Origin: Parapedobacter koreensis | GTDB lineage: Bacteria; Bacteroidota; Bacteroidia; Sphingobacteriales; Sphingobacteriaceae | Length of the DNA stretch: 64,000 nt | NCBI RefSeq assembly: GCF_900109365.1 | Contig: NZ_FNZR01000001.1 | Location: 186,001 to 250,000 of the forward strand | Direction: 5' to 3' | Shown: positions 1 to 64,000 of the stretch, one piece after another | Layout of the letters: each line of letters opens with the position of its first letter | How positions within the stretch are numbered: position 1 is the stretch's first letter | Program-made: the position numbers and the translations under genes | The notes under the pieces: generated by a model | Told to the model about the DNA's origin: nothing | The model's database searches: none | The model's input: the letters and a program-made list of their open reading frames with translations, nothing else

Positions 1-304
1 TAGTGGTCCTGGATACAGTGGGTGCGTGGAGGACGAATGATTCCGGTAGCAAGAAAGCTACCGTTTCCGATTTGGGGTTCGCGTGGCTGTCACCCGTGCG
101 CTGAGTTTCCTTGTCTTCCAGCGCCTTCAGTTTTTCCATCAGTATGCACTGGCCGTTGCAGTGCAGTTCGGGCCTGCCACGGTTTTCGCACAGTTCTTCC
201 GCGATACGCTGCTTATTGGCACCGTACCAGGCGAACACACCAAGGCAGCCGAGGCATTGGTACACCAGTGAAAGCAGAATCAGTATGGAAATAGTCTTTG
301 TCAA
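1..304 (-). CDS. Small membrane protein with CxGQCxLM motif (partial, runs off left edge)
   Basis: An open minus-strand frame enters from the left edge. It begins with one hydrophobic segment (about residues 4-22), then reads AEELCEN, a short spacer and CNGQCILMEKLKALEDKE. The same pattern occurs in the next gene upstream (410-781), so the two are paralogues. No ATG is available; TTG at 304 (an AGGAG lies next to it) or TTG at 328 could start it. The three conserved cysteines in CEN...CxGQC could bind a metal or form a disulfide, which is inference. I recall similar small unnamed proteins in Bacteroidota near metal-response genes. The C-terminus is outside the window. Confidence 0.6.
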   Translation of the reverse strand, partial: MTKTISILILLSLVYQCLGCLGVFAWYGANKQRIAEELCENRGRPELHCNGQCILMEKLKALEDKETQRTGDSHANPKSETVAFLLPESFVLHAPTVSRTT

Positions 305-409
305 ACTCCTATTTGAGCAGTTTCTCAATAATCATAAAGCCCACGAATCCACCTTGTTTTGGAGAAACCAAAACTGCAGATCAGTACGGCATTGCAAGGT
401 TGGCGTCTG

Positions 410-781
410 TCAGGAAATCGGGGGGTGGAAAATGGCTTGTTCCGTTTGGAACAGGTAGTGTGGCTCCGGTTGTGGATAATAGCGGACGATATGCTCAAAA
501 TGGGGGAGCCCTTCCGTGTCTATGCGTTCCGAAGCCTGCGAAAACAAGATGATCTCTTTGAGTTTGAGGTCAGGTTGCTGCTGTTCTTTCTCCTGTTGTT
601 CCTTCAACTTCTTCATTAGCACGCATTGACCTTTGCAGGGACTGTCCAGGACAAAGCGGTTTTCGCATTGGTTTTTGGCGATGAAATCCCGGTTTGCATA
701 GAAACCCGCTGTAACCCACAGGGCCGAAAGGCTCTGCGAAAGCATGGCAAGGGCTAAAATCAATGCAAAAGGCTTATTCAT
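410..781 (-). CDS. Small membrane-anchored protein with CxGQCxLM motif
   Basis: This 123-residue protein has an N-terminal signal or anchor (residues 1-22), then NQCENRF, a spacer and CKGQCVLMKKLKEQQEKEQQQ, a charged segment that is probably helical, and a Pro/His-containing tail. It shares the CEN...CxGQC-LM-KLK signature with the partial gene downstream on the same strand, so the pair looks like a tandem duplication in one transcript. I chose the ATG at 781 because hydrophobicity begins right after it; an in-frame ATG at 790 is possible. Function is unknown. The cysteine triad in an exported protein and the metal-efflux operon nearby make a metal-related role plausible but unproven. Confidence 0.7.
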   Translation of the reverse strand: MNKPFALILALAMLSQSLSALWVTAGFYANRDFIAKNQCENRFVLDSPCKGQCVLMKKLKEQQEKEQQQPDLKLKEIILFSQASERIDTEGLPHFEHIVRYYPQPEPHYLFQTEQAIFHPPIS

Positions 782-950
782 TGCAGGCAAATGTAATGAT
801 TTTTTGTTTTAGGGCAAATCCTGTGATGCTTTCATTATCGGTCGCAATATCCCAACACAGGAATGCTGCGATTTCTTTATCTTTGGCTTATCCGTCAGCG
901 CTGATAAAAGTAAGCATTTCCAGGCCTGCGGAACTTGGACGATAACACGA

Positions 951-1280
951 ATGGATGTAGCTCGATCAATACCAATCTTCATACTCGCGGGACTATGTGA
1001 AATAGGCGGCGGTTACCTCGTGTGGCTTTGGCTGAAGGAAGGCAAGCCGTGGTGGTTTGGCTTGCTTGGTGGTCTGGCACTTGCATGTTACGGTATTGTG
1101 GCGACTTGGCAAACCTCGAACTTCGCGAGGGTATATGCGACATATGGTGGATTTTTCATTGTCATGTCTATTCTTTGGTCCATGAAGTTTGATAACTATT
1201 CGCCAGATAAATACGACATCGTCGGCGCTTTAGTAGCTTTACTGGGCGTTTGCATTATTTATTATGCGCCGAGATCGTGA
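951..1280 (+). CDS. YnfA/UPF0060 family small membrane protein
   Basis: The 109-residue protein is almost entirely hydrophobic, with four predicted membrane helices. It matches the YnfA (UPF0060) family along its length, including the early CEIGGGYLVW segment, WWFGLLGG, RVYATYGG and the final VALLGVCII helix. The family is distantly related to small multidrug resistance transporters, but its substrate is not established. It stands alone, transcribed away from the Cys-motif pair. The ATG at 951 gives the standard family length. Confidence 0.93.
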   Translation: MDVARSIPIFILAGLCEIGGGYLVWLWLKEGKPWWFGLLGGLALACYGIVATWQTSNFARVYATYGGFFIVMSILWSMKFDNYSPDKYDIVGALVALLGVCIIYYAPRS

Positions 1281-1385
1281 GTGAAAATAACGTGGTGTCT
1301 TGCCGCTGATGGAGCTGCACGTTGACAATGACTGTGATTAATGTACTGATGAACATAAAACAATAGCTATTAAACCCTGACAGAC

Positions 1386-1745
1386 ATGCTTAGCGACATT
1401 ATCCCCAAATTGCCCATGCGCAACAAGGCTGCGACATTGGACTTTTACATCGACCAGATGGGTTTCCAACTGTTCGGCAGTGGCGACTACAACGACTACC
1501 TGATGATCCAACGGGACAACATCCAAATCCATTTCTTCCTATTCGAGGCGCTTGACCCGAAAGAAAATTATGGGCAGGTCTATATCAGAACGGATGATAT
1601 TGACGGGTTGTATCAGTCGATGCTGGACAAAAATCTAAGTATACACCCCGCCGGACATTTACAGACAAAGCCTTGGGGGCAAAAAGAATTTTCGATGCTC
1701 GACCCGGACAATAATTTGCTGACCTTTGGGCAATCTATGGCTTAA
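1386..1745 (+). CDS. VOC family (glyoxalase/bleomycin-resistance-like) protein
   Basis: A 119-residue protein of the vicinal oxygen chelate superfamily. It has the two expected beta-alpha-beta-beta-beta modules: an N-terminal KLPMRNKAATLDFYIDQMGF, a DYLMIQRDNIQIHFF strand pair, a second module from VYIRTDDIDGLY, and the closing FSMLDPDNNLLTFGQ. The size and the D-P-D-N-N-L ending resemble ShBle-type bleomycin-binding proteins, but ligand and activity cannot be read from the sequence. Its last bases overlap the convergent YceI-like gene by 4 nt. Confidence 0.88.
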   Translation: MLSDIIPKLPMRNKAATLDFYIDQMGFQLFGSGDYNDYLMIQRDNIQIHFFLFEALDPKENYGQVYIRTDDIDGLYQSMLDKNLSIHPAGHLQTKPWGQKEFSMLDPDNNLLTFGQSMA

Positions 1746-2236
1746 TATGAACGTTTTATTACCGGCACAACCAGTTCAACATCGATGACTTCGCCAATCC
1801 GGTTCTTTTCCAGATTATAATCTTTCCTGTTTAGTTTGAAATTCCCCCTGAAAACGCCTTCGCTACCCGTGTCATCAAAGGTGAAAGGTATTGTCATTTC
1901 TTTCGAGACATTCTTTATGGTGAGTGTGCCTTGAGCGATGAAACCGTCATTGGAAGGAGTAATCTTGGAGGAAGCAAATCGTATGGTCGGATATTGTTCC
2001 GCGTCCAGAAAGTCTTCGGCCTTCGCGTGCCTGTTCTTAAGGCCAAGGCCTGTGCTGATCGTGTTCACATCGACGGTGACATCGAACCGGGAGTTCTGCA
2101 AATCCGTCCTGTCGAAATCGATGGTGCCTTTCAAGCCTTTCAATGTACCCGAAGCGCCCTTGGTGCTGAATTTAATAGTATAGTCGTCATCTTTTACTTG
2201 CCATCCGGTTAAATAAGTGGCAGTGAATTTGAATTT
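1742..2236 (-). CDS. YceI-like protein whose 5' end lacks a start codon
   Basis: The frame encodes a YceI-type lipocalin-like barrel (polyisoprenoid-binding family): GLKGTIDFDRTDL, KNRHAKAEDFLDAEQYPTI and TLTIKNVSKEMTIPFTF are typical. The first available start codon is TTG at 2143, but recognisable family sequence (GWQVKDDDYTIKFSTKG) continues upstream in the same frame to an in-frame TAA at 2237-2239, with no ATG, GTG or TTG in between. The gene therefore either starts at the TTG and lacks its first strands, or has lost its start through a small mutation just after the DUF2231 stop. It is the last gene of a three-gene minus-strand operon. Confidence 0.75.
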   Translation of the reverse strand, partial: KFKFTATYLTGWQVKDDDYTIKFSTKGASGTLKGLKGTIDFDRTDLQNSRFDVTVDVNTISTGLGLKNRHAKAEDFLDAEQYPTIRFASSKITPSNDGFIAQGTLTIKNVSKEMTIPFTFDDTGSEGVFRGNFKLNRKDYNLEKNRIGEVIDVELVVPVIKRSY

Positions 2237-2244
2237 TTATCAAA

Positions 2245-2748
2245 TCACCGCCTAAACTCCCCGCAATCGGCAGCGGGCTGCCGTACGCCCGCACCTTGCT
2301 GGTAGACAAGGGAGGCCCCGAGATGTCCGGTATAAACCAGCGCACCCGCACCGCCCAGCACAAAGATAATAGCCAGCAAAGCGAACAGGCGTTTAAAGGG
2401 TACCAAGTGCCGTAGCTTGTACAATCCAAGGCCTACGGTATACAGGATAGCGGCGCAATACCCCCACCACAGATGCGACTTCAGTACATCAGGATCGCAG
2501 ATGCGGCGTACCTCGGTATTGTAAGACCACAGACCGGTATAAATGGCCAGCCATGCCATGGCGGTACCGATACCCAGCAGCCATGAAAAAGAACGGACCA
2601 GAAACGGCCCGTTCTCTTTATTCGTACTGAACAGCAGAAAAATCCCGACCAATGCAGCCAACAGTAATAGGGCAATCGGGAAATGGACTACCATCGGGTG
2701 CCACAGTTCTTTCCGCCACATGGACGGTAGCTGCTGCAACGGTATCAC
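2245..2748 (-). CDS. DUF2231 family membrane protein
   Basis: A 167-residue membrane protein with four hydrophobic helices. It begins with the family motif HPMVVHFPIALLLLAAL (residues about 17-33) and ends with GHLGASLVYQQGAGV, both characteristic of DUF2231. Members are often found near cytochromes or metal-handling genes, and the conserved histidines have led to suggestions of heme or metal binding; this is not established here. Its ATG overlaps the stop of the upstream lipoprotein gene by 4 nt, indicating translational coupling. The YceI-like gene follows immediately. Confidence 0.85.
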   Translation of the reverse strand: MIPLQQLPSMWRKELWHPMVVHFPIALLLLAALVGIFLLFSTNKENGPFLVRSFSWLLGIGTAMAWLAIYTGLWSYNTEVRRICDPDVLKSHLWWGYCAAILYTVGLGLYKLRHLVPFKRLFALLAIIFVLGGAGALVYTGHLGASLVYQQGAGVRQPAADCGEFRR

Positions 2749-3071
2749 AGGATTTTGACCGCGATGGGTTCCAATTTGTTTCCTGTCTTCTCGACCTGTA
2801 CCTCGACATTTCCGCCTTCGGTAAGCTCGCCGAATTCCGCAGACGAGCCATCTGCCCGAGTCAAGGTTGTTTGTTCGGTGAAGTACAGTTCGAGCAGCTT
2901 GCCGTCGGCAGTTCGCACGTAGATTTCCTGTTCACCGGGATCCACTTCCTCAGCAACGCCCTGATAAGTTCCGGATTCAACAATATCCGTGTCCCGGCTT
3001 GCTTCACCACAGGATTGGAAAACGAATAGTCCGCATATCGCGACGGTCATAACAATGATCAATTTTTTCAT
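2745..3071 (-). CDS. Small lipoprotein, OB-like beta-rich
   Basis: A 108-residue lipoprotein: a signal peptide ends in the lipobox FQSC (Cys20). The mature part reads as short beta strands (TYQGVAEEVDPGEQEIYVRTADGKLLELYF, then EGGNVEVQVEKTGNKLEPIAVKIL), like a small OB-fold or SH3-like barrel. I cannot name a family. It is first in the operon with DUF2231 and YceI, with an ATGA overlap to the next gene. The upstream region (3072-3155) is very AT-rich and probably holds the promoter. Confidence 0.75.
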   Translation of the reverse strand: MKKLIIVMTVAICGLFVFQSCGEASRDTDIVESGTYQGVAEEVDPGEQEIYVRTADGKLLELYFTEQTTLTRADGSSAEFGELTEGGNVEVQVEKTGNKLEPIAVKIL

Positions 3072-3155
3072 CTTACATGCATTAAATAGTTAAAAAATTA
3101 ATTATTAATAAGTTACATTATTTAACAATGCCCTACTAGAAATGTTTTTTGAATC

Positions 3156-4319
3156 TTATCCTCCTTCTTCCCCATTTTTCAGCATCATCAGCAGCGAGTA
3201 GGCGTTTTTAAGCACGATGTCGTTTTCCGGCAGCCCGGAAACGATTTGGACGTATCCATCTGCTGTATGTCCGATCTCAACGGCCCGCATCGCAAACCGC
3301 CGTTCTCCCTCGGCGCTGAACACGTAATGTTTGTTCTGCCAGCGCACCACCGCCTCCTCGGGCAAGGTCTGCCCGGCCTCGTCGCTTAGCTGGATTTCCG
3401 CCGTCACGAATGTCCCGGGCATCAATGGTGCCGGGGAGGATGTGAATGAACACCACACTTCCACAGCCCGGTTTTCGTTGATACTCCCGTTGATCAGTTC
3501 CACAGTCGCCTCGTATCGCTTGCGGGGATCCGTATTGGCATAACACGATACCCGCTGTCCCTGTTTCAATAACCGGGCGTCTTTTTCGTAAACGGAAAGG
3601 GCAAGATAGACCTTTGAGGGATCCACCAGTTCGAACAGCACGTCTTCCGGGGCGGTGTATTTACCGGGATTTGCGAGTACGTTGCTCACAATCCCGTTGA
3701 TGGGTGAGCGCAGTTCCACTTCCCGCGTGATGTGGCTTTCATCCAGGGTGGCTGGGTCTATCCCGATAAGCCGCAGCTTTTCGCCTTGTGAGGCCACCAG
3801 TATCCGCTGGTTTTCGTATTCGGCACGTGCCTGCTGGAAAACCTTGTCACTGGCAGACTGTGTGCTGTTCAGCACCTGCTGTCGTTTGTAGTCCGCCTGC
3901 GCTGCCACTAACCGACTTTTGGCCATCAGGTAGTCTTCCTGAAGCTGGATAAATGCCATGTCTTCCAACGTGGCCATCACCGTCCCTTTTCGAACCGGGG
4001 CACCGTTGACGAGCCGGACGCTGCTTAGGTATCCACCCATGGGGAAGCCTACGGTGTGGCGGTTTTCCGGCGGGGCCACCGCCAAGCCATTCACTGTGAT
4101 GGCCGCAGAGGATGCCTTCTGTGCTGCTTTGCCTGTCTCGATATCGGCATGTTGCAGTTGAGCTTCGGTGAGTTCGACGATTTCTTGCCCTCGTGTGCTG
4201 TCGGCCGTGACAGTTTTGCTGTCCTGCTCTGCCGATGGCCCATTTTCGCCTATACAGGCGCATATGCCACAGGATAGTGCAAGCAGGAACGCAAATGCCG
4301 TGGTTTTTTCTGTTTTCAT
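3156..4319 (-). CDS. Periplasmic adaptor of heavy-metal RND efflux pump (CusB/CzcB type)
   Basis: A lipoprotein adaptor of about 387 residues. A signal peptide leads to a Cys-containing lipobox region, followed by the biotinyl-lipoyl half (GYLSSVRLVNGAPVRKGTVMATL), a helical hairpin (QEDYLMAKSRLVAAQADYKR), the second lipoyl half (LRSPINGIVSNVLANPGKYT) and a beta-barrel/membrane-proximal domain. This is the order in CusB/CzcB membrane fusion proteins. I chose ATG 4319, two bases past the CusA stop; ATG 4334 would add five residues and overlap that gene. No His-rich metal-binding N-terminus is visible. It works with the fused CusA-TolC protein encoded just upstream. Confidence 0.88.
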   Translation of the reverse strand: MKTEKTTAFAFLLALSCGICACIGENGPSAEQDSKTVTADSTRGQEIVELTEAQLQHADIETGKAAQKASSAAITVNGLAVAPPENRHTVGFPMGGYLSSVRLVNGAPVRKGTVMATLEDMAFIQLQEDYLMAKSRLVAAQADYKRQQVLNSTQSASDKVFQQARAEYENQRILVASQGEKLRLIGIDPATLDESHITREVELRSPINGIVSNVLANPGKYTAPEDVLFELVDPSKVYLALSVYEKDARLLKQGQRVSCYANTDPRKRYEATVELINGSINENRAVEVWCSFTSSPAPLMPGTFVTAEIQLSDEAGQTLPEEAVVRWQNKHYVFSAEGERRFAMRAVEIGHTADGYVQIVSGLPENDIVLKNAYSLLMMLKNGEEGG

Positions 4320-4320
4320 G

Positions 4321-7300
4321 TTATTTCTTGTCATTGTTGATGGCTGTTAATGCTTCTATTGCTATCGCTGCCCGGTTGAGCTCGCGGATGGTTTCGAGGT
4401 AGTCGGCCTTGGTGGTAAATACCTGGTTGGTGAGCAGCGTCCATTGCAGGTAATCGATTTCCCCGGCTTCTAATTTCCTGCTGGCTGCAGCCAACATTTC
4501 ATCCTGGTTGGGCAGTATTTCGTCGCCGTACAATGCCAGACGGCCGCGCAGTTGGCGGTATTGCAGCAGCAGATTTTCCCATTGATTGTACAACGACTTG
4601 CGTACAGTTTCTTCCGCTTTTTCTGCGCCGCGCACCGCTACCCTCGCTGCCCTGATGCGGGCATGCTGGGCACCAGTGAAGATGGGTATGCCCAAGCCCA
4701 CGCTGACGGCACCGAAGCGATCTCTCCTGCCCATGTAGGTCTCGGTACCCTGATCATCGGTCTGCCAGCCAATGATGCTCATGTTGCCATAACCAAGCTG
4801 GATGGTGGGTAGCAGCTTGCTCCGTTCCAGCGCGAGGGCCGTTTCCCGAAGAATGGTTTCCGCCTGTTTTTCCAGGACAGCCGGAGCCGAACGCACCTCA
4901 GCAGTGTCTGCAACGGGCAGCGCGTTGCGGTAGCACAGGGTATCTGCAACAGGCAGCAACTTTTTGTCCGATTGCAGCAGGAATCCCAGCCTGTTGGACT
5001 GTACCTGTTCCTCGGCGAGCAGTTGTTCCAACTGTGCCCGCACTTGCAGCCGCTGGTTGGCGGCGGTTGTCCGTTCAAGAATATCCACATCGCCCGCGGC
5101 AAAGCGATCTTCGGTCTTCCGGAGGAAGGCACCGTAGACGCTGTCTGCCTGTTCCAGCACCTGCTTTTTCGATTGCAGCAAAATCAACTCATAGAACACC
5201 GATTTCACCTCGGCTTCAAGGGCTTTCTGCCAGACCATCGTGCCCGCCATGCTCCGCTCAAGCTGTGCCCGGTAGACCGCCTTCTGCCGGGTATAAACCG
5301 TGGGAAACTCAAAGCCCTGGGAAATGCTGAACCGCGTGTCATTGGCACCGCTGTTCAACTGCCCGTATTCCATGCCCAAATCAGTTTTGCCGATGTCGTA
5401 GGCACTGCTGACCAATTCGCGGTAATAGGCATCATTCAACCGCGCTGCTTCCATGCCCGGATGTCTGGAAAGAGCCATGCCAAGGGCTTCATTAAGGGTA
5501 ATCGGCTGCTGTGCCTGTGCCAACGGCAAGGCAAAAAAACCGATAAGCAGCAACAGTGCTTTCTTCGGTCTGAAGTGACCGAATCCCCGTTCAAAAAGGA
5601 TGTAGAAAATGGGCAGCACGAACAGGGTCAGGAGCGTGGACACGATCAGTCCGCCGATGACCACCGTGGCAAGCGGCTTCTGTACGGCTCCACCCGCGCC
5701 AGTGCTGATGGCCATCGGGATGAAACCCAAGGAGGGAACCAGCGCAGTCATCAATACCGCCCGTAGTTTGGACTTGGTGGCATGGATGACTACCCGCGTG
5801 AGGTCGTCCCAACCTTCCTTCCGCAGCCGGTTAAACTCGGCGACCAGTAGGATCCCGTTGAGCACGGCCACCCCGAAGAGGGCAATGAAACCGACACCTG
5901 CCGAAATGCTGAATGGGAATCCCCGCACCCAAAGGGCCAGTATGCCACCGATGGCCGACAGCGGGATGGCGGTATAAATCAGCAAACCCTGCTTCACCGA
6001 ATTAAATGCGAAATACAGGAGCAGGAAAATGAGCAGCAGTGCCACGGGCACTACGATACCCAGGCGGGCCTTGGCGGCATTCATATTTTCAAATGAACCA
6101 CCGTAGACAATGCTGTAACCAGCGGGCAGCGGTAGCTGGCGAGCCACCTTGGCCTGCAATTCCTCTACGATGCTCTGCACGTCACGGCCGGACACATTAA
6201 AGCCCAGCACGATGCGCCTACGGGTATCTTCGCGCTGGATCTGGTTCACACCTTCCTCTTCGACTACGGATGCGACATGGGACAATGGTATCTGCTGCCC
6301 GTTGGCGGCGGTGACCAATAGGTTGCGGATGTCATTGATACTCTTGCGGATTTCTCCCTCCAGCCGGACGACCATGTCGAAGCGCCGCTCCCCCTCAAAT
6401 ACCTGTCCGGCGCTTTGCCCCGCGAAGGCCGTGTTGACCACCCGGTTGACATTGCCCACATCCAGCCCGTAGGTGGCCATGGCCTTCCGGTCATAGCGGA
6501 TGACCACCTGGGGCATGCCCGTCACCGTTTCCTCGTAGCTATTGATGGCCCCCGGCACCGTCTGGATAATGCGGTTGAGCCGATGGGCATAGTGGGTGAG
6601 GGAATCCAGGTTCTCACCGAATATTTTGCAGACCACGTCCTGACGGGCTCCGGTCATCAGCTCGTTGAAACGCATCTGCACCGGAAACTGGAACCCGACG
6701 GTGATGCCCGGTACGGCCCGCAGTTCCTCGGTCATCCGATCCGCCAGCTCGGGAAACGAAGCTGCACTAGTCCATTCCTTTTTATCCTTTAGGATAACCA
6801 CCATGTCACCTGCCTCCAACGGCATGGGATCCGTGGGGATTTCCGCGCTGCCTATCTTGGTGACAATCTTTTCCACCTCGGGGAATTTTTCCAGCAGGAT
6901 GCCGCTGGCCTGCTGGGTCGTACGAATGGTGTTATTCAGGCTGGCTCCCGTGAGCAACCGGGTTTCCACGGCAAAATCACCCTCTTCGATTTCGGGTATG
7001 AACTCGCCGCCCATCCCGCGGAGTATCCATAACGACAGTGCGAATAGTGCCAGTACGGTCAAGATAATGGCCTTCGGACGAGACAACGCTCCTCGGAGTA
7101 GAGGCTGATACCTGCGCTCCAGCCAGGTCATCATCCGGTCTGCGGCGGTCTGCTTATGGTTCAGCTTCTTCTGGAGGAATAGGGCACTCATCATCGGCAC
7201 GTAGGTGACTGACAGCACAAATGCGCCCAGTATCGCGAAGGCGATGGTGAGCGCCATTGGCTGGAACATCTTACCTTCGATACCCTGCAGGGAAAGGATG

Positions 7301-8694
7301 GGCAGGTACACGATGAGGATAATGATCTGGCTGAATACGGCAGATTTGATGGTATGGCCAGCGGAATGCCCGACCTCCCGATCCATATCCTGCTGGCTGA
7401 TGCGGGATATCCCCCTGAACAGCTTGGAATGTGATAGGCGGTGCATGATCGCCTCCACGACGATAACCGATCCGTCCACGATGAGGCCAAAGTCGATGGC
7501 ACCAAGGCTCATCAAGTTGCCACCCACGCCAAAGCGGTTCATCAGGATAATGGCAAACAGCATGGACAGCGGGATAACCGAGGAGACAATGAGTCCTGCC
7601 CGGAGGCTGCCCAGGAAAAAGACCAGTACAAAGACCACGATGAGCGCCCCTTCGATAAGGTTGGTTTCCACCGTGGAGATGGCATTGTCCACCATCTTTG
7701 TCCGGTCGAGGAACGGTTCGATGGTAACGCCTTCGGGGAGATCTTGCTGTATCTCGGCCACGCGTTCTTTGATCCGTTTTACGACGTTTGCCGCGTTCTC
7801 GCCCTTCAGCATCATCACCACGGCACCGGCCACTTCGCCTTGGTCATTGTAGGTCATGGCGCCATACCGAATGGCTGAGCCGATGCCCACTGTCGCTACA
7901 TTGCGCACCAGCAGCGGCATGCCGTTGTCCTGTGTTTTCACGACGATGTCCCCAATGTCTTCGAGACTACCGGTCAACCCTTCACTCCGGATATACAGCA
8001 CAGTGGGTCCTTTTTCGATATAGGCACCGCCGGTATTCTGGTTGTTCCGCTCCAAGGCGTCGAACAAGTCGGTGATACCCATACCATGGGCTTTGAGCCG
8101 ATCCTGACGGATGGCGATTTCGTACTGCTTCAAGTGGCCGCCGAAGCTGGAGACATCGGCTACACCTGGCGTACCCAATAGTCGCCTGCGCACGATCCAG
8201 TCCTGGATGGTGCGCAACTCCATGGCGGAGTATTGCTTTTCATACCCCGGCAAGGGGCGCACCACGTACTGGTAGATTTCACCCAACCCCGTGGAAACTG
8301 GCGCAAGATCTGGCGTGCCAATGCCCTCCGGCAGGTCACGCGTGACCTGCTGGAGCCGTTCGCTGATCTGCTGCCTGGCCCAGTAGAGGTCGGTATCTTG
8401 GTCAAAGACTACCGTAACCAAGGATAGCCCGAAACGCGAAAAACTCCGGATTTGCCGCAGGCCAGGGATGCTGCTGCAGGCCTGCTCAATGGGAAAGGTG
8501 ATGAGGCGTTCCACGTCGGGGGCGCCCAGGGAAGGTGATACCGTCAATACCTGCACCTGGTTGTCCGTGATGTCAGGCAGGGCATCAATGGGTAGGCGGG
8601 TGGCCTCATAGCCACCCCAAAGGATAAGGGCAATGGTGAATAGCCCGATTATCAGCTTATTCTGTATAGAAAAGCCGATGATTTTATTCAGCAT
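4321..8694 (-). CDS. CusA/CzcA-type RND metal efflux pump fused to a TolC-like outer membrane domain
   Basis: A 1457-residue fusion. Residues 1 to about 1035 are a full HME-type RND permease (NKIIGFSIQNKLIIGLF start; DFGLIVDGSVIVVEA in TM4 with the proton-relay Asp; second repeat with GVAVLNGILLVAEFNRLR). A short hydrophobic stretch like an internal signal (LLLLIGFFALPLAQAQ) then leads into a TolC/CusC-type outer membrane efflux domain (PITLNEALGMALSRHPG to the end). Such inner/outer membrane fusions are known from Bacteroidota metal pumps. With the adaptor downstream this makes a two-gene tripartite exporter, probably for Cu, Zn, Co or Cd; the metal cannot be told from sequence. Confidence 0.93.
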   Translation of the reverse strand: MLNKIIGFSIQNKLIIGLFTIALILWGGYEATRLPIDALPDITDNQVQVLTVSPSLGAPDVERLITFPIEQACSSIPGLRQIRSFSRFGLSLVTVVFDQDTDLYWARQQISERLQQVTRDLPEGIGTPDLAPVSTGLGEIYQYVVRPLPGYEKQYSAMELRTIQDWIVRRRLLGTPGVADVSSFGGHLKQYEIAIRQDRLKAHGMGITDLFDALERNNQNTGGAYIEKGPTVLYIRSEGLTGSLEDIGDIVVKTQDNGMPLLVRNVATVGIGSAIRYGAMTYNDQGEVAGAVVMMLKGENAANVVKRIKERVAEIQQDLPEGVTIEPFLDRTKMVDNAISTVETNLIEGALIVVFVLVFFLGSLRAGLIVSSVIPLSMLFAIILMNRFGVGGNLMSLGAIDFGLIVDGSVIVVEAIMHRLSHSKLFRGISRISQQDMDREVGHSAGHTIKSAVFSQIIILIVYLPILSLQGIEGKMFQPMALTIAFAILGAFVLSVTYVPMMSALFLQKKLNHKQTAADRMMTWLERRYQPLLRGALSRPKAIILTVLALFALSLWILRGMGGEFIPEIEEGDFAVETRLLTGASLNNTIRTTQQASGILLEKFPEVEKIVTKIGSAEIPTDPMPLEAGDMVVILKDKKEWTSAASFPELADRMTEELRAVPGITVGFQFPVQMRFNELMTGARQDVVCKIFGENLDSLTHYAHRLNRIIQTVPGAINSYEETVTGMPQVVIRYDRKAMATYGLDVGNVNRVVNTAFAGQSAGQVFEGERRFDMVVRLEGEIRKSINDIRNLLVTAANGQQIPLSHVASVVEEEGVNQIQREDTRRRIVLGFNVSGRDVQSIVEELQAKVARQLPLPAGYSIVYGGSFENMNAAKARLGIVVPVALLLIFLLLYFAFNSVKQGLLIYTAIPLSAIGGILALWVRGFPFSISAGVGFIALFGVAVLNGILLVAEFNRLRKEGWDDLTRVVIHATKSKLRAVLMTALVPSLGFIPMAISTGAGGAVQKPLATVVIGGLIVSTLLTLFVLPIFYILFERGFGHFRPKKALLLLIGFFALPLAQAQQPITLNEALGMALSRHPGMEAARLNDAYYRELVSSAYDIGKTDLGMEYGQLNSGANDTRFSISQGFEFPTVYTRQKAVYRAQLERSMAGTMVWQKALEAEVKSVFYELILLQSKKQVLEQADSVYGAFLRKTEDRFAAGDVDILERTTAANQRLQVRAQLEQLLAEEQVQSNRLGFLLQSDKKLLPVADTLCYRNALPVADTAEVRSAPAVLEKQAETILRETALALERSKLLPTIQLGYGNMSIIGWQTDDQGTETYMGRRDRFGAVSVGLGIPIFTGAQHARIRAARVAVRGAEKAEETVRKSLYNQWENLLLQYRQLRGRLALYGDEILPNQDEMLAAASRKLEAGEIDYLQWTLLTNQVFTTKADYLETIRELNRAAIAIEALTAINNDKK

Positions 8695-8800
8695 AGTTCA
8701 ATAACCGTTAATTTTAAATGATATTACATACAACCGACCGTGCGAAACCTTCAAAAAGTGAGGAATCAAACCAGACGTATATCATGAAAAGAAGAAACGG

Positions 8801-9181
8801 TTAGGCCCGTGGGGGTCTGAACTGGGATTGCTGGTAAGGTGTAGGGATGTGGAGCAAATAATAATACGAAAACGAATAACCACCGGACAATTCTGCCGCT
8901 TTTGGAAGATAAGTGAATCTTGTCGCAGCGTGGAAGTCAAAACCGCCTGCATGGGACGTGTGGCTTTTGAAAGGCAGTTGCATGTCACGGCTTTCGTCCT
9001 TATCCGTATGCTTTTCGAAGGAATAGTGATGCGTGAGAAAATTCAGAAATGAAATGTCTGTCTCACGTTGTTGGTGCTCCTGAAAATGTTCAAATAACAC
9101 CGGAATCTTCAACAGCTGTTCAAGTAAAAACACATTGAACGTGATGGAAATCAGCAATGGATATGTGAATAGACTTTTCAC
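8801..9181 (-). CDS. Hypothetical His-rich exported protein upstream of metal pump
   Basis: A 126-residue protein with an N-terminal hydrophobic segment (residues 4-20) and a charged, His-rich body (LTHHYSFEKHTDKDESRDMQLPFKSHTSHAGGFDFHAATRF), then a Tyr/Pro-rich tail. It is encoded on the same strand about 100 nt upstream of the CusA-TolC fusion, presumably at the head of the same operon. Small His-rich exported proteins in this position are common in Bacteroidota metal operons, but I know of no assigned function. Metal buffering or sensing is inference. Confidence 0.65.
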   Translation of the reverse strand: MKSLFTYPLLISITFNVFLLEQLLKIPVLFEHFQEHQQRETDISFLNFLTHHYSFEKHTDKDESRDMQLPFKSHTSHAGGFDFHAATRFTYLPKAAELSGGYSFSYYYLLHIPTPYQQSQFRPPRA

Positions 9182-9239
9182 TTGTGCAAACTTATGGCAA
9201 ATTTTAAAGAAAAAGAAGCCTTATCCCTGATTTCCTCGG

Positions 9240-9668
9240 TTAATTTTTCCCATATTTCGATTGCAGGAAATCAATGGTCGCTCTCATCAGCCTCTTGAGT
9301 GCTTCCTGATCGATGTCTACCATCTTCTTGACGTAGATACAAGCCTTGCCCATCTTGAATTTCCCCAGATCCTTGAGCAGATGCTCGTGCTCCGCTGCGC
9401 CCGTGTAGACATACAACGATATCGCTGCCTTCCGTGGTGAAAAGCCGACGAGCGGCATATCCCCTTCCTGTCGGCTCCGGTCAGATTTGTAGTGATAAGA
9501 GCCAAAGCCGATGATGGATGGGCCCCACATCCGTGGTTCATAGCCCGTGAAGTCCCGCATCAGCTCCAGTAGTTCGAAACTGTCTTTGCGCTTCTGTTCG
9601 GTATCGGCAAACGCATTGATGAATACATCCACGTCCGCATCGGTCTGTTTGGTTTTTATTTCTGCCAT
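9240..9668 (-). CDS. DUF1801 domain protein
   Basis: A 142-residue cytoplasmic protein matching DUF1801 (YdhG/YdeI-like): the N-terminal helix KTKQTDADVDVFINAF, the central MWGPSIIGFGSYHYKS segment, GFSPRKAAISLYVYTG and the KMGKACIYVKKMVDIDQEALKRLM ending are all typical. The family has no firm biochemical role. I start it at ATG 9668 (MAEIKTKQ), where family similarity begins; an in-frame start at 9686 adds six residues. It is monocistronic; its upstream region holds the first copy of the GAATTG-type direct repeat, which faces the divergent gene. Confidence 0.88.
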   Translation of the reverse strand: MAEIKTKQTDADVDVFINAFADTEQKRKDSFELLELMRDFTGYEPRMWGPSIIGFGSYHYKSDRSRQEGDMPLVGFSPRKAAISLYVYTGAAEHEHLLKDLGKFKMGKACIYVKKMVDIDQEALKRLMRATIDFLQSKYGKN

Positions 9669-9795
9669 AGTGCCCTTCATTTTCAAGACAGGGTCTTCCG
9701 TAACACGCCGGACGACAGCCCTGTATCCTGTGTATAAAGCTAACGAAAATTTCCTTTATCTGTAACCGGTTTTGAGCGTAAGCGATTGCCCCGAA

Positions 9796-9813
9796 AGATT
9801 TGAGTAAGAATTG
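9796..9813 (+). promoter_or_regulatory. Direct-repeat site 1 (GATTTG-AGTAA-GAATTG)
   Basis: First of five near-identical sites in the window. Two GAWTTG half-sites are 11 bp apart, one helical turn, as in operators of OmpR/PhoB-type regulators. It lies about 128 nt upstream of the transglutaminase-like lipoprotein gene. The repeat is seen; binding by the local response regulator is inference. Confidence 0.5.
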
Positions 9814-9940
9814 ACTGTGTATCATAATTGACAGATACACCATCATTCTTTTATTTTAGTGACCATTATAAACAAAAAATTAGGAATTTTCAAGAGCACT
9901 ATAGCCGTACATACAAACCTAAAACTCCAATCATTTAACG

Positions 9941-11977
9941 ATGAAAATACTGATATTGTGGTTCAACTTTTGTGCGCTGATTGCATTTTTTGGTTCTTGC
10001 AAGACAGGCAAGCAGGATAACGGTTCTCTTTTGACCCATGCATTGGCAATGGCCGGAGAGAATAGGACAGCGCTTGAGAAAGTTTTGCAGCATTACGCCA
10101 GCCCGGCGGATTCGCTCAAAAAGGAAGCAGCAATCTTTCTCATTAACTATATGCCAGGGAAATTTGCAAAGATATTTCCAGCTTATGACAGTTTCAAACC
10201 TGCCTTTGACACGCTGGCCGCATTAAACGAAGCCTACGAATATGGAGGAAATAACACAAACCTGGAGTTCTATAAATACTATAAACACACAGTATTCAAC
10301 GATTTTGTGCGAAGTCACAGCATTAAATTGGATGGAAACCTACCCTATTTCATTAAGGAAGATATCAAAACAATTACGGCAGATTACCTCATCGAAAACA
10401 TAGAATATGCCTTCAAGGCCTGGGACTTGCCTTGGAACAAAACGTTATCCTTCTCCGACTTTTGTGAGTACATCCTCCCTTACCGATATGGAAACGAAGA
10501 ACTAACCCCCTGGCGAAAGGCTTATTTCGAAGAAAACCTCCATCTCCTTGATTCATTTAAACAAGAACGTGACCCGTTGCCCGTATGCATGGCGATTAAG
10601 GGATTACATGACATCACGCGCTCGGAGATAGCAGAGCTAAAGGCACTGGGGAACGCCATCAAGCCGCTCGATTTGATCCGGATCAATACCACTACGTCAT
10701 GCCAAGACGAAACAGGAGGTGTGATGTTGCGACTGAGAGCATTGGGGATACCAATTGCAAGACTTCGGTTTCCCAATTGGGGTAACTGGGGGTCCGGTCA
10801 CGATATCAACGGTGTGCTTACCTTGGAAAAAGAATGGTTTCCCCTTTCTCAGGGCACGAACCCTGATCGATATGTCCCTCCCCGGCAATTTAAAATAGCC
10901 AAGGCCTTTGCCGAAACGTATAGTTATGATCAAGAAACGAGCGCGGTTGGGGTATCGGGAGGCCAATATGCCATGATACAACACTACAAGGATGCGACCG
11001 GATCTGTCGCCGAAGTGTCGGATGTGGAGGTTTCGTTCAACGCGCCGCGCTCAAACAGCCAAGGATGCCTTTGCGTTTTCAATAATGCGGAATGGATTCC
11101 TATCGTATGCAAAAGCTTATCCGGACGCGGGATACGGTTCCCTGCGGTTGGAAAGGGTGTCGTTTATATGAAAGGGATCCTCAAAGACGGCAGTCTCACC
11201 GTACACGGACAACCCTTTTTGCTGAATGACGAAGGAAAGACGGTAAATCTCGATGCATTGGATAGCCAAATCACACTTACGTTGGATCGGAAATACCCAC
11301 CCAATGAAGAGTTGATCAGCTTCGTTCCTACCTTGGCTGGAAGCTATTTCCAAGGGGCCAACAGGGCCGATTTCAGTGATGCCGCGACACTTTGGACAAT
11401 AGACAGCCTATCATCCCTGCATAAAATGCATAAATCCGTCGAACATGCCCGCTATCGGTATATACGGTTTGTTTTTGCGGACATTGAACGCAAAAACGAA
11501 GCCCTTGGCGGAATACAGCTATATAACACGGAAGGAACACAATTGAAAGGCACACCGGTAAGCACTATCGCGGGATCACCAACATTCTACAGGCATGTAT
11601 TTGACAATTCGCCGTTTACCTTTGTACGCCTCTTGGCAAAAAAATATGCGGATTTCCAGCAGTTTTACGATGGTGAGAGCCTTGTAATTCCGGACAATCA
11701 ACCGTTTTGGGTAGGGCTGGATTTCGGCACCGAGCAAGATATTGCCAGCCTGGAGATTAGTCCAAGGACGGATGACAACGATATCAACGTTGGCGAAACC
11801 TACGAGCTCTTTTATTGGGGCAACGAGGGTTGGAATTCTTTAGGAAAAAAGATTGCTACCGATACACACCTTACCTACACGGCACCCGAAGGCGCATTAT
11901 ATCTCTTAAAAAATGCAGAGAAAGGAAGGGAGCATCGGATTTTTCAATATGTGGATAATACACAGGTGTGGCATTAG
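9941..11977 (+). CDS. Transglutaminase-like lipoprotein
   Basis: A 678-residue lipoprotein (lipobox GSC, Cys20). The core at about residues 210-320 carries a papain-like transglutaminase signature: TTSCQDETGG with Cys254, RALGIPIARLRFPNWGNW, and GHDING with His287/Asp288. The C-terminal half is beta-rich and ends in what resembles a discoidin/F5-F8-type module. The expected setting is the periplasm or outer membrane. Whether it hydrolyses, cross-links or only binds peptides is unknown. It is transcribed toward the two-component genes, with its stop 2 nt from theirs. A direct-repeat site upstream ties it to the NVEALA cluster, so peptide substrates are a reasonable guess. Confidence 0.75.
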   Translation: MKILILWFNFCALIAFFGSCKTGKQDNGSLLTHALAMAGENRTALEKVLQHYASPADSLKKEAAIFLINYMPGKFAKIFPAYDSFKPAFDTLAALNEAYEYGGNNTNLEFYKYYKHTVFNDFVRSHSIKLDGNLPYFIKEDIKTITADYLIENIEYAFKAWDLPWNKTLSFSDFCEYILPYRYGNEELTPWRKAYFEENLHLLDSFKQERDPLPVCMAIKGLHDITRSEIAELKALGNAIKPLDLIRINTTTSCQDETGGVMLRLRALGIPIARLRFPNWGNWGSGHDINGVLTLEKEWFPLSQGTNPDRYVPPRQFKIAKAFAETYSYDQETSAVGVSGGQYAMIQHYKDATGSVAEVSDVEVSFNAPRSNSQGCLCVFNNAEWIPIVCKSLSGRGIRFPAVGKGVVYMKGILKDGSLTVHGQPFLLNDEGKTVNLDALDSQITLTLDRKYPPNEELISFVPTLAGSYFQGANRADFSDAATLWTIDSLSSLHKMHKSVEHARYRYIRFVFADIERKNEALGGIQLYNTEGTQLKGTPVSTIAGSPTFYRHVFDNSPFTFVRLLAKKYADFQQFYDGESLVIPDNQPFWVGLDFGTEQDIASLEISPRTDDNDINVGETYELFYWGNEGWNSLGKKIATDTHLTYTAPEGALYLLKNAEKGREHRIFQYVDNTQVWH

Positions 11978-11979
11978 CC

Positions 11980-12657
11980 TTACTTGTTTTTTGCTTCAAG
12001 GATATACCCCTCACCATAGACGGTCTTGATTTGGAGCGTGGGATAGCTTGAGAGCACACGCCGGATTCTTAGTATGGCCCCATCCAACAGGTTGTTTCTG
12101 TCGGGATGGTCATCATACCAAATCTGTTTAAGCAAGGTTGATCGCGCAACAATTTGATTTTTCCTTCTCAACAACAACTCCAATAAAATCGCATCCTTAT
12201 CCCTTAGCGTATACGTTTCCGCATCGATATCTACCGCTTGCGAATGAATACGGATACGGTGCCCCTCCAAATGGAATTGCTTGAGATCAATGGGAAGCGA
12301 CAGGATATTTTGAATCAAGGATAGCAACGCTTGCGGCAATATCGGTTTTTGCATGTAGTTTATGGCTCCCAATCGGTATCCTTTTATTTGGCTCTCCGGG
12401 CTGACCTCCGTACCGGTCATCAATACAATGGGTATTTTGAGGTCTGTATCCCTGATTTCGGATATGACCTCAAAACCATTCTTACGGGGCAGCACGATAT
12501 CCAGGACAATCAGATCGGGAGATTGCTCTCGATACAGTGATAGCCCCTCGTCACCTGTTGCAGCATGGCGTACTTCAAGACCATTATCCTCAAAAAAATC
12601 CCTTAGCGTCGTCGCCAGCCCCCAGTCATCCTCTATCAGCAGAATTTTATTGCGCAT
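11980..12657 (-). CDS. OmpR-family response regulator
   Basis: A 225-residue response regulator. The receiver domain has the acidic pair Glu9/Asp10-Asp11, the phosphoacceptor Asp53 (LIVLDIVLP), Thr81 and Lys104 (YMQKP). The C-terminal winged-helix domain (about 130-222) ends in IKTVYGEGYILEA, typical of OmpR/PhoB DNA-binding domains. It overlaps the histidine kinase gene by 11 nt, so the two are co-translated. The family binds direct repeats with 10-11 bp spacing, which fits the GAWTTG-N5-GAATTG sites found five times around it. It is the natural candidate regulator of the NVEALA/export locus. Confidence 0.93.
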   Translation of the reverse strand: MRNKILLIEDDWGLATTLRDFFEDNGLEVRHAATGDEGLSLYREQSPDLIVLDIVLPRKNGFEVISEIRDTDLKIPIVLMTGTEVSPESQIKGYRLGAINYMQKPILPQALLSLIQNILSLPIDLKQFHLEGHRIRIHSQAVDIDAETYTLRDKDAILLELLLRRKNQIVARSTLLKQIWYDDHPDRNNLLDGAILRIRRVLSSYPTLQIKTVYGEGYILEAKNK

Positions 12658-14029
12658 TGTTTTTTACAGGGAAATATAAGGTAAATTCAGTGCCTATGCC
12701 AAATTTACTTTCCACTTTTATTTCTCCATTATGGGCCACCACGATGGCTTTGACATAGGTGAGCCCGAGTCCGAAGCCCACCCGTTGCTGAATCACCTTA
12801 TTAGGACTCCGATAAAACCTGTCGAAAATATGAGCGATATCTGCATCCGGTATACCAAGGCCATTGTCGTTTATACTGATTTTCAGTTTGTCGGCATGTT
12901 TGGATTCCGATACAGTGATCACAATGGATACCGCCTCCGCTGAATACTTGATAGCATTTTCGATGAGGTTTTCGATAATGTTGGAAAAGTGAATCCTATC
13001 AGCCTCAATATATTTCTGAGTAGTCGTCAGCAACAGCGTGACATCTACCTGTTTTTCCTCGGCTCCACGATATTTGCTGATAATAGCCTCAAAAAAGTCC
13101 CCAATCTCGATATTTTCCCTGTTCAGGGGAATACGTTCCCCACTGTTGTTGCTCAGTTTCTGTACTCTTTCGGTATAGGCTGTCAGCTTATTCAATTCCA
13201 GGAGCACATTATCTGCATACCGCTTGACTTTTTCCGTCTGCTCTTTTTGCAAGTAATAAGGAATCAATGCCGCTTGGGCCACGGCACTGGAAATAGGCCG
13301 TTTGAATTCATGCGTCATGGCATTGACCGAATCTTGCCGCATCAATTCTATCCGCTCTCGCCAAAAGAATGTTCGGATGACAATAAAAAGAAGAAATACG
13401 CATATTGAAATCAGGATCGCGGATAAGATGAGCTGAAAGGTCATCCTTTGCAAAATAAGCAGAGCGGGAATTTGTGCGTAAGCTTTAATTCCAATTGTAT
13501 TGAATATATCTATGGGAATCAACTCGGTTGAAATCATTTCTATATTCCTTTTTCCTTTATAAGAATGGTCCAATACCTTATTAGTCTTTAAGTCAATATA
13601 TTCAACGGCCGTCTCTGTCAAAGGGAGCGCATTAGACTGGAGTTCTTCCCGAAATATACTATCTAAACTCACCACATTTACAGGCAAAATGTCTCTTAAC
13701 AAAAACTGGATAAGCTTTTTTTCAGAATTGGGGTCATAACGGTCCAAGGTCACTTGAAACGATGTATCCTGAGATTGGAGTGTTTTGGTAATGTATCGTG
13801 CGGTATCTTTGGCGTCGGTCAACGGCACATATGCAATATATCCTCCTTTTTGCTCATGCCGGCTGGATGCCTCTCTCAATATGGACGTTTCAATGGATTT
13901 GTTGATGGATATTTCAACTTGCGACCGATATGCCCGATCCATGTTATATACCCATATTCCTTGTCCGATAATGATGATAAGGAGGGTTATCACGATACTT
14001 AATCTTACTTGCCAACGGCCTAACTTCAT
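12647..14029 (-). CDS. Sensor histidine kinase
   Basis: A 460-residue membrane kinase: TM1 at 9-29, a periplasmic sensor domain of about 165 residues, TM2 at 198-219, a HisKA helix with phospho-acceptor His240 (AMTHEFKRPIS), and an HATPase domain with N box NLIENAIKYS, G1 DNGLGIPD, F box FDRFYR and G2 GFGLGLTYVK. I chose ATG 14029, directly before the positively charged start of TM1; ATG 14059 would add ten residues and leave almost no leader after the likely promoter. It is divergent from the first NVEALA gene. The periplasmic domain has no family I recognise; an exported peptide or envelope state is a possible signal. Confidence 0.92.
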   Translation of the reverse strand: MKLGRWQVRLSIVITLLIIIIGQGIWVYNMDRAYRSQVEISINKSIETSILREASSRHEQKGGYIAYVPLTDAKDTARYITKTLQSQDTSFQVTLDRYDPNSEKKLIQFLLRDILPVNVVSLDSIFREELQSNALPLTETAVEYIDLKTNKVLDHSYKGKRNIEMISTELIPIDIFNTIGIKAYAQIPALLILQRMTFQLILSAILISICVFLLFIVIRTFFWRERIELMRQDSVNAMTHEFKRPISSAVAQAALIPYYLQKEQTEKVKRYADNVLLELNKLTAYTERVQKLSNNSGERIPLNRENIEIGDFFEAIISKYRGAEEKQVDVTLLLTTTQKYIEADRIHFSNIIENLIENAIKYSAEAVSIVITVSESKHADKLKISINDNGLGIPDADIAHIFDRFYRSPNKVIQQRVGFGLGLTYVKAIVVAHNGEIKVESKFGIGTEFTLYFPVKNNAQ

Positions 14030-14068
14030 GGTTGCACTAAAATTGTGACAGGTTTTCAATCGCCAATG

Positions 14069-14076
14069 TAAAGGTA
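14069..14076 (-). promoter_or_regulatory. Candidate -7 element (TACCTTTA) of the two-component operon
   Basis: Read on the minus strand this is TACCTTTA, one base from the Bacteroidota -7 consensus TAnnTTTG. It sits about 40 nt upstream of the chosen kinase start. No clear -33 TTTG is seen at the usual distance, so support is modest. Confidence 0.35.
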
Positions 14077-14141
14077 CAAAATAATAAGCAGCTAATACGA
14101 TTTATGAATAGCCTTTTTATGAGGCTGAAGCTTATTCCAAA

Positions 14142-14159
14142 AGATTTGAGTAAGAATTG
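14142..14159 (+). promoter_or_regulatory. Direct-repeat site 2 (GATTTG-AGTAA-GAATTG) before the first NVEALA gene
   Basis: Same 17-mer as site 1, in otherwise unrelated surroundings, between the divergent kinase and NVEALA genes. The TTTG inside it (14145-14148) is 20 nt upstream of TATTTTCG (14169-14176), a near-match to -33/-7 spacing, so the site would overlap the -33 element, as expected for activation by an OmpR-type regulator. Confidence 0.5.
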
Positions 14160-14239
14160 AGAGCCGCCTATTTTCGTTGAGTCGCACGTCTTCGGTTTAT
14201 TTTCGCAAGAGATATATGACCATAAAACCAAATAGAAAC

Positions 14240-14455
14240 ATGAAAAAACACCTGATTGTATTGATTGTATGTTTAGTGGCTGGCATCAGTCTAAACGTGA
14301 ATCTAAAACACAATAAAACACGATCAAACAGAATCGAAATCAGCTTGGACAACATTGAAGCGCTGGCAAATACAGAGGATCCTAATACCAAGTGTTTGTA
14401 TGCTGGGAGTCTTGATTGCCCGGTATCAACAATAAAAGTCCAATACCTATTCTAA
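14240..14455 (+). CDS. NVEALA-family leader peptide 1
   Basis: A 71-residue precursor: a Lys-rich start and hydrophobic segment (residues 4-20), a linker, the signature LDNIEALA (38-43 for the six-residue motif), then a short tail with Cys52 and Cys60 (KCLYAGSLDCPVSTIKVQYL). The tail matches the usual NVEALA pattern (C...GSLDCP...KV) that I know from Bacteroides. NVEALA proteins (a Pfam family of about 60-110 residues) have no known function; the layout resembles a secreted peptide precursor. The stop is 1 nt from the start of the downstream propeller gene, so the two are coupled. I start at ATG 14240; longer in-frame starts lack support. Confidence 0.85.
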   Translation: MKKHLIVLIVCLVAGISLNVNLKHNKTRSNRIEISLDNIEALANTEDPNTKCLYAGSLDCPVSTIKVQYLF

Positions 14456-14456
14456 A

Positions 14457-15506
14457 ATGAGAATCCTTATCAACCATGTATTTGCCGTATTTCCATTGCT
14501 GTGTTTGGTTTCGTGCAGTAGGGCTATCGGCTCAAACCCGATCGAATTCCCTAAAACAGTCCCATTGGTAAGCGAAGAAAGGGCAATGCCCGATGTATAT
14601 CTTAAATATCCATTTCGGGTACGGCTCAACGATACTTCCCTTTATGTGATGGATATCCATCCCATTGACTACTACTGCCATGAGTTTAGCTATCCCGCTA
14701 TGGAACACAAGCGCAGTTTTGCAAAACGGGGGGAAGCTCCCAATGAGTTTCTGGATGCTGAGAATATTCGCTTGGATCATCAAGGACGGTTTTGGGTATT
14801 AGATGCCAATCGAAAAAAAATAGTTCATTTCGGTAAGGATAACACATCTACTCCGCAGGAAACCATTATGTTAGATGAAGCATTCATCCGGACGTTGGAT
14901 TTCGACTTATTGGATGACTCCACCTTTATTGTTCCGGACTACACTGGATTGCATCGCTTGTCCTTGGTTAATTTGGACGGCAAGTTTGTCCGCAATTTGT
15001 TCAGTATTCCTGCTTCCTCGGGTGGCGGTGATATGAGCGATTCCAATGTTCCACTGGCGCAGGCGTGGCGGCCTTTTTTGAGGTATAATTCTCAGCATGG
15101 AATCGCAGTCTTGGTGACACAACTTGGGCAAGTTTTGGAAATCTATGATATTCGGAACGAACGTATCGTCAATATCGTCAAACCAATTGGGATGGAGCCA
15201 CATTTCGTGACGAAGGGAAATTATGCTGTACCCACGGGAATCATGGGTTACAGCGACATCCACGTAGGCCGAGCGCATATCTACGCCGTATTCTGGGGAC
15301 ATTCGTTTGACGACATTAAGCGGCAAAAACAGACAAAGGAAGGCGGGCGATACATTCATGTTTTTGACCTACAGGGCAACCCGATCAGACAATACCTATT
15401 GGACAGGTATATCACGGGATTCCATGTTGATGAAGAGAATAGAAAGATTATCGGGCTGGATGTGAACGCAGACCAACCCATCGTTGAATATACCTATTTA
15501 CCGTAA
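14457..15506 (+). CDS. BF3164-type TolB-like propeller lipoprotein
   Basis: A 349-residue lipoprotein with lipobox LVSC (Cys20). It has repeated four-strand blades and the family marker KRGEAPNEFLDAENIRLD near residue 90, like the RGxGPxEF turn of BF3164-type (TolB-like six-bladed propeller) lipoproteins. Such proteins are surface or periplasmic and of unknown function, and they are regularly encoded beside NVEALA peptides. It is coupled to NVEALA peptide 1 (1 nt gap), and a thioredoxin-like lipoprotein gene follows after 35 nt. It could be a receptor, carrier or docking factor for the peptide; this is inference. Confidence 0.8.
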   Translation: MRILINHVFAVFPLLCLVSCSRAIGSNPIEFPKTVPLVSEERAMPDVYLKYPFRVRLNDTSLYVMDIHPIDYYCHEFSYPAMEHKRSFAKRGEAPNEFLDAENIRLDHQGRFWVLDANRKKIVHFGKDNTSTPQETIMLDEAFIRTLDFDLLDDSTFIVPDYTGLHRLSLVNLDGKFVRNLFSIPASSGGGDMSDSNVPLAQAWRPFLRYNSQHGIAVLVTQLGQVLEIYDIRNERIVNIVKPIGMEPHFVTKGNYAVPTGIMGYSDIHVGRAHIYAVFWGHSFDDIKRQKQTKEGGRYIHVFDLQGNPIRQYLLDRYITGFHVDEENRKIIGLDVNADQPIVEYTYLP

Positions 15507-15541
15507 TATCAAACATTAGCTAAAAATTAACACACCAAAAA

Positions 15542-16096
15542 ATGAAGATAGGTTATATAAGTTGGACGGTAGTTGTACTCTTCGTAGGATTCGCAGCATG
15601 TAAGGACAGCAAGAAAGCCTCCGCAGAAAAACTGGTAACGGAATGGATTGGAAAAGAAATCATCTTTCCCCCCGGATCAGATTGTTCCAAAATGGGGGAA
15701 GATACACCCTGTCCCAATCTTAGCCACACCCCATATAAGGTGCTGGTCTATACCGATTCGGTCGGTTGTACAAGCTGTAGGCTCAACCTGCACGTATGGA
15801 AGGCGTATATGGAAGAAATAGACACTCTTGCATCCGGAAAGGTAGACTTCTTGTTCTATTTTCAACCTAAGAACCGAAAGGAGCTGGATCATCTTTTGAA
15901 ACGCGATAAATTTGAACACACCGTATTTATCGACGAGAAAGGCGAAATAAGCCAAATCAACAATTTTCCTGAAGAGATGGAGTACCAAAGCTTTCTTTTG
16001 GATCGTGAAAATAACGTGCTATCCGTCGGGAATCCGGTCATGAACACCAAAATGTGGGAGGTATATAAACAAGTGATTACGAGCACGCATGAGTAA
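15542..16096 (+). CDS. Thioredoxin-like lipoprotein with CxxC
   Basis: A 184-residue lipoprotein (Cys20 in FAAC). Its thioredoxin-like fold has a redox motif in VLVYTDSVGCTSCRLNL (Cys76, Cys79), FLFYFQPKNRKELDHLLKRDKFEH, the VFIDEKGE strand and a closing SFLLDRENNVLSVGNP. Two more cysteines (48, 57) precede the motif. Proteins like this accompany propeller lipoproteins in Bacteroides. Because the NVEALA peptides here carry two to four cysteines, it is a good candidate for forming or reducing their disulfides at the envelope. It is the third gene of the first NVEALA unit. Confidence 0.75.
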   Translation: MKIGYISWTVVVLFVGFAACKDSKKASAEKLVTEWIGKEIIFPPGSDCSKMGEDTPCPNLSHTPYKVLVYTDSVGCTSCRLNLHVWKAYMEEIDTLASGKVDFLFYFQPKNRKELDHLLKRDKFEHTVFIDEKGEISQINNFPEEMEYQSFLLDRENNVLSVGNPVMNTKMWEVYKQVITSTHE

Positions 16097-16290
16097 ATGG
16101 GAGGAAAGGCGGCAGGCTATATGCTTCGATGCCTGAACGTTGCCTGTCCGCCTCTTATCCCACCTTTACAAGAAAGGAGGTACAGCGGCAAAGATAATGA
16201 TTAGGTACGAAATCCTCAGGGTAGGATATAGACTGTTGAAATGATAAATACAGTGAAAACAATTTTTATGATTCAAAAAAATTAAATCAA
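16097..16290 (+). promoter_or_regulatory. Conserved leader of NVEALA gene 2: bulged stem-loop plus mini-ORF
   Basis: This 194-nt region is repeated, diverged but alignable, before the third NVEALA gene (18262-18449). It begins with a bulged stem-loop (arms GGCGGCAGGC at 16108-16117 and GCCTGTCCGCC at 16142-16152). The other copy forms a matching stem with different bases next to the loop. Then come a purine-rich AAAGGAGGTA and a 15-codon ORF at 16197-16244 (MIRYEILRVGYRLLK). The rest is AT-rich up to the ATG. It may be a 5' regulatory leader; recent duplication alone could also explain the similarity. Confidence 0.45.
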
Positions 16291-16533
16291 ATGAAAAAGA
16301 AGATCTTAGGCGGTTTCGCAGTAGCTGTTATTGCCGCCGTAGCCGCATTTAATGTCAATTTTAACGTGAATGAAGGCAATGAACTGTCTACTATTAGTCT
16401 TGCTAATGTAGAGGCTTTGGCACAGAGTGAAGGAGGCGTATGTGTAGAAACTTGTTTGGCGCTTTGGGGGGACTGTACTACATCAACTGGGGCTACTGCT
16501 AAAGCTCCGCTTGTTTGTGTAAGACCAAACTAG
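16291..16533 (+). CDS. NVEALA-family leader peptide 2
   Basis: An 80-residue precursor with the full family layout: KKK, a hydrophobic segment (GGFAVAVIAAVAAF, residues 7-20), NVNFNVN, ISLANVEALA (motif at 39-44), then a Gly/Cys-rich tail with Cys51, Cys55, Cys62 and Cys76. The signal-like N-terminus and the short tail after NVEALA suggest secretion, with the tail as the effector part; no function is established. The gene has its own conserved leader and is followed by a perfect 15-bp hairpin, which separates it from the propeller gene 222 nt downstream. Confidence 0.9.
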   Translation: MKKKILGGFAVAVIAAVAAFNVNFNVNEGNELSTISLANVEALAQSEGGVCVETCLALWGDCTTSTGATAKAPLVCVRPN

Positions 16534-16541
16534 CTAACGAC

Positions 16542-16575
16542 TAGAATCAGTTCGCAGATTTGCGAACTGATTCTA
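16542..16575 (+). terminator. Perfect 15-bp hairpin after NVEALA gene 2
   Basis: Arms TAGAATCAGTTCGCA and TGCGAACTGATTCTA are exact complements around a GATT loop. No clean T-run follows, so it may stabilise or partly terminate the short peptide mRNA rather than end all transcription. Hairpins of unrelated sequence occupy the same position after NVEALA genes 3 and 4. Confidence 0.65.
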
Positions 16576-16754
16576 TCGAAGGAATTAATTTTAAGCATAA
16601 GTTAAGCAACAACAATTTCCCCAATCTTTTGTAACGAGTAAGCATGACTCAATTTACCGCTATGCTGTTGTAAGTGCGTGAATGCTTATATTTTTTGCTC
16701 TTGATTTATAATCTTGATCCATTAGAGGGAGTTTTTGTGAAAAAACACATATAT

Positions 16755-17789
16755 ATGAAACGTACATTTTCCCTTTTATTATTATTGGTTTGTATGGTAT
16801 CTTGCCAAGATAACCAAAAGGAATCTTTTTTAGATTCATTTTCTAACCACTATAACTGTTCTCCGAAAGTACTTAATGAATATCCAGTTGACTCTTTGGG
16901 AAAACCCGAATACATATATAGCTGGAGAAACTATATTATTGTGTCTGATCTTATTGACAACTATTTACTTTCCGCGTATGATCTTGATTCAAATCAGTTT
17001 TATCGTTTCATTGAAAAAGGAGGAGGGCCAAATGAATTGATTGATATACAACAATTAGGTGCCATGGATGAGAATAGATTCTTCGTTAAAAGTACATCTG
17101 GAAGTAAACTCCATCTTTATGGAACTAATCGCAATAAAGATATAGCCTCGACTGCAATTAAAGAGATATTATCAGATTTTGTCTCTGTCACGGTTGACGG
17201 CAGCATGATTATAGGTTCAAGTAAAGGAGAAAGTCGTTTTACTATTTCTGACTTGGACAATAACGAATACAAAAAAGAATTTGGAGAAAACATCGGATCA
17301 TTTTCCCAAGACATGGCATCGAATATTTTGCAGGGGTTGTGTGTAGGCTCACCTGAAACAAAAAAAATTGCGTGGTTTTCTTTTTATGGTGAAGCAGCGG
17401 AGTTCTATGATTATAGTGACACAACAAAAGTACATTGTTTGAAACAACATACCGGGGCACTGCCCTTAGTCAATGAGCGATATGTATTTGACAAAGACTC
17501 AAAAATAGGTATAACCTCTTTAACAAAAAGTGATAGGTATATTTTCGCTCTTTATAATGGATCAACATTAGAGGAAATAATGATGTCCAAAGATTTAGGT
17601 CTTTTATCGAATAAAATATTGGTTTATAATTGGGAAGGAGATCCTATCGGGGTATTAAATCTTGATAAAAAGGTTCGATCTATATCATATAATATAGGAT
17701 CTGATACTTTGTACTTAATCGGATATGAGGAGGATAGTTACGGCTATAATGTGTGTTATATAGATAATATTAATATAATCTTGAATTAA
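16755..17789 (+). CDS. BF3164-type propeller lipoprotein (AT-rich)
   Basis: A 344-residue lipoprotein: Lys-Arg start, hydrophobic segment and lipobox MVSC (Cys17), then propeller-like repeats with the FIEKGGGPNELIDIQQL turn typical of BF3164-type TolB-like lipoproteins. I place the start at ATG 16755, directly before the signal peptide; the upstream in-frame extension to 16674 has no signal character. Codon use is clearly more AT-rich than in the flanking housekeeping genes. It belongs to the NVEALA 2 unit. Its 3' side meets a transposase relic, so whatever originally followed has been lost. Function unknown. Confidence 0.78.
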   Translation: MKRTFSLLLLLVCMVSCQDNQKESFLDSFSNHYNCSPKVLNEYPVDSLGKPEYIYSWRNYIIVSDLIDNYLLSAYDLDSNQFYRFIEKGGGPNELIDIQQLGAMDENRFFVKSTSGSKLHLYGTNRNKDIASTAIKEILSDFVSVTVDGSMIIGSSKGESRFTISDLDNNEYKKEFGENIGSFSQDMASNILQGLCVGSPETKKIAWFSFYGEAAEFYDYSDTTKVHCLKQHTGALPLVNERYVFDKDSKIGITSLTKSDRYIFALYNGSTLEEIMMSKDLGLLSNKILVYNWEGDPIGVLNLDKKVRSISYNIGSDTLYLIGYEEDSYGYNVCYIDNINIILN

Positions 17790-17828
17790 ATACAAACCGC
17801 CATATAATTAAAATATTTTCGTTATGTA

Positions 17829-17988
17829 TTAACGAATTACACGGGTTGTTCTTTTGAACTCTGCCAGTCTCTTTTCCATATGGGTTATTTTGTCCGGGAT
17901 GAATTTAACCTTGTCCCTGACCATGTTGTAATAGATGGCGCCATTTTATTGGCGGTCGCAACGACAGCATATCTGTTGCCGCCCCCAC
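17829..17988 (-). pseudogene. Transposase C-terminal remnant (IS110-like)
   Basis: Minus-strand reading gives RGGGNRYAVVATANKMA, then after a one-base shift AIYYNMVRDKVKFIPDK and a basic end (TTRVIR, stop at 17829-17831). The NxYAVVATANKMAxxIYxM pattern resembles the C-terminus of IS110-family transposases. Only this end remains, and it is frameshifted. It abuts a DUF4221 gene fragment, marking a past insertion and deletion inside the NVEALA array. Family assignment is from memory and only moderately sure. Confidence 0.55.
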
Positions 17989-18002
17989 GACTTCATCTTT
18001 CT

Positions 18003-18195
18003 GATACTCTATGATAAATATCGAAAAGTATATTATCGAATATCCACAGTACCTCTTCTGAACTGGGAACCAACAGATAGCAAATTTGAAAAGCCTCTCT
18101 CCATAATAACAATAGACGAACCTGGGAAAATTCTTTCGGAATCGCCCGTGTTTCAAAATCCTCAAGATACAAACGCTATATTCGCTTATCCCTAA
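18003..18195 (+). pseudogene. DUF4221 protein C-terminal fragment
   Basis: This stretch reads YDKYRKVYYRISTVPLLNW, EPTDSKFEKPLSIITIDE and PGKILSESPVFQNPQ. It matches the C-terminal part of the intact DUF4221 protein encoded at 21574-22746 at both protein and DNA level. It has no start and ends abruptly where the direct-repeat block begins (DTNAIFAYP, stop). It is a left-over of a second copy of that gene, cut at its 5' side next to the transposase relic. Confidence 0.8.
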
Positions 18196-18196
18196 A

Positions 18197-18260
18197 AGAA
18201 TTGAGTAAGAATTGTTAGCTCAATTCTTCTCCATAGCTCCCTTTGGTTTTATTTCTTTGG
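18197..18260 (+). repeat. Direct-repeat site 3 plus conserved downstream block
   Basis: GAATTG-AGTAA-GAATTG (18198-18214) is followed by a block containing CATAGCTCCCTTTGG and TTTTATTTCTTTGG that is also present at 21215-21279 and 24181-24246. The repeat precedes the third NVEALA gene by about 235 nt. Upstream identity with the 24.15 kb copy extends further (ACAAACGCTATAT, TATCCCTAAAAG), so these are duplicated unit boundaries that carry the putative regulator site. Confidence 0.6.
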
Positions 18261-18261
18261 A

Positions 18262-18449
18262 TCGAGGAAAAAGCGGCAGGCTGTACACTTCGTTCCGTGA
18301 GACACAGCCTATCCACCCAGTATCCACCTTAGTAAGAAAGGAGGTATATTGGCAAAGATAACGATTAGGCACGAAATCCTCAGGGTGGGATATCGACTGT
18401 TGAAATGATAAATACAGTGAAAACAATTTTTTTGAACGATTAAAATTAA
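18262..18449 (+). promoter_or_regulatory. Second copy of the conserved NVEALA leader
   Basis: Aligned with 16097-16290: stem-loop (AGGCTGT at 18278-18284 pairing with ACAGCCT at 18304-18310), GAAAGGAGGTA, and a mini-ORF region in which the ATG has become ACG (18361) while the following codons mostly carry silent changes. The last 60 nt before the peptide frame are nearly identical to the other copy. It leads into an NVEALA frame that itself has no start codon. Confidence 0.45.
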
Positions 18450-18671
18450 GTAAAAAAGAAAATTTTAGGTGGTCTGGCTGTAGCAACCATCGCTGCCGTG
18501 ACCACGTTTAACATCAATTTTAATATGAATGAAAGTAATGAACTTTCTACTGTAAGCCTTGCGAATGTAGAGGCATTGGCACAGAGTGAAAGTGGGGGTG
18601 GTGGTAAAACATGTTATAATACAGTGACTTCTAAAGAGGGAAGCCAGGTAATGTATTGCCCCAACCTGTAG
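18450..18671 (+). pseudogene. NVEALA-family peptide 3, start codon lost
   Basis: The frame reads KKKILGGLAVATIAAVTTF, then LSTVSLANVEALAQSES, a Gly run and a tail with two cysteines (TCYNT..., MYCPNL). It aligns codon by codon with NVEALA peptide 2. Where peptide 2 has ATG, this copy has GTA (18450-18452). Upstream in frame there are stops and no ATG, GTG or TTG, so normal initiation is impossible unless a rare codon such as ATT at 18462 is used. The rest of the frame is intact, which points to recent loss. A hairpin and a propeller gene follow as in the other units. Confidence 0.75.
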
Positions 18672-18744
18672 CTGGGTCTCTGGGACGGATCCTTGGTATG
18701 CTCCGTCCTCAACATGTTAGTATAGTCTGCTATTTCTTAAAATT

Positions 18745-18776
18745 ATCTGCCGCGATTCTATCGGATCGTGGCAGAT
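18745..18776 (+). terminator. 12-bp hairpin after NVEALA frame 3
   Basis: Arms ATCTGCCGCGAT and ATCGTGGCAGAT pair with one G-U around an 8-nt loop, just before the propeller gene at 18790. A second, weaker inverted repeat (GACGGA / TCCGTC) lies around 18690. There is no T-run, so an mRNA-stability or partial-termination role is as likely as full termination. Confidence 0.5.
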
Positions 18777-18789
18777 TAACAAATTATAT

Positions 18790-19899
18790 ATGAAATTAAA
18801 GCTATTTTCGAAAATTACGGCGCTACTATTTGTTTGCTCGTTAACGAATTGCAAACAATTTTTTCACCCATCCGATCTATCGGGGAATATGTCTTTCCAA
18901 GATGTAAAATACGTGGATGAATTTTCTCGTACATATACGCTTAAGAATAAGAAAAAAACCAATATTGATTTAATTGGGATGAAAAATTTCGCAATTCATG
19001 ATTCTTTACTGATTATTTCTACAAGCAATGCGGATGGCTTGTGGTCATTTATTTGTTTAAAAACAGGCAAATATCTAGGCAGCTTCTTGACAAGGGGTCA
19101 GGGGCCTTTTCAGTTTATTGAATCACCGAGCGTTAGCAATAAAGTAATATTTACGAACGAAAATGACAGTACTGTCTCATATATCTATGATTTTCAAAGG
19201 GGAGAACTACTGCGATTAAATATAGCGAGATCCTTAGAATTGAACAAGCTGAATATCAATGTCGTCAACGATTCTCTCCCACCTTTCTTATTCAATTTTA
19301 TTATGATAGATAGCACGACGTTCTTTTGTAAAGAGACTAGTCCTCACCTAACGCAACAAATTAGGTATATAAAGAAACTTAATAGTAAGATCGAACCTAC
19401 ATTTCTTACTCCTTTAAATAGGGCCCAAATTAGGGATGGCGAAGATATCAACATTCTATCAACAATTGCCAAGCGAAATGATAAGATAAACCGCATTGTC
19501 GAAATGCCGATTGGCCTTAGGCATATAAATATTTATTCACTCGATGGAACTTTTTCAAGAACCATCAATATCGGAGAACAATCAGATAAGCTAAGCGATA
19601 TACAAGATAAGTTTCGATGGAACCGGATATATACATTTGCTGACCTAAGAGTATTTGATAACTTCTTTGGAGTTGTGTATATAAATGAAGATGAGAAAAC
19701 CTATCAAACTGGGCGTAAGAGAATTCCAACTATATTACTTTTCGACTGGGACGGCAACCCGCTGGCAGAACTTAAACTGAGCCATCATATCACCTCTTTT
19801 GATATTGATTTCAATCAGGGGGAACTTTATACATTTGACGTTCACGCTGACGAATTATACAAGTACGACATCAAACACATCTTAGATGAGATACAATAG
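18790..19899 (+). CDS. BF3164-type propeller lipoprotein (AT-rich)
   Basis: A 369-residue exported protein. The signal segment ends in LTNC (Cys21), so it is probably a lipoprotein. Repeated beta blades follow, with the LTRGQGPFQFIESPSV turn and a final blade DWDGNPLAELKLSHHITSFDID, both typical of BF3164/TolB-like propellers. It sits in the NVEALA 3 unit behind a hairpin. Codons are AT-rich like its neighbours. It may still be transcribed from the unit promoter even though its peptide gene has lost its start codon. The 166 nt after it (19900-20065) show no feature I can name. Confidence 0.78.
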   Translation: MKLKLFSKITALLFVCSLTNCKQFFHPSDLSGNMSFQDVKYVDEFSRTYTLKNKKKTNIDLIGMKNFAIHDSLLIISTSNADGLWSFICLKTGKYLGSFLTRGQGPFQFIESPSVSNKVIFTNENDSTVSYIYDFQRGELLRLNIARSLELNKLNINVVNDSLPPFLFNFIMIDSTTFFCKETSPHLTQQIRYIKKLNSKIEPTFLTPLNRAQIRDGEDINILSTIAKRNDKINRIVEMPIGLRHINIYSLDGTFSRTINIGEQSDKLSDIQDKFRWNRIYTFADLRVFDNFFGVVYINEDEKTYQTGRKRIPTILLFDWDGNPLAELKLSHHITSFDIDFNQGELYTFDVHADELYKYDIKHILDEIQ

Positions 19900-20065
19900 T
19901 GAACTGTTTAAGTCAAGAGAATGCTAGACAGTCAGCGACCTGAGGTGACCAGTATTGTTTGATTATCGTAAGAGTAATACATTGATCGCCTCTAATAGCA
20001 CGCGCTTGTGATGCACATCCGGCTTCTAAATTGCCATTTTCAACTTGCCAAGAAAAAACTCAATT

Positions 20066-21205
20066 ATGAGAACAATTACTTTTTTCTGTGCCTTATTTTT
20101 TCTGCTGCTGTCGTGCACATCGAATCAAGCGATTCTGGAAAGCGAAAAACAATTATTGACCGCACCTGACAAACCTTCTGAAACAGGTTACTTCAAAAAT
20201 CATTTCGAACTAGCCGAGATCATCCAGATTCAGACAAGCGATGATTTTCTTATATCAGATATCAAAAAGCTAATCAGGCATAAAGACAACGTTATTTTAT
20301 TTTCAGGCACGAATAATACTGTTTTTATTATCAATGCAAAAAACGGAAATATTGAAACACGCATAAACAAGATAGGCACAGGCCCCGGGGAATCTAAAAC
20401 AATAATAGATATCTCCTTTGATGAATCGTCAGAGCAGTTATTGATTTACAACGATTACTACAAACTCCTCTTTTTTGACATCCAGGGAAAATTCTTGTCT
20501 GAAATAAAGGTGGACGGGACGTATGAGGGGATCAGTTGGTATGATGGCGAAGTATTCTTCCATAATAAATTGCAAGGTTATTCCTGCTATCCATATCTTG
20601 TTAAAATTTTAAGACTGAAGACCAATACATGGCGAGAGATAGGCCACGATAGAAGGGTAGATTTTCCAATAAGAACCCTTGGAAGGCAAATGGTAAAGAG
20701 TAAACAATTATGGTTTACCGCGCCACTTGACTTTAATTTATTCCATTTCAATAAAAATCAAGTCCAAATCCCTTATGAATTATCCCTTTCTAACACTGTT
20801 ACAGACGAGCGTTTGATAAAAGAATCAACATCCAATCCGCAAAGATTTTTCGAAGAGGTGACGGGTAATAACCTTATTTATGCTGTAAATTCCATCCGAG
20901 AAACAACCGATCATTTAGTCTTTCGCTCTAATCAAGGGGGTATTTTCATTATTAATAAAAATGAAAACAAGATTTATTGGGATAGTTACGTTGAAGAAAC
21001 CTTATTAGGCATGGACCTGACTTACTACTATCCACATGATGGAGATGATGACAAAATCATGTTCATACTTCCGGCTGAAGTATATACACAACATATGCAA
21101 TCTAATCCAAAGAGTAGCGCTACTCCTTTAAAAATCAAGGAAGACGACAATCCTATTCTCATTTTTTATAAGCAAAAAAACATCCAGTCCGATAATGGAA
21201 GCTAA
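20066..21205 (+). CDS. Six-bladed beta-propeller lipoprotein (DUF5128-like)
   Basis: A 379-residue lipoprotein: signal peptide with lipobox LLSC, then an ELAEIIQIQTSDDFLISDIKK start and the INKIGTGPGESKTIIDISFD turn that mark the six-bladed propeller group formerly DUF5128. Blades repeat to about residue 320, and the C-terminus is DDNPILIFYK, like the DANPILQVVYLK end of the 23021-24118 protein. I chose ATG 20066 because the signal peptide begins there. It closes the unit before direct-repeat site 4. Its role is unknown; such propellers often bind ligands or partner proteins at the envelope. Confidence 0.8.
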   Translation: MRTITFFCALFFLLLSCTSNQAILESEKQLLTAPDKPSETGYFKNHFELAEIIQIQTSDDFLISDIKKLIRHKDNVILFSGTNNTVFIINAKNGNIETRINKIGTGPGESKTIIDISFDESSEQLLIYNDYYKLLFFDIQGKFLSEIKVDGTYEGISWYDGEVFFHNKLQGYSCYPYLVKILRLKTNTWREIGHDRRVDFPIRTLGRQMVKSKQLWFTAPLDFNLFHFNKNQVQIPYELSLSNTVTDERLIKESTSNPQRFFEEVTGNNLIYAVNSIRETTDHLVFRSNQGGIFIINKNENKIYWDSYVEETLLGMDLTYYYPHDGDDDKIMFILPAEVYTQHMQSNPKSSATPLKIKEDDNPILIFYKQKNIQSDNGS

Positions 21206-21214
21206 GTTGCCAGC

Positions 21215-21279
21215 AGAATTGAGTAAGAATTGCTAGCGGGATTCCTTTCTATAGTTCCCTTTGGTTTTATTTCTTTGGA
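21215..21279 (+). repeat. Direct-repeat site 4 plus conserved downstream block
   Basis: GAATTG-AGTAA-GAATTG (21216-21232) and the block with ATAGTTCCCTTTGG and TTTTATTTCTTTGG, as at 18.2 and 24.2 kb. It stands 10 nt after the stop of the preceding propeller gene and about 125 nt before the truncated NVEALA frame. Confidence 0.6.
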
Positions 21280-21357
21280 ATGGATAAAGGCGGCAGAACG
21301 AGGTACGTCGGCAAAGATAGAATTTATTGACCATGTCCTGAGGAAGGATACAAGCTG

Positions 21358-21504
21358 TTGAATTTTTTAGGAGAGGTAGAAGCCTTAGGAGCTTGCGAAA
21401 GCGTAGGCTGGTGGGACAATGATGGAAATTGTGTAAGCAATAGTAGCGGAACTTACTTTTGTAAAACAGACAGTTGGGATTCATTTATAGACTGTAAGAT
21501 GTAG
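21358..21504 (+). pseudogene. NVEALA-family peptide 4, leader deleted
   Basis: The frame reads LNFLGEVEALGACESVGWW and then a tail with further cysteines (GNCVSNSSGTYFCKTD, FIDCKM). EVEALG corresponds to the NVEALA motif, but the hydrophobic leader is missing. A deletion joins the end of the upstream leader (CTGTTGAA) directly to the codons before the motif. A TTG at 21358 could start a 48-residue product without export signal. The Cys-rich tail differs from the other peptides, so this unit once encoded a distinct effector. Hairpin and DUF4221 gene follow. Confidence 0.65.
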
Positions 21505-21514
21505 AATAATCTTA

Positions 21515-21553
21515 GTAATCTGTTCAGGATTGTAAAATCCTTGAGCAGATTAC
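21515..21553 (+). terminator. Imperfect 17-bp hairpin after NVEALA frame 4
   Basis: GTAATCTGTTCAGGATT pairs with AATCCTTGAGCAGATTAC, with one bulge and one G-U. It occupies the same place, between the peptide frame and the next lipoprotein gene, as the hairpins at 16542 and 18745, although the sequences are unrelated. Confidence 0.5.
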
Positions 21554-21573
21554 ACTATAAAAAATAGAAAGAA

Positions 21574-22746
21574 ATGAAAAGACTTATTTCTATAACAACA
21601 CTATCCGTAATATCGTTGATCACTTATTCCTGTAAGGAAAAAATCGTTGCAGTAACGAACCCTACGGAAAAATCAACTAAGGATTCAACATTACTTGTCG
21701 CAAAAGAATTCCCCAAATATATTTCTATAGGAGAGCAATTAACACCAGCCCCATTAGTGTCTCAATTATTTGAAACAGGTGAACAGTTGTATTATATTTT
21801 TCTTGACGGAAATGACTTGAATATTTTTGATTATAATACAGGTCTTCAAAAAAAAAGAATATCCATTAATTCATCCGAGGAAAAAGGTTGCGGAGTATTA
21901 AATAATTATTCCGGATTTTATTACCATTCACCCGACTCTATATTTATTTACAATTATAAATCTAAAAATCTCTTTTTAATAGATTCTTTGTCTGCCATCA
22001 AAAAGACGTGGAATACCGTTGACCACACATTAGCAAAATATCCAGTAGATATTGAAGCTTTGACATCATCCCCCATTTCTTGTATTAAAGGCAAAATTTT
22101 ACTGTCCGGAACAAGTTTAGGACAACCTGAGGATGCTACAGAAGATAATAAACCAGTCAGCTGTCTTATCAATCTCCAAGATGGAGCAGTTGATTATCGT
22201 GTGGGTTATCCAAACCAGTACAGAGAGGGGAATTTTGGAGGACTATACTTCAATACTGTATACCATACTGTTGATTCATACAACGGCAAAGCTATTTATA
22301 GTTTTCCTGCGGATCATCATGTTTACAGCTATGATGCAGGTTTTTCAAAAAAAGAAAAGATATATGCCGGCAGTCGTTACGTTAATGAAATACAGTCATC
22401 CTCAGACAATTTTTTTGAATTATTTCAGGACAAAAATAAGAGAATTGAGTATTTCATAAGCCAACCTTCCTATGCTAACATACTCTACGATAAATATCGA
22501 AGAGTATATTACCGAATAGCCACGATACCTCTCCTCAACTGGAAACCGACAGACAGTAAATTTGAAAAGCCTTTCTCTATAATAACAATAAACGAGTCTG
22601 GGAAGATTCTTTCGGAAACACCCGTGTTTCAAAATCCTCAACAATACAATTTAGGCAATATGCACATAGCTCCTGAAGGATTACTGGTTCAAAAATATAC
22701 AGAAGACGAAAATATCATCCATTTTGAAGTGTTTACAATTATATAA
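21574..22746 (+). CDS. DUF4221 family lipoprotein
   Basis: A 390-residue lipoprotein (lipobox TYSC, Cys20) matching DUF4221. It has an EFPKYISIGEQLTPAP region, many short beta blades, ILYDKYRRVYYRIATIPLLN, and a C-terminus with NMHIAPEGLLVQKYTEDEN. The family is predicted to be propeller-like, is Bacteroidota-specific and is of unknown function. A fragment of a second copy lies at 18003-18195. It is followed after 3 nt by a broken thioredoxin-like lipoprotein gene and then another propeller gene, repeating the lipoprotein plus thioredoxin arrangement of the first unit. Confidence 0.83.
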   Translation: MKRLISITTLSVISLITYSCKEKIVAVTNPTEKSTKDSTLLVAKEFPKYISIGEQLTPAPLVSQLFETGEQLYYIFLDGNDLNIFDYNTGLQKKRISINSSEEKGCGVLNNYSGFYYHSPDSIFIYNYKSKNLFLIDSLSAIKKTWNTVDHTLAKYPVDIEALTSSPISCIKGKILLSGTSLGQPEDATEDNKPVSCLINLQDGAVDYRVGYPNQYREGNFGGLYFNTVYHTVDSYNGKAIYSFPADHHVYSYDAGFSKKEKIYAGSRYVNEIQSSSDNFFELFQDKNKRIEYFISQPSYANILYDKYRRVYYRIATIPLLNWKPTDSKFEKPFSIITINESGKILSETPVFQNPQQYNLGNMHIAPEGLLVQKYTEDENIIHFEVFTII

Positions 22747-22749
22747 TCG

Positions 22750-23024
22750 ATGAAATATATTTATTACAGCCTATTTATACTTTTGCTATACAGCTGTCAA
22801 GAAAAGCCTACGAATACAATAACGGAAGAGTTTGAAAAAAGGGGGGTAGAAATACCAGAAGAGGTAGAGATTTGTATAATAATGCCGTCCGTGGGGTGTG
22901 GGGCATATATCCTGCCGTACTCTATTTCCAAAATGGAGATTTTGAAGACATTCAATATCAAAGCCCTGACTCACCTGAAACCTTTGCAAAACTTGAGCAC
23001 TTAATTAATCAGGAGAACAGATGA
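22750..23024 (+). pseudogene. Frameshifted/internally deleted thioredoxin-like lipoprotein
   Basis: The ATG frame gives a signal peptide, lipobox YSC and VEICIIMPSVGCGAY, then runs out of frame to a stop at 23002-23004. One base over, the DNA reads IYPAVLYFQNGDFEDIQY and continues to KLEHLINQENR and a TGA at 23022-23024, which overlaps the next gene's ATG by 4 nt. The second frame looks like the C-terminal end of a TlpA-like protein. The middle of the fold is missing, so the gene suffered a deletion plus a shift near 22905. The retained ATGA overlap shows it was once coupled to the propeller gene. Confidence 0.65.
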
Positions 23025-24118
23025 AAATTTGGTGGAAATCAATTATTTTCATTTTTGTTTTGATAAGCTGTCAACACAAAAATGACAACCCCTATTTGAT
23101 AGACTTAGAGAATCAGCTACAAAGTAATCAGAGATGCACGCTTAGTGACCTTGCGGACTCTATTTCTTATATCTTTTTAGAAACGAGCGATAATTCGTTG
23201 TTACCTAATATAAGTGCAATTGTTTACCTTGATTCGAACGACATATTTGTTCGAGGTGGAAATTATGTGTATAGATTTTCCGGTATTGGAAAATTCTTAA
23301 ATCGAATAGGGGCAGTAGGGATGGGCCCTAAAGAGTACCCTAGCTTACAGGAAGTGTCAATAGACCCTTACAACAAACAGCTTTTATTGCTTTCCCAAAG
23401 TGGGCATGTCTATATATATGGCTACGACGGAAATTTTGTTAAGAAACTTCACCTTGAAGGGGAGATTAGCGCCATAAATAGCCTCAATGACAATTCGTTT
23501 GTCTGCGAAGTTAGAGATTACAATGATAGTTATCGTTCATCATTAATTCAATTTGATAAAGACGGTGCTGTAATTAAAAAAATTGAAATAGAAAAAGACA
23601 ATTTAAATTTTAGCCGATCATTACAAACCGTTTCCTTAATGTTTAACACGAACAACAGCATTAAATTCAAATCCTTATATAATGACACACTCTTTAGCTA
23701 TAATAAGCTACAATTAACCCCTCACAAAATTTTAAATCTTGGGAGACTTTCTCCTTCAAGAGATCTGATTGAAAATGTAGATAAGAAAAACGAGCTCTTG
23801 TCAAAATACGCGCAAATAGTTGATATTGTCGAATCTGAAAACTATCTGTTTCTACTCATAATCATGAATGAAAAACTGAATGGTGTTATCGTTGACAAAG
23901 ACAACAACAAGGTAGTTTATAATCAAGAAATAGAAAATCCGAGAGCAGGGGGCGGCATTGACAACGATTTAAATAATTCTGGAAAATTTTGGCCAATGTT
24001 GTCTTCTAATAATCAAAAAAATAGTGTGGTACAATTAGTTCATCCGGTTTATACAAAAATGGAAAACACACTGACAGATGATGCCAATCCTATTTTACAA
24101 GTTGTATATTTAAAATGA
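23021..24118 (+). CDS. Six-bladed beta-propeller lipoprotein (DUF5128-like)
   Basis: A 365-residue lipoprotein (lipobox LISC, Cys17). The start CTLSDLADSISYIFLETSD, the NRIGAVGMGPKEYPSLQEVSID turn and the end DDANPILQVVYLK are diagnostic of the six-bladed propeller family (DUF5128). It overlaps the broken upstream gene by 4 nt. Codon use is strongly AT-biased. It closes the NVEALA array; direct-repeat site 5 and the signal peptidase/export operon follow. Its function is unknown; it could bind a peptide, glycan or partner protein. Confidence 0.83.
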   Translation: MKIWWKSIIFIFVLISCQHKNDNPYLIDLENQLQSNQRCTLSDLADSISYIFLETSDNSLLPNISAIVYLDSNDIFVRGGNYVYRFSGIGKFLNRIGAVGMGPKEYPSLQEVSIDPYNKQLLLLSQSGHVYIYGYDGNFVKKLHLEGEISAINSLNDNSFVCEVRDYNDSYRSSLIQFDKDGAVIKKIEIEKDNLNFSRSLQTVSLMFNTNNSIKFKSLYNDTLFSYNKLQLTPHKILNLGRLSPSRDLIENVDKKNELLSKYAQIVDIVESENYLFLLIIMNEKLNGVIVDKDNNKVVYNQEIENPRAGGGIDNDLNNSGKFWPMLSSNNQKNSVVQLVHPVYTKMENTLTDDANPILQVVYLK

Positions 24119-24150
24119 TGACTCCATCTCATTCATCACCGGCAATTGAA

Positions 24151-24246
24151 CATACAAACGCTATATCCGATTATCCCTAAAAGAATTGAGTAAGAATTGT
24201 TAGCCCAATTCCTTTCCATAGCTCCCTCTGGTTTTATTTCTTTGGA
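24151..24246 (+). repeat. Direct-repeat site 5 plus flanking repeat block before the export operon
   Basis: Begins with CATACAAACGCTATAT (shared with 18.17 kb), contains GAATTG-AGTAA-GAATTG (24183-24199) and continues with the CATAGCTCCCTCTGG / TTTTATTTCTTTGG block. The following 24247-24350 keeps faint traces of the NVEALA leader (TATACGCTTCG, AGCTGTTGA) but no peptide frame. It places the same putative operator 152 nt before the signal peptidase gene. Confidence 0.6.
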
Positions 24247-24350
24247 TTGAGAAAAAACAAGCAAGTTATACGCTTCGCTGGATCAGCTGTTGATTTATAA
24301 TGATGAAATTTAATGAGGTTAACCAATCAGAGGCGATGGCATAAAGTGAT

Positions 24351-25202
24351 ATGGGTGTATGGCTACGTAAAATATGGAAAACCTCGCGAGGGATTGCGCT
24401 AACGGCCATCTTCACCGTACTCGTTGTCGGAAGCCTACGCATATTTCTATTTGCTTCGTTTAGTATCCCAACACCTTCTATGCAGCCTACCATCCTACCG
24501 GGCGACCATATATTGATTAATAAATTGGTACCAGGCCCGCGTATGGACTGGCTATGCAACGCGGCAGACGTCAGCGATAACCATCGTTATCGTATCAAAG
24601 GACACAGGCCCGTCACACGTGGGGATGTGTTGGTATTCAACGCACCTTATCACCTTTCTGACAAAATAGCGAAAAATTGGGAAATCTATTACGTCAAACG
24701 CTGTATGGGGGTTCCCGGTGATACGCTACAGATAAAAGAAAATGCGTATTGGATAAAAAATAAGGCAGGCGCGTTCAAGGTTTCAGTACCGGCGAACAAA
24801 TTGGTAGATGCTTGGATGGATAGCCAAAAGCCGGATAGGTTTAAGGAATTGGATTGGACACTGGCTTCCTTGGGCCCGGCCTACATCCCTCGAGAAGGAG
24901 ACAAAATCCGATTGGATTCCGTCAATATATACCTTTATGAAAACCTAATCGAATATGAGACCGGCGGGGAAGTTTCTTTTTCCGCTAACAGGTGCTATCT
25001 CGATGGCAAGCCGTATCCCTATCATTCATTCAGGCAAAACTATTACTTTATGGCGGGGGATTATGCCGTAGACTCCGAAGATTCACGCTACTGGGGCCTG
25101 TTGCCCGAAGATCATATTGTCGGCAAGGCCGCTTACATATGGCGATCTACGGATCCCGACACCAAAAAATACCGGTTCGACCGATTTTTTAAACCCCTAT
25201 AA
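24351..25202 (+). CDS. Signal peptidase I (S26), locus-specific
   Basis: A 283-residue type I signal peptidase. It has one N-terminal membrane helix (about 16-37), box B with catalytic Ser43 (SIPTPSMQPTILPGD), box D with catalytic Lys116 (YYVKRCMGVPGD) and box E GDYAVDSEDSRYWG (236-249). Between boxes D and E lies a long insertion (about 125-230), larger than in a minimal enzyme. It is the first gene of a co-directional run ending at the second RND permease, with a 5-nt gap to the next gene. Its place in this locus rather than with housekeeping genes suggests it trims exported products such as NVEALA precursors or pump lipoproteins; this is inference. Confidence 0.92.
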   Translation: MGVWLRKIWKTSRGIALTAIFTVLVVGSLRIFLFASFSIPTPSMQPTILPGDHILINKLVPGPRMDWLCNAADVSDNHRYRIKGHRPVTRGDVLVFNAPYHLSDKIAKNWEIYYVKRCMGVPGDTLQIKENAYWIKNKAGAFKVSVPANKLVDAWMDSQKPDRFKELDWTLASLGPAYIPREGDKIRLDSVNIYLYENLIEYETGGEVSFSANRCYLDGKPYPYHSFRQNYYFMAGDYAVDSEDSRYWGLLPEDHIVGKAAYIWRSTDPDTKKYRFDRFFKPL

Positions 25203-25207
25203 TCCTT

Positions 25208-27118
25208 ATGAAAAACACATTCAAGACATTCATCAACTGCCTGTGCTTATTGCCTTTCATCGGTCTATTGGGGGGTGTATTGGTCTTGGATGAACACGTT
25301 ACAGATGGCACAGGTGCAGGAAAGACGGTTGCCTTTTACGCTATCATGGGATTGATTCCCCTGGCAACGTCACTTTCTTATTGGAACAACCGACAGAGCC
25401 TGAAATACTGCACAACGGACTGGTTGGTTCCGCTATTCGCAGCGTTGGGCCTTGCAATCACGTATCTCAATCATCCGGTATGGAATACCAAGATGGTGTC
25501 CTTGGTGCTACTGGTGGTGCTATACTTCTCATTGCGTATTTTTCTGGTGCAGCATAAGGCCAACCTGCATGTGCTGCTTTTGGCCTTTATGGGTACAGGG
25601 CTCGTCGAAGCCCTTTGGGGGCTGTTGCAGCTTTACGGGCAGGTTCCGTCCCAGCACGTGCTTTTTCGGGTGACCGGTTCGTTTTTTAATCCAGGTCCTT
25701 ATGCCGGTTATTTGGCCATGATACTGCCCATGGCGGTGTACTATGCCATACGGGATAGCAAGGTAATCCATGCCCCATTCCGAAGAAGAATGCGGTATTA
25801 TTATCTTCGATGGGAGCTTGCGCTATCGACCTTGATTGGCATCGTCCTGATTTTACCGGCTACAATGAGCCGGGCCGCCTGGATTGCCGGAGGGATAGGC
25901 GGCATCGTGGTGATATTGAGCCACTTGTCCAAGCACAAAAAACACCTTATCGGCGCTTACCTTAGCTTGTACACCAAGAAGGGTATCGTTGTATTGGCCA
26001 CCGCTGCGTTAGTTATCGGGATAGGACTGGTGGGATTATATCACTTAAAGAAAGATTCGGCCGATGGCCGGGCATTAATCTGGAAAGTGTCCATGGATAT
26101 CATCGAAGAGCAATGGCTTGGTGTGGGGCTTGGTTATTTTTCGGGCCGGTATGGCGAGGCGCAGGGCAAATATTTCGCTTCGGGCCGTGCTACGGAGCCG
26201 GAAAAATTCATTGCCGGGGAGCCTGAATATGCATTTAATGAGTTTATCCAGATCGCAGTAGAGCTGGGCGTACTCCCATTTCTCCTCCTATTGATTGTCT
26301 TTAGCTACGCGTGTGTTGTCGGTGTCCGGCGAGGAAAATTGGCAGTGGTTGCAAGCCTCGGTTCTCTGCTTGTTTTTTCTTCGATGTCCTACCCGTTCAG
26401 CCTACTGCCTTTTCTTGTGGCGCTGACCTTGCTCATCACCGGTTGCGTCTCGGTGAGCTACCAATTTACTTATATCAATGACTTTAGGAATATGTACCTT
26501 TTTGATTACCGCCTGCGGCGGCGTTGGAACAGTGCGGCGATCATCATTTCATTGTTGGCAAGCTGGGTCGTAGTTGCCTATTGCTTATCCAATCGATATC
26601 CGGTCTATCTCGCTCATAAACAATGGAGCCAAGCACGAATATACTATCATGCCAACGCCTATGAAGAGGCGGTGAAGCGTTACCGCGGCTTGTTGCCGCA
26701 CCTTGGCGATCAAGTACATTACCTCTTTGAGTATAGCCAAGCGCTCTCAAAAACAGCAAGGTATGAAGAAAGCATCGAGGTGATTGACCAAGCCACCTGG
26801 ATTAGCGGAGATCCCATGCTTTTTGTCATTCAGGGAAAAAATTTCATGGGCATGCACGATTACAGGTATGCCGATATTTATTTCAAACGGGCCGCCCAAA
26901 GGGTGCCCCATAGGCTCTATCCCTACTACATGATGGCCAAAGCTTACCAAGAAGCGGGTGATCTGGACAAAGCCAAGCGAATGGCCACGCATGTACTCGC
27001 GAAACAGGTAAAGGTGGATTCTCCAGCCACCCGGGAAATGAAAGCAGAAATGACAGCCATGATCGATAGCATGGAAATTGAAAATACTACAATAGAACCA
27101 GTAAATGATGATGAATGA
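25208..27118 (+). CDS. Wzy/O-antigen-ligase-like membrane protein with C-terminal TPRs
   Basis: A 636-residue protein. About 11 membrane helices fill residues 1-460, with the Wzy_C-type signature GSFFNPGPYAGYLAMILP and a large loop with GVGLGYFSGRYGEAQG and AFNEFIQIAVELG. Residues about 480-620 form TPR-like repeats (YEEAVKRYRGLLPHLGD, YADIYFKRAAQRVPHR, GDLDKAKRMATHVL). Wzy_C proteins polymerise or ligate lipid-linked glycans, and some (PglL type) glycosylate proteins. Here the neighbours are a signal peptidase and a pump, with no glycan genes in view, so transfer of a glycan to exported peptides or a non-glycan role are both possible. The stop overlaps the adaptor start. Confidence 0.85.
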   Translation: MKNTFKTFINCLCLLPFIGLLGGVLVLDEHVTDGTGAGKTVAFYAIMGLIPLATSLSYWNNRQSLKYCTTDWLVPLFAALGLAITYLNHPVWNTKMVSLVLLVVLYFSLRIFLVQHKANLHVLLLAFMGTGLVEALWGLLQLYGQVPSQHVLFRVTGSFFNPGPYAGYLAMILPMAVYYAIRDSKVIHAPFRRRMRYYYLRWELALSTLIGIVLILPATMSRAAWIAGGIGGIVVILSHLSKHKKHLIGAYLSLYTKKGIVVLATAALVIGIGLVGLYHLKKDSADGRALIWKVSMDIIEEQWLGVGLGYFSGRYGEAQGKYFASGRATEPEKFIAGEPEYAFNEFIQIAVELGVLPFLLLLIVFSYACVVGVRRGKLAVVASLGSLLVFSSMSYPFSLLPFLVALTLLITGCVSVSYQFTYINDFRNMYLFDYRLRRRWNSAAIIISLLASWVVVAYCLSNRYPVYLAHKQWSQARIYYHANAYEEAVKRYRGLLPHLGDQVHYLFEYSQALSKTARYEESIEVIDQATWISGDPMLFVIQGKNFMGMHDYRYADIYFKRAAQRVPHRLYPYYMMAKAYQEAGDLDKAKRMATHVLAKQVKVDSPATREMKAEMTAMIDSMEIENTTIEPVNDDE

Positions 27119-28208
27119 ATTGACAAATACGACACTGCTTTTATGGATAGGCGTGGCACTGTACGCAATCACACTGATAGCCTGTACCACCGCCGAAAAA
27201 GGGCAAACGGAGGAGCACGTGCAAACAGTACTCCCCAGCGACAGTAGCTACGTAAAGGCTATAGTGCTGCAACGTGCGGATTTTAGCCATGAGTTGATTT
27301 CAAATGGAACAATAGCTGCCGCAGAAAAAGCTGATCTACACTTTGAAACCCCTGAGGTCGTGGAGGAAATTTATGTCAGGAATGGGCAACGGGTCTTAAA
27401 AGGGCAAAAAATAGCGGCACTGGTCCAGTTTAAATTACAGAATGCCATGCGTCAGGCACACGATAACCTTGAAAAATCCAAATTGGAATTGCAGGATGTA
27501 TTGATTAGCCAAGGATACGCCGTAAAGGACTCACTGAACGTACCAGCGGACATCATGAAAATCGCCAAAATCAAAAGTAACTATGAAAACAGTGTAATCC
27601 AATATGAGTTGGCCCGATATAATCTGAGTCAGTCGGTTCTTTATGCACCTTTTGATGGCGTCGTTGCCAATCTTTTTTCAAAAAAATACAACATGCCTCC
27701 CAGTTCAGACCCGTTCTGTACCGTTATCGGCAGTCATATACTGGAGGCTGATTTTAAGGTACTGGAGAGCGAACTCAGCCTTGTCAACCAAGGCGATCAG
27801 GTCCAGCTATCGCCATTTGCCCTCAGCAATTATAACATAGCGGGAAAGGTAGACGAAATCAACCCGGTAGTCGATGAAAACGGGATGATAAGGATAAAGG
27901 CGCGTATTCATGGGGCAACGGATAGCTTATACGACGGCATGAATATAAAAGTAAGGATACAGCGCTCCATGGGAAAACAATTGGTAATACCTAAATCGGC
28001 ATTAGTGCTGAGAAACAACAGAAAGGTGATTTTTACGGTCAAGAATGGAAAAGCCTTTTGGAATTATGTCCAGACAGGTATTGAAAACTCAACCGGCTAT
28101 GTCATCACGGAGGGTTTGCAATCGGGCGATAGCGTAATTTATGACGGCAACCTGAACCTTGCCCATGAAACGCCAATACGGGTAGCACAAACTACCGACA
28201 GGCTTTAA
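27105..28208 (+). CDS. RND periplasmic adaptor lipoprotein
   Basis: A 367-residue membrane fusion protein. Its N-terminus is a hydrophobic segment ending in LIAC (lipobox, about residue 27). Then come the lipoyl half EIYVRNGQRVLKGQKIAAL, a hairpin (FKLQNAMRQAHDNLEKSKLELQ), the second half YAPFDGVVANLFSKKYN, and a barrel domain ending in TEGLQSGDSVIYDGNLNLAHETP. It overlaps the upstream gene by 14 nt and precedes RND permease 1 by 28 nt. It is the only adaptor for two permeases and one TolC protein encoded downstream, so it probably serves both. Confidence 0.88.
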   Translation: MMMNELTNTTLLLWIGVALYAITLIACTTAEKGQTEEHVQTVLPSDSSYVKAIVLQRADFSHELISNGTIAAAEKADLHFETPEVVEEIYVRNGQRVLKGQKIAALVQFKLQNAMRQAHDNLEKSKLELQDVLISQGYAVKDSLNVPADIMKIAKIKSNYENSVIQYELARYNLSQSVLYAPFDGVVANLFSKKYNMPPSSDPFCTVIGSHILEADFKVLESELSLVNQGDQVQLSPFALSNYNIAGKVDEINPVVDENGMIRIKARIHGATDSLYDGMNIKVRIQRSMGKQLVIPKSALVLRNNRKVIFTVKNGKAFWNYVQTGIENSTGYVITEGLQSGDSVIYDGNLNLAHETPIRVAQTTDRL

Positions 28209-28236
28209 TTAAACACGAATTGCGGGATACAACTAC

Positions 28237-31200
28237 ATGATCAGATTTCTCATTCATAGGCCGGTGGCGGTATCGATGGCCTTTTTGGCGTTCTTTATAT
28301 TGGGCATCATTACATACATGAATATTCCTGTGTCTCTACTGCCCGATATTCCCATACCGGAAATAACTGTACAAGTGGCCGGAGGGAATCTCTCCGCCCG
28401 GGAACTGGAAAATACCGTGGTATCTCCTATCCGCCAGCAACTCCTGCAGGTAGCTAAATTACGTGATATGCACAGCGAGACACGTGATGGCAGTGCAGTA
28501 GTTCGCCTAAGCTTTGAATATGGCGTGAATACGGATCTGGCTTTTATCGAAGTCAATGAAAAGATAGACGCCGCCATGAACAATCTCCCCAGGGCAATCG
28601 AGCGTCCCCGTGCAGTGAAAGCGAGCGCAACGGATATTCCAGTTTTTTTTCTCCATCTGACTTTAAAGGACGATGAACCCTTTAAAAAAGGTCAGGAAAG
28701 TGACTTCCTCAACGTAAGCGAACTCGCCCAATCCATCATCAAGCGGCGGATCGAACAGCTCCCCCAGGTCGCCATGGTCGATATGACAGGAGTAGTAGAC
28801 AAGCAGATACAGGTTATCCCAAACAATAATACATTGGAGATAACCGGGATCACCCTGTCAGACATCAGTGCTGTCCTACAAAACAACAACATCGAGCCCG
28901 GCACAATGATCGTAAAAGACGGCCACTATCAGTATAACATCAGCTTCTCTTCCGTCATACGTACATTGGAAGATGTGCAGGATATTTATTTCAAGAAGAA
29001 TGGTCGGATTTTCCAACTCCGGGATCTTGCCGATATCAGTTTAGTGAGCAGGCCGGAAGAAGGAATTTCGCTCTACAACGGCAAGCGGGCCATTACCTTG
29101 GGTATCATCAAACAGGCAGACGAGAACATGTCCAGTTTAGCCGATGCAATGGCCAATACGCTCCACAATCTGCAAGGCCAATATCCTGAGATCGAATTCT
29201 CCCAGTCGCAAAATCAAACTGAGTTGTTGGAATACACCATTTCAAACTTACAACAAAACCTCATCCTGGCTTTTATCTTCGTTTGCCTGGTATCGGCGCT
29301 TTTTATGCGGGATGTACGATCACCGTTGATTATCGGCGTCAGTATGTTTGTTTCATTGATCGTAAGCCTACTTTTCTTTTTCGTGTGCAACGTCTCGCTT
29401 AATATCGTTTCGCTGACGGGGCTGATACTTGCGCTGGGCATGATGATTGACAATTCCATTATCGTCACCGATAACATCGGGCAACACCGAAGAAAGGGGA
29501 TGGATATTGACGAATCGTGCATCAGAGGCACCAATGAAGTCATTGTGCCAATGCTGAGTTCTTCGTTTACCACGATTTCTGTTTTTGTTCCCTTGATTTT
29601 TATGAGTGGTATAGCCGGAGCCGTCTTCTTCGACCAAGCGTTTTCGGTGACTGTTGGGTTGCTGGTGTCCTATTTGACGGGCATCATGCTATTACCTGTG
29701 CTGTATAAACTTGTCTATTCGATTAAATTTCCCCAAGCACGCACTAAGCGGCTATCTTCGGAGTCTCTCCCGGAAAGGGTCTATCATCACGTTGCTGATT
29801 GGGTATTTGGCAATAAGATGCTCACCATAGCAGGGGTGCTATTGATTTTTCCACTTTGTGTGTTCCTGTTCTTTGGCATCCGCAAGGAAAAAATGCCGGA
29901 AATAAGCCAGCAGGAACTGATCGTAAACGTGGAGTGGAATGAAAATATTCATCTCTGGGAGAATCAGCAACGGTCTACGGACCTCCTCCGGCATGTCCAA
30001 GCGCACGTCGAAGAAAATGCTGCGCTCATTGGCCGGCAGCAATTTGTGCTCAATAGAAAAGGCGAACAGACATTTTCGGAATCGGAGTTTTACCTGAAAA
30101 CCGAACAAACGGAGGACATCCCTAAACTGAAAAAGATCATCGATGCTTACATGCGGCAGCAATATCCGCTGTCTATCGTTTCGTATGCCCCTGCGGGGAC
30201 ACTATTTGAGCGGATTTTTGTGACAGCAGACCCTGATCTGAGACTGGAATACTATACCGGAAAAGGAAAGGATATCTTATCCATGGACTCCGTGCAAGCC
30301 TTCCAAGCGCAATTATATAAAATAACGGGCTATCATCCGAAAAGTATATCATTTCGAAAACAGTTGGATCTTCGGATCGACAAGGAAAAGTTGCTGTTGT
30401 ACGATGTATCGTATGATCACGTGTATCAAGCGCTGAAAGCGGGTTTTAAACAAGAAGAGATCACAACACTGCGGTCTTATCAACAGTACTTGCCTGTCAT
30501 CATCGGACAGAGAAACAACGAAGTCAGTGAAGTCATCAACCATACATCGATTCAGGAATCCCCACCAGGCGGTGATGGCCGCGCCAGGAAATTGCCGCTT
30601 AATACATTTATTTCTACCTATCCGGCCCAGGGCATGAAAACAATCGTCGGGGGCCGTAATGGCGAATACATTCCCTTTGATTTTCACGAGGTGCAGGATC
30701 CTGATCGTACACTGGCGCTGCTTAAAGACAATATAACACCCAACAACGAGCGGGACATCCAGCTATCGGGGTCGTTTTTTTCAAACAGAAAGATGCTGGA
30801 CGAGCTGTTGGTCATCTTAGTAGTATCCATCCTATTGATGTATTTTATACTTGCCGCTCAATTTGAAAGCTTTATACAGCCACTCATCGTGTTGCTGGAA
30901 ATTCCGATAGCCATCGCTGCCGCATTGGGCCTGCTAATTCTTTTTGGACATAGCTTGAATCTCATGTCTGCCATCGGCATCATTGTCACCTGTGGAATCA
31001 TTATCAACGATAGCATCCTCAAACTTGACATCATGAACCAGCTTCGTCGGCAAGGGATCGAATTGATAGCGGCCATACACGAAGCGGGAAGAAGACGCCT
31101 CAATGCTATTCTTATGACAAGTCTTACATCCATTGTGTGCATGCTGCCGCTGTTTTTCAGCCATGATATGGGATCGGAATTAGAAAAACCACTGGCTATC

Positions 31201-31299
31201 GCCACCATCGGTGGCATGTTGATCGGCACGCCCATTAGTCTTTTTGTAGTGCCTTTGGTGTACTGGTTTATATATAGGAAAAAGGAAAACAAGGTATAA
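28237..31299 (+). CDS. RND permease 1 of the two-permease exporter
   Basis: A 1020-residue RND permease of AcrB/MdtB-like layout: two repeats of one helix, a large periplasmic domain and five helices. TM4 has Asp405 in LGMMIDNSIIVTDN. The TM10 segment GIIINDSILKLDIMN carries Asn where AcrB has its relay Lys, as in many Bacteroidota pumps. The substrate cannot be inferred from sequence. It is followed after 3 nt by the TolC gene and then a second permease. Two different permeases with one adaptor recall the MdtBC heterotrimer. Confidence 0.92.
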   Translation: MIRFLIHRPVAVSMAFLAFFILGIITYMNIPVSLLPDIPIPEITVQVAGGNLSARELENTVVSPIRQQLLQVAKLRDMHSETRDGSAVVRLSFEYGVNTDLAFIEVNEKIDAAMNNLPRAIERPRAVKASATDIPVFFLHLTLKDDEPFKKGQESDFLNVSELAQSIIKRRIEQLPQVAMVDMTGVVDKQIQVIPNNNTLEITGITLSDISAVLQNNNIEPGTMIVKDGHYQYNISFSSVIRTLEDVQDIYFKKNGRIFQLRDLADISLVSRPEEGISLYNGKRAITLGIIKQADENMSSLADAMANTLHNLQGQYPEIEFSQSQNQTELLEYTISNLQQNLILAFIFVCLVSALFMRDVRSPLIIGVSMFVSLIVSLLFFFVCNVSLNIVSLTGLILALGMMIDNSIIVTDNIGQHRRKGMDIDESCIRGTNEVIVPMLSSSFTTISVFVPLIFMSGIAGAVFFDQAFSVTVGLLVSYLTGIMLLPVLYKLVYSIKFPQARTKRLSSESLPERVYHHVADWVFGNKMLTIAGVLLIFPLCVFLFFGIRKEKMPEISQQELIVNVEWNENIHLWENQQRSTDLLRHVQAHVEENAALIGRQQFVLNRKGEQTFSESEFYLKTEQTEDIPKLKKIIDAYMRQQYPLSIVSYAPAGTLFERIFVTADPDLRLEYYTGKGKDILSMDSVQAFQAQLYKITGYHPKSISFRKQLDLRIDKEKLLLYDVSYDHVYQALKAGFKQEEITTLRSYQQYLPVIIGQRNNEVSEVINHTSIQESPPGGDGRARKLPLNTFISTYPAQGMKTIVGGRNGEYIPFDFHEVQDPDRTLALLKDNITPNNERDIQLSGSFFSNRKMLDELLVILVVSILLMYFILAAQFESFIQPLIVLLEIPIAIAAALGLLILFGHSLNLMSAIGIIVTCGIIINDSILKLDIMNQLRRQGIELIAAIHEAGRRRLNAILMTSLTSIVCMLPLFFSHDMGSELEKPLAIATIGGMLIGTPISLFVVPLVYWFIYRKKENKV

Positions 31300-31302
31300 C
31301 AT

Positions 31303-32787
31303 ATGACGTACAAATGGCTAATCGTTTTGATCGCATCATTCTTGGCTGTGTTGGCTAAAGCGCAAACCACGCAAAGACTGACCCTTCAGGAAAGCATTCA
31401 AATTGCAAGTGACAGCTCCTTGCAGTCATTCGGCGCACAAAATCTCTACCTGGCCAGCTTTTGGGAATATCGGGCATTCAGGGCGGCCCGATTCCCATCG
31501 CTGGTCTTAAACATGACGCCGCTTCAATACAATCGCGAATTTATTCAACGCTATGATCCCGACAACAATATTGATGTCTACAGGACGCAGCAATCGCTAT
31601 ACTCGTCGGCTAATATTGCCATTAATCAGAACCTGGATATTACAGGTGGAACATTTTTCATCGATTCTGAACTGGGCTTTCTCCGTAATTTCGGGCAGGC
31701 GGCTTTCACCCAATATTCCACTGTACCCATCCGAGTGGGATATATACAGTCACTAATGGGGTTCAATACTTTCCGTTGGCAAAAAAAGATAGCGCCGCTC
31801 AAATACGATAAAGCGCAAAAGCAATACATCCGTTCAAGGGAGGAAGTCTCCGAGTCGGTCATCGAATACTTTTTCACACTTGCCTTGGCGCAAGCCGAAC
31901 ACGAAATGGCCATCGATAATGTAAAATCTGCGGATACGCTTTTCCATATCGGACAGGAACGATTCAAAATAGCATCAATATCGCAAGCGGATATGATGAC
32001 GTTGAAGCTGGATGCCATCAATGCCAAGAATACGTTAAAGAATATCGAAATCGAACTAAAGAAAGCAACTTTTGGCCTTACCTCTTTCCTTAACCTAAAG
32101 GAAGAGAGCCCGATCGAAATCGTCCTTCCCCAGCGGCCAAGGAACCTGTCCATACCGATTGAAAAAGCGCTGGATCAGGCCTATGAAAACAATCCCGATT
32201 ACTTGAGCAATCAACAAGAAATCATGGAAGCCGAGATGGAAGTAGAACGGACCAGCAAAGGAGCGGCATTCAATGCCGACCTGTCGCTCAGTGCAGGATT
32301 TAACCAAGTAGCGAGTACAATAGGTGCTGCTTACCGAAATCCGCTGCAGCAAAACATTGTCCGTATCGGTTTAAGTGTACCCATCCTGGATTGGGGAGTA
32401 AGAAAGGGGCAGGTCAATATGGCGAAGAATAACCTGAACGTGGCACGCATATCCGTGCAACAGAAAGAGCAGAGCTTGGAGCAGGAGGTCATCGTTACCG
32501 TCAGCGACTTCAATATCCAACAAGATATGATAAACAGTGCAGAGGAAGCATTGGATTTGGCGGTGGCTGCATACAACGCCACCAGACAGCGCTTTATCAT
32601 CGGCAAATCCGACATCAATAGCTTGACGTTGTCATTGAACAGGCAGAAGGATGCCCAGAAAAACTATATATCGGTATTGAAAAATTACTGGCTAAGTTAT
32701 TACCGGATTAGGAAATTGACACTGTACGACTTTGAACAGCAAGCTCCGCTTTCTTATCTTTTTGATAAAATGAATGGTGTCTATTGA
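31303..32787 (+). CDS. TolC-family outer membrane channel protein
   Basis: A 494-residue outer membrane efflux protein. It has a signal peptide ending AKAQ, then TQRLTLQESIQIASDSS, long helices repeated twice with the paired SVPILDWGVRKGQVNMAKNN and AVAAYNATRQRFIIGKSDINSL motifs, and a final YWLSYYRIRKLTLYDF. It is the outer channel for the tripartite pump. Its stop overlaps the start of the second permease gene by 4 nt, so the three pump genes are translationally linked. Placement between the two permeases argues that it serves both. Confidence 0.9.
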   Translation: MTYKWLIVLIASFLAVLAKAQTTQRLTLQESIQIASDSSLQSFGAQNLYLASFWEYRAFRAARFPSLVLNMTPLQYNREFIQRYDPDNNIDVYRTQQSLYSSANIAINQNLDITGGTFFIDSELGFLRNFGQAAFTQYSTVPIRVGYIQSLMGFNTFRWQKKIAPLKYDKAQKQYIRSREEVSESVIEYFFTLALAQAEHEMAIDNVKSADTLFHIGQERFKIASISQADMMTLKLDAINAKNTLKNIEIELKKATFGLTSFLNLKEESPIEIVLPQRPRNLSIPIEKALDQAYENNPDYLSNQQEIMEAEMEVERTSKGAAFNADLSLSAGFNQVASTIGAAYRNPLQQNIVRIGLSVPILDWGVRKGQVNMAKNNLNVARISVQQKEQSLEQEVIVTVSDFNIQQDMINSAEEALDLAVAAYNATRQRFIIGKSDINSLTLSLNRQKDAQKNYISVLKNYWLSYYRIRKLTLYDFEQQAPLSYLFDKMNGVY

Positions 32788-35700
32788 TGGAAATAAAAAA
32801 GAAAATATCATCATTTTCCATCATACTGACCTTTGTCTGCCTTTCGTTTGTCGGGTTGGCACTGCTTCCCATGCTGTCCGTCAAACTATCTCCTGCTCAA
32901 ACGTTGCCTCAGATAAGCGTTGAGTTTTCGATGTATGGCAGCGGGCCACGGACCGTCGAAATCGAAGCTACTTCAAAACTGGAAGCTATGTTCAATCGGA
33001 TGAGTGGCATCAGACATATCTCATCAACGTCTGGAAATGGATGGGGCCGAATCAGCATTGAGTTTGATAAGCATACAGACATGGACATCGCCCGATTTGA
33101 AGTGTCTACCATCGTGAGGCAGCTATGGCCACGCTTGCCGGAGAACGTCTCCTATCCCCGTATATCACAAAGCCGGGCTGATCAAAATGCAGAAAAAGCA
33201 TTCTTGAGTTTTACGATAAATGCCTCGGCGCCGCCACAAGACATACAAGATCTGGTAGAGAGCACCCTCAGACCCCAGCTCTCCATGATAGCGGGAGTAA
33301 ATAGCGTAGCCGTTAGCGGGTCAACCCCAATGGTATGGCAACTGCTATACGATGCCGACCAGCTAAACACCCACGGCATCCTTATAAGGGATATTCAGGA
33401 GGCTATCACGAATTCGCTGCAAAAAGATTTCCTGGATATGGCCTTTGCACAATCAGGAGAAGACGATAAATCGTGGATCAGCGTGATGCTAAGCCCATCG
33501 GAAACGCATCAGGAGGATGTATTAAAAAGCGTTGGCATCAAACGCGTTGATGGTGTAATTGTCCCACTCGGGAAAATTGTTAAAATCAACAGGATCGAAT
33601 CGCAGCCCCAATCGTATTATCGGATAAATGGACTTAATTCCATCTACCTTACTATCACAGCGGATGAAAGTAGTAATCAACTGGAATTAGGAAAAAAAAT
33701 ACACAAAAAAATAACAGAAATGCACACGGCCCTGCCATCCGGCTATGAAGTGCATACGGCTTATGACGCTACGGAATATATCAAGTCTGAATTGCAAAAA
33801 ATCTATTTCAGGGCTGGCTTGACGCTTATTATACTCCTGATCTTCATCTTCGTAAGCTACCGCAACCTGAAATACATGGTACTGATTGTCGTAACGCTGG
33901 GCTGCAACCTGGCGATTGCGATGATAGGCTATTACCTGCTGAAACTGGAAATACAACTCTACGCTTTGGCCGGCATTACGATTTCACTAACCTTGATTAT
34001 TGACAATACCATCGTGATGGCGGATCACCTCATCCGCAAGAACAACAGCCTTTCATTCATGGCGGTCCTGGCGGCCACAATGACAACCATTGGTTCGTTG
34101 TCAATCATTTTCTTTTTGGACGAAAAACTACGTCTCAGCCTGCAAGATTTTGCAGCCGTGATCATCATAAACCTACTGATATCATTATTGATCGCATTGT
34201 TCTTGGTCCCTGCACTGGTCGATAAATTGAAGATGAACCAAAAATCAAAACGCATTCGGCATAGCCGAAACGGAGTGTTCTTCAGGAAGAAAAGGAGCGT
34301 CTATGTTTATTTTGCCCGCCCTTATAGCAATGTCATCCGCTTCATGCAGCGTTGGAGAGCAGTCGTTATTGCGGTCCTTGTCCTTACGTTTGGCCTGCCT
34401 GTCTTTCTGATACCCGATAAAATGGAAGGCGAGTCAAAATGGACAGCATTATATAATAAAAGTCTCGGAAGCGCTTATTACAAAGAGAACTTAAGCACAT
34501 ACGTGAATACTATTTTAGGCGGTACATTGAGGCTTTTCGTCCAAAAGGTCTATAATGGATCCTACTTTTCCAGGCAAGAAGAAACTACCTTATTGGTCAG
34601 CGCCTCGTTGCCAAGCAACTCCACTATCAAGGAAATGAATGGCCTAATACAGCAAATGGAGAGTTTTCTGAGCCAGTTTTCAGAAATCAAACAATTCCAG
34701 ACCCAGATCCACAATGCCCGGCAAGCGACGATTAATATCCTTTTCACGGAAGCATACGCCAATAGCGGCTTTCCGCACATGCTGAAGGCCAGACTCATCA
34801 CTAAATCCCTTGAGTTGGGCGGCGGCAGTTGGGGCGTGTATGGCTTAGGAGACGGATTTAGCAATGATGTAAGGGAGAGTGCCGGATCATTCCGCGTTGA
34901 GATGTATGGATTTAATTACGATGATCTGATGGCTTTTGCAGAGGGATTCAAAAGTAAGCTGTTGGAACACCGCCGGATTAAGGACGTAATCATCGAATCC
35001 GAATTTAGCTGGTTCAAGGATGAGTACGAGGAGTTTCGCGTTGATTTCAATAAGGAAAAACTCGCAGAGGAAGATATCCAACCTTATCAATTGTATGACA
35101 AACTGAGTTTGGTTTTCGGGCGGGATATCAATGTTGGGAGTCTCATGATGCCAAAAGGGCCTGAACGGCTTTATTTAAGTTCGACACAATCAGACAACTA
35201 CGATAGATGGAGTTTGCTCCATATGCCCGTTGAAAACAATGGAAAAATATACAAGTTGGCCGAACTCGCGCAGATAAATAAAGGGCAACTGCCCCGCGAG
35301 GTAGGAAAGATAGATCAACAATACCGTCTTTGTTTGCAATACGAGTATATTGGGGCAAATGAACAGGGAAAAAAGTTGCTGGATAGCTATATCGAAGAAT
35401 ATCGTGAAGAATTGCCTACCGGGTATACCATAATCAATGCAAATGCATATGATTTTGATTGGTGGGGAGATGGGAAATCACAGCAATATTGGTTATTGTT
35501 GCTCATCTTCGTGATCATCTATTTTGTATCAAGTATACTGTTCAATTCGCTTACTCAACCGCTGTACATCATCTTCGTTATCCCGGTTTCTTTTATCGGT
35601 ATCTTTTTGTCGTTTTATTTATTTGGGCTCAATTTTGATCAGGGAGGATTTGCCTCATTTATCCTATTGTCCGGCCTTACGATTAATGCCAATATTTATA

Positions 35701-35981
35701 TCATCAACGAGTACAACAATATCAGAAAGATGCAACACTATCTCCCTAACATGAAGATATACCTAAAAGCATGGAATGCCAAAGCCCGCCCCATCTTGCT
35801 CACGGTATTGTCCACCATATTGGGATTTATTCCCTTTTTGATAGGCGATTCAAAAGAGGCTTTTTGGTTCCCTTTAGCTGTGGGCACAATTGGGGGGTTG
35901 ACAGTTTCTACCCTCGGAACGTTTCTTTTTTTACCGCTATTCATGGGCATTGGGAAATCTTTTCTTAGCCATAAATTATGA
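32784..35981 (+). CDS. RND permease 2 of the two-permease exporter
   Basis: A 1065-residue RND permease, clearly different from permease 1. It begins with a full TM1 (FSIILTFVCLSFVGLALLPML). TM4 carries Asp407 in LTLIIDNTIVMADHL. The TM10 segment is GLTINANIYIINEYN, which again lacks the relay Lys. The TolC and permease 2 genes overlap by 4 nt (ATGA). The periplasmic domains are full length, so it is not a remnant. Pairing with permease 1 as a heteromeric pump is inference from the operon. The operon appears to end here. Confidence 0.88.
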   Translation: MMEIKKKISSFSIILTFVCLSFVGLALLPMLSVKLSPAQTLPQISVEFSMYGSGPRTVEIEATSKLEAMFNRMSGIRHISSTSGNGWGRISIEFDKHTDMDIARFEVSTIVRQLWPRLPENVSYPRISQSRADQNAEKAFLSFTINASAPPQDIQDLVESTLRPQLSMIAGVNSVAVSGSTPMVWQLLYDADQLNTHGILIRDIQEAITNSLQKDFLDMAFAQSGEDDKSWISVMLSPSETHQEDVLKSVGIKRVDGVIVPLGKIVKINRIESQPQSYYRINGLNSIYLTITADESSNQLELGKKIHKKITEMHTALPSGYEVHTAYDATEYIKSELQKIYFRAGLTLIILLIFIFVSYRNLKYMVLIVVTLGCNLAIAMIGYYLLKLEIQLYALAGITISLTLIIDNTIVMADHLIRKNNSLSFMAVLAATMTTIGSLSIIFFLDEKLRLSLQDFAAVIIINLLISLLIALFLVPALVDKLKMNQKSKRIRHSRNGVFFRKKRSVYVYFARPYSNVIRFMQRWRAVVIAVLVLTFGLPVFLIPDKMEGESKWTALYNKSLGSAYYKENLSTYVNTILGGTLRLFVQKVYNGSYFSRQEETTLLVSASLPSNSTIKEMNGLIQQMESFLSQFSEIKQFQTQIHNARQATINILFTEAYANSGFPHMLKARLITKSLELGGGSWGVYGLGDGFSNDVRESAGSFRVEMYGFNYDDLMAFAEGFKSKLLEHRRIKDVIIESEFSWFKDEYEEFRVDFNKEKLAEEDIQPYQLYDKLSLVFGRDINVGSLMMPKGPERLYLSSTQSDNYDRWSLLHMPVENNGKIYKLAELAQINKGQLPREVGKIDQQYRLCLQYEYIGANEQGKKLLDSYIEEYREELPTGYTIINANAYDFDWWGDGKSQQYWLLLLIFVIIYFVSSILFNSLTQPLYIIFVIPVSFIGIFLSFYLFGLNFDQGGFASFILLSGLTINANIYIINEYNNIRKMQHYLPNMKIYLKAWNAKARPILLTVLSTILGFIPFLIGDSKEAFWFPLAVGTIGGLTVSTLGTFLFLPLFMGIGKSFLSHKL

Positions 35982-36061
35982 TATACTGATACAAAAAATG
36001 CCATATTGGCACGAACGACCATTGCTGCACAGCTTTTGTTATGAGTTGCAAAAGCATTTTT

Positions 36062-36442
36062 ATGACGATTCAACTCACACAGGATAACAAGCTAAAAAAA
36101 CTCATCGTTGTGGGCGACCGTGTGTTGATTAAACCAACCAAGCCCAACGAACGGACCGAAAGCGGACTGTACCTCCCCCCCGGTGTACAAGAGAAAGAAA
36201 AAGTGCAATGGGGATACGTGCTGAAGACCGGCCCTGGATATGCATTGCCCGTACCTGCGGAAGAGGAAGACGCTTGGAAACCCCAAGAAGAAAAAGTGAA
36301 ATACATCCCTTTACAAACCAAGGAAGGTGATTTAGCCATTTTTCATATCGGTGCGTCCACGGAAATCCAATATCAGGGCGAAAAGTATTTCATCGTACCA
36401 CAGAGCGCTATCCTGATGCTGGAGCGGGAAGAGGAGCTATAA
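36062..36442 (+). CDS. GroES-like (Cpn10 family) protein
   Basis: A 126-residue protein with the Cpn10 fold: KKLIVVGDRVLIKPTKPNERTESGLYLPPGVQEKEKVQWGYVLKTGPG at the start and IGASTEIQYQGEKYFIVPQSAILMLER at the end. It is longer than the usual GroES of about 95 residues, with an acidic insertion (AEEEDAWKPQEEKVKY). It is not beside groEL, so it is probably the second GroES-like protein common in Bacteroidota rather than the main co-chaperonin. I start at ATG 36062, where the family sequence begins. It is convergent with the monooxygenase gene. Confidence 0.85.
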   Translation: MTIQLTQDNKLKKLIVVGDRVLIKPTKPNERTESGLYLPPGVQEKEKVQWGYVLKTGPGYALPVPAEEEDAWKPQEEKVKYIPLQTKEGDLAIFHIGASTEIQYQGEKYFIVPQSAILMLEREEEL

Positions 36443-36445
36443 CGT

Positions 36446-37561
36446 TTATTTCCCTGCACTCCTTAACCCCAAATAATCCATCAGTTCTGTTGCTGCAGCC
36501 CTCCCGGCACGATTGGCCCCAATGGTAGATGCCGAAGGGCCGTAACCTACCAAGTGGATCCGTGGATCTTTCGCAACCATAGTGGCCAGCCTGCCCCCCA
36601 TGACGATACCCCCGTTTTCCTCCCGTAACATCAGCGGCATGAGGTGATCCAATGAACTCCGAAACCCGGTACACCACAGGATGATGTCCGCCGCCACTTC
36701 GCGACCATTGGGCCACCGCACACCGTGTGCCGTGATTTCACTAAACATCGGCTGCCTATTCAGCACACCCCGGGCTTTCATCGCCTCAATAGCGGGGGTC
36801 ACCGGCAGTCCGGTGACGGACACTACAGAGCCGGGTGGCAACCCCTTGCGTACACGGTCTTCCACCATGGCCACCGCGGCACGGCCTGCTTCTTCTCCAA
36901 ATGGGCCACTGCGGAAACTTGGTTCCTTTCGGGTGACCCACGTAGTGGTGGTCACCTGTGAAATTTCGTCAAGCAGCTGGATGGCCGATATTCCACCGCC
37001 GACAATAACGACATGCTTACCGATGAAGGTATCGGCCGCTTGGTAATCTTTGGTATGCAGCTGAATGCCCCCAAACAGCTCCGCCCCCGGATATGCTGGA
37101 ATATAGGGAGTTTCCCATGTGCCCGTGGCATTGATAATGCCCTGTGCCGAAAAGAAACCGCGATCGGTCTCCATGCGGAACCGCCCATCACGCTCGCATA
37201 CAACGGTTACTTTCACGGGACGGTAGACGGTGAGGCCGAATGTCTGCTCATACACCTCGAAATAGTGGGGTACGGCAATGTTGGCCTGTACTTCCGGTGA
37301 ATTGCCGCTTACGGTGTCCGAAAAGGAAAGTCCGGGCAAATCATGGATACGGTTTACGGTACTCAATGTGAGCGACGGCCACCGGTATTGCCAAGCACCA
37401 CCCGGATAGGGCGATTGGTCAAGTACAATAAAATCACGACCTACTTCAAGTCCTTGTTTCTTGAGGTAGTAAGCCGAGGATAAGCCTGCCTGGCCAGCGC
37501 CGATAACGGCGATACCGGTTTTGTACAATAGCCGCGATGAGGATTGCAAAGGACGTTCCAT
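36446..37561 (-). CDS. FAD/NAD(P)-dependent oxidoreductase (flavin monooxygenase-like)
   Basis: A 371-residue flavoprotein: N-terminal Rossmann motif IAVIGAGQAGLSSAYYL, then QSPYPGGAWQYRWPSL (typical of YUCCA/FMO-like enzymes), a second dinucleotide site VVIVGGGISAIQLLDE, and TGFRSSLDHLMPL near the end. The substrate is unknown; FMO-like activity or putative K+ transport-associated reductases are alternatives. ATG 37561 is preferred because a TACCTTTG -7 element (37565-37572, minus strand) lies just upstream, inside the first codons of the longer reading from 37576. The mRNA would then be nearly leaderless. Confidence 0.85.
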   Translation of the reverse strand: MERPLQSSSRLLYKTGIAVIGAGQAGLSSAYYLKKQGLEVGRDFIVLDQSPYPGGAWQYRWPSLTLSTVNRIHDLPGLSFSDTVSGNSPEVQANIAVPHYFEVYEQTFGLTVYRPVKVTVVCERDGRFRMETDRGFFSAQGIINATGTWETPYIPAYPGAELFGGIQLHTKDYQAADTFIGKHVVIVGGGISAIQLLDEISQVTTTTWVTRKEPSFRSGPFGEEAGRAAVAMVEDRVRKGLPPGSVVSVTGLPVTPAIEAMKARGVLNRQPMFSEITAHGVRWPNGREVAADIILWCTGFRSSLDHLMPLMLREENGGIVMGGRLATMVAKDPRIHLVGYGPSASTIGANRAGRAAATELMDYLGLRSAGK

Positions 37562-37629
37562 GCTCAAAGGTAGCAAGGGAAAACGAAAGAAACCTCATAT
37601 GCCCCAAATACCATGAACGGCTTCCCATC

Positions 37630-39879
37630 CTATGGGAGCGCGACAACAAGTTTATAGGTTCCGGCAACAAAGGGTGGAAATTGTATCCGACCGTCTTTTA
37701 TGTTGGTGCTTACGGGCTCACCATTTATGGTGATATTCGGCTCGATTGCTAATTCTAACGGCAATTCCACTACTGCCTTCGTATTCACCGGCACCGAAAG
37801 TTCCACGGTGTAAGCAGCTTTTTCCCGCCTACACGAAACTACAACAGTACCCTTGATGGTAGGAACATTGACGGTTGCCCATTCCAGCGATCCCAGCTGG
37901 GGCCGCACCCTGAAGAGCTTCCAACCCGGCTCCAATGGCTCAACTCCCATCAGTTTGCGCGGAATCGCATTGGCAGGAACTGCTCCCCAGACATGGTTCC
38001 AATCCTGGTTGGGCTTATACTTGTTGTCCCAAGCTTCCATGGTGATGGTACTTCCCGCCCGGATCATGTTGTACCAACTGCGGTCGCTCTGCGACGTGAG
38101 CAACGAAAGTCCGTAATCGCCATCACCCGCTTCATAGGTGGCATCCATCAAAAATTGGCTGCCATACACGCTGCAAGCCATACCTCGTGATCGGATGAAA
38201 TCCATTACCGCACGTTTATGTTCTTCCGGCACCAAGCCGAAGACCAGCGCCATCATGTTGGTGTGCAAAGCGGCATGGTCAGTATCCACCCCATCGCGGA
38301 ATACGCGCCTGCTCCTATCCCAAAGGAGGGATTGGAATGCTTGGTAAGTCTGGGCCGCCTTTTCTGAAAACAAGGCGGCATCATCCCGTCGCCCCAGCGC
38401 TCCGGCCAATTTGGCCATGTCCGTTAACGCTTTGTAATGAAACGCATTTACCACGGCATTGTAGGCAGTAAATACAAATCCGTCAGTTTCCCCGTTGCCC
38501 GCCATACCGAAGTCCCCGGTATGCGGCCAGTCTACGATGTCACGCAGCGAATCGCCCGGGTAGTGAACGGCCTGCATCAACGCCTTGGTTTGCTTGCCAC
38601 TCTTGGTACTGATGAGGCCATTGGCTTCGCGCAGGGGAAGCAATAATTTGGCCCGTAGATCGCCATAATGGTGATTCACCCATCGTATATCTCCCGTGTA
38701 GAGGTAGTCATTGTATGCCATCAGCACCGATTGCAATATCCACTCGGTGGGCCAGGTGGCATGGTGGAGCAGGTATTCGTGGGAACGGCGTGCCATACTG
38801 TATTCATTGTCCACGCTGTAATGGCAAAGCTGGTTGATGTAAGCATCCGCTTCATAGGGTATGCGCTCCCGATCGCCGTCTACATAAATGCCGGCAAACG
38901 AGGTAGCTTTGACACTGTATTTGCTTAGCTCCCATACTGCATTCAGTACAGCATCCGAACTCTCGAACCGGGATGCAGCGTCGTTAAACGGATAGTGCAC
39001 GGTGGATCGGACAATGTCTGTCCCCTTCACGTTCCCCTGATAACCTTCCAATTCCACATAACGAAAGGGCAATACCTCTCCAATGTACCCGGGCATTTTG
39101 ATGGCTTGCGATCCGGTGTTGCGTTTATTAGGTCGGAACTGTACATGGTAAATGTGCCTTCCTTTTTTCAGTGATATCCGATATTCAGCATATCGGATGG
39201 ATCCGCCAGGTTTGCGGTTGATGCTGCCATCGGGATGGATGGCTTCTCCAAGCCTGACGACTACGGCACCGGCCCCATTAGGGGACTCCAAGGTCAGGCG
39301 CAATTGGCCGAAGGCCGCCCTACCGAAGTCTATCCGCATGGTACTTCCGGCATGCGTTGCCTGTCTGGGGACTTCATCGGTCTTCAGTAGCGGATAAAAA
39401 GCCGTTTGATAGTTTACCAACGCATCGGCCGTCCAGAACCGGCTGATAGTCGACCACGGCGATGGCCTGCCGCCCCCATCCCATACCATTACCCGCCATA
39501 GGTAGTAGGTATTGGATTTCAGTGGCGGTCCGCTATATAGCACATTGGTGGTTTCATCCGACGTCACCATGCCGGAATCCCACACATCGCCAACACCGTT
39601 GATGAGGCTATCCCGGCTGCCGGACATGATAATGCGGTATGCAGATTGGTTTGCGCCTTGTCCCATGCCCGTCAATTCCCAGCCTAGTGCGGGTCTTTTG
39701 TTCGCGATGCGCACATGTTGACCATGCTGGATGTTGCCATCACTTGCCGGATATCCATTGATCACCTGCAAATCCGGATGATACAGGTGTTCAACCATAA
39801 GCTTGGACACCCTGATATCCTGGGCATCCACGTTAAAAACGATATTTAACCACACACATAGGAAAAGCATTTTTTTCAT
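37630..39879 (-). CDS. GH78-type alpha-L-rhamnosidase-like glycoside hydrolase
   Basis: A secreted protein of about 749 residues, with signal peptide ending VDAQ. Beta-sandwich domains occupy the first 290 residues (LGWELTGMGQGANQSAYRI, PLKSNTYYLWRVMVWD). An (alpha/alpha)6 barrel follows with VDGDRERIPYEADAY, the likely acid region, and ITMEAWDNKYKPNQDWNHVWGA, then a C-terminal beta domain. This is the GH78 architecture. It is 4 nt downstream of the larger rhamnosidase and probably shares its transcript. It would release L-rhamnose from plant or bacterial polysaccharides to feed the catabolic genes upstream; exact linkage unknown. ATG 39879 is preferred over 39888. Confidence 0.85.
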   Translation of the reverse strand: MKKMLFLCVWLNIVFNVDAQDIRVSKLMVEHLYHPDLQVINGYPASDGNIQHGQHVRIANKRPALGWELTGMGQGANQSAYRIIMSGSRDSLINGVGDVWDSGMVTSDETTNVLYSGPPLKSNTYYLWRVMVWDGGGRPSPWSTISRFWTADALVNYQTAFYPLLKTDEVPRQATHAGSTMRIDFGRAAFGQLRLTLESPNGAGAVVVRLGEAIHPDGSINRKPGGSIRYAEYRISLKKGRHIYHVQFRPNKRNTGSQAIKMPGYIGEVLPFRYVELEGYQGNVKGTDIVRSTVHYPFNDAASRFESSDAVLNAVWELSKYSVKATSFAGIYVDGDRERIPYEADAYINQLCHYSVDNEYSMARRSHEYLLHHATWPTEWILQSVLMAYNDYLYTGDIRWVNHHYGDLRAKLLLPLREANGLISTKSGKQTKALMQAVHYPGDSLRDIVDWPHTGDFGMAGNGETDGFVFTAYNAVVNAFHYKALTDMAKLAGALGRRDDAALFSEKAAQTYQAFQSLLWDRSRRVFRDGVDTDHAALHTNMMALVFGLVPEEHKRAVMDFIRSRGMACSVYGSQFLMDATYEAGDGDYGLSLLTSQSDRSWYNMIRAGSTITMEAWDNKYKPNQDWNHVWGAVPANAIPRKLMGVEPLEPGWKLFRVRPQLGSLEWATVNVPTIKGTVVVSCRREKAAYTVELSVPVNTKAVVELPLELAIEPNITINGEPVSTNIKDGRIQFPPFVAGTYKLVVALP

Positions 39880-39892
39880 GCTTCGCAATCCG

Positions 39893-42568
39893 CTATTTTT
39901 TTAATACCAGTTCATGTCGCCCAGCAGGCAAAAGAACCGTTCCCGTCCGATACGTATTGCCTGCAAAGACTGCACCGCTCCGTTTTTCCACATCCCAGTT
40001 AAACGTGGCCGTACTATTCGCTGGCACGGTGATGGCAAGCGCCACGTCACTACCGGTACGTTTCCATGACGACCGGATTTCTCCATAGGGGCCCTCGAAT
40101 GCCGCCTCGAAATGCTCCAGCCCTTCCGCAAAGTGCGGTTCTATCAGCACATGTTTGAATCCCGGCCGGTGCTCATCCGGCTTGATGCCACCCAGTCCCT
40201 TGAAAAACCAGGCACCGATTTCACCGAACATCATGTGGTTATCCGAAATATCGCGCGTAGCATTGATGTCCCAGTTTTCCAAAAGGGTGGTTGCGCCGTT
40301 TACTATCCACCAGCCCCAAGATGGGTAGCTATCCCGTGCAGCCAGCTTGTAGGCAAGGTCGGCATAACCATTTTCGCTAAGCGCATTCAGCAAAGCCTTC
40401 GCTCCCAATACCCCTACATCGATATGATTTCCATCGGCCTCCACACGCGCGGCCAGTCGGGCAGCTACCTTTCCGGCCAACGATTCCGGTACTACATCCC
40501 ACATCAATGGCATGCTCAGCTCGGTCTGCGTCCCCGATGCGTAAACGCCTGTTTCACGGTTTAGATACTTATCATTAATGGCCTTTTTGATAAAGACGGC
40601 CAACCGGCTATAGTGCTCGTGGTCTTCCGGTTTTTCCAGCAGATCGGCCGCCTTCGACAAGATAACCGCATCCACATAATAATAAATGGACGAAGTAAGT
40701 TCCAACGACGACTTGGATTTGACGGGTACCCAATCGCCCCTGCCCCAGGTGGTCAACCCAGCTGGACTGATCTGCGTGACATAGTTGACGTAACGCTTGA
40801 TGGCTTCATAATTGTCCGAAAGGGGCTTGATATCACCATAAAACAGATACAGATTCCACGGAATGATGGCAATGGTACTCGTCCAATCCGTTCCGTTGGC
40901 CGTCCCGTAACCCCAGCCACCCGTTGGGATAATATCCGGCAGCACACCGTTGGGTTGCTGTTCGTCGCGATGATCCGCCAGCCATTTTTCGTATATGGTA
41001 ATCCCATCAAAGTTGTACAGCGCCGTTTCGATGGCAAAATGCCCATCGCCGGTCCAGCCATTCTTCTCCCGTTGGGGGCAATCTGTCGGATAGCCGAACA
41101 GATTAGATAAATAGGAATTATTGGCCGCCCACGCGATGCGGTCTACCAACGGATTGGACGAATGGATCTGCCCGATGGCAGGGACATCACTGTGCATGAA
41201 ATAACCTACCAAGCTGGTCGTATCGAGCTGTACAGGCTGGCTACTGCTTACTTCGACATACCGGAAACCCTTGTAGTTGAACCTCGGCATGAACGTTTCG
41301 GAACCACCCCCGTTGAGCGTAATGACATCGGTCTGGAAGGGATCTTGGTCGTCTGCCGGCCGATAGTACACATCGATATTCGAAAGATCCACCCGCCCGT
41401 CTTTGCCCAGGCGTTCGCCGTGCTTGAGCCGCAGTACCGTGCCTGCGGCACCAGATACCGTCAACTGGCTAACTCCCGCAATATTGCGCCCCAAATCGAA
41501 TAAATAAGTCGAATCATTGACGCGCATCAGTGATTTTGGCTTGATTTCCTCCACATTGCGGATGGGATGCATGGTCTGTGCCACGATATGGCTGGAAGGT
41601 GCCGAACGATAAGAAACGTGCCGCCAATCGCTGTCGTCAAATCCCACGTTATTCCATCCGGCTTGTTCCAATCTGGCATCGTAATGCTCCGCAGTATAGA
41701 TGTTATTGGAGGTAATCGCCCCGCTGCCTGCTCTCCAATCCCGTTCTGAAGCGATGGTTTCCACCGTTCCATCCTCGTAGGTAATGCGCAGATCAAGGCA
41801 GAATGCTGGCCGGTTTCGCCAAGGGGCTTTATCAAAATTCCAAACGGCCATGGCCTGATGGTTGTACCACCCGTTGCCAAGCACAACACCGATTGCATTT
41901 GCCCCTTGCTGAACCAACTCGGTGACGTCGTGCGTGACGTAGAGTATCCGTCTGTCAAAACGGGTGTATATCGGATCCAAGCGATGGGTACCTACGCGCA
42001 TGCCGTTGATATATAACTCGTATAGTCCCGCCACGGCAATATATGCACGGGCTTCCTTTACCCGCTTAGCAGCATCGAATTGTTTCCGGAAATAAGGTGC
42101 CGGCCGGTAGTGGATATCCTGCCCATCGGCGATCCAAGCGCCCTGCCAATGCCCTGTGCCCATCATCCCGGTCTCAAAAAAAGCCACTTTCCGTGGCCGG
42201 TAGCTTACGCCTTGGATACCTTTGCTTTCTACCATCCAATAATAACGGGTAAATGGTTTTAACGGCGCCCCGCCGTAAACTACCAAATTAGCCTCCGAGG
42301 CCACTTCATCGGTATCCCAGCTTTGCCCCTCTCCCCGGGCTATTGCCAAGGAATCGACCCCTACAATGACACGGTATGCCGTTTGCCTGGCGCCCGGGCG
42401 ATTGTCGGCTATTTTCCAAGTAAGCCGGGGGGCGGCGCCATCAATGCCAAGCGGATCAACCAAGTATTCGCAGCGCAAATCGTAGATTTCCACCCCAGAC
42501 TGGGCGTAGCTATTTAGGCAGCATAACAATGCGATGACCCAAGATAAAACTAATCTTTGTGTTTTCAA
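39893..42568 (-). CDS. Alpha-L-rhamnosidase (GH78)
   Basis: An 891-residue secreted enzyme (signal peptide ending SYAQ). It has the classic GH78 order: an N-terminal Ig-like domain (DPLGIDGAAPRLTWKI), the CBM67-like domain with LYINGMRVGTHRLDP, a beta domain, then the (alpha/alpha)6 barrel with the conserved YPTDCPQREKNGWTGD (catalytic acid region) and MMFGEIGAWFFKGLGGI (proposed base Glu), and a C-terminal beta domain. It starts the two-gene rhamnosidase operon; 42569-42783 upstream probably holds its promoter, but no strong element is visible. Confidence 0.93.
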   Translation of the reverse strand: MKTQRLVLSWVIALLCCLNSYAQSGVEIYDLRCEYLVDPLGIDGAAPRLTWKIADNRPGARQTAYRVIVGVDSLAIARGEGQSWDTDEVASEANLVVYGGAPLKPFTRYYWMVESKGIQGVSYRPRKVAFFETGMMGTGHWQGAWIADGQDIHYRPAPYFRKQFDAAKRVKEARAYIAVAGLYELYINGMRVGTHRLDPIYTRFDRRILYVTHDVTELVQQGANAIGVVLGNGWYNHQAMAVWNFDKAPWRNRPAFCLDLRITYEDGTVETIASERDWRAGSGAITSNNIYTAEHYDARLEQAGWNNVGFDDSDWRHVSYRSAPSSHIVAQTMHPIRNVEEIKPKSLMRVNDSTYLFDLGRNIAGVSQLTVSGAAGTVLRLKHGERLGKDGRVDLSNIDVYYRPADDQDPFQTDVITLNGGGSETFMPRFNYKGFRYVEVSSSQPVQLDTTSLVGYFMHSDVPAIGQIHSSNPLVDRIAWAANNSYLSNLFGYPTDCPQREKNGWTGDGHFAIETALYNFDGITIYEKWLADHRDEQQPNGVLPDIIPTGGWGYGTANGTDWTSTIAIIPWNLYLFYGDIKPLSDNYEAIKRYVNYVTQISPAGLTTWGRGDWVPVKSKSSLELTSSIYYYVDAVILSKAADLLEKPEDHEHYSRLAVFIKKAINDKYLNRETGVYASGTQTELSMPLMWDVVPESLAGKVAARLAARVEADGNHIDVGVLGAKALLNALSENGYADLAYKLAARDSYPSWGWWIVNGATTLLENWDINATRDISDNHMMFGEIGAWFFKGLGGIKPDEHRPGFKHVLIEPHFAEGLEHFEAAFEGPYGEIRSSWKRTGSDVALAITVPANSTATFNWDVEKRSGAVFAGNTYRTGTVLLPAGRHELVLKK

Positions 42569-42783
42569 TTTAAAAATAGGGTTTATTAGACGGTGTCAAT
42601 TTAAGCAAAAAACACGGATAACCGTATTGCCTCGTTAGTCCATGGACATGGATTTTCTCCGATTGTAGAAATCGGAATATACCCCGCAATCACATCCGCG
42701 TCGCAGGGCTCGGCATTCGCTAATGGGAGGAACAGGCTACCCGCCTCCAAAAAAGGGTATTCGTCAAAAAGTAGTTTAGCGCC

Positions 42784-43938
42784 TTAGATCAGCGCTGCCG
42801 GAAAATCCGACACCTGCTCACAGCACACCTGCTCCATCACCTGCTTCAGTTGCGTCTTGAACATGCCGATGGTATGATCCCCGCCTTGCTGGCCCAATGC
42901 CGATACACCATACATAAACGGGCGGCCCATGAACGTAAAGTGGGCGCCGCAAGCCAATGCCCGCCCAATATCGGGACCCGAGCGCAATCCGCTGTCGATC
43001 ATTACTTTCAGCTTATCACCATATTTGTCAGCCAAACCTTTCAGTGGCTTGATGGTAGACTCACCAGCATCAATCTGCCGTCCGCCATGGTTGGAAACGA
43101 TAATCCCGTCTGCGCCCAAACGGATGCTTTCCTCCATATCTTCCTCACACACTACGCCCTTGATGACCAGCTTGCCCTTCCACAGATCACGGATCGCCTT
43201 TATCTTATCAGCGTCTACCCGGCCAGTAAACGTGGCATTCATAAACTTGCCCAGTTGGCTCAGGTTGAGATCCTTGCTCATGTAAGGTTTCAGCGTGGCA
43301 AACTCGGGAATGCCTACCCTTAGGGTTTCGAATGACCAAGCAGGGCGGGCCGCCGCCTGAAGAAAATTATTGATGGTCATCCGGGGTGGCATGGAAAGTC
43401 CCGCCTTGATCTCGCGGTACCTCAACCCGAACGACGGTACGTCTACCAATACGACCAATACCGGGCAATGCACGGCTTCAAGCCTACGAAGGATATCGTC
43501 CCGTAGTTTATTTTCAGTGGGATGGTATAGTTGGAACCAAAATTGCGACTCGGTCACCTCTGCGATGCGTTCAATGCTGCTGGTAGAGACGGTACTCAAG
43601 GTATACGGGATGTTGTGCTTCAATGCTGCCTTCGCCAATATCTCCGGCGCATTGGGCCACATCAATCCCTGCAAGCCGATGGGTGATATTCCGAAGGGGG
43701 CATCATACACATGGCCAAACAATTCGGTGCGCATATCTACACCGTGATGCTTTTTAAGGTACCTCGGCATGAGTTGGATATCCTGGAAATCAGCCTCGTT
43801 GCGCCACAGGTTCAATTCATCGTTACATCCGCCTTCAAGGTAGTCAAAAGCAAATTTCGGAATGCGGCGTTTGGCTTTACGCTTCAAATCCTGTACGGAG
43901 GGGTATTGCGGGTTGTACTTTAATAAATCAGGGTTCAT
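42784..43938 (-). CDS. FMN-dependent alpha-hydroxy acid dehydrogenase (LldD-like)
   Basis: A 384-residue member of the FMN-dependent alpha-hydroxy acid oxidising family: RIPKFAFDYLEGGCNDE start, GISPIGLQGLMWP, LVIKGVVCEEDMEESIRLGADGIIVSNHGGRQID (catalytic His region) and IDSGLRSGPDIGRALACGA. L-lactate is the usual substrate. Its gene overlaps the kinase stop by 4 nt inside the rhamnose operon. Because the aldolase/dehydrogenase fusion turns L-lactaldehyde to L-lactate or a related product, this enzyme plausibly oxidises it to pyruvate. That pathway role is inferred from position. Confidence 0.88.
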   Translation of the reverse strand: MNPDLLKYNPQYPSVQDLKRKAKRRIPKFAFDYLEGGCNDELNLWRNEADFQDIQLMPRYLKKHHGVDMRTELFGHVYDAPFGISPIGLQGLMWPNAPEILAKAALKHNIPYTLSTVSTSSIERIAEVTESQFWFQLYHPTENKLRDDILRRLEAVHCPVLVVLVDVPSFGLRYREIKAGLSMPPRMTINNFLQAAARPAWSFETLRVGIPEFATLKPYMSKDLNLSQLGKFMNATFTGRVDADKIKAIRDLWKGKLVIKGVVCEEDMEESIRLGADGIIVSNHGGRQIDAGESTIKPLKGLADKYGDKLKVMIDSGLRSGPDIGRALACGAHFTFMGRPFMYGVSALGQQGGDHTIGMFKTQLKQVMEQVCCEQVSDFPAALI

Positions 43939-45320
43939 TTATTTTCTTTTTTTTCTTTTTCGTCTGGACGTGCGTAAAACCGCAATTCAATGAGATCATT
44001 CGGTATGGGCTTGCTGTTCCACGATTGGTGGATGGCCAATGCGGCGCCTATTGCCGTAGCCTGTGCCATGGACGCTGCAAAGACTTCCATTTCCGGAAAA
44101 GCATCAGCCAGCAGGTTCATGTAAAGGGCATTTTTGCTAAATCCGCCATCTACAAAAATACGTTTTACGCGTGAGCCTTTAATGACCAGTTGGGTGGATA
44201 CCTGCTGTAAAGCCACCAAATCCATAATCAAGCGGTGATAAGCTTCCTCGAAGGAGGCGTAGTCCGATAGCTTGCGCTGCGCAAAGGCAGATACCTTGCC
44301 ACCGATCGGCTCCGGATCCCCCCCTTTTCGCAGCCTATCTACAAGGCCCCGATCATAGGCCATATTCCGGTATCGGCTGGAGGGTTGCCCGAAATGCTCG
44401 GCAATCCGCTTGACTTGTTGTTCATGTTCATAACCGGCAAATAGGCGGGACGCCTTTACCGGTGTACCCTGATAATGCATATAACAAAGGCAATCGGCCT
44501 CCAGCTCTGCTTTGGTAAGCGGCGAATGATTGAACGGATTGAGGCTGATGCACCACGTGCCTGTTGAAATCAACACAAAGGGTTCGTAGAAGCTGACCAA
44601 GTAAGGGATCAGTGCGGCCGAACTATCGTGTAATCCGACACCAACACCATACCCGTTGCCGGGAAAGGATGCCGGATACAGCTCGTCTGTCCGTGCCAAC
44701 GGTGCCAGCTTGTCGATGATGCCTTCCCGGTATACCCATTCGTGGTAGTCGTTTTTCGTGAAGTCCCAAAGATGAGTATGGCAGCCAATACTCGTCTTAT
44801 CGGAATACATGCGGCCCGAAACAAGGAAACTCAAGTATTGCGGAAGGTGCAGCGCGTAATGAATCTGATCGAAAAGCTCGGGATGCTCATATTTGGTACG
44901 GTACAGCTGCATCCCCGAATTAAGGCTGCCCAATACCGGGGACGCCGTGGTAAAAGCCACGGTCTCCGCACCGCCGTAGTCTTCATAAAACTTGCGTTGC
45001 AATGCCTCCGGATAGGGTTTCAAATAGTTGTATAACGGTGCCAATGGCCTGCCGTCTTCATCGACGTAGACCAAGCTTGCCCCATACGCCGCAAAGTTAA
45101 TCGCCCGTACTTCAAATTCGGCTTTCCGGAATACTTCATGCAAGGAGTCGAATACCGATAAACGCAGGCTTTCAAGATTTTCGCAAGGATCGCCATCTTC
45201 ATCCACGGTTTCGGTAAACCGCGCCGAACGTTCAAAGACAATCTTGTACTGCTCGTTGAAGAGGAACAGTTTCTTGTTGGTCTTCCCTACGTCGAATATG
45301 GCTATGACAGGCGTTTTCAT
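43935..45320 (-). CDS. FGGY-family carbohydrate kinase (rhamnulokinase role)
   Basis: A 461-residue sugar kinase of the FGGY type: AIFDVGKTNKKLFLF phosphate-1 motif, ALHLPQYLSFLVSG, SIGCHTHLWDF, STGTWCISLNPF, and FVDGGFSKNALYMNLL with QATAIGAALAIH near the end. It overlaps the isomerase stop by 4 nt and the LldD-like start by 4 nt. In this operon its substrate should be L-rhamnulose, though its sequence is of the divergent Bacteroidota type rather than E. coli RhaB. Confidence 0.9.
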   Translation of the reverse strand: MKTPVIAIFDVGKTNKKLFLFNEQYKIVFERSARFTETVDEDGDPCENLESLRLSVFDSLHEVFRKAEFEVRAINFAAYGASLVYVDEDGRPLAPLYNYLKPYPEALQRKFYEDYGGAETVAFTTASPVLGSLNSGMQLYRTKYEHPELFDQIHYALHLPQYLSFLVSGRMYSDKTSIGCHTHLWDFTKNDYHEWVYREGIIDKLAPLARTDELYPASFPGNGYGVGVGLHDSSAALIPYLVSFYEPFVLISTGTWCISLNPFNHSPLTKAELEADCLCYMHYQGTPVKASRLFAGYEHEQQVKRIAEHFGQPSSRYRNMAYDRGLVDRLRKGGDPEPIGGKVSAFAQRKLSDYASFEEAYHRLIMDLVALQQVSTQLVIKGSRVKRIFVDGGFSKNALYMNLLADAFPEMEVFAASMAQATAIGAALAIHQSWNSKPIPNDLIELRFYARPDEKEKKENK

Positions 45321-46591
45321 AACCCCGTAGCTACGGCTTTCGTGCCTCGCTCTTTAATTAACTTGCCGCGCACATCCAGATCCCTGAATAGTGCCAACGG
45401 ATCCAATGCTGCACCCGCACGCTTACGTGCCTCCGCAACCAGCGGCCGCACATCTGTACGGAATGCGTGCTGCAATACCTCCTGGGCTTGTACAACATCA
45501 TTGCTCGCTTGTGCCTCGATAAGCGCTTCACGATCAACGAGCAATGCTTGTGCATAGGCCACAAGAATGGCTTCCACGGACTGCACCAAATCTTCAAGGG
45601 GATCCTTGAGGTTATGCGAAGCGTCAATCATCCAGCCCAAATCCTTCGTATGATCCATTCCACGGCTATCCATCCCTTCCACCAATTCATTGAAGATGAG
45701 GAATAGCTGGTAGGGTTTTATGCTTCCGGTGGTCAGGTCGTCATCTCCATATTTGGAATCGTTGAAATGAAATCCGCCAAGCTTGCCTTCCATCAGCAGC
45801 AAGGCGACAATCTGTTCGATATTTGCATTGGGCAGGTGATGCCCCAAATCGACCAGTGTATAGGCTTTTTCGCCAAGCTTGCTGGCATACAGCAAGGACT
45901 GCCCCCAGTCCCCCACAGTAGTGGAATAAAAGTTCGGTTCGAAGGCCTTGTATTCGACAAACATTTTCCAATCGTCAGGCAATGCTTCGTATACTTCCCG
46001 CAAACATTCCAACGTGTTTTGAAAAGCCTTGCGGAAATTCAATTGCCCGGGAAAACTCGATCCATCGGCCAGCCACACGGTGAGTGATTTGGATCCCAGT
46101 TCCATGCCTTGTTTAATCACGTCGATGTTGTGGTCGATGGCTTGCTGACGCACGGCCCTATCTACATGCTGCATGGAGCCAAACTTGTAGCTGAGCGGCT
46201 GTCCGGATTGATCCTGGAAGGTATTGGAATTCATGGCATCGAATACCAAACCATAGTGCGCCGCCAAGGTACGGATAGCCGCATAATCTTCAGGGATATC
46301 CCATGGGATATGCAGCGATATGGAACCGCTAGATCGGTTGAGTGCATGCAATATACCGATATCGGCGATTTTTTCTTCGAGATTGCGGGGTTCGCCCCCG
46401 CCGGAGAAGCGGCCAAACCGTGTGCCGCCGGTGCCGAGCGCCCAGCTGGGAATGGCCACCTGAAAATCGTTCAATTGTTGTACAATCTTTTCAACGTTGG
46501 GCAGATCTTCCGCCAGCTGCGCAAACCTGCGCCCATGGGAAGCCTCCAACCGTTGATTATGTTGCGCGATTTGATGTTTATCAATATGCAT
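45317..46591 (-). CDS. rhaI: L-rhamnose isomerase (RhaI type)
   Basis: A TIM-barrel sugar isomerase of about 424 residues. Motifs include SWALGTGGTRFGRFSG, SISLHIPWDIPEDYAA, MFVEYKAFEPNFYST, LVDLGHHLPNANIEQI and GGFHFNDSKYGDDDL, with the acidic and His metal ligands of the xylose-isomerase-like fold. This is the Pseudomonas stutzeri/RhaI group rather than E. coli RhaA. I chose ATG 46591 (MHIDKHQIAQ) since a TACCTTTG -7 element lies at 46607-46614, within the longer reading that would start at 46660. It is the first of three overlapping genes (isomerase, kinase, LldD-like). Confidence 0.9.
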   Translation of the reverse strand: MHIDKHQIAQHNQRLEASHGRRFAQLAEDLPNVEKIVQQLNDFQVAIPSWALGTGGTRFGRFSGGGEPRNLEEKIADIGILHALNRSSGSISLHIPWDIPEDYAAIRTLAAHYGLVFDAMNSNTFQDQSGQPLSYKFGSMQHVDRAVRQQAIDHNIDVIKQGMELGSKSLTVWLADGSSFPGQLNFRKAFQNTLECLREVYEALPDDWKMFVEYKAFEPNFYSTTVGDWGQSLLYASKLGEKAYTLVDLGHHLPNANIEQIVALLLMEGKLGGFHFNDSKYGDDDLTTGSIKPYQLFLIFNELVEGMDSRGMDHTKDLGWMIDASHNLKDPLEDLVQSVEAILVAYAQALLVDREALIEAQASNDVVQAQEVLQHAFRTDVRPLVAEARKRAGAALDPLALFRDLDVRGKLIKERGTKAVATGL

Positions 46592-46606
46592 AACAGGTCT
46601 ACTTGT

Positions 46607-46667
46607 CAAAGGTAAAACAGAATTGCCAACTCGCATCCTTTGGGACGATTTAATTGACAATTCTGTT
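46607..46667 (-). promoter_or_regulatory. Promoter and inverted repeat before the rhamnose isomerase gene
   Basis: On the minus strand a perfect -7 element TACCTTTG (46614-46607) sits about 16 nt before the isomerase ATG. Immediately upstream is a 10-bp perfect inverted repeat, AACAGAATTG (46616-46625) and CAATTCTGTT (46658-46667), with centres 42 bp (four helical turns) apart. This suits a repressor operator overlapping the promoter. No regulator gene is in the window. Confidence 0.45.
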
Positions 46668-46681
46668 AAAAAAAGATAATC

Positions 46682-48808
46682 CTAACGCACGAATGCCATC
46701 GCTACCCCGCCATCCACATTGAGCACGTTGCCGGTGGATTTGTTCATCAACCCGCTGACCAACACAAAACAAGCGTTGGCAATGTCGTCGGGAAGAATCA
46801 TTTCATTCAACAGCGTACGCTTGGCGTAATATGCCGGCAATTCCTCCACGGTGACGCCATAAGCTTTGGCACGTCCTTCAGCCCATCCACCAGCCCAAAT
46901 GTTGCTATCGCTGATCACGGCATCCGGGTTTACGACATTTACCCGGATTTTGGCAGCGCCCAATTCAGCAGCGTTCAATCGGCTAAGGTGCAGTTGGGCG
47001 GCCTTTGCCGAACCATAACCTGCATTGTTCGGGCCGCTTACCAACGCATTTTTGCTGACGATGTTGATAATATCCCCACCAATAGCCTGTTTTTTCAATA
47101 TGTTTACCGCAGCTTGGGTAATCAAAAACTGCCCTTTGACCAATACATCATATAACAAATCCCAATCCTGTTGGGTATGCTCTTCTATGGATTTGGAAAT
47201 GGACAATCCGGCATTGTTCACCACGATATCTACCCCGCCAAAAGCGAGCGCTGCCGTGTCAAAGGCTTGCTGGATTTGTTCGGCATTGGTCACATCCAAA
47301 ACCGCCGTCGCATAGGCATCTTTTCCAAAGGCAGTCTTAAACTCGTCACCGGTACTTTGCAGCCTTTCTGCATTCAAGTCATTAAGTACAACTACGGCCC
47401 CTTCCTGGACAAACTTGCGGGCAATGGCCTTGCCGATACCGCCGGCACTGCCCGTGATCAATGCTATCCGGCCCGATAAGGGCTTGGGTTTGGGCATACG
47501 CTGCAACTTGGCCTCTTCCAGCAGCCAGTATTCAATATTGAAGGCCTCCTGACGGGGCAATGCGGTGTATTCGGATATCGCCTCCGCACCTTTCATCACA
47601 TTGATGGCATTGATGTAAAATTCGGCAGCAACACGCGCGGTCTGCTTGTCCTTGGAAAATGAAAACAGACCGATGCCAGGATAAAGGATAATGACCGGAT
47701 TGGGATCGCGCATGGCGGGGCTGTTGGGATGCTTGCAGGTTTCGTAGTATTCCTTGTATAAGGCGCGGTACGCTTCAAACGCAGGAGCCAACCCGCTTTT
47801 CACGGACTCCGCATCCGCCAAATCGGCATCGGGAGCCAAATCCAATACCAACGGGCTTATTTTGGTGCGCAGGAAATGGTCAGGGCAACTGGTACCCAGG
47901 GGTGCCAACCGCTCCAAATCATTAGAATTGATAAATTCCAGTACCCGTTCGTCATCTGTAAAATGCCCTACCATAGCACGTTCAGACGAGCAAAAACCCC
48001 GAAGAATGGGTGCCAATGCAGCCGCCTGTTTTTTCCGATCTGCTTCAGGAGTGGCGACAATTTTAGCGCCCCCGAAAACCGGACGTTCCTTGCCGTAATT
48101 TGCTTCCAAATATTCCGCACAGCGCTCAATGACGGTAAGCGTATTGACATAGCTTTCGTAAGCCGTGTCGCCCCAGGTGAATAGCCCATGCGAGCCCAGC
48201 ATGATGCCCCGGATACCGGGATTTTCAGCTAGGCACTGCCGCAACTGCAAGCCGAGATCAAACCCTGGCCGCTGCCAACCCACCCAACCGATTTCGCCAT
48301 TGAACAGCTCTTGGGTAATGCGCTTGCCGTCTTTGGCTGCTGCAATGGCTATCGCTGCATCCGGATGCAGGTGATCAATGTGCTTGAAAGGCAAAAAGCC
48401 ATGCAGTGGCGTATCAATGGATGGCGCTTTGGAGGCGAGGTCATAGATGCAATGGTTAAACAATTCAACCATTTCATCCTCTTGTTCAAGACCCCGATAG
48501 ATGTGCTCAAGGCTTCTCAACCGATCGACATAAAGCGCGGCGAGTCCGCTCCGCGTGAGGGTGCCGATGTCGCCACCCGATCCTTTAATCCACATCACTT
48601 CCGTATCCAACCCTGTCAACGGATCTTTGGCGATGGCTTTACACGACGTATTGCCGCCGCCATAGTTAGTAAGCCTTAAATCGGCCCCCAGTAAGTTGGA
48701 GCGATAAAGCAACAGTGCTACCTCATCCCCCGCTAATTCAGCGGCTTTGGCATCATCCCACAAATAACTGACATGCTTGAATGATTCTTTTCCGATAGTT
48801 CCAGACAT
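46682..48808 (-). CDS. Bifunctional rhamnulose-1-phosphate aldolase/short-chain dehydrogenase
   Basis: A 708-residue fusion. Residues 1 to about 430 are a class II aldolase (ADLRLTNYGGGNTSCKA; HPDAAIAIAA region; LGSHGLFTWGDTAYESYV with metal-binding His). From about 440 a short-chain dehydrogenase follows, with GRIALITGSAGGIGKAIARKF, NNAGLSIS, catalytic GYGSAKAAQLHLS and a C-terminal GNVLNVDGG. The aldolase cleaves L-rhamnulose-1-phosphate to DHAP and L-lactaldehyde, and the dehydrogenase oxidises the aldehyde. It is encoded between the transporter and the isomerase. Confidence 0.93.
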   Translation of the reverse strand: MSGTIGKESFKHVSYLWDDAKAAELAGDEVALLLYRSNLLGADLRLTNYGGGNTSCKAIAKDPLTGLDTEVMWIKGSGGDIGTLTRSGLAALYVDRLRSLEHIYRGLEQEDEMVELFNHCIYDLASKAPSIDTPLHGFLPFKHIDHLHPDAAIAIAAAKDGKRITQELFNGEIGWVGWQRPGFDLGLQLRQCLAENPGIRGIMLGSHGLFTWGDTAYESYVNTLTVIERCAEYLEANYGKERPVFGGAKIVATPEADRKKQAAALAPILRGFCSSERAMVGHFTDDERVLEFINSNDLERLAPLGTSCPDHFLRTKISPLVLDLAPDADLADAESVKSGLAPAFEAYRALYKEYYETCKHPNSPAMRDPNPVIILYPGIGLFSFSKDKQTARVAAEFYINAINVMKGAEAISEYTALPRQEAFNIEYWLLEEAKLQRMPKPKPLSGRIALITGSAGGIGKAIARKFVQEGAVVVLNDLNAERLQSTGDEFKTAFGKDAYATAVLDVTNAEQIQQAFDTAALAFGGVDIVVNNAGLSISKSIEEHTQQDWDLLYDVLVKGQFLITQAAVNILKKQAIGGDIINIVSKNALVSGPNNAGYGSAKAAQLHLSRLNAAELGAAKIRVNVVNPDAVISDSNIWAGGWAEGRAKAYGVTVEELPAYYAKRTLLNEMILPDDIANACFVLVSGLMNKSTGNVLNVDGGVAMAFVR

Positions 48809-48875
48809 ACGCTTTTATATTGTTTTTTCATTAATTTACTTCATTGTTGTTCGTTTTCGGCTGCCGGCTTATGAC

Positions 48876-49979
48876 CTACGGCTCCAACGTCCGCGCAAAC
48901 CCTACCAACAGGATCGACAAGGTAATGACCGCAATGCCTCCGATAATCGTCGCATAGGTTTTTTTGCTCACTCCCTTCCATTCTTTCAAAATAACCCCCC
49001 AGGCATTGGCAATCAGAATAATAAACGCCATATGCAATATCCATGAACTCGCGCCGTTTCCGAGCCGGCTTTCTCCCATACCGTAAAAGAAAAATTGCAG
49101 GTACCAGGTTGTGCCCGCCAATGCGCAGAAAAAAATGTTTCGGGCAATGGGTACCCTGGGGTTTACGTAATCGCCAAATGTTTTGTTCTTCGTGTTGAGA
49201 AACATACACCACAAAAAATTGGTCGTAAGCCCCCCCCAAAGCACAACAACATACGTCACGTTGTTTTGGAACAAGAACTCCCCCTGTCCGGGATGCCCGG
49301 ACTTCCAAAGATCGCTGGCTACGTGTGCCATGGGTTTTCCGGCTTCCAATCCAAAATTAAAACAAGCACTCAATATACCTGAAACGATGGCCACCATCAA
49401 TCCCAAACCAAATTGGTAGTCTTTATTGCCGCTGGCATCCGCTATTGCTCCCGTTAGTTCTTTCTCTTTCAGCACACCCGCCCTGCCACATAGGTAGATG
49501 CCCAGCACACAAATGGCCAAGCCCAGCAAAATAGTCCGGCCCGGGGCCGTGGAAAAAAACAAATCGATGGTCTCCTTGCCTTCCGTGCCATTGAAGTAAT
49601 AAAATATCGACGGAACTAACGAACCGAACACCATGGTCAGTCCAAGGATGATACTGCTGCCAAGCGATACACCTAAATACCGTACGCCGAACCCATACGT
49701 AAGCCCACCAATGCCCCAAAGCAAACCGAAAAGGTAGGAATAGCCAATCGTATCACTATCCGCTTGCCGAATAATGGCAGCGAAACCAGGAATAGTAAGG
49801 TATGCCGCCAACGGAGGAACGATGAGCCAAGAAAACACGCCCCCGACAATCCAGAAACTCTCCCAGGCCCACCCCTTTACCTTTTTATAGGGCACGTAAA
49901 AACTCCCCGACGCAAAGCCGCCTATGAAGTGAAAAACTACCCCCGCTAATACTTGCATAACAATATGGTTAATTGGCAT
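48876..49979 (-). CDS. rhaT: L-rhamnose/proton symporter RhaT
   Basis: A 367-residue inner membrane transporter with about ten helices. It matches RhaT: FIGGFASGSFYVPYKKVKGWAWESFWIVGG, FGLLWGIGGLTYGFGVRYLGVSLGSSI, WYLQFFFYGMGESRLG and the terminal VITLSILLVGFA. It imports L-rhamnose with protons. It lies 67 nt upstream of the aldolase/dehydrogenase gene and is first of the operon. A weak -7-like TAACTTGC lies about 20 nt upstream on the minus strand. Confidence 0.92.
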   Translation of the reverse strand: MPINHIVMQVLAGVVFHFIGGFASGSFYVPYKKVKGWAWESFWIVGGVFSWLIVPPLAAYLTIPGFAAIIRQADSDTIGYSYLFGLLWGIGGLTYGFGVRYLGVSLGSSIILGLTMVFGSLVPSIFYYFNGTEGKETIDLFFSTAPGRTILLGLAICVLGIYLCGRAGVLKEKELTGAIADASGNKDYQFGLGLMVAIVSGILSACFNFGLEAGKPMAHVASDLWKSGHPGQGEFLFQNNVTYVVVLWGGLTTNFLWCMFLNTKNKTFGDYVNPRVPIARNIFFCALAGTTWYLQFFFYGMGESRLGNGASSWILHMAFIILIANAWGVILKEWKGVSKKTYATIIGGIAVITLSILLVGFARTLEP

Positions 49980-50145
49980 TAATGACGGCGCAAGTTAGAA
50001 AAGATGAAAAAATGAACTGTTATGGGCTGTCATGTTTATCGCTGCCATTTTCCATTTTTGTGCTATTCGATTTCCGATTTAACAATAATTACCGTAATAT
50101 CGTGTTCTTATAGTTAAAAATAGAATTTACCAACAGCTAACGAAC

Positions 50146-50754
50146 ATGAAAAACATTGCATTGCTGACCATGCTGGTTGCTTTAATTTCAGTAGGAGATG
50201 TGTTTAGCCAGGCGCCAGCACGAAGAGAACCACCGAAGGGCTCGCTTTCAAGTGGAACCATTGATAGCCAGTTTGTTTACCTCTACGCAATTTCAAAGAC
50301 GCAGGATGGATTTGAGCATGTGCGCCAAGCGAACTTGGATCGGATACGGCAAAATGTTGCTGACACCATCAAGACGCTGACCCAAGCCATTGCCGATTTG
50401 AAAGCCAAAGACGACAGTCAGGAAGCCCAGGTAAGTGCGATAGCTGATTCACTTACACAGGTCAAGGATGAACTGCGCAGTGCCCAGCAGCAAAAAGACA
50501 GTTTTTCCGTTGTGGGCATATCACTTCAGAAAAACACCTACAGTTTAATCATGTGGGGCATTGTTCTCATCTTAGCCATTGCCTTGATCCTTTATATTTA
50601 TCGGTATAACCAAAGCCACGTGGTGACACAGGATATCCAAAAAGCTATCGAAGAGCTTCAAACAGAATTTGACCAACACCGTAAAAAGGCAATGGAAAAA
50701 GAGCAGAAACTCAAACGGCAATTGCAGGACGAGATCAACAAACGATTGGGCTAA
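50146..50754 (+). CDS. Membrane-anchored coiled-coil protein
   Basis: A 202-residue protein: signal peptide (residues 1-21), a mostly helical periplasmic region (50-125, rich in Gln, Ala, Asp and Lys), one membrane helix (about 132-150) and a charged cytoplasmic coiled coil to the end (KAIEELQTEFDQHRKKAMEKEQKLKRQL). Relatives in Bacteroidota are often labelled tRNA (guanine-N1)-methyltransferase, for which nothing here gives support. Function unknown. It is divergent from rhaT. Confidence 0.75.
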   Translation: MKNIALLTMLVALISVGDVFSQAPARREPPKGSLSSGTIDSQFVYLYAISKTQDGFEHVRQANLDRIRQNVADTIKTLTQAIADLKAKDDSQEAQVSAIADSLTQVKDELRSAQQQKDSFSVVGISLQKNTYSLIMWGIVLILAIALILYIYRYNQSHVVTQDIQKAIEELQTEFDQHRKKAMEKEQKLKRQLQDEINKRLG

Positions 50755-50826
50755 GCCAGCCACCATTTAACCATGCAAATCCTTCACATTTGCTTCTTAT
50801 CAACGCTCCTTGTTATGGTGACTTTA

Positions 50827-50879
50827 TAGGGATATACTAGGGAAATAGTAGGGACTTTATAGGGAAAAATCCCTATAAT
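50827..50879 (+). repeat. Four TAGGGA hexamers phased at 11 bp plus inverted copy
   Basis: TAGGGA starts at 50827, 50838, 50849 and 50860, exactly 11 bp apart, and is followed by the inverse TCCCTATAA. The array lies in the 326-nt gap between the coiled-coil gene and the thioredoxin-domain gene. One-turn phasing suggests a protein-binding array or a repeat-prone promoter element. The rest of the gap shows nothing else I can name. Confidence 0.6.
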
Positions 50880-51080
50880 CTTCCTATTACTTATGTAGTA
50901 GCTACTGGAAACTATCAGGGCATATGAGCAATTGGTAGCACATTGGTCTTTCTTTGGTCGTTGTAAGCGTAAAGCGTGAACGATTTTGAGTGCAGCTAAG
51001 TGGCCGATGATTTGCTTTTTATATGCCACTTTTGTAACTTGCATACAATTAACAGTGTATCCATTATTTATAAACCGTAT

Positions 51081-52205
51081 GTGATGATGAAGCTGCTCCA
51101 AAAAACTATTTTGCTATTGGTGTTATTAAGTATGCTGATTGTTCAGGTCCGTGCGGAAGACCCCAAGCCGCTACCTATCGGTGCCAAAGCACCCGACTTC
51201 AGCCTGAAGGGCGTGGACGATAAAACCTATACGTTAGCCAGTTTTAAGGACGCCAAGTTGTTGGTCATCATTTTTACGTGCAATCATTGTCCTACAGCCC
51301 AGGCTTATGAAGATCGCATCATCGAATTTACAGCCGCCTACAAATCCAAGGGCGTGCAGGTCGTTGCCATCAGCCCCAATTCGGACGCTGCCATCCGGTT
51401 AGACGAATTGGGCTACACCGATCTGAGTGACAGTTTCGATGAGATGAAAATGCGTCATCAGGAAAAGGGCTATAATTTTCCGTACCTCTATGACGGCGAA
51501 ACCCAGCAGGTATCGACGCAGTACGGCCCCGCTACCACTCCCCACGCGTTTGTTTTCGATCAGGAACGTACCCTGCGGTATGTGGGGCGTATCGACGACG
51601 ACGAACACATCGGCAGGGCCAAGACATTTGATCTAAAAAATGCGGTGGACGAACTGCTTGCCGAAAAACCGGTCACTACGGCTACCACAAGGACATTTGG
51701 ATGCTCGGTAAAATGGAAATCCAAAACGGATTGGAAAACCCGCGAAGTAGCGGACTGGAAAAAAGAGCCAGTGACACTGGAAACGGCTACGTTGGATACG
51801 CTGAAAGCCGTACTCAGCAATAATTCTGGAAAATACCGCTTGATTAATTTTTGGGCCACCTGGTGCGGACCCTGTGTTGCCGAATTTTCGGCTCTTGTGG
51901 AAACGGACAAAATGTACCGCCAACGTGATTTTGATTTTATCACGGTTTCATTGGATGCCAAGCAATCCACCGATAAGGTGCGTGCATTCTTGCAGCAAAA
52001 ATACGCCAGTAATCGGAACCTCCTTTTTGGCGACGAAAACAAATATGATCTTATCGAAGCCGTAGATGCCGAATGGCAAGGCGCCCTGCCTTATACGATA
52101 CTTGTTTCACCTGCGGGTGAAATCGTATACCGGCAGATGGGTATTATTGAACCCTTGGCGCTCCGGAAAGCCATCGTGGAACGCATCGGGCGGTACTATC
52201 CCTAA
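51081..52205 (+). CDS. Exported protein with two thioredoxin-like domains
   Basis: A 374-residue secreted protein. After the signal peptide (ending VRAE, about residue 25), an AhpC/TSA-like redoxin domain (PIGAKAPDFSLKGVDDKTY) carries CNHC (Cys66, Cys69). A second TlpA-like domain from about residue 230 has NFWATWCGPC (Cys261, Cys264). The two domains probably act in thiol-disulfide exchange or peroxide reduction in the periplasm. It is monocistronic. I place the start at the double ATG 51081, where the signal peptide begins; the longer open frame from 51000 has no signal character. Confidence 0.88.
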   Translation: MMMKLLQKTILLLVLLSMLIVQVRAEDPKPLPIGAKAPDFSLKGVDDKTYTLASFKDAKLLVIIFTCNHCPTAQAYEDRIIEFTAAYKSKGVQVVAISPNSDAAIRLDELGYTDLSDSFDEMKMRHQEKGYNFPYLYDGETQQVSTQYGPATTPHAFVFDQERTLRYVGRIDDDEHIGRAKTFDLKNAVDELLAEKPVTTATTRTFGCSVKWKSKTDWKTREVADWKKEPVTLETATLDTLKAVLSNNSGKYRLINFWATWCGPCVAEFSALVETDKMYRQRDFDFITVSLDAKQSTDKVRAFLQQKYASNRNLLFGDENKYDLIEAVDAEWQGALPYTILVSPAGEIVYRQMGIIEPLALRKAIVERIGRYYP

Positions 52206-52357
52206 CCAAAATTTTACGTCCGCTTAACGTTATTTGCGGATACGACGTGTATATTTGTATGCAACAGCCGACGTCGTTGCCCAACGACAACCTGCTAAAC
52301 CAATCGGAATGGCGGAAGCCCAGCGTTTATTATCATCAACGTAAAAACATTAAAAAC

Positions 52358-53377
52358 ATGAAGTACAACTTATTAGGAAACACGGGTTTGAAAGTATCTG
52401 AACTTTGCCTTGGCACAATGACCTTCGGAGGAAAGGGCGTGTGGACCGCCATTGGCACACTGCCTCAGGAGGAGGTAGACCTGTTGGTTAAAAAATCCGT
52501 CGATGCAGGCATTAATTTCATCGATACGGCTAATGTATACAGCGAAGGGCTGAGCGAACAATTGACCGGCAAGGCCATCCGCAACCTCGGCCTTCACCGG
52601 GATGATCTCGTCATCGCAACCAAGGTAAGGGGAAAGATGGGAGATGGCCCCAATCAGATAGGCCTGTCCCGCAAACATATTTTACAGCAAGCCGACGAAA
52701 GCCTCAAGCGGTTGGATATTGATTACATTGATTTGTATCAAATCCATGGTTATGACGCATTGACACCATTAGAAGAGACGCTAGCTGCCCTGGATAGCTT
52801 GGTGAGCTCCGGCAAGGTACGCTATATCGGCTGCAGCAACCTGGCAGCCTGGCATATCATGAAAGCTTTGGGTATATCGGCTAAAGAGCACCTCGCCAAA
52901 TTTGTATCCCTGCAGGCTTATTATACGATTGCCGGAAGGGATATCGAACGTGAAATCGTCCCTTTATTAGCCGACCAACACCTTGGGTTGATGGTATGGA
53001 GTCCGTTGGCCGGAGGGCTGCTTAGCGGGAAGTATGGTCGGCATACCGGCCCTGACGACGGCAGACGAACCAGCTTTGACTTCCCACCCGTTGATAAGGA
53101 CAAAGCCTTTGATGTCATAGAAACCATGCGCGAAATTGCGGCAAGTAAGGGTGCCAGTATTCCCCAGATAGCCCTCGCCTGGCTGCTCCACCAGCCCGTA
53201 GTTACCTCGGTAATCATTGGTGCCAAAAAACCCGATCAGTTGGAAGATAACCTGAACGCTGTAGACGTGGTACTCACTCCGGAAGAGTTAAACCAGCTTG
53301 GCGAAGTAAGCAAGCTTGCCCCGGAATATCCGGGCTGGATGCTAGCGCGGCAAGGAGCGGATCGCCAAGCGGACTGA
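52358..53377 (+). CDS. Aldo/keto reductase
   Basis: A 339-residue NADPH-dependent aldo/keto reductase of the YajO/Tas-like group: NTGLKVSELCLGTMTFGG start, INFIDTANVYSEGLSEQ (catalytic Asp and Tyr), ATKVRGKMGDGPN (Lys), YIDLYQIHGYDALTPLEET (His), YIGCSNLAAW and VVTSVIIGAKKPDQL. The substrate is unknown. ATG 52358 is chosen because the family N-terminus MKYNLLGNTGL starts there; the 37 upstream in-frame codons are not family-like. A strong terminator follows. Confidence 0.92.
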   Translation: MKYNLLGNTGLKVSELCLGTMTFGGKGVWTAIGTLPQEEVDLLVKKSVDAGINFIDTANVYSEGLSEQLTGKAIRNLGLHRDDLVIATKVRGKMGDGPNQIGLSRKHILQQADESLKRLDIDYIDLYQIHGYDALTPLEETLAALDSLVSSGKVRYIGCSNLAAWHIMKALGISAKEHLAKFVSLQAYYTIAGRDIEREIVPLLADQHLGLMVWSPLAGGLLSGKYGRHTGPDDGRRTSFDFPPVDKDKAFDVIETMREIAASKGASIPQIALAWLLHQPVVTSVIIGAKKPDQLEDNLNAVDVVLTPEELNQLGEVSKLAPEYPGWMLARQGADRQAD

Positions 53378-53400
53378 CAATACACATTTCCCCCGTTATA

Positions 53401-53435
53401 GCGTCCGGCATCCCTTAGCCGGACGCTTTGTTTTA
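53401..53435 (+). terminator. Intrinsic terminator after the aldo/keto reductase
   Basis: GCGTCCGGC and GCCGGACGC are perfect complements around an 8-nt loop, followed by TTTGTTTT. It separates the reductase gene from the atpD promoter. Confidence 0.88.
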
Positions 53436-53458
53436 TGTAACATTTCTTTACATTTAAA

Positions 53459-53489
53459 TTTGCTTTTAATTCTTTAAAGCGTATTTTTG
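53459..53489 (+). promoter_or_regulatory. Bacteroidota-type promoter of atpD-atpC
   Basis: TTTG (53459-53462) and TATTTTTG (53482-53489) with a 19-nt spacer match the -33/-7 consensus of the main Bacteroidota sigma factor exactly. The leader to the atpD ATG is about 65 nt. Confidence 0.8.
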
Positions 53490-53503
53490 CAGTCCAAAAT
53501 TAA

Positions 53504-55059
<1,556 letters not shown>

Positions 55060-55060
<1 letters not shown>

Positions 55061-55308
55061 TGAAGCTTACAATCATTACCCCGGATAAGCCCATTTTCGA
55101 AGGTGAAGTCACATCCGTGACGGTACCCGGCACAGCAGGTTCCTTTGAAGTGTTAGAGAACCATGCCCCAATCGTATCCACGTTGGAAGACGGAAAAGTC
55201 ATTATCCGAACCGGCAAAAGCGAAGAGATTATTAACATCATTGGTGGTGTTGTGGAAGTCATTCGCAACAAGGTCACCGTGCTCGCCGAGGGAATAACAA
55301 CGTCATAA
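55060..55308 (+). CDS. atpC: F1 ATP synthase subunit epsilon
   Basis: An 82-residue epsilon subunit: KLTIITPDKPIFEGEVTSVTVPGTAGSFEVLENHAPIVSTL matches the N-terminal beta-sandwich, followed by the short INIIGGVVEVIRNKVTVLAEG. It lacks the long C-terminal helical pair seen in E. coli, as is common in Bacteroidota. Its ATG shares one base with the atpD stop (TAATG), so the two are translationally coupled. An intrinsic terminator follows. Confidence 0.95.
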
Positions 55309-55333
55309 AAAAAATAAAAAAACAACGAACAGA

Positions 55334-55368
55334 GCCTCCCGGTAAGCATCATCGGGGGGCTTTTTTTT
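55334..55368 (+). terminator. Intrinsic terminator after atpC
   Basis: GCCTCCCG pairs with CGGGGGGC (one G-U) around an 11-nt loop, followed by eight T. It closes the atpD-atpC operon. Confidence 0.9.
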
Positions 55369-55447
55369 GACAACTTTTTGACAACTTTTCAGCCCGTTGG
55401 ATCCGTTTTACGCAGAATTTGCCCAAGCTTTGTACCTTCACACTAAA

Positions 55448-55483
55448 ATGAACCGAATACCAAAATTGATTTTAGTATATTAA
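55448..55483 (+). promoter_or_regulatory. Candidate leader peptide of the branched-chain amino acid operon
   Basis: A short ORF, MNRIPKLILVY, has five Ile/Leu/Val codons in eleven and lies in the 402-nt AT-rich gap upstream of ilvE. A -7-like TACCTTCA is just upstream (about 55432). Such codon content is what a ribosome-mediated attenuator of an ilv operon needs. I do not see a strong GC-rich terminator/antiterminator pair between it and ilvE, so attenuation is only a possibility. The gap also has a tandem TTTTTGACAAC repeat (about 55366-55388). Confidence 0.35.
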
Positions 55484-55710
55484 TAAAACAATATAATTCT
55501 AAAATCACATATATAAATGAAATAAAAATTTGAAAATACAATAAATACAGAATTTTATTATTTTTTTAAAAAACACGGAGTAGCTATTGCCTGTTAAAAA
55601 GAAAGATCCTACCTTGATAAAGTCAAAAAAAGACAAGAACCTATAGTGGGTTTGAGAAAGAAATCCGACGGTAAAAAAGGCACAAATAGGCAACGCTCAA
55701 GCAAAGGGAT

Positions 55711-56601
55711 ATGCGATATTTCGGCAACGATACATGGGTCTATCTGGACGGCGAATTCGTGAAAGCCGACAGCACGAAAGTGGACTTTTTCAGCCAATCG
55801 CTACATTATGGGTATTCAGCCATTGAGGGCATACGGGCGTATAACACGCACAACGGCACCCGTCTCTTTAAAGCGGAGCCGCACTATGATCGGCTCCGCC
55901 GATCATGTGAGCTCGTAGGGATTGCATTCCCCTGGAAAACCGACGATCTCGTAGCGAAAACCTACCAACTGCTGGACAAGAATAACCTGAGAAGTGCGTA
56001 CGTAAGGCCATTGGTCACCACAGGCCACAACATGTATCTGACACCGGCCACGGAATCAAGTATCATTATTGCTGCCTGGGAGTGGGGGCCTTTTCTTGGT
56101 ACGGATCTTATCCGGGTATCCTTGTCTCCACATCAACGGCCAAATCCCAACTCCATCCCCCCCGATGCCAAAATCGCAGGTCAATATGTGGCTTCCATTG
56201 TCGCGACTACCGAAGCTACCAAACGGGGATTTGATGAGGCCATCCTGCTGGATAGCAACGGCTACGTGGCACAGGCGTCAAGCAACAACCTATTCATCGA
56301 AAAGGACGCAACGTTGTATACGCCTTCCGTAGGGCATATTTTTCCGGGCATTACCCGGCAGACCGTGTTGGAACTCGGCAAGGCCCTTAATATCGACATC
56401 GTAGAGAAACCACTTTCGCCAGAAGATTTATTGGCTGCCGACAGCGCCTTCCTTACCGGTACTGCCACGGGCATTGTGGGTATCGCAGCGGTAGACGGCA
56501 CGGTCTTCCCCGAGAATTGGGTGGATACACTCGGTGCCACCATACAACGGGCCTATAAAAACCTGACATTGGAAAAAGAAAATTATCAAGTGATTATATA
56601 A
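55711..56601 (+). CDS. ilvE: Branched-chain amino acid aminotransferase
   Basis: A 296-residue PLP-dependent class IV aminotransferase: [90 protein letters not shown] and [17 protein letters not shown]. It transfers the amino group in the last step of Ile, Val and Leu synthesis. It is first in the ilv operon, 2 nt before ilvD. Confidence 0.95.
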
Positions 56602-56603
56602 CG

Positions 56604-58301
56604 ATGCTAACCGAACAAACAACAACGCTGAACAAATACAGCAAGGTACTTACGCAAGACAAAACCCAGCCTGCTGCCCAGGCAATGCTTTATGGCATAG
56701 GGTTAACCGATGACGATATGCAAAAAGCCCAGGTGGGCATTGCCAGTATGGGCTACGATGGCAACACCTGCAACATGCACCTCAATGACCTCGCCAAAGT
56801 GGTCAAGGAAGGCGTATGGGCCAATAACCTGGTGGGTCTCGTCTTCAATACCATCGGCGTGAGCGACGGGATGAGCAACGGTACCGACGGCATGCGCTAT
56901 TCGCTGGTAAGCCGTGATATCATTGCGGACAGCATTGAAGCCATCTGCGGCGGCCAATATTACGACGGGATCATCGCCATCCCCGGTTGTGATAAAAACA
57001 TGCCGGGCTCCATCATGGCGATGGGTCGCCTCAATCGGCCTGCCATTATGGTATACGGCGGCACTATTGCACCCGGCCACTATAAGGGCCAGGACCTCAA
57101 CATCATCTCTTCATTCGAAGCACTTGGACAAAAGATAGCTGGAAACCTATCGGAAGAAGACTTTATTGGCATCGTCAAAAACAGTTGCCCCGGTGCCGGT
57201 GCTTGCGGTGGCATGTATACGGCAAACACGATGGCTGCCGCTATCGAAGCATTGGGCATGAGTCTCCCCTACTCGTCTTCCAACCCCGCGGTGAGTGAGG
57301 AAAAACGCAAAGAATGCCTCGAAGCCGGAAAGTATATCCACATCCTGCTCGAACGGGACATCAAGCCTTCAGACATTATGACACGGGAAGCCTTTGAAAA
57401 TGCCCTGCGTGTCATCATTGTGCTCGGTGGAAGCACCAACGCGGTGCTGCATTTCATTGCCATTGGTAAAAGCGTGGGCATCAACATTACACAGGACGAC
57501 TTCCAACGGATGAGTGACACCACGCCCGTGCTGGCAGACTTCAAGCCCAGCGGCAAATACCTCATGCAGGATCTGCACCAATACGGTGGCGTGCCTGCCG
57601 TGATGAAATACCTCCTCAATGAGGGTTTGCTCCATGGCGATTGCCTGACGGTGACCGGGCAGACCTTGGCAGAAAACCTGTCGGGTGTAACCCCGATTAA
57701 TGAAATCGACCAACCCATTGTGCAAACACTGGACAACCCCATCAAGCCAACAGGCCACCTACAGATCCTTTATGGCAATTTGGCCGAAAAGGGCAGCGTG
57801 GCCAAAATATCGGGCAAAGAGGGCGAACGTTTCGTAGGCCCCGCCCGTGTATTCGACGGGGAAAAAGATCTGATTGCCGGCCTTGCTTCCGGCCGTGTAA
57901 AGCGCGGCGATGTGGTGGTCATTAAAAATGAAGGGCCCAAAGGTGCACCCGGCATGCCGGAAATGCTGAAGCCTACTTCGGCCATCATCGGCGCAGGATT
58001 GGGAAAAAGTGTGGCGCTCATCACCGACGGCCGCTTCAGCGGCGGAACACACGGGTTTGTGGTGGGGCACATTACGCCAGAAGCCTATGAAGGTGGGCTT
58101 ATTGGCTTGGTAGCGGATGATGATGTGATCATCATCGATGCGGTAAACAACGCCATCACCCTTCAGGTGTCCGATGAGATCATCGCCGAACGCCGGGCAA
58201 AATGGCAAAAACCAACGCTGAAAGTAACCAAAGGGGTGCTCTACAAATATGCAAAGACAGTAGCTGACGCCGCCGCTGGCTGCGTGACGGACGAGTGTTA
58301 G
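56604..58301 (+). CDS. ilvD: Dihydroxy-acid dehydratase
   Basis: A 565-residue Fe-S dehydratase: Cys motifs [29 protein letters not shown] and [18 protein letters not shown] bind the cluster, and the end has [22 protein letters not shown]. It dehydrates 2,3-dihydroxy-3-methyl(iso)valerate to the 2-keto acids of Val and Ile. It follows ilvE directly; an 81-nt gap with a short direct repeat separates it from ilvB. Confidence 0.96.
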
Positions 58302-58319
58302 GAAAAGTCGAAGGTCGCA

Positions 58320-58351
58320 ATACGCAGTACGCCATACACTATACGCAGTAC
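58320..58351 (+). repeat. Direct repeat ATACGCAGTAC between ilvD and ilvB
   Basis: ATACGCAGTAC occurs at 58320-58330 and 58341-58351, 21 bp apart, with a related CATACACTATAC between. This simple repeat sits in the only larger gap of the ilv operon before ilvN. It may be a genome-wide intergenic repeat. Confidence 0.45.
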
Positions 58352-58382
58352 CAATAAGCAGGAAACAAAAATACAGAAAACG

Positions 58383-60131
58383 ATGAATACGCTGGAAATC
58401 ACAACAAACATCGCATCATCTCAACAGGAAGAAAAGGCAACAACACAATTAAGCGGTTCGCAAGCGGTGCTTGAGGCGTTGTTGGCAGAAGGTGTGGATA
58501 CCATATTCGGTTATCCGGGTGGAGCTATCATGCCGATATATGACGCGCTGTACGACTACAATGACAGGCTCAAGCACATCCTTGTGCGCCATGAGCAAGG
58601 CGGCGTCCATGCCGCTCAGGGTTATGCGCGTACGTCAGGCCGCGTGGGTGTGGTATTCGCAACCAGTGGTCCCGGTGCCACCAACCTGGTGACCGGATTA
58701 GCGGATGCGCAGATTGATAGCAATCCCATCGTCTGCATAACGGGCCAAGTGTTTGCCCATCTATTGGGCACCGATGCTTTCCAGGAAACGGATGTCATCA
58801 ACATCACCACACCCGTGACCAAATGGAATTACCAGGTGACGGACGCCTGTGAAATCCCTACAGCACTGGCCAAGGCCTTCCATATTGCCCGAACGGGCAG
58901 GCCGGGGCCGGTATTGATAGATATTACGAAAAATGCACAGCTCCAACTGTTTGCATACGAAGGGTATAATGTGTGTAACCATATCCGCAGCTACCGGCCG
59001 AAACCCATCGTACGGAAAGAATATGTCGAACAGGCGGCGGCACTCATCAACGAAGCACAGAAACCATTTGTGCTTTTTGGACAGGGTGTCATCCTGGGCA
59101 AGGCGGAAGCCGATTTGAAGGCTTTTATTGAAAAAGCGGGAATCCCCGCCGCCGCCACAGTGATGGGCCTCAGCGCGTTGGAAACCGACCACCCATTGCA
59201 TGTAGGCATGCTGGGCATGCACGGCAATTATGCGCCAAACGTGCTGACCAACGAATGTGACGTCCTTATCGCTATTGGGATGCGTTTCGACGACCGCGTG
59301 ACAGGCCGATTGGATAAATACGCCAAACAGGCCAAGGTCATCCACCTTGACATCGACCCCGCCGAGATCGATAAAAATGTAAAAGCTACGGTGCCGGTAT
59401 GGGGTGATTGCAAAGAGACGCTCCCCTTGCTCACCAAGCTGGTAGCACACAGGGAGCATACCGAATGGCTAGCCCGCTTCCGCCAGCTGGAGCAGGAAGA
59501 AATCAATGAGGTCATCCATGAAGAACTGAACCCTACAACGGACGTCATGACCATGGGTGAAGTCATCAAAATACTGAATGAGCTTACCGGCGGCGACGCA
59601 GTGATCGTGACTGACGTGGGCCAACACCAGATGGTAGCCTGCCGCTATGCGAAGTTCAACCGATCAAAGAGCAATGTCACCTCCGGCGGGCTCGGTACCA
59701 TGGGCTTTGGATTGCCTGCCGCTATAGGTGCTTGGCACGGTACCCCTGATAGGACGGTAGTGGCCATCATCGGCGATGGCGGCATCCAGATGACCATCCA
59801 GGAATTGGGTACCATCATGCAGTTCGGCGCCAAAGTGAAGATACTTATCCTCAACAACTCCTTTCTGGGAATGGTGCGCCAATGGCAACAACTCTTCCAT
59901 GACAAACGGTACTCGTTTGTAAACATCACCAGCCCCGATTTCGTGACGGTGGCCAAGGGCTATAATATCCCCGGGCGTAGCGTCAAGGAGCGTAGCGATC
60001 TCCAACAAGCCTTGCAGGAGATGGTCGATCACGACGGTGCTTTTTTGCTTGAAGTGATGGTGGGCAAGGAAAACAATGTGTTCCCAATGGTACCACAAGG
60101 TAGCAGCGTGTCGGAAATACGATTAAAATAA
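58383..60131 (+). CDS. ilvB: Acetolactate synthase large subunit
   Basis: A 582-residue ThDP enzyme: FGYPGGAIMPIYDALYD and VRHEQGGVHAAQGYAR (activating Glu), the FAD/middle domain, and the ThDP-binding IIGDGGIQMTIQELGTIMQF...NNSFLGMVRQWQ. It condenses pyruvate with pyruvate or 2-ketobutyrate, the first common step of Val/Leu and Ile synthesis. The catalytic partner is regulated by IlvN, encoded after the intervening methyltransferase gene. Confidence 0.96.
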   Translation: MNTLEITTNIASSQQEEKATTQLSGSQAVLEALLAEGVDTIFGYPGGAIMPIYDALYDYNDRLKHILVRHEQGGVHAAQGYARTSGRVGVVFATSGPGATNLVTGLADAQIDSNPIVCITGQVFAHLLGTDAFQETDVINITTPVTKWNYQVTDACEIPTALAKAFHIARTGRPGPVLIDITKNAQLQLFAYEGYNVCNHIRSYRPKPIVRKEYVEQAAALINEAQKPFVLFGQGVILGKAEADLKAFIEKAGIPAAATVMGLSALETDHPLHVGMLGMHGNYAPNVLTNECDVLIAIGMRFDDRVTGRLDKYAKQAKVIHLDIDPAEIDKNVKATVPVWGDCKETLPLLTKLVAHREHTEWLARFRQLEQEEINEVIHEELNPTTDVMTMGEVIKILNELTGGDAVIVTDVGQHQMVACRYAKFNRSKSNVTSGGLGTMGFGLPAAIGAWHGTPDRTVVAIIGDGGIQMTIQELGTIMQFGAKVKILILNNSFLGMVRQWQQLFHDKRYSFVNITSPDFVTVAKGYNIPGRSVKERSDLQQALQEMVDHDGAFLLEVMVGKENNVFPMVPQGSSVSEIRLK

Positions 60132-60137
60132 GCGGAC

Positions 60138-60923
60138 ATGGGCGCTATAAGAACCGAAACGAGTAGCTTAACCATCCACTGGAATCCGGATCTGTACGAT
60201 ACAAGCCACGGCTTTGTATCCCAGTACGGTGAAGACCTCGTAGCCCTGTTGAAGCCTCAGCAGGGTGAACGCATCCTGGACTTGGGCTGCGGCAGTGGGC
60301 AGTTGACGCATGAAATCAGCCTATCCGGAGCCCGGGTGACTGGCATTGATAATTCGGAAAGCATGATCAAAAAGGCGCAAGCTACTTACCGCAATGTACA
60401 GTTTGTGCAGGCATCGGCTACCGAATACCTATCAGTGTTACCGTTTGATGCGGTTTTTTCAAATGCCGCACTTCACTGGATACTGGAGAAGGAAAAGGCT
60501 GTGGCCAAGATGGCCGCCAACCTGGCAACAGGCGGAAGGTTGGTGCTGGAGATGGGCGGAGCTGGCAATGTGGCCGGGATTACCACGGCCCTGAAACAGA
60601 CCCTTTCAACATACGGCTACACCCACCAGGCCCATACCGTGCAATGGTACTTCCCTACCCTCGGGGCATATTGCTCCTTATTGGAAGAACATGGGTTCAG
60701 GGTAAATTTCGCCTCGCATTTTGACCGCGAAACGGAGCTGAAAGACAATGAAAATGGCATCAAGGACTGGTTGCGCATGTTTGCCGTTTCTTACCTGGAC
60801 GGCGTCACTGATACCGATAGCATCCTGGAAGAGGTACAGCAACGCCTATACCCCACACACTTCCGCGATGGAAAATGGTATGCAGATTATAAACGGCTGC
60901 GCATATTGGCCACAAAAAATTAA
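60138..60923 (+). CDS. SAM-dependent methyltransferase inside the ilv operon
   Basis: A 261-residue class I methyltransferase: ERILDLGCGSGQLTHEISLSGARVTGIDNSESMI (motif I and post-I) and FDAVFSNAALHWILEKEKAVAKMA (motif IV region) resemble trans-aconitate methyltransferase/UbiE-like enzymes. The substrate is unknown. It is 6 nt after ilvB and 19 nt before ilvN, so it is transcribed with the pathway but is not one of its known enzymes. Confidence 0.88.
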   Translation: MGAIRTETSSLTIHWNPDLYDTSHGFVSQYGEDLVALLKPQQGERILDLGCGSGQLTHEISLSGARVTGIDNSESMIKKAQATYRNVQFVQASATEYLSVLPFDAVFSNAALHWILEKEKAVAKMAANLATGGRLVLEMGGAGNVAGITTALKQTLSTYGYTHQAHTVQWYFPTLGAYCSLLEEHGFRVNFASHFDRETELKDNENGIKDWLRMFAVSYLDGVTDTDSILEEVQQRLYPTHFRDGKWYADYKRLRILATKN

Positions 60924-60942
60924 ACGATAGCAAATTAAAGTC

Positions 60943-61533
60943 ATGGAAAAGCAGGAATATACCATCACACTTTATACGGAGAACAGCATCGGCATGATCG
61001 GCCGCATCTCCACCATCTTTTCACGACGCAAGATCAACATTGAGAGCCTCAATACATCTCCATCAGAAGCGGAAGGCATCCATCGCTTTACCATTGTGAT
61101 CCATGAAACGGAAGATGTGGTACGCAAACTCTGCCGCCAGATTGAAAAGCAGGTGGAGGTACTAAAGGCATACTACAACACAAACGATGAGGTCATCTGG
61201 CAGGAACAGGCGCTGTATAAAGTGCCGACGGAAATCGTGACCCAAAAGGCTCCTGTAGAACGGCTCCTGCGGCAATATGGTGCAAGTGCCGTGGTCATAC
61301 GCAATGATTATACGGTATTCGAAACCGCGGGGCACCGGGAGGAAATCGATGCGCTTACAGAAGCATTGGCGGAATACAACCTCATCGAGTTTGTACGCAG
61401 TGCCCGGATTGCCATCATCAAGGATAGTGAAGGCTTCCACAAAAAGCTTAAAGAGTTTGAGGAAGCCGAACCTGCTGCAGAAGTCGTGGAAAACAGGTAC
61501 CTCGACAAACAGGATAAAGTATTTACGATGTAA
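60943..61533 (+). CDS. ilvN: Acetolactate synthase small (regulatory) subunit
   Basis: A 196-residue regulatory subunit with an N-terminal ACT domain (YTITLYTENSIGMIGRISTIFSRRKINIESLN) that binds valine for feedback control in the family, and a C-terminal domain from about residue 80. It ends in an acidic tail (EEAEPAAEVVENRY). It associates with the IlvB subunit. The DinB-like gene follows after 6 nt. Confidence 0.93.
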   Translation: MEKQEYTITLYTENSIGMIGRISTIFSRRKINIESLNTSPSEAEGIHRFTIVIHETEDVVRKLCRQIEKQVEVLKAYYNTNDEVIWQEQALYKVPTEIVTQKAPVERLLRQYGASAVVIRNDYTVFETAGHREEIDALTEALAEYNLIEFVRSARIAIIKDSEGFHKKLKEFEEAEPAAEVVENRYLDKQDKVFTM

Positions 61534-61539
61534 GCCCAA

Positions 61540-62016
61540 ATGGAACAACACATCATCTTTGACTATATCAAACAGACCAGGGCGGTGTTCGTCCAATTGC
61601 TGGAACAACTGAGTCTGGAGGAAATCAATAAAATACCCCAGGGATTCCGGAACAATATCGGATGGAATTTTGGCCACATCGTGGTGAGTACACCCGGGCT
61701 TTGCTATCGGCGCACACAAGTGATGCCTGCTTATGACATCCCTTTCGCCAGCGATTATGGAAAAGGCACCAAGCCCGAAAGGTGGATAGGCGCAGCAGAA
61801 TTGGATACCCTGAAAGGGCAGCTTGTTTCATCCATCCAACAGATTGAAACGGACTACAACAACGGGGTATTTGCCCGCATCAGCCCTTATGCCACATCCA
61901 CTTACGGCCTGGAAATAAACACGATTGAAGAAGTTTTTACCGCCACATTGGCGCATGACAATCTCCACTATGGATACGCCATGGCCATCAGACGGGCACT
62001 GGTCGGAAGTAGTTAA
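61540..62016 (+). CDS. DinB-like family protein inside the ilv operon
   Basis: A 158-residue DinB/YfiT-type four-helix protein: FDYIKQTRAVFVQLLEQLSLEEINKIPQGFRNNIGWNFGHIVVS (first metal-binding His) and FTATLAHDNLHYGYAMAIRR (later His residues). Members are metal-dependent thiol transferases or of unknown function. It lies between ilvN and ilvC, 6 nt after ilvN. I see no pathway reason for it here. Confidence 0.88.
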   Translation: MEQHIIFDYIKQTRAVFVQLLEQLSLEEINKIPQGFRNNIGWNFGHIVVSTPGLCYRRTQVMPAYDIPFASDYGKGTKPERWIGAAELDTLKGQLVSSIQQIETDYNNGVFARISPYATSTYGLEINTIEEVFTATLAHDNLHYGYAMAIRRALVGSS

Positions 62017-62104
62017 AAAAAATCGTACCTTAGCAATGCATTTCCAAACGTGCTTGCTATTATAAATCAACAGTTTAAATAAGTAAAAAAACAAAAAGCA
62101 GAAA

Positions 62105-63163
62105 ATGGCAAAAATCAATTTTGGGGGAGTCGTGGAAAACGTGGTAACCCGTGAAGAATTTCCTTTGGAAAAAGCTCAGGAAGTACTGAAGAATGAAACC
62201 GTAGCGGTCATCGGATACGGTGTACAAGGCCCTGGACAAGCATTGAACCAGAAAGATAATGGCATTAATGTCATCATTGGCCAGCGGAAAGATTCAAAAA
62301 CATGGGACAAAGCTGTTGCTGATGGCTGGGTACCTGGTGAAACGTTGTTTGAAATCGAAGAGGCCCTTGAAAAAGGAACCATTATTTGTTACCTGCTGAG
62401 CGACGCTGCACAGATTGCGTTGTGGCCAACAGTAAAGGAGCACCTCACCGCAGGCAAGGCCCTATATTTCTCACACGGATTTGGCATCACCTTCAACGAG
62501 CAAACGGACATCATCCCACCTGCCGACGTGGATGTGTTCCTTGTAGCACCCAAAGGATCGGGTACTTCGCTGCGCCGCATGTTTCTCGAAGGGCGTGGAC
62601 TCAATTCCAGCTTTGCCATCTACCAAGATGCTACCGGTAAAGCACGTGACCGCGTCATTGCACTTGGCATTGCCGTAGGCAGCGGTTACTTGTTCGAGAC
62701 CGATTTCAAGAAAGAGGTATATTCCGACCTCACCGGCGAACGCGGCACACTGATGGGTGCCATCCAAGGCATCTTTGCCGCACAATACCAGGTGCTCCGC
62801 GACAAAGGGCACTCCCCTTCCGAGGCGTTCAACGAAACCGTGGAAGAGCTCACGCAGTCGTTGATGCCGTTGGTAGCCGAAAACGGCATGGATTGGATGT
62901 ACGCCAATTGTTCTACCACGGCACAGCGCGGTGCATTGGACTGGTGGAAGAAATTCCGCGATGCTACCGCTCCGGTCTTTAAAGAACTTTACGAAAGCGT
63001 TGCTTCCGGCAAGGAATCACAACGCTCCATCGATAGCAATAGCCAACCGGATTACCGGGTAAAACTGGAAGAGGAGCTGAAAGAGCTTCGGGAAAGTGAA
63101 ATGTGGCAGGCAGGAGCCGCAGTGAGGAGCTTGCGTCCTGAAAACCAGCCTTCGGAAGTTTAA
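62105..63163 (+). CDS. ilvC: Ketol-acid reductoisomerase
   Basis: A 352-residue NADPH-dependent enzyme: Rossmann motif VAVIGYGVQGPGQALN, FSHGFGITF, VAPKGSGTSLRRMF, and the catalytic domain with DLTGERGTLMGAIQGIF and ENGMDWMYANCSTTAQRGALDW. It converts acetolactate to 2,3-dihydroxy-isovalerate (and the Ile analogue). GYGVQGPGQA replaces the more usual GYGSQGHAQA; I recall this form from Bacteroidota. A hairpin separates it from leuA. Confidence 0.95.
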   Translation: MAKINFGGVVENVVTREEFPLEKAQEVLKNETVAVIGYGVQGPGQALNQKDNGINVIIGQRKDSKTWDKAVADGWVPGETLFEIEEALEKGTIICYLLSDAAQIALWPTVKEHLTAGKALYFSHGFGITFNEQTDIIPPADVDVFLVAPKGSGTSLRRMFLEGRGLNSSFAIYQDATGKARDRVIALGIAVGSGYLFETDFKKEVYSDLTGERGTLMGAIQGIFAAQYQVLRDKGHSPSEAFNETVEELTQSLMPLVAENGMDWMYANCSTTAQRGALDWWKKFRDATAPVFKELYESVASGKESQRSIDSNSQPDYRVKLEEELKELRESEMWQAGAAVRSLRPENQPSEV

Positions 63164-63184
63164 TAGCGCTAAAATATCACCAAT

Positions 63185-63211
63185 AGCGGCACTTTCATAA
63201 AAAGTGCCGCT
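63185..63211 (+). terminator. Hairpin between ilvC and leuA
   Basis: AGCGGCACTTT and AAAGTGCCGCT pair perfectly across a 5-nt loop, followed by TATAAAAAA rather than T. It may partly terminate transcription or shield the ilvC mRNA 3' end. Confidence 0.6.
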
Positions 63212-63232
63212 TATAAAAAATAGTGGAAAACC

Positions 63233-64000
63233 ATGTTACACGATCCAAACCGCATATATGTTTTTGACACCACTCTTCGCGACGGCGAACAGGTGCCCGG
63301 CTCGCAGCTGACTACCCCCGAGAAACTCATCATCGGCGAAGCGCTGGAGTCCCTGGGTGTGGACGTCATCGAGGCTGGCTTTCCGATATCCAGTCCGGGA
63401 GATTTCACCAGTGTGGTGGAACTTTCAAAATTGGTCCGCGAACCCGTTATCTGCGCACTTACACGTGCGAATAAAGGCGACATCGACTGTGCGGCGGAAG
63501 CATTGAAGCACGCCAAAAGACCCCGCATCCATACGGGTATCGGATCATCTGATACGCACATCAAATATAAATTCAACAGCACACGCGAAGCTATCCTCGA
63601 ACGGGCTGTGGAAGCTGTGAAATATGCCAAGCGCTTTGTAGAAGACATCGAGTTTTACGCGGAAGACGCCGGTAGGGCTGACAATGAATACCTCGCCCGG
63701 ATGATTGAAGCGGTGATTGCCGCCGGTGCAACAGTCGTCAATATCCCCGATACCAACGGCTATTGCCTGCCCGAGCAGTATGGTGCAAAAATCCGGTTCC
63801 TGAAGGAAAACGTAAAAAATATCGACAACGCCATCATCTCCGTGCATTGCCACAACGACCTCGGACTGGCGACGGCAAATAGCATCGCTGGCCTGCAAAA
63901 CGGGGCAAGGCAAGTGGAATGCACCATCAATGGCATCGGCGAACGGGCTGGCAATACGTCGTTGGAAGAGGTGGTCATGATCCTGAAAACCCATCCATCC
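63233..64000 (+). CDS. leuA: 2-isopropylmalate synthase (partial, runs off right edge)
   Basis: The first 256 codons of Leu[116 protein letters not shown]. The HMGL-like TIM barrel with its metal-binding Asp and HxH motif is intact, and the C-terminal leucine-sensing domain lies outside. It starts leucine synthesis from 2-ketoisovalerate and acetyl-CoA, continuing the ilv operon. Confidence 0.95.

Follow-up and report, generated by a model that had tools for sequence, protein, structure and literature searches.

Gene organisation of the cluster

The window analysed here, a stretch of 64,000 nucleotides, carries four genes on one strand (+) at 27105-35981, which encode an adaptor, an RND permease (P1), a TolC-family channel and a second RND permease (P2), separated by short junctions. 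The locus raises the question of whether two permeases that share one adaptor and one outer membrane channel form a single pump, and what such a pump might carry. The RND periplasmic adaptor (MFP; 27105..28208) matches PF16576 (HlyD_D23), PF13437 (HlyD_3) and TIGR01730 (RND_mfp), all over cut-off, and has a lipobox-like N-terminus as judged by eye. P1 (28237..31299) is 1020 aa in length, the TolC-family protein (31303..32787) matches PF02321, and P2 (32784..35981) is 1065 aa in length, starting at TTG 32784 or ATG 32787. The junction between adaptor and P1 is 28 nt, that between P1 and TolC is 3 nt, and TolC overlaps P2 by 4 nt if P2 starts at the TTG, or by 1 nt if it starts at the ATG of 32787. 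The 4-nt or near-zero junctions reported in the preliminary description are therefore seen on either side of TolC, but not between adaptor and P1.

The arrangement at 27105-35981 is not due to chance, since 64 of 80 related loci (the best 80 of 394 relatives) have the same order, adaptor-P1-TolC-P2. This order had been described as unusual; it is in fact conserved, which rules out an odd local rearrangement, and the two divergent permeases with one adaptor and one TolC constitute a shared cassette. At deeper relatives the same two permease types, labelled there by the better BLAST score, are paired in other gene orders. The pump is found in genera such as Phocaeicola and Parabacteroides, both of which have human gut members.

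Two accessory genes lie upstream on the same strand. The first (25208..27118) encodes a membrane protein with Wzy_C (O-antigen ligase; PF04932) and TPR domains and overlaps the adaptor gene by 14 nt; a relative is present in 19 of the 80 cassette loci. The second (24351..25202; PF10502, with TIGR02227 over cut-off) encodes one of the two S26 signal peptidases I found in this genome, with a relative in 20 of the 80 loci. A flanking response regulator and kinase were rejected as core parts, their relatives occurring at 2 and 4 of the 80 loci, respectively. A PADLOC scan of 7 proteins gave zero matches to known phage-defence genes.

Sequence and fold of the two permeases

Over 456 aa, P1 and P2 have 18% sequence identity. 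Both have full-length matches to PF00873 above the cut-off of 28 (559 bits for P1; 339 bits in two stretches for P2), which identifies them as ACR_tran/HAE-type RND permeases and agrees with their first description as full length and divergent. The IDN in TM4 and the missing relay Lys in TM10 that had been noted in each permease were also found: the TM4 motif is MIDN in P1 and IIDN in P2, and both have N where AcrB has K940. This signature is common to nearly the whole cassette group, in which every permease row has N or S at position 408. At position 940, N occurs in 70 of 73 P1-labelled rows and in 85 of 85 P2 rows, and the TM4 Asp is kept in 85 of 85 P2 rows, where L039/L045 and L040/L047 appear to be duplicate entries and are double-counted in the 73, 85 and 85, and where L071 at 15077 (23% identity), among the 73, is probably another RND. 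TM10 and TM11 set the two permeases apart: where P1 has an acid in TM10, P2 has Ala or Thr (position 941), and it has Lys in place of Arg971, both in 85 of the same 85 cassette rows.

Monomer models of P1 (md0d8a396b38c) and P2 (m1505a813d30b) were of medium confidence, with pLDDT of 73.1 and 72.0, respectively. The predicted RND fold extends over nearly the whole chain in each; the best PDB match of both is AcrD (TM 0.80 for P1, 0.72 for P2), with AcrB and other HAE pumps next. Such model matches indicate a probable RND fold and are silent on partners.

Pairing of P1 and P2 across genomes

In a sample of 151 genomes, for which the lists and positions behind the counts were transcribed by hand, 33 have both permeases, 1 has P1 only, 2 have P2 only and 115 have neither (Fisher 9e-30); the three single-permease exceptions are partial matches. 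The genomes are related, and thus the Fisher values given here and below overstate independence. The P1 and P2 trees are mirrored, with r 0.978 across 41 pairs and at most 0.40 in 2000 permutations. P2 is truly without P1 at four loci, and in three of these P1 is found on another contig of the same genome (L073, L090, L102); within 1.5 kb of P1 there is an adaptor in one, a TolC in one and neither in one. A tblastn search with the adaptor of the window as query gave no adaptor at L073, L083, L090 and L102, loci at which P2 is solitary or accompanied by TolC, a pattern that would speak against separate adaptors. The pairing of P1 with P2 is seen directly in these genomes, and it suggests a heterotrimer.

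Phylogeny of the permeases

Quick trees with SH-aLRT support only were built from 64 rows, from 107 of 238 rows and from 133 rows. In the 64-row tree P1 and P2 form two separate Bacteroidota clades (support 99 and 100, respectively), and the pair MdtB and MdtC falls inside the AcrB-side clade (98). CusA, together with L005 and L007 from the same genome as the window, is split from all other rows including P1 and P2 (100), and a CusA-type (HME) heavy-metal pump was rejected on this basis. With 23 other RNDs added (133 rows) P2 is still one clade (100), and the smallest clade with all P1-labelled rows, including two extra L194 permeases, also contained P2, with a printed support of 10.

Common descent of P1 and P2 with MdtB and MdtC was not recovered in the quick trees, and kinship with MdtBC was rejected, P1 and P2 lying in clades of their own and MdtB and MdtC elsewhere. 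The best PDB match of P2 by sequence profile is MdtB; the tree gives no kinship from that match. The link to MdtBC drawn in the preliminary description is thus one of functional precedent only. Given separate, mirrored clades with MdtB and MdtC elsewhere, P1 and P2 would represent a second RND lineage with paired permeases, an analogue of MdtBC rather than a relative.

NVEALA peptides and propeller lipoproteins

The best clue to the cargo is the neighbourhood, which contains NVEALA peptides and six-bladed propellers. Three frames on the + strand exceed the PF14055 cut-off of 27: 14216..14455 (40.2 bits), 16291..16533 (38 bits; an NVEALA motif followed by a Cys-rich tail) and 18450..18671 (42.6 bits). 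A separate scan scored the other two at 39.7 and 37.7 bits, again above the cut-off. The frame at 18450..18671 has a degenerate or unusual start, with no ATG, GTG or TTG ahead of the hydrophobic segment. All 3 NVEALA matches of the genome are inside this cluster (15 of 26 first-look candidates were scored). Among 64 non-redundant NVEALA peptides (66 rows with repeats, from 75 Pfam-match loci plus the window, kept by motif pattern), Cys accounts for 20 of 2733 residues up to the motif and 250 of 2750 after it; conservation of the motif is imposed by the pattern filter, but the Cys split is not. NVEALA is not mentioned in the literature searched, which consisted mainly of openly accessible papers.

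Each NVEALA frame is followed on the same strand by a TolB_like propeller (PF15869). The first (14457..15506; 250.9 bits) is six-bladed and has a lipobox seen by eye that was missed by script; the second (16755..17789; 62.2 bits) is a six-bladed lipoprotein and the third (18790..19899; 29.2 bits, at cut-off) a lipoprotein, both with a lipobox. These are followed, also on the + strand, by two DUF5128 six-bladed propeller lipoproteins (20066..21205 and 23021..24118; PF17170, lipobox), which are both of the DUF5128 matches in the genome, and by a DUF4221 lipoprotein (21574..22746; PF13970, lipobox), which was grouped with the propellers and has no match to a profile of ORFs downstream of NVEALA genes. 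That profile was built with the window's first three propellers included, so matches to them are circular and their identity rests on Pfam. A small lipoprotein-like ORF (15542..16096, + strand), thioredoxin-like only by eye, matches neither NCBIfam nor Pfam, has a relative in 5 of the 80 loci and might, speculatively, be a disulfide partner. Apart from an entry in a gene table of PMC10434189, nothing on point was found on the propellers in the same, mainly openly accessible literature. The tables of that paper give, for the laboratory strain Bacteroides thetaiotaomicron VPI-5482, BT0662 as an O-antigen ligase, BT0663 as hypothetical, BT0664 as a six-bladed propeller, BT0667 as lepB and BT0669 as an RND adaptor, a set that by annotation may correspond to the present cluster.

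Linkage of pump, peptides and propellers

PF14055 is found in 24 of 35 P2-bearing versus 3 of 116 P2-lacking genomes in the 151-genome sample. Conversely, P2 is present in 24 of the 27 NVEALA genomes (Fisher 2e-16), or 17 of 19 if the Pfam cut-off is required. The two lie within 18 kb in 12 of 13 genomes that have both on one contig, some of the 12 near placements being sub-cut-off NVEALA matches (G606, G619 and the C64 match of G602). The check advised at first, whether this gene order is found next to NVEALA genes, was thus positive, and the view that the neighbours point to peptide cargo is borne out by peptides and propellers that adjoin the pump in the window and by a linkage that recurs in other genomes. 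Among 395 genomes of the phylum, PF14055 is over cut-off in 3 (the window's own, G382 and G490), and these have the three highest P2 scores; a P2 relative occurs in 68, only 3 of which have PF14055 over cut-off, and G202 and G270 have sub-cut-off matches without P2. Of 40 cassette genomes picked by hand from 80, 32 have PF14055 and 8 have no match. NVEALA lies inside the flanks examined in only 17 of 85 cassette loci.

In the deep lineage NVEALA was found at 0 of 34 loci. A propeller is nonetheless present at 20 of these 34, versus 0 of 20 control stretches placed away from pumps in the same genomes; propellers were also found at 0 of the 11 other RND loci of the window's own genome. A small Cys-rich ORF with a leader lies just before the propeller in 12 of the 34. 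There are 48 ORFs with a leader and Cys in 585 kb at the deep loci, compared with 7 in 360 kb of control sequence and 18 in 209 kb at the other RND loci of the window's genome; this criterion is noisy alone, and only the place just before a propeller discriminates. Since the deep loci are without NVEALA and 14 of the 34 are without a propeller, the identity of the cargo is not conserved. The association of the pump with peptides and propellers is directly observed, and it is this linkage that suggests peptide transport.

Proposed mechanism and alternative explanations

We suggest that P1, P2, the adaptor and TolC may form one heteromeric pump, with a trimer that contains both permeases, and that it probably exports small Sec-exported peptides; judged from sequence, we regard this as close to an even call. 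The peptides (NVEALA in the window), with a leader that includes a hydrophobic segment, would cross the inner membrane by Sec and be cleaved near the NVEAL-A motif, perhaps by the S26 signal peptidase that the operon itself encodes. Disulfides would form in the Cys-rich tail, and the P1/P2 trimer would take up the peptide from the periplasm via the adaptor for exit through TolC to the outside. Once released, the peptide might be bound by the propeller lipoproteins, in the role of a receptor, an immunity protein or a sorting factor. PDB titles include MtrD with LL-37 and MtrD with the CASP peptide, and RND permeases can thus hold peptides; on RND peptide export itself, nothing on point was found in the literature searched, mainly openly accessible papers. 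More broadly, and more tentatively than an even chance would allow, the pair might be an ancient, dedicated peptide-secretion machine of Bacteroidota, in which diverse Cys-rich peptides (NVEALA in many, other families elsewhere) are exported by Sec, matured in the periplasm, secreted through P1/P2, the adaptor and TolC, and paired with cognate propeller lipoproteins on the surface, as a repertoire of peptide receptors or of bacteriocin immunity.

Alternatively, a heteromeric pump could serve general efflux or the envelope, handling drugs, bile salts, lipids or a glycan together with Wzy_C, and the peptides and propellers would be hitch-hikers or regulators. This is unlikely, although it retains appreciable weight: characterised RND pumps mostly export small amphiphiles, the Wzy_C/TPR gene is directly ahead of the adaptor in the window, 11 of the 35 P2 genomes in the 151-genome sample lack any PF14055 match, and the propeller is missing from the 14 deep loci mentioned above. 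However, deep loci without NVEALA show the propeller link again, in many cases together with a Cys-rich ORF, and the 11 other RND loci of the genome do not.

That P1 and P2 form two separate homotrimeric pumps with a common adaptor and TolC is rather improbable. Both permeases keep the TM4 Asp, and MdtB alone is a homotrimer according to PMC12802153; yet the same paper describes the MdtB homotrimer as inactive and B2C as active, and P1 and P2 co-occur almost without exception and have mirrored trees, which speaks against this reading. Still less probable is a role in defence, in which the pump ejects peptides of neighbours and the propellers are immunity proteins: NVEALA arrays (about 11 genes on G611:C5) do resemble toxin-immunity cassettes, but the organism itself encodes the leader-bearing peptides in the same cluster as the pump. 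Finally, a degenerate P2 with a structural or regulatory role beside a pumping P1 is very improbable, since the altered residues at 941 and 971 occur in a permease that is full length, keeps the TM4 Asp in all 85 rows and yields an RND-fold model.

Comparison with known systems

A heteromeric P1/P2 pump would share PF00873 and the RND fold with the canonical HAE-1 pumps (AcrB, AcrD, MexB, MtrD), which are single-permease homotrimers. AcrB keeps DD in TM4 and Lys940, whereas P1 and P2 are without both. MacAB-TolC takes peptides that have reached the periplasm by Sec and passes them out through TolC, but its motor is an ABC protein and that of the present system would be RND. According to PMC5985334, MacAB-TolC expels antibiotics and exports virulence factors.

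Closer in composition are MdtABC-TolC of E. coli, MuxABC and SmeIJK (HAE-1 Clade B), which likewise have two RND permeases and one adaptor in one operon. MdtBC, named as precedent in the preliminary description, is indeed the nearest functional one, and PMC7015380 and PMC12802153 describe an MdtB2C heterotrimer. However, MdtB and MdtC pair up within the AcrB-side clade, whereas P1 and P2 each form a Bacteroidota clade; MdtB and MdtC keep DD (Asp407-Asp408) and Lys940, and P1 and P2 do not. The tandem permeases of Clade B are about 50% identical (PMC10872679), compared with 18% over 456 aa here.

Only Proteobacteria pumps were found as two-permease RND pumps in the literature searched, mainly openly accessible papers, and a 2024 RND survey (PMC10872679) reports tandem permease genes as exclusively Clade B, with one duplication placed in Proteobacteria. 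Our trees place the P1/P2 pair, which is much more diverged and extends across Bacteroidota, outside Clade B; RND trimers that are asymmetric may therefore have had more than one origin, which would allow them to be compared. Export of small secreted Cys-rich peptides would, if true, be an unfamiliar job for an RND pump, and the link to these peptides provides both a cargo that can be tested and a lead on the function of NVEALA peptides and of the propellers that partner them.

Organization of the pump cluster

The two RND permeases of the cluster, P1 (28237-31299) and P2 (32784-35981), lie in a compact run of forward-strand genes that opens with an S26 signal peptidase (24351-25202), one of two found in the 5.5 Mb, 27-contig genome. 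A membrane protein with Wzy_C and TPR domains (25208-27118) follows, then the adaptor (27105-28208), P1, TolC (31303-32787) and P2, the successive gaps being 5, -14, 28, 3 and -4 nt. Upstream of the pump genes are three NVEALA peptide frames (PF14055) at 14216-14455 (39.7 bits), 16291-16533 (37.7 bits) and 18450-18671 (42.6 bits), each followed by a gene for a TolB_like six-blade propeller (PF15869). Beyond these pairs there are two DUF5128 propellers and one DUF4221 gene. Both PF17170 (DUF5128) matches of the genome fall inside this cluster, as do all three PF14055 matches, for which 15 of the 26 first-look candidates received a score.

No ATG, GTG or TTG precedes the hydrophobic segment of the third NVEALA frame, although the remainder is open, and the frame appears to be either a decaying copy or one with an unusual start. 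An 84-aa lipoprotein-like ORF with no Pfam match (22750-23004), between the DUF4221 and DUF5128 genes, may be a remnant. An OmpR-type response regulator and a histidine kinase, both named by eye, adjoin the first NVEALA frame on the opposite strand (11980-14059); relatives of the regulator were found near the adaptor-P1-TolC-P2 cassette in 2, and of the kinase in 4, of 80 loci, these being the best 80 of 394 relatives in a named genome collection. A Cpn10-like ORF lies immediately 3' of P2 (36041-36442), and tblastn detected no relative of it in the 80 loci. The reverse strand also carries two alpha-L-rhamnosidase genes (37630-42568) and a CusA-side RND permease belonging to a separate system (5593-8682).

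Conservation of the permease pair

The arrangement is conserved across relatives. Among the best 80 of the 394 relatives, 64 have the order adaptor-P1-TolC-P2; the others are P1-TolC-P2 (7), TolC-P2 (6), P2 alone (2) and P1-P2 (1), several of these incomplete loci being short contigs. Their titles include Sphingobacterium, Parabacteroides, Phocaeicola, Tannerella, Capnocytophaga, Paludibacter, Muribaculaceae and others. Three bins titled Lachnospiraceae, Clostridium and Staphylococcus (L114, L117, L120) bear Bacteroidota-type cassettes and are probably mislabelled. Among 151 same-family genomes 7 have a P2 relative (34-77% identity), our own included and one with a split frame, and a P2 profile matched 68 of 395 genomes sampled across the phylum (E <= 1e-120). 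The closest relative among the genomes compared is Parapedobacter defluvii (L045; P2 identity 76-77%). A P2 relative of 54% identity is present on a Phocaeicola massiliensis record listed as a plasmid (PLSDB OY726023.1).

P1 and P2 also travel together. Across 151 genomes of one related family, 33 have both, 115 have neither, and P1 alone (1) or P2 alone (2) is confined to three cases that are partial matches. Five loci without an intact P1 were traced into their genomes: in one (L050) the locus edge had simply cut P1, which continues on the same contig, in three (L073, L090, L102) it is on a different contig, and in Phocaeicola faecium (L083) the search scored only distant RNDs. Near these three displaced genes (up to 1.5 kb away) the adaptor was found at L300, TolC at L301 and neither at L302.

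More distant relatives in the phylum (34 deep loci) likewise combine a P1-type with a P2-type permease but arrange the genes differently, as adaptor-P2-P1 (L042, L043, L044, with TolC next wherever the sequence extends far enough), adaptor-P1-P2 (L160, L161, L163, L164, L166, L167) and P1-adaptor-P2 (L185-L189 and others). A second permease is present in the DNA around 30 of the 34, and none was found around L159, L191, L192 and L195. Thus the old feature is the pairing rather than the exact order.

Phylogeny and relay residues

A mixture-model tree of 64 rows resolves P1 (22 rows, support 99) and P2 (22 rows, 100) as separate clades, each mixing rows from the same class with rows from elsewhere in the phylum, while MdtB and MdtC pair together within the AcrB-side clade (98). 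The two were again separate in a 107-row tree (P1, 42 rows, 98; P2, 47 rows, 100); adding 23 more RNDs gave a third tree in which the P2 clade held (100) but the P1-labelled rows had no clade of their own. The P1 distances between 41 loci track those of P2: 2000 permutations gave at most 0.402, and the observed matrix correlation is r 0.978, a value to which shared host history contributes.

Residues were counted in 73 P1-labelled and 85 P2 cassette rows (AcrB numbering). Asp407 is kept in all rows of both, and position 408 is N or S throughout. Lys940 is replaced by N in 70/73 P1-labelled and 85/85 P2 rows; among 12 other RNDs of the same genome, Lys940 is kept in 7 and Asp408 in 6. Position 941 is Asp in 72/73 P1 rows and Ala (83) or Thr (2) in P2, position 945 is Lys in 72/73 P1 rows and never in P2, and Arg971 is kept in 73/73 P1 rows and is Lys in 85/85 P2 rows. 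One P1-labelled row accounts for the deviations at both 941 and 945, and it probably belongs to another RND. Both relays are therefore altered, that of P1 unlike that of P2, which would be expected of subunits with split roles but is no proof on its own.

Single-chain models (pLDDT 73.1 for P1, 72.0 for P2) both matched AcrD best over nearly the full length (P1, TM 0.80, 20% identity; P2, TM 0.72, 16%). In a sequence-profile search the best PDB match of P2 was MdtB (246 bits), the best stretch being the first half.

NVEALA peptides, propellers and the pump

In the related-family sample PF14055 (E <= 0.001) was found in 27 of 151 genomes, 24 of which have P2 (Fisher 2e-16), and 11 P2 genomes have no such match; above the Pfam cut-off the figure is 17 of 19 (Fisher 5e-11). 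Both are on one contig in 13 of the 24, and 4.5-17.7 kb apart in 12 of the 13, some of these placements resting on matches below cut-off. In the phylum sample PF14055 exceeds the cut-off in 3 of 395 genomes, including our own, which have the three highest P2 scores; none of the remaining 65 genomes with P2 has a match above it, and P2 is missing from two genomes whose PF14055 matches are weaker. Of 40 hand-picked cassette genomes 32 have PF14055, and at L041 the pump gene run itself includes an NVEALA gene and propeller genes. NVEALA occurs in the DNA around only 17 of 85 cassettes, so it must often be farther out or elsewhere.

The peptides (66 rows from Pfam matches, 64 non-redundant) run for a median of 43 residues through the end of the motif, followed by a 39-residue tail. 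Of 2733 residues up to the motif 20 are Cys, against 250 of the 2750 beyond it, and the number of Cys is even in 52 of 64 tails. At 59 of 64 loci an ORF of 200 aa or more begins within 500 nt 3' on the same strand; its start is lipobox-like in 39 of the 59 vs 184 of 808 control ORFs. Many-gene NVEALA arrays, often spaced by about 1.5 kb (G611:C5, G593:C27, G640:C1), look as if they were repeated peptide-propeller pairs.

The link between pump and propeller persists where NVEALA is absent. NVEALA had no match at the 34 deep loci, yet propellers matching a profile of the NVEALA-trailing ORFs occur at 20 of them vs 0 of 20 same-genome control stretches (Fisher 5e-6), and none at 11 other RND loci of our own genome. 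Ten of the deep propellers were scanned, and nine of them matched a family of the window, namely PF17170, PF15869 (below its cut-off) or PF13970 (DUF4221). At 12 of 34 deep loci vs 0 of 20 controls (Fisher 0.002), a small ORF directly precedes a propeller and combines a leader with a Cys-rich tail; the leader-plus-Cys criterion alone is noisy, with 18 in 209 kb around the other RND loci of our genome, no rarer than 48 in 585 kb at deep loci. From that rate we estimate about one chance match before 35 propellers, where 18 ORFs were seen.

Proposed mechanism

Beyond gene order, co-occurrence and linkage, we infer the mechanism as a whole. The peptide would be exported via Sec by its leader and cleaved near the NVEAL-A, AxA-like site, perhaps by the operon S26 enzyme at those cassette loci that have one (20 of 80); signal peptidases cut at AxA-like sites. 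Disulfides would form in the periplasm, and a P1/P2 trimer would then take up the peptide, which would exit via TolC and be bound by the propeller. PDB entries titled as MtrD with LL-37 and with a CASP peptide show that RND permeases are able to hold peptides.

Comparison with MdtBC

The functional precedent for the P1/P2 pair is MdtBC, whose active form is described as B2C (PMC12802153). In contrast to MdtBC, P1 and P2 fall outside Clade B, the MdtBC group, in our trees, whereas the tandem-repeat account of PMC10872679 places every one of its 203 tandem permease repeats within it. Since they lie outside Clade B and stand in direct tandem at loci such as L160 and L164, P1 and P2, which the passages of that account dealing with tandem repeats do not mention, are a second two-permease lineage.
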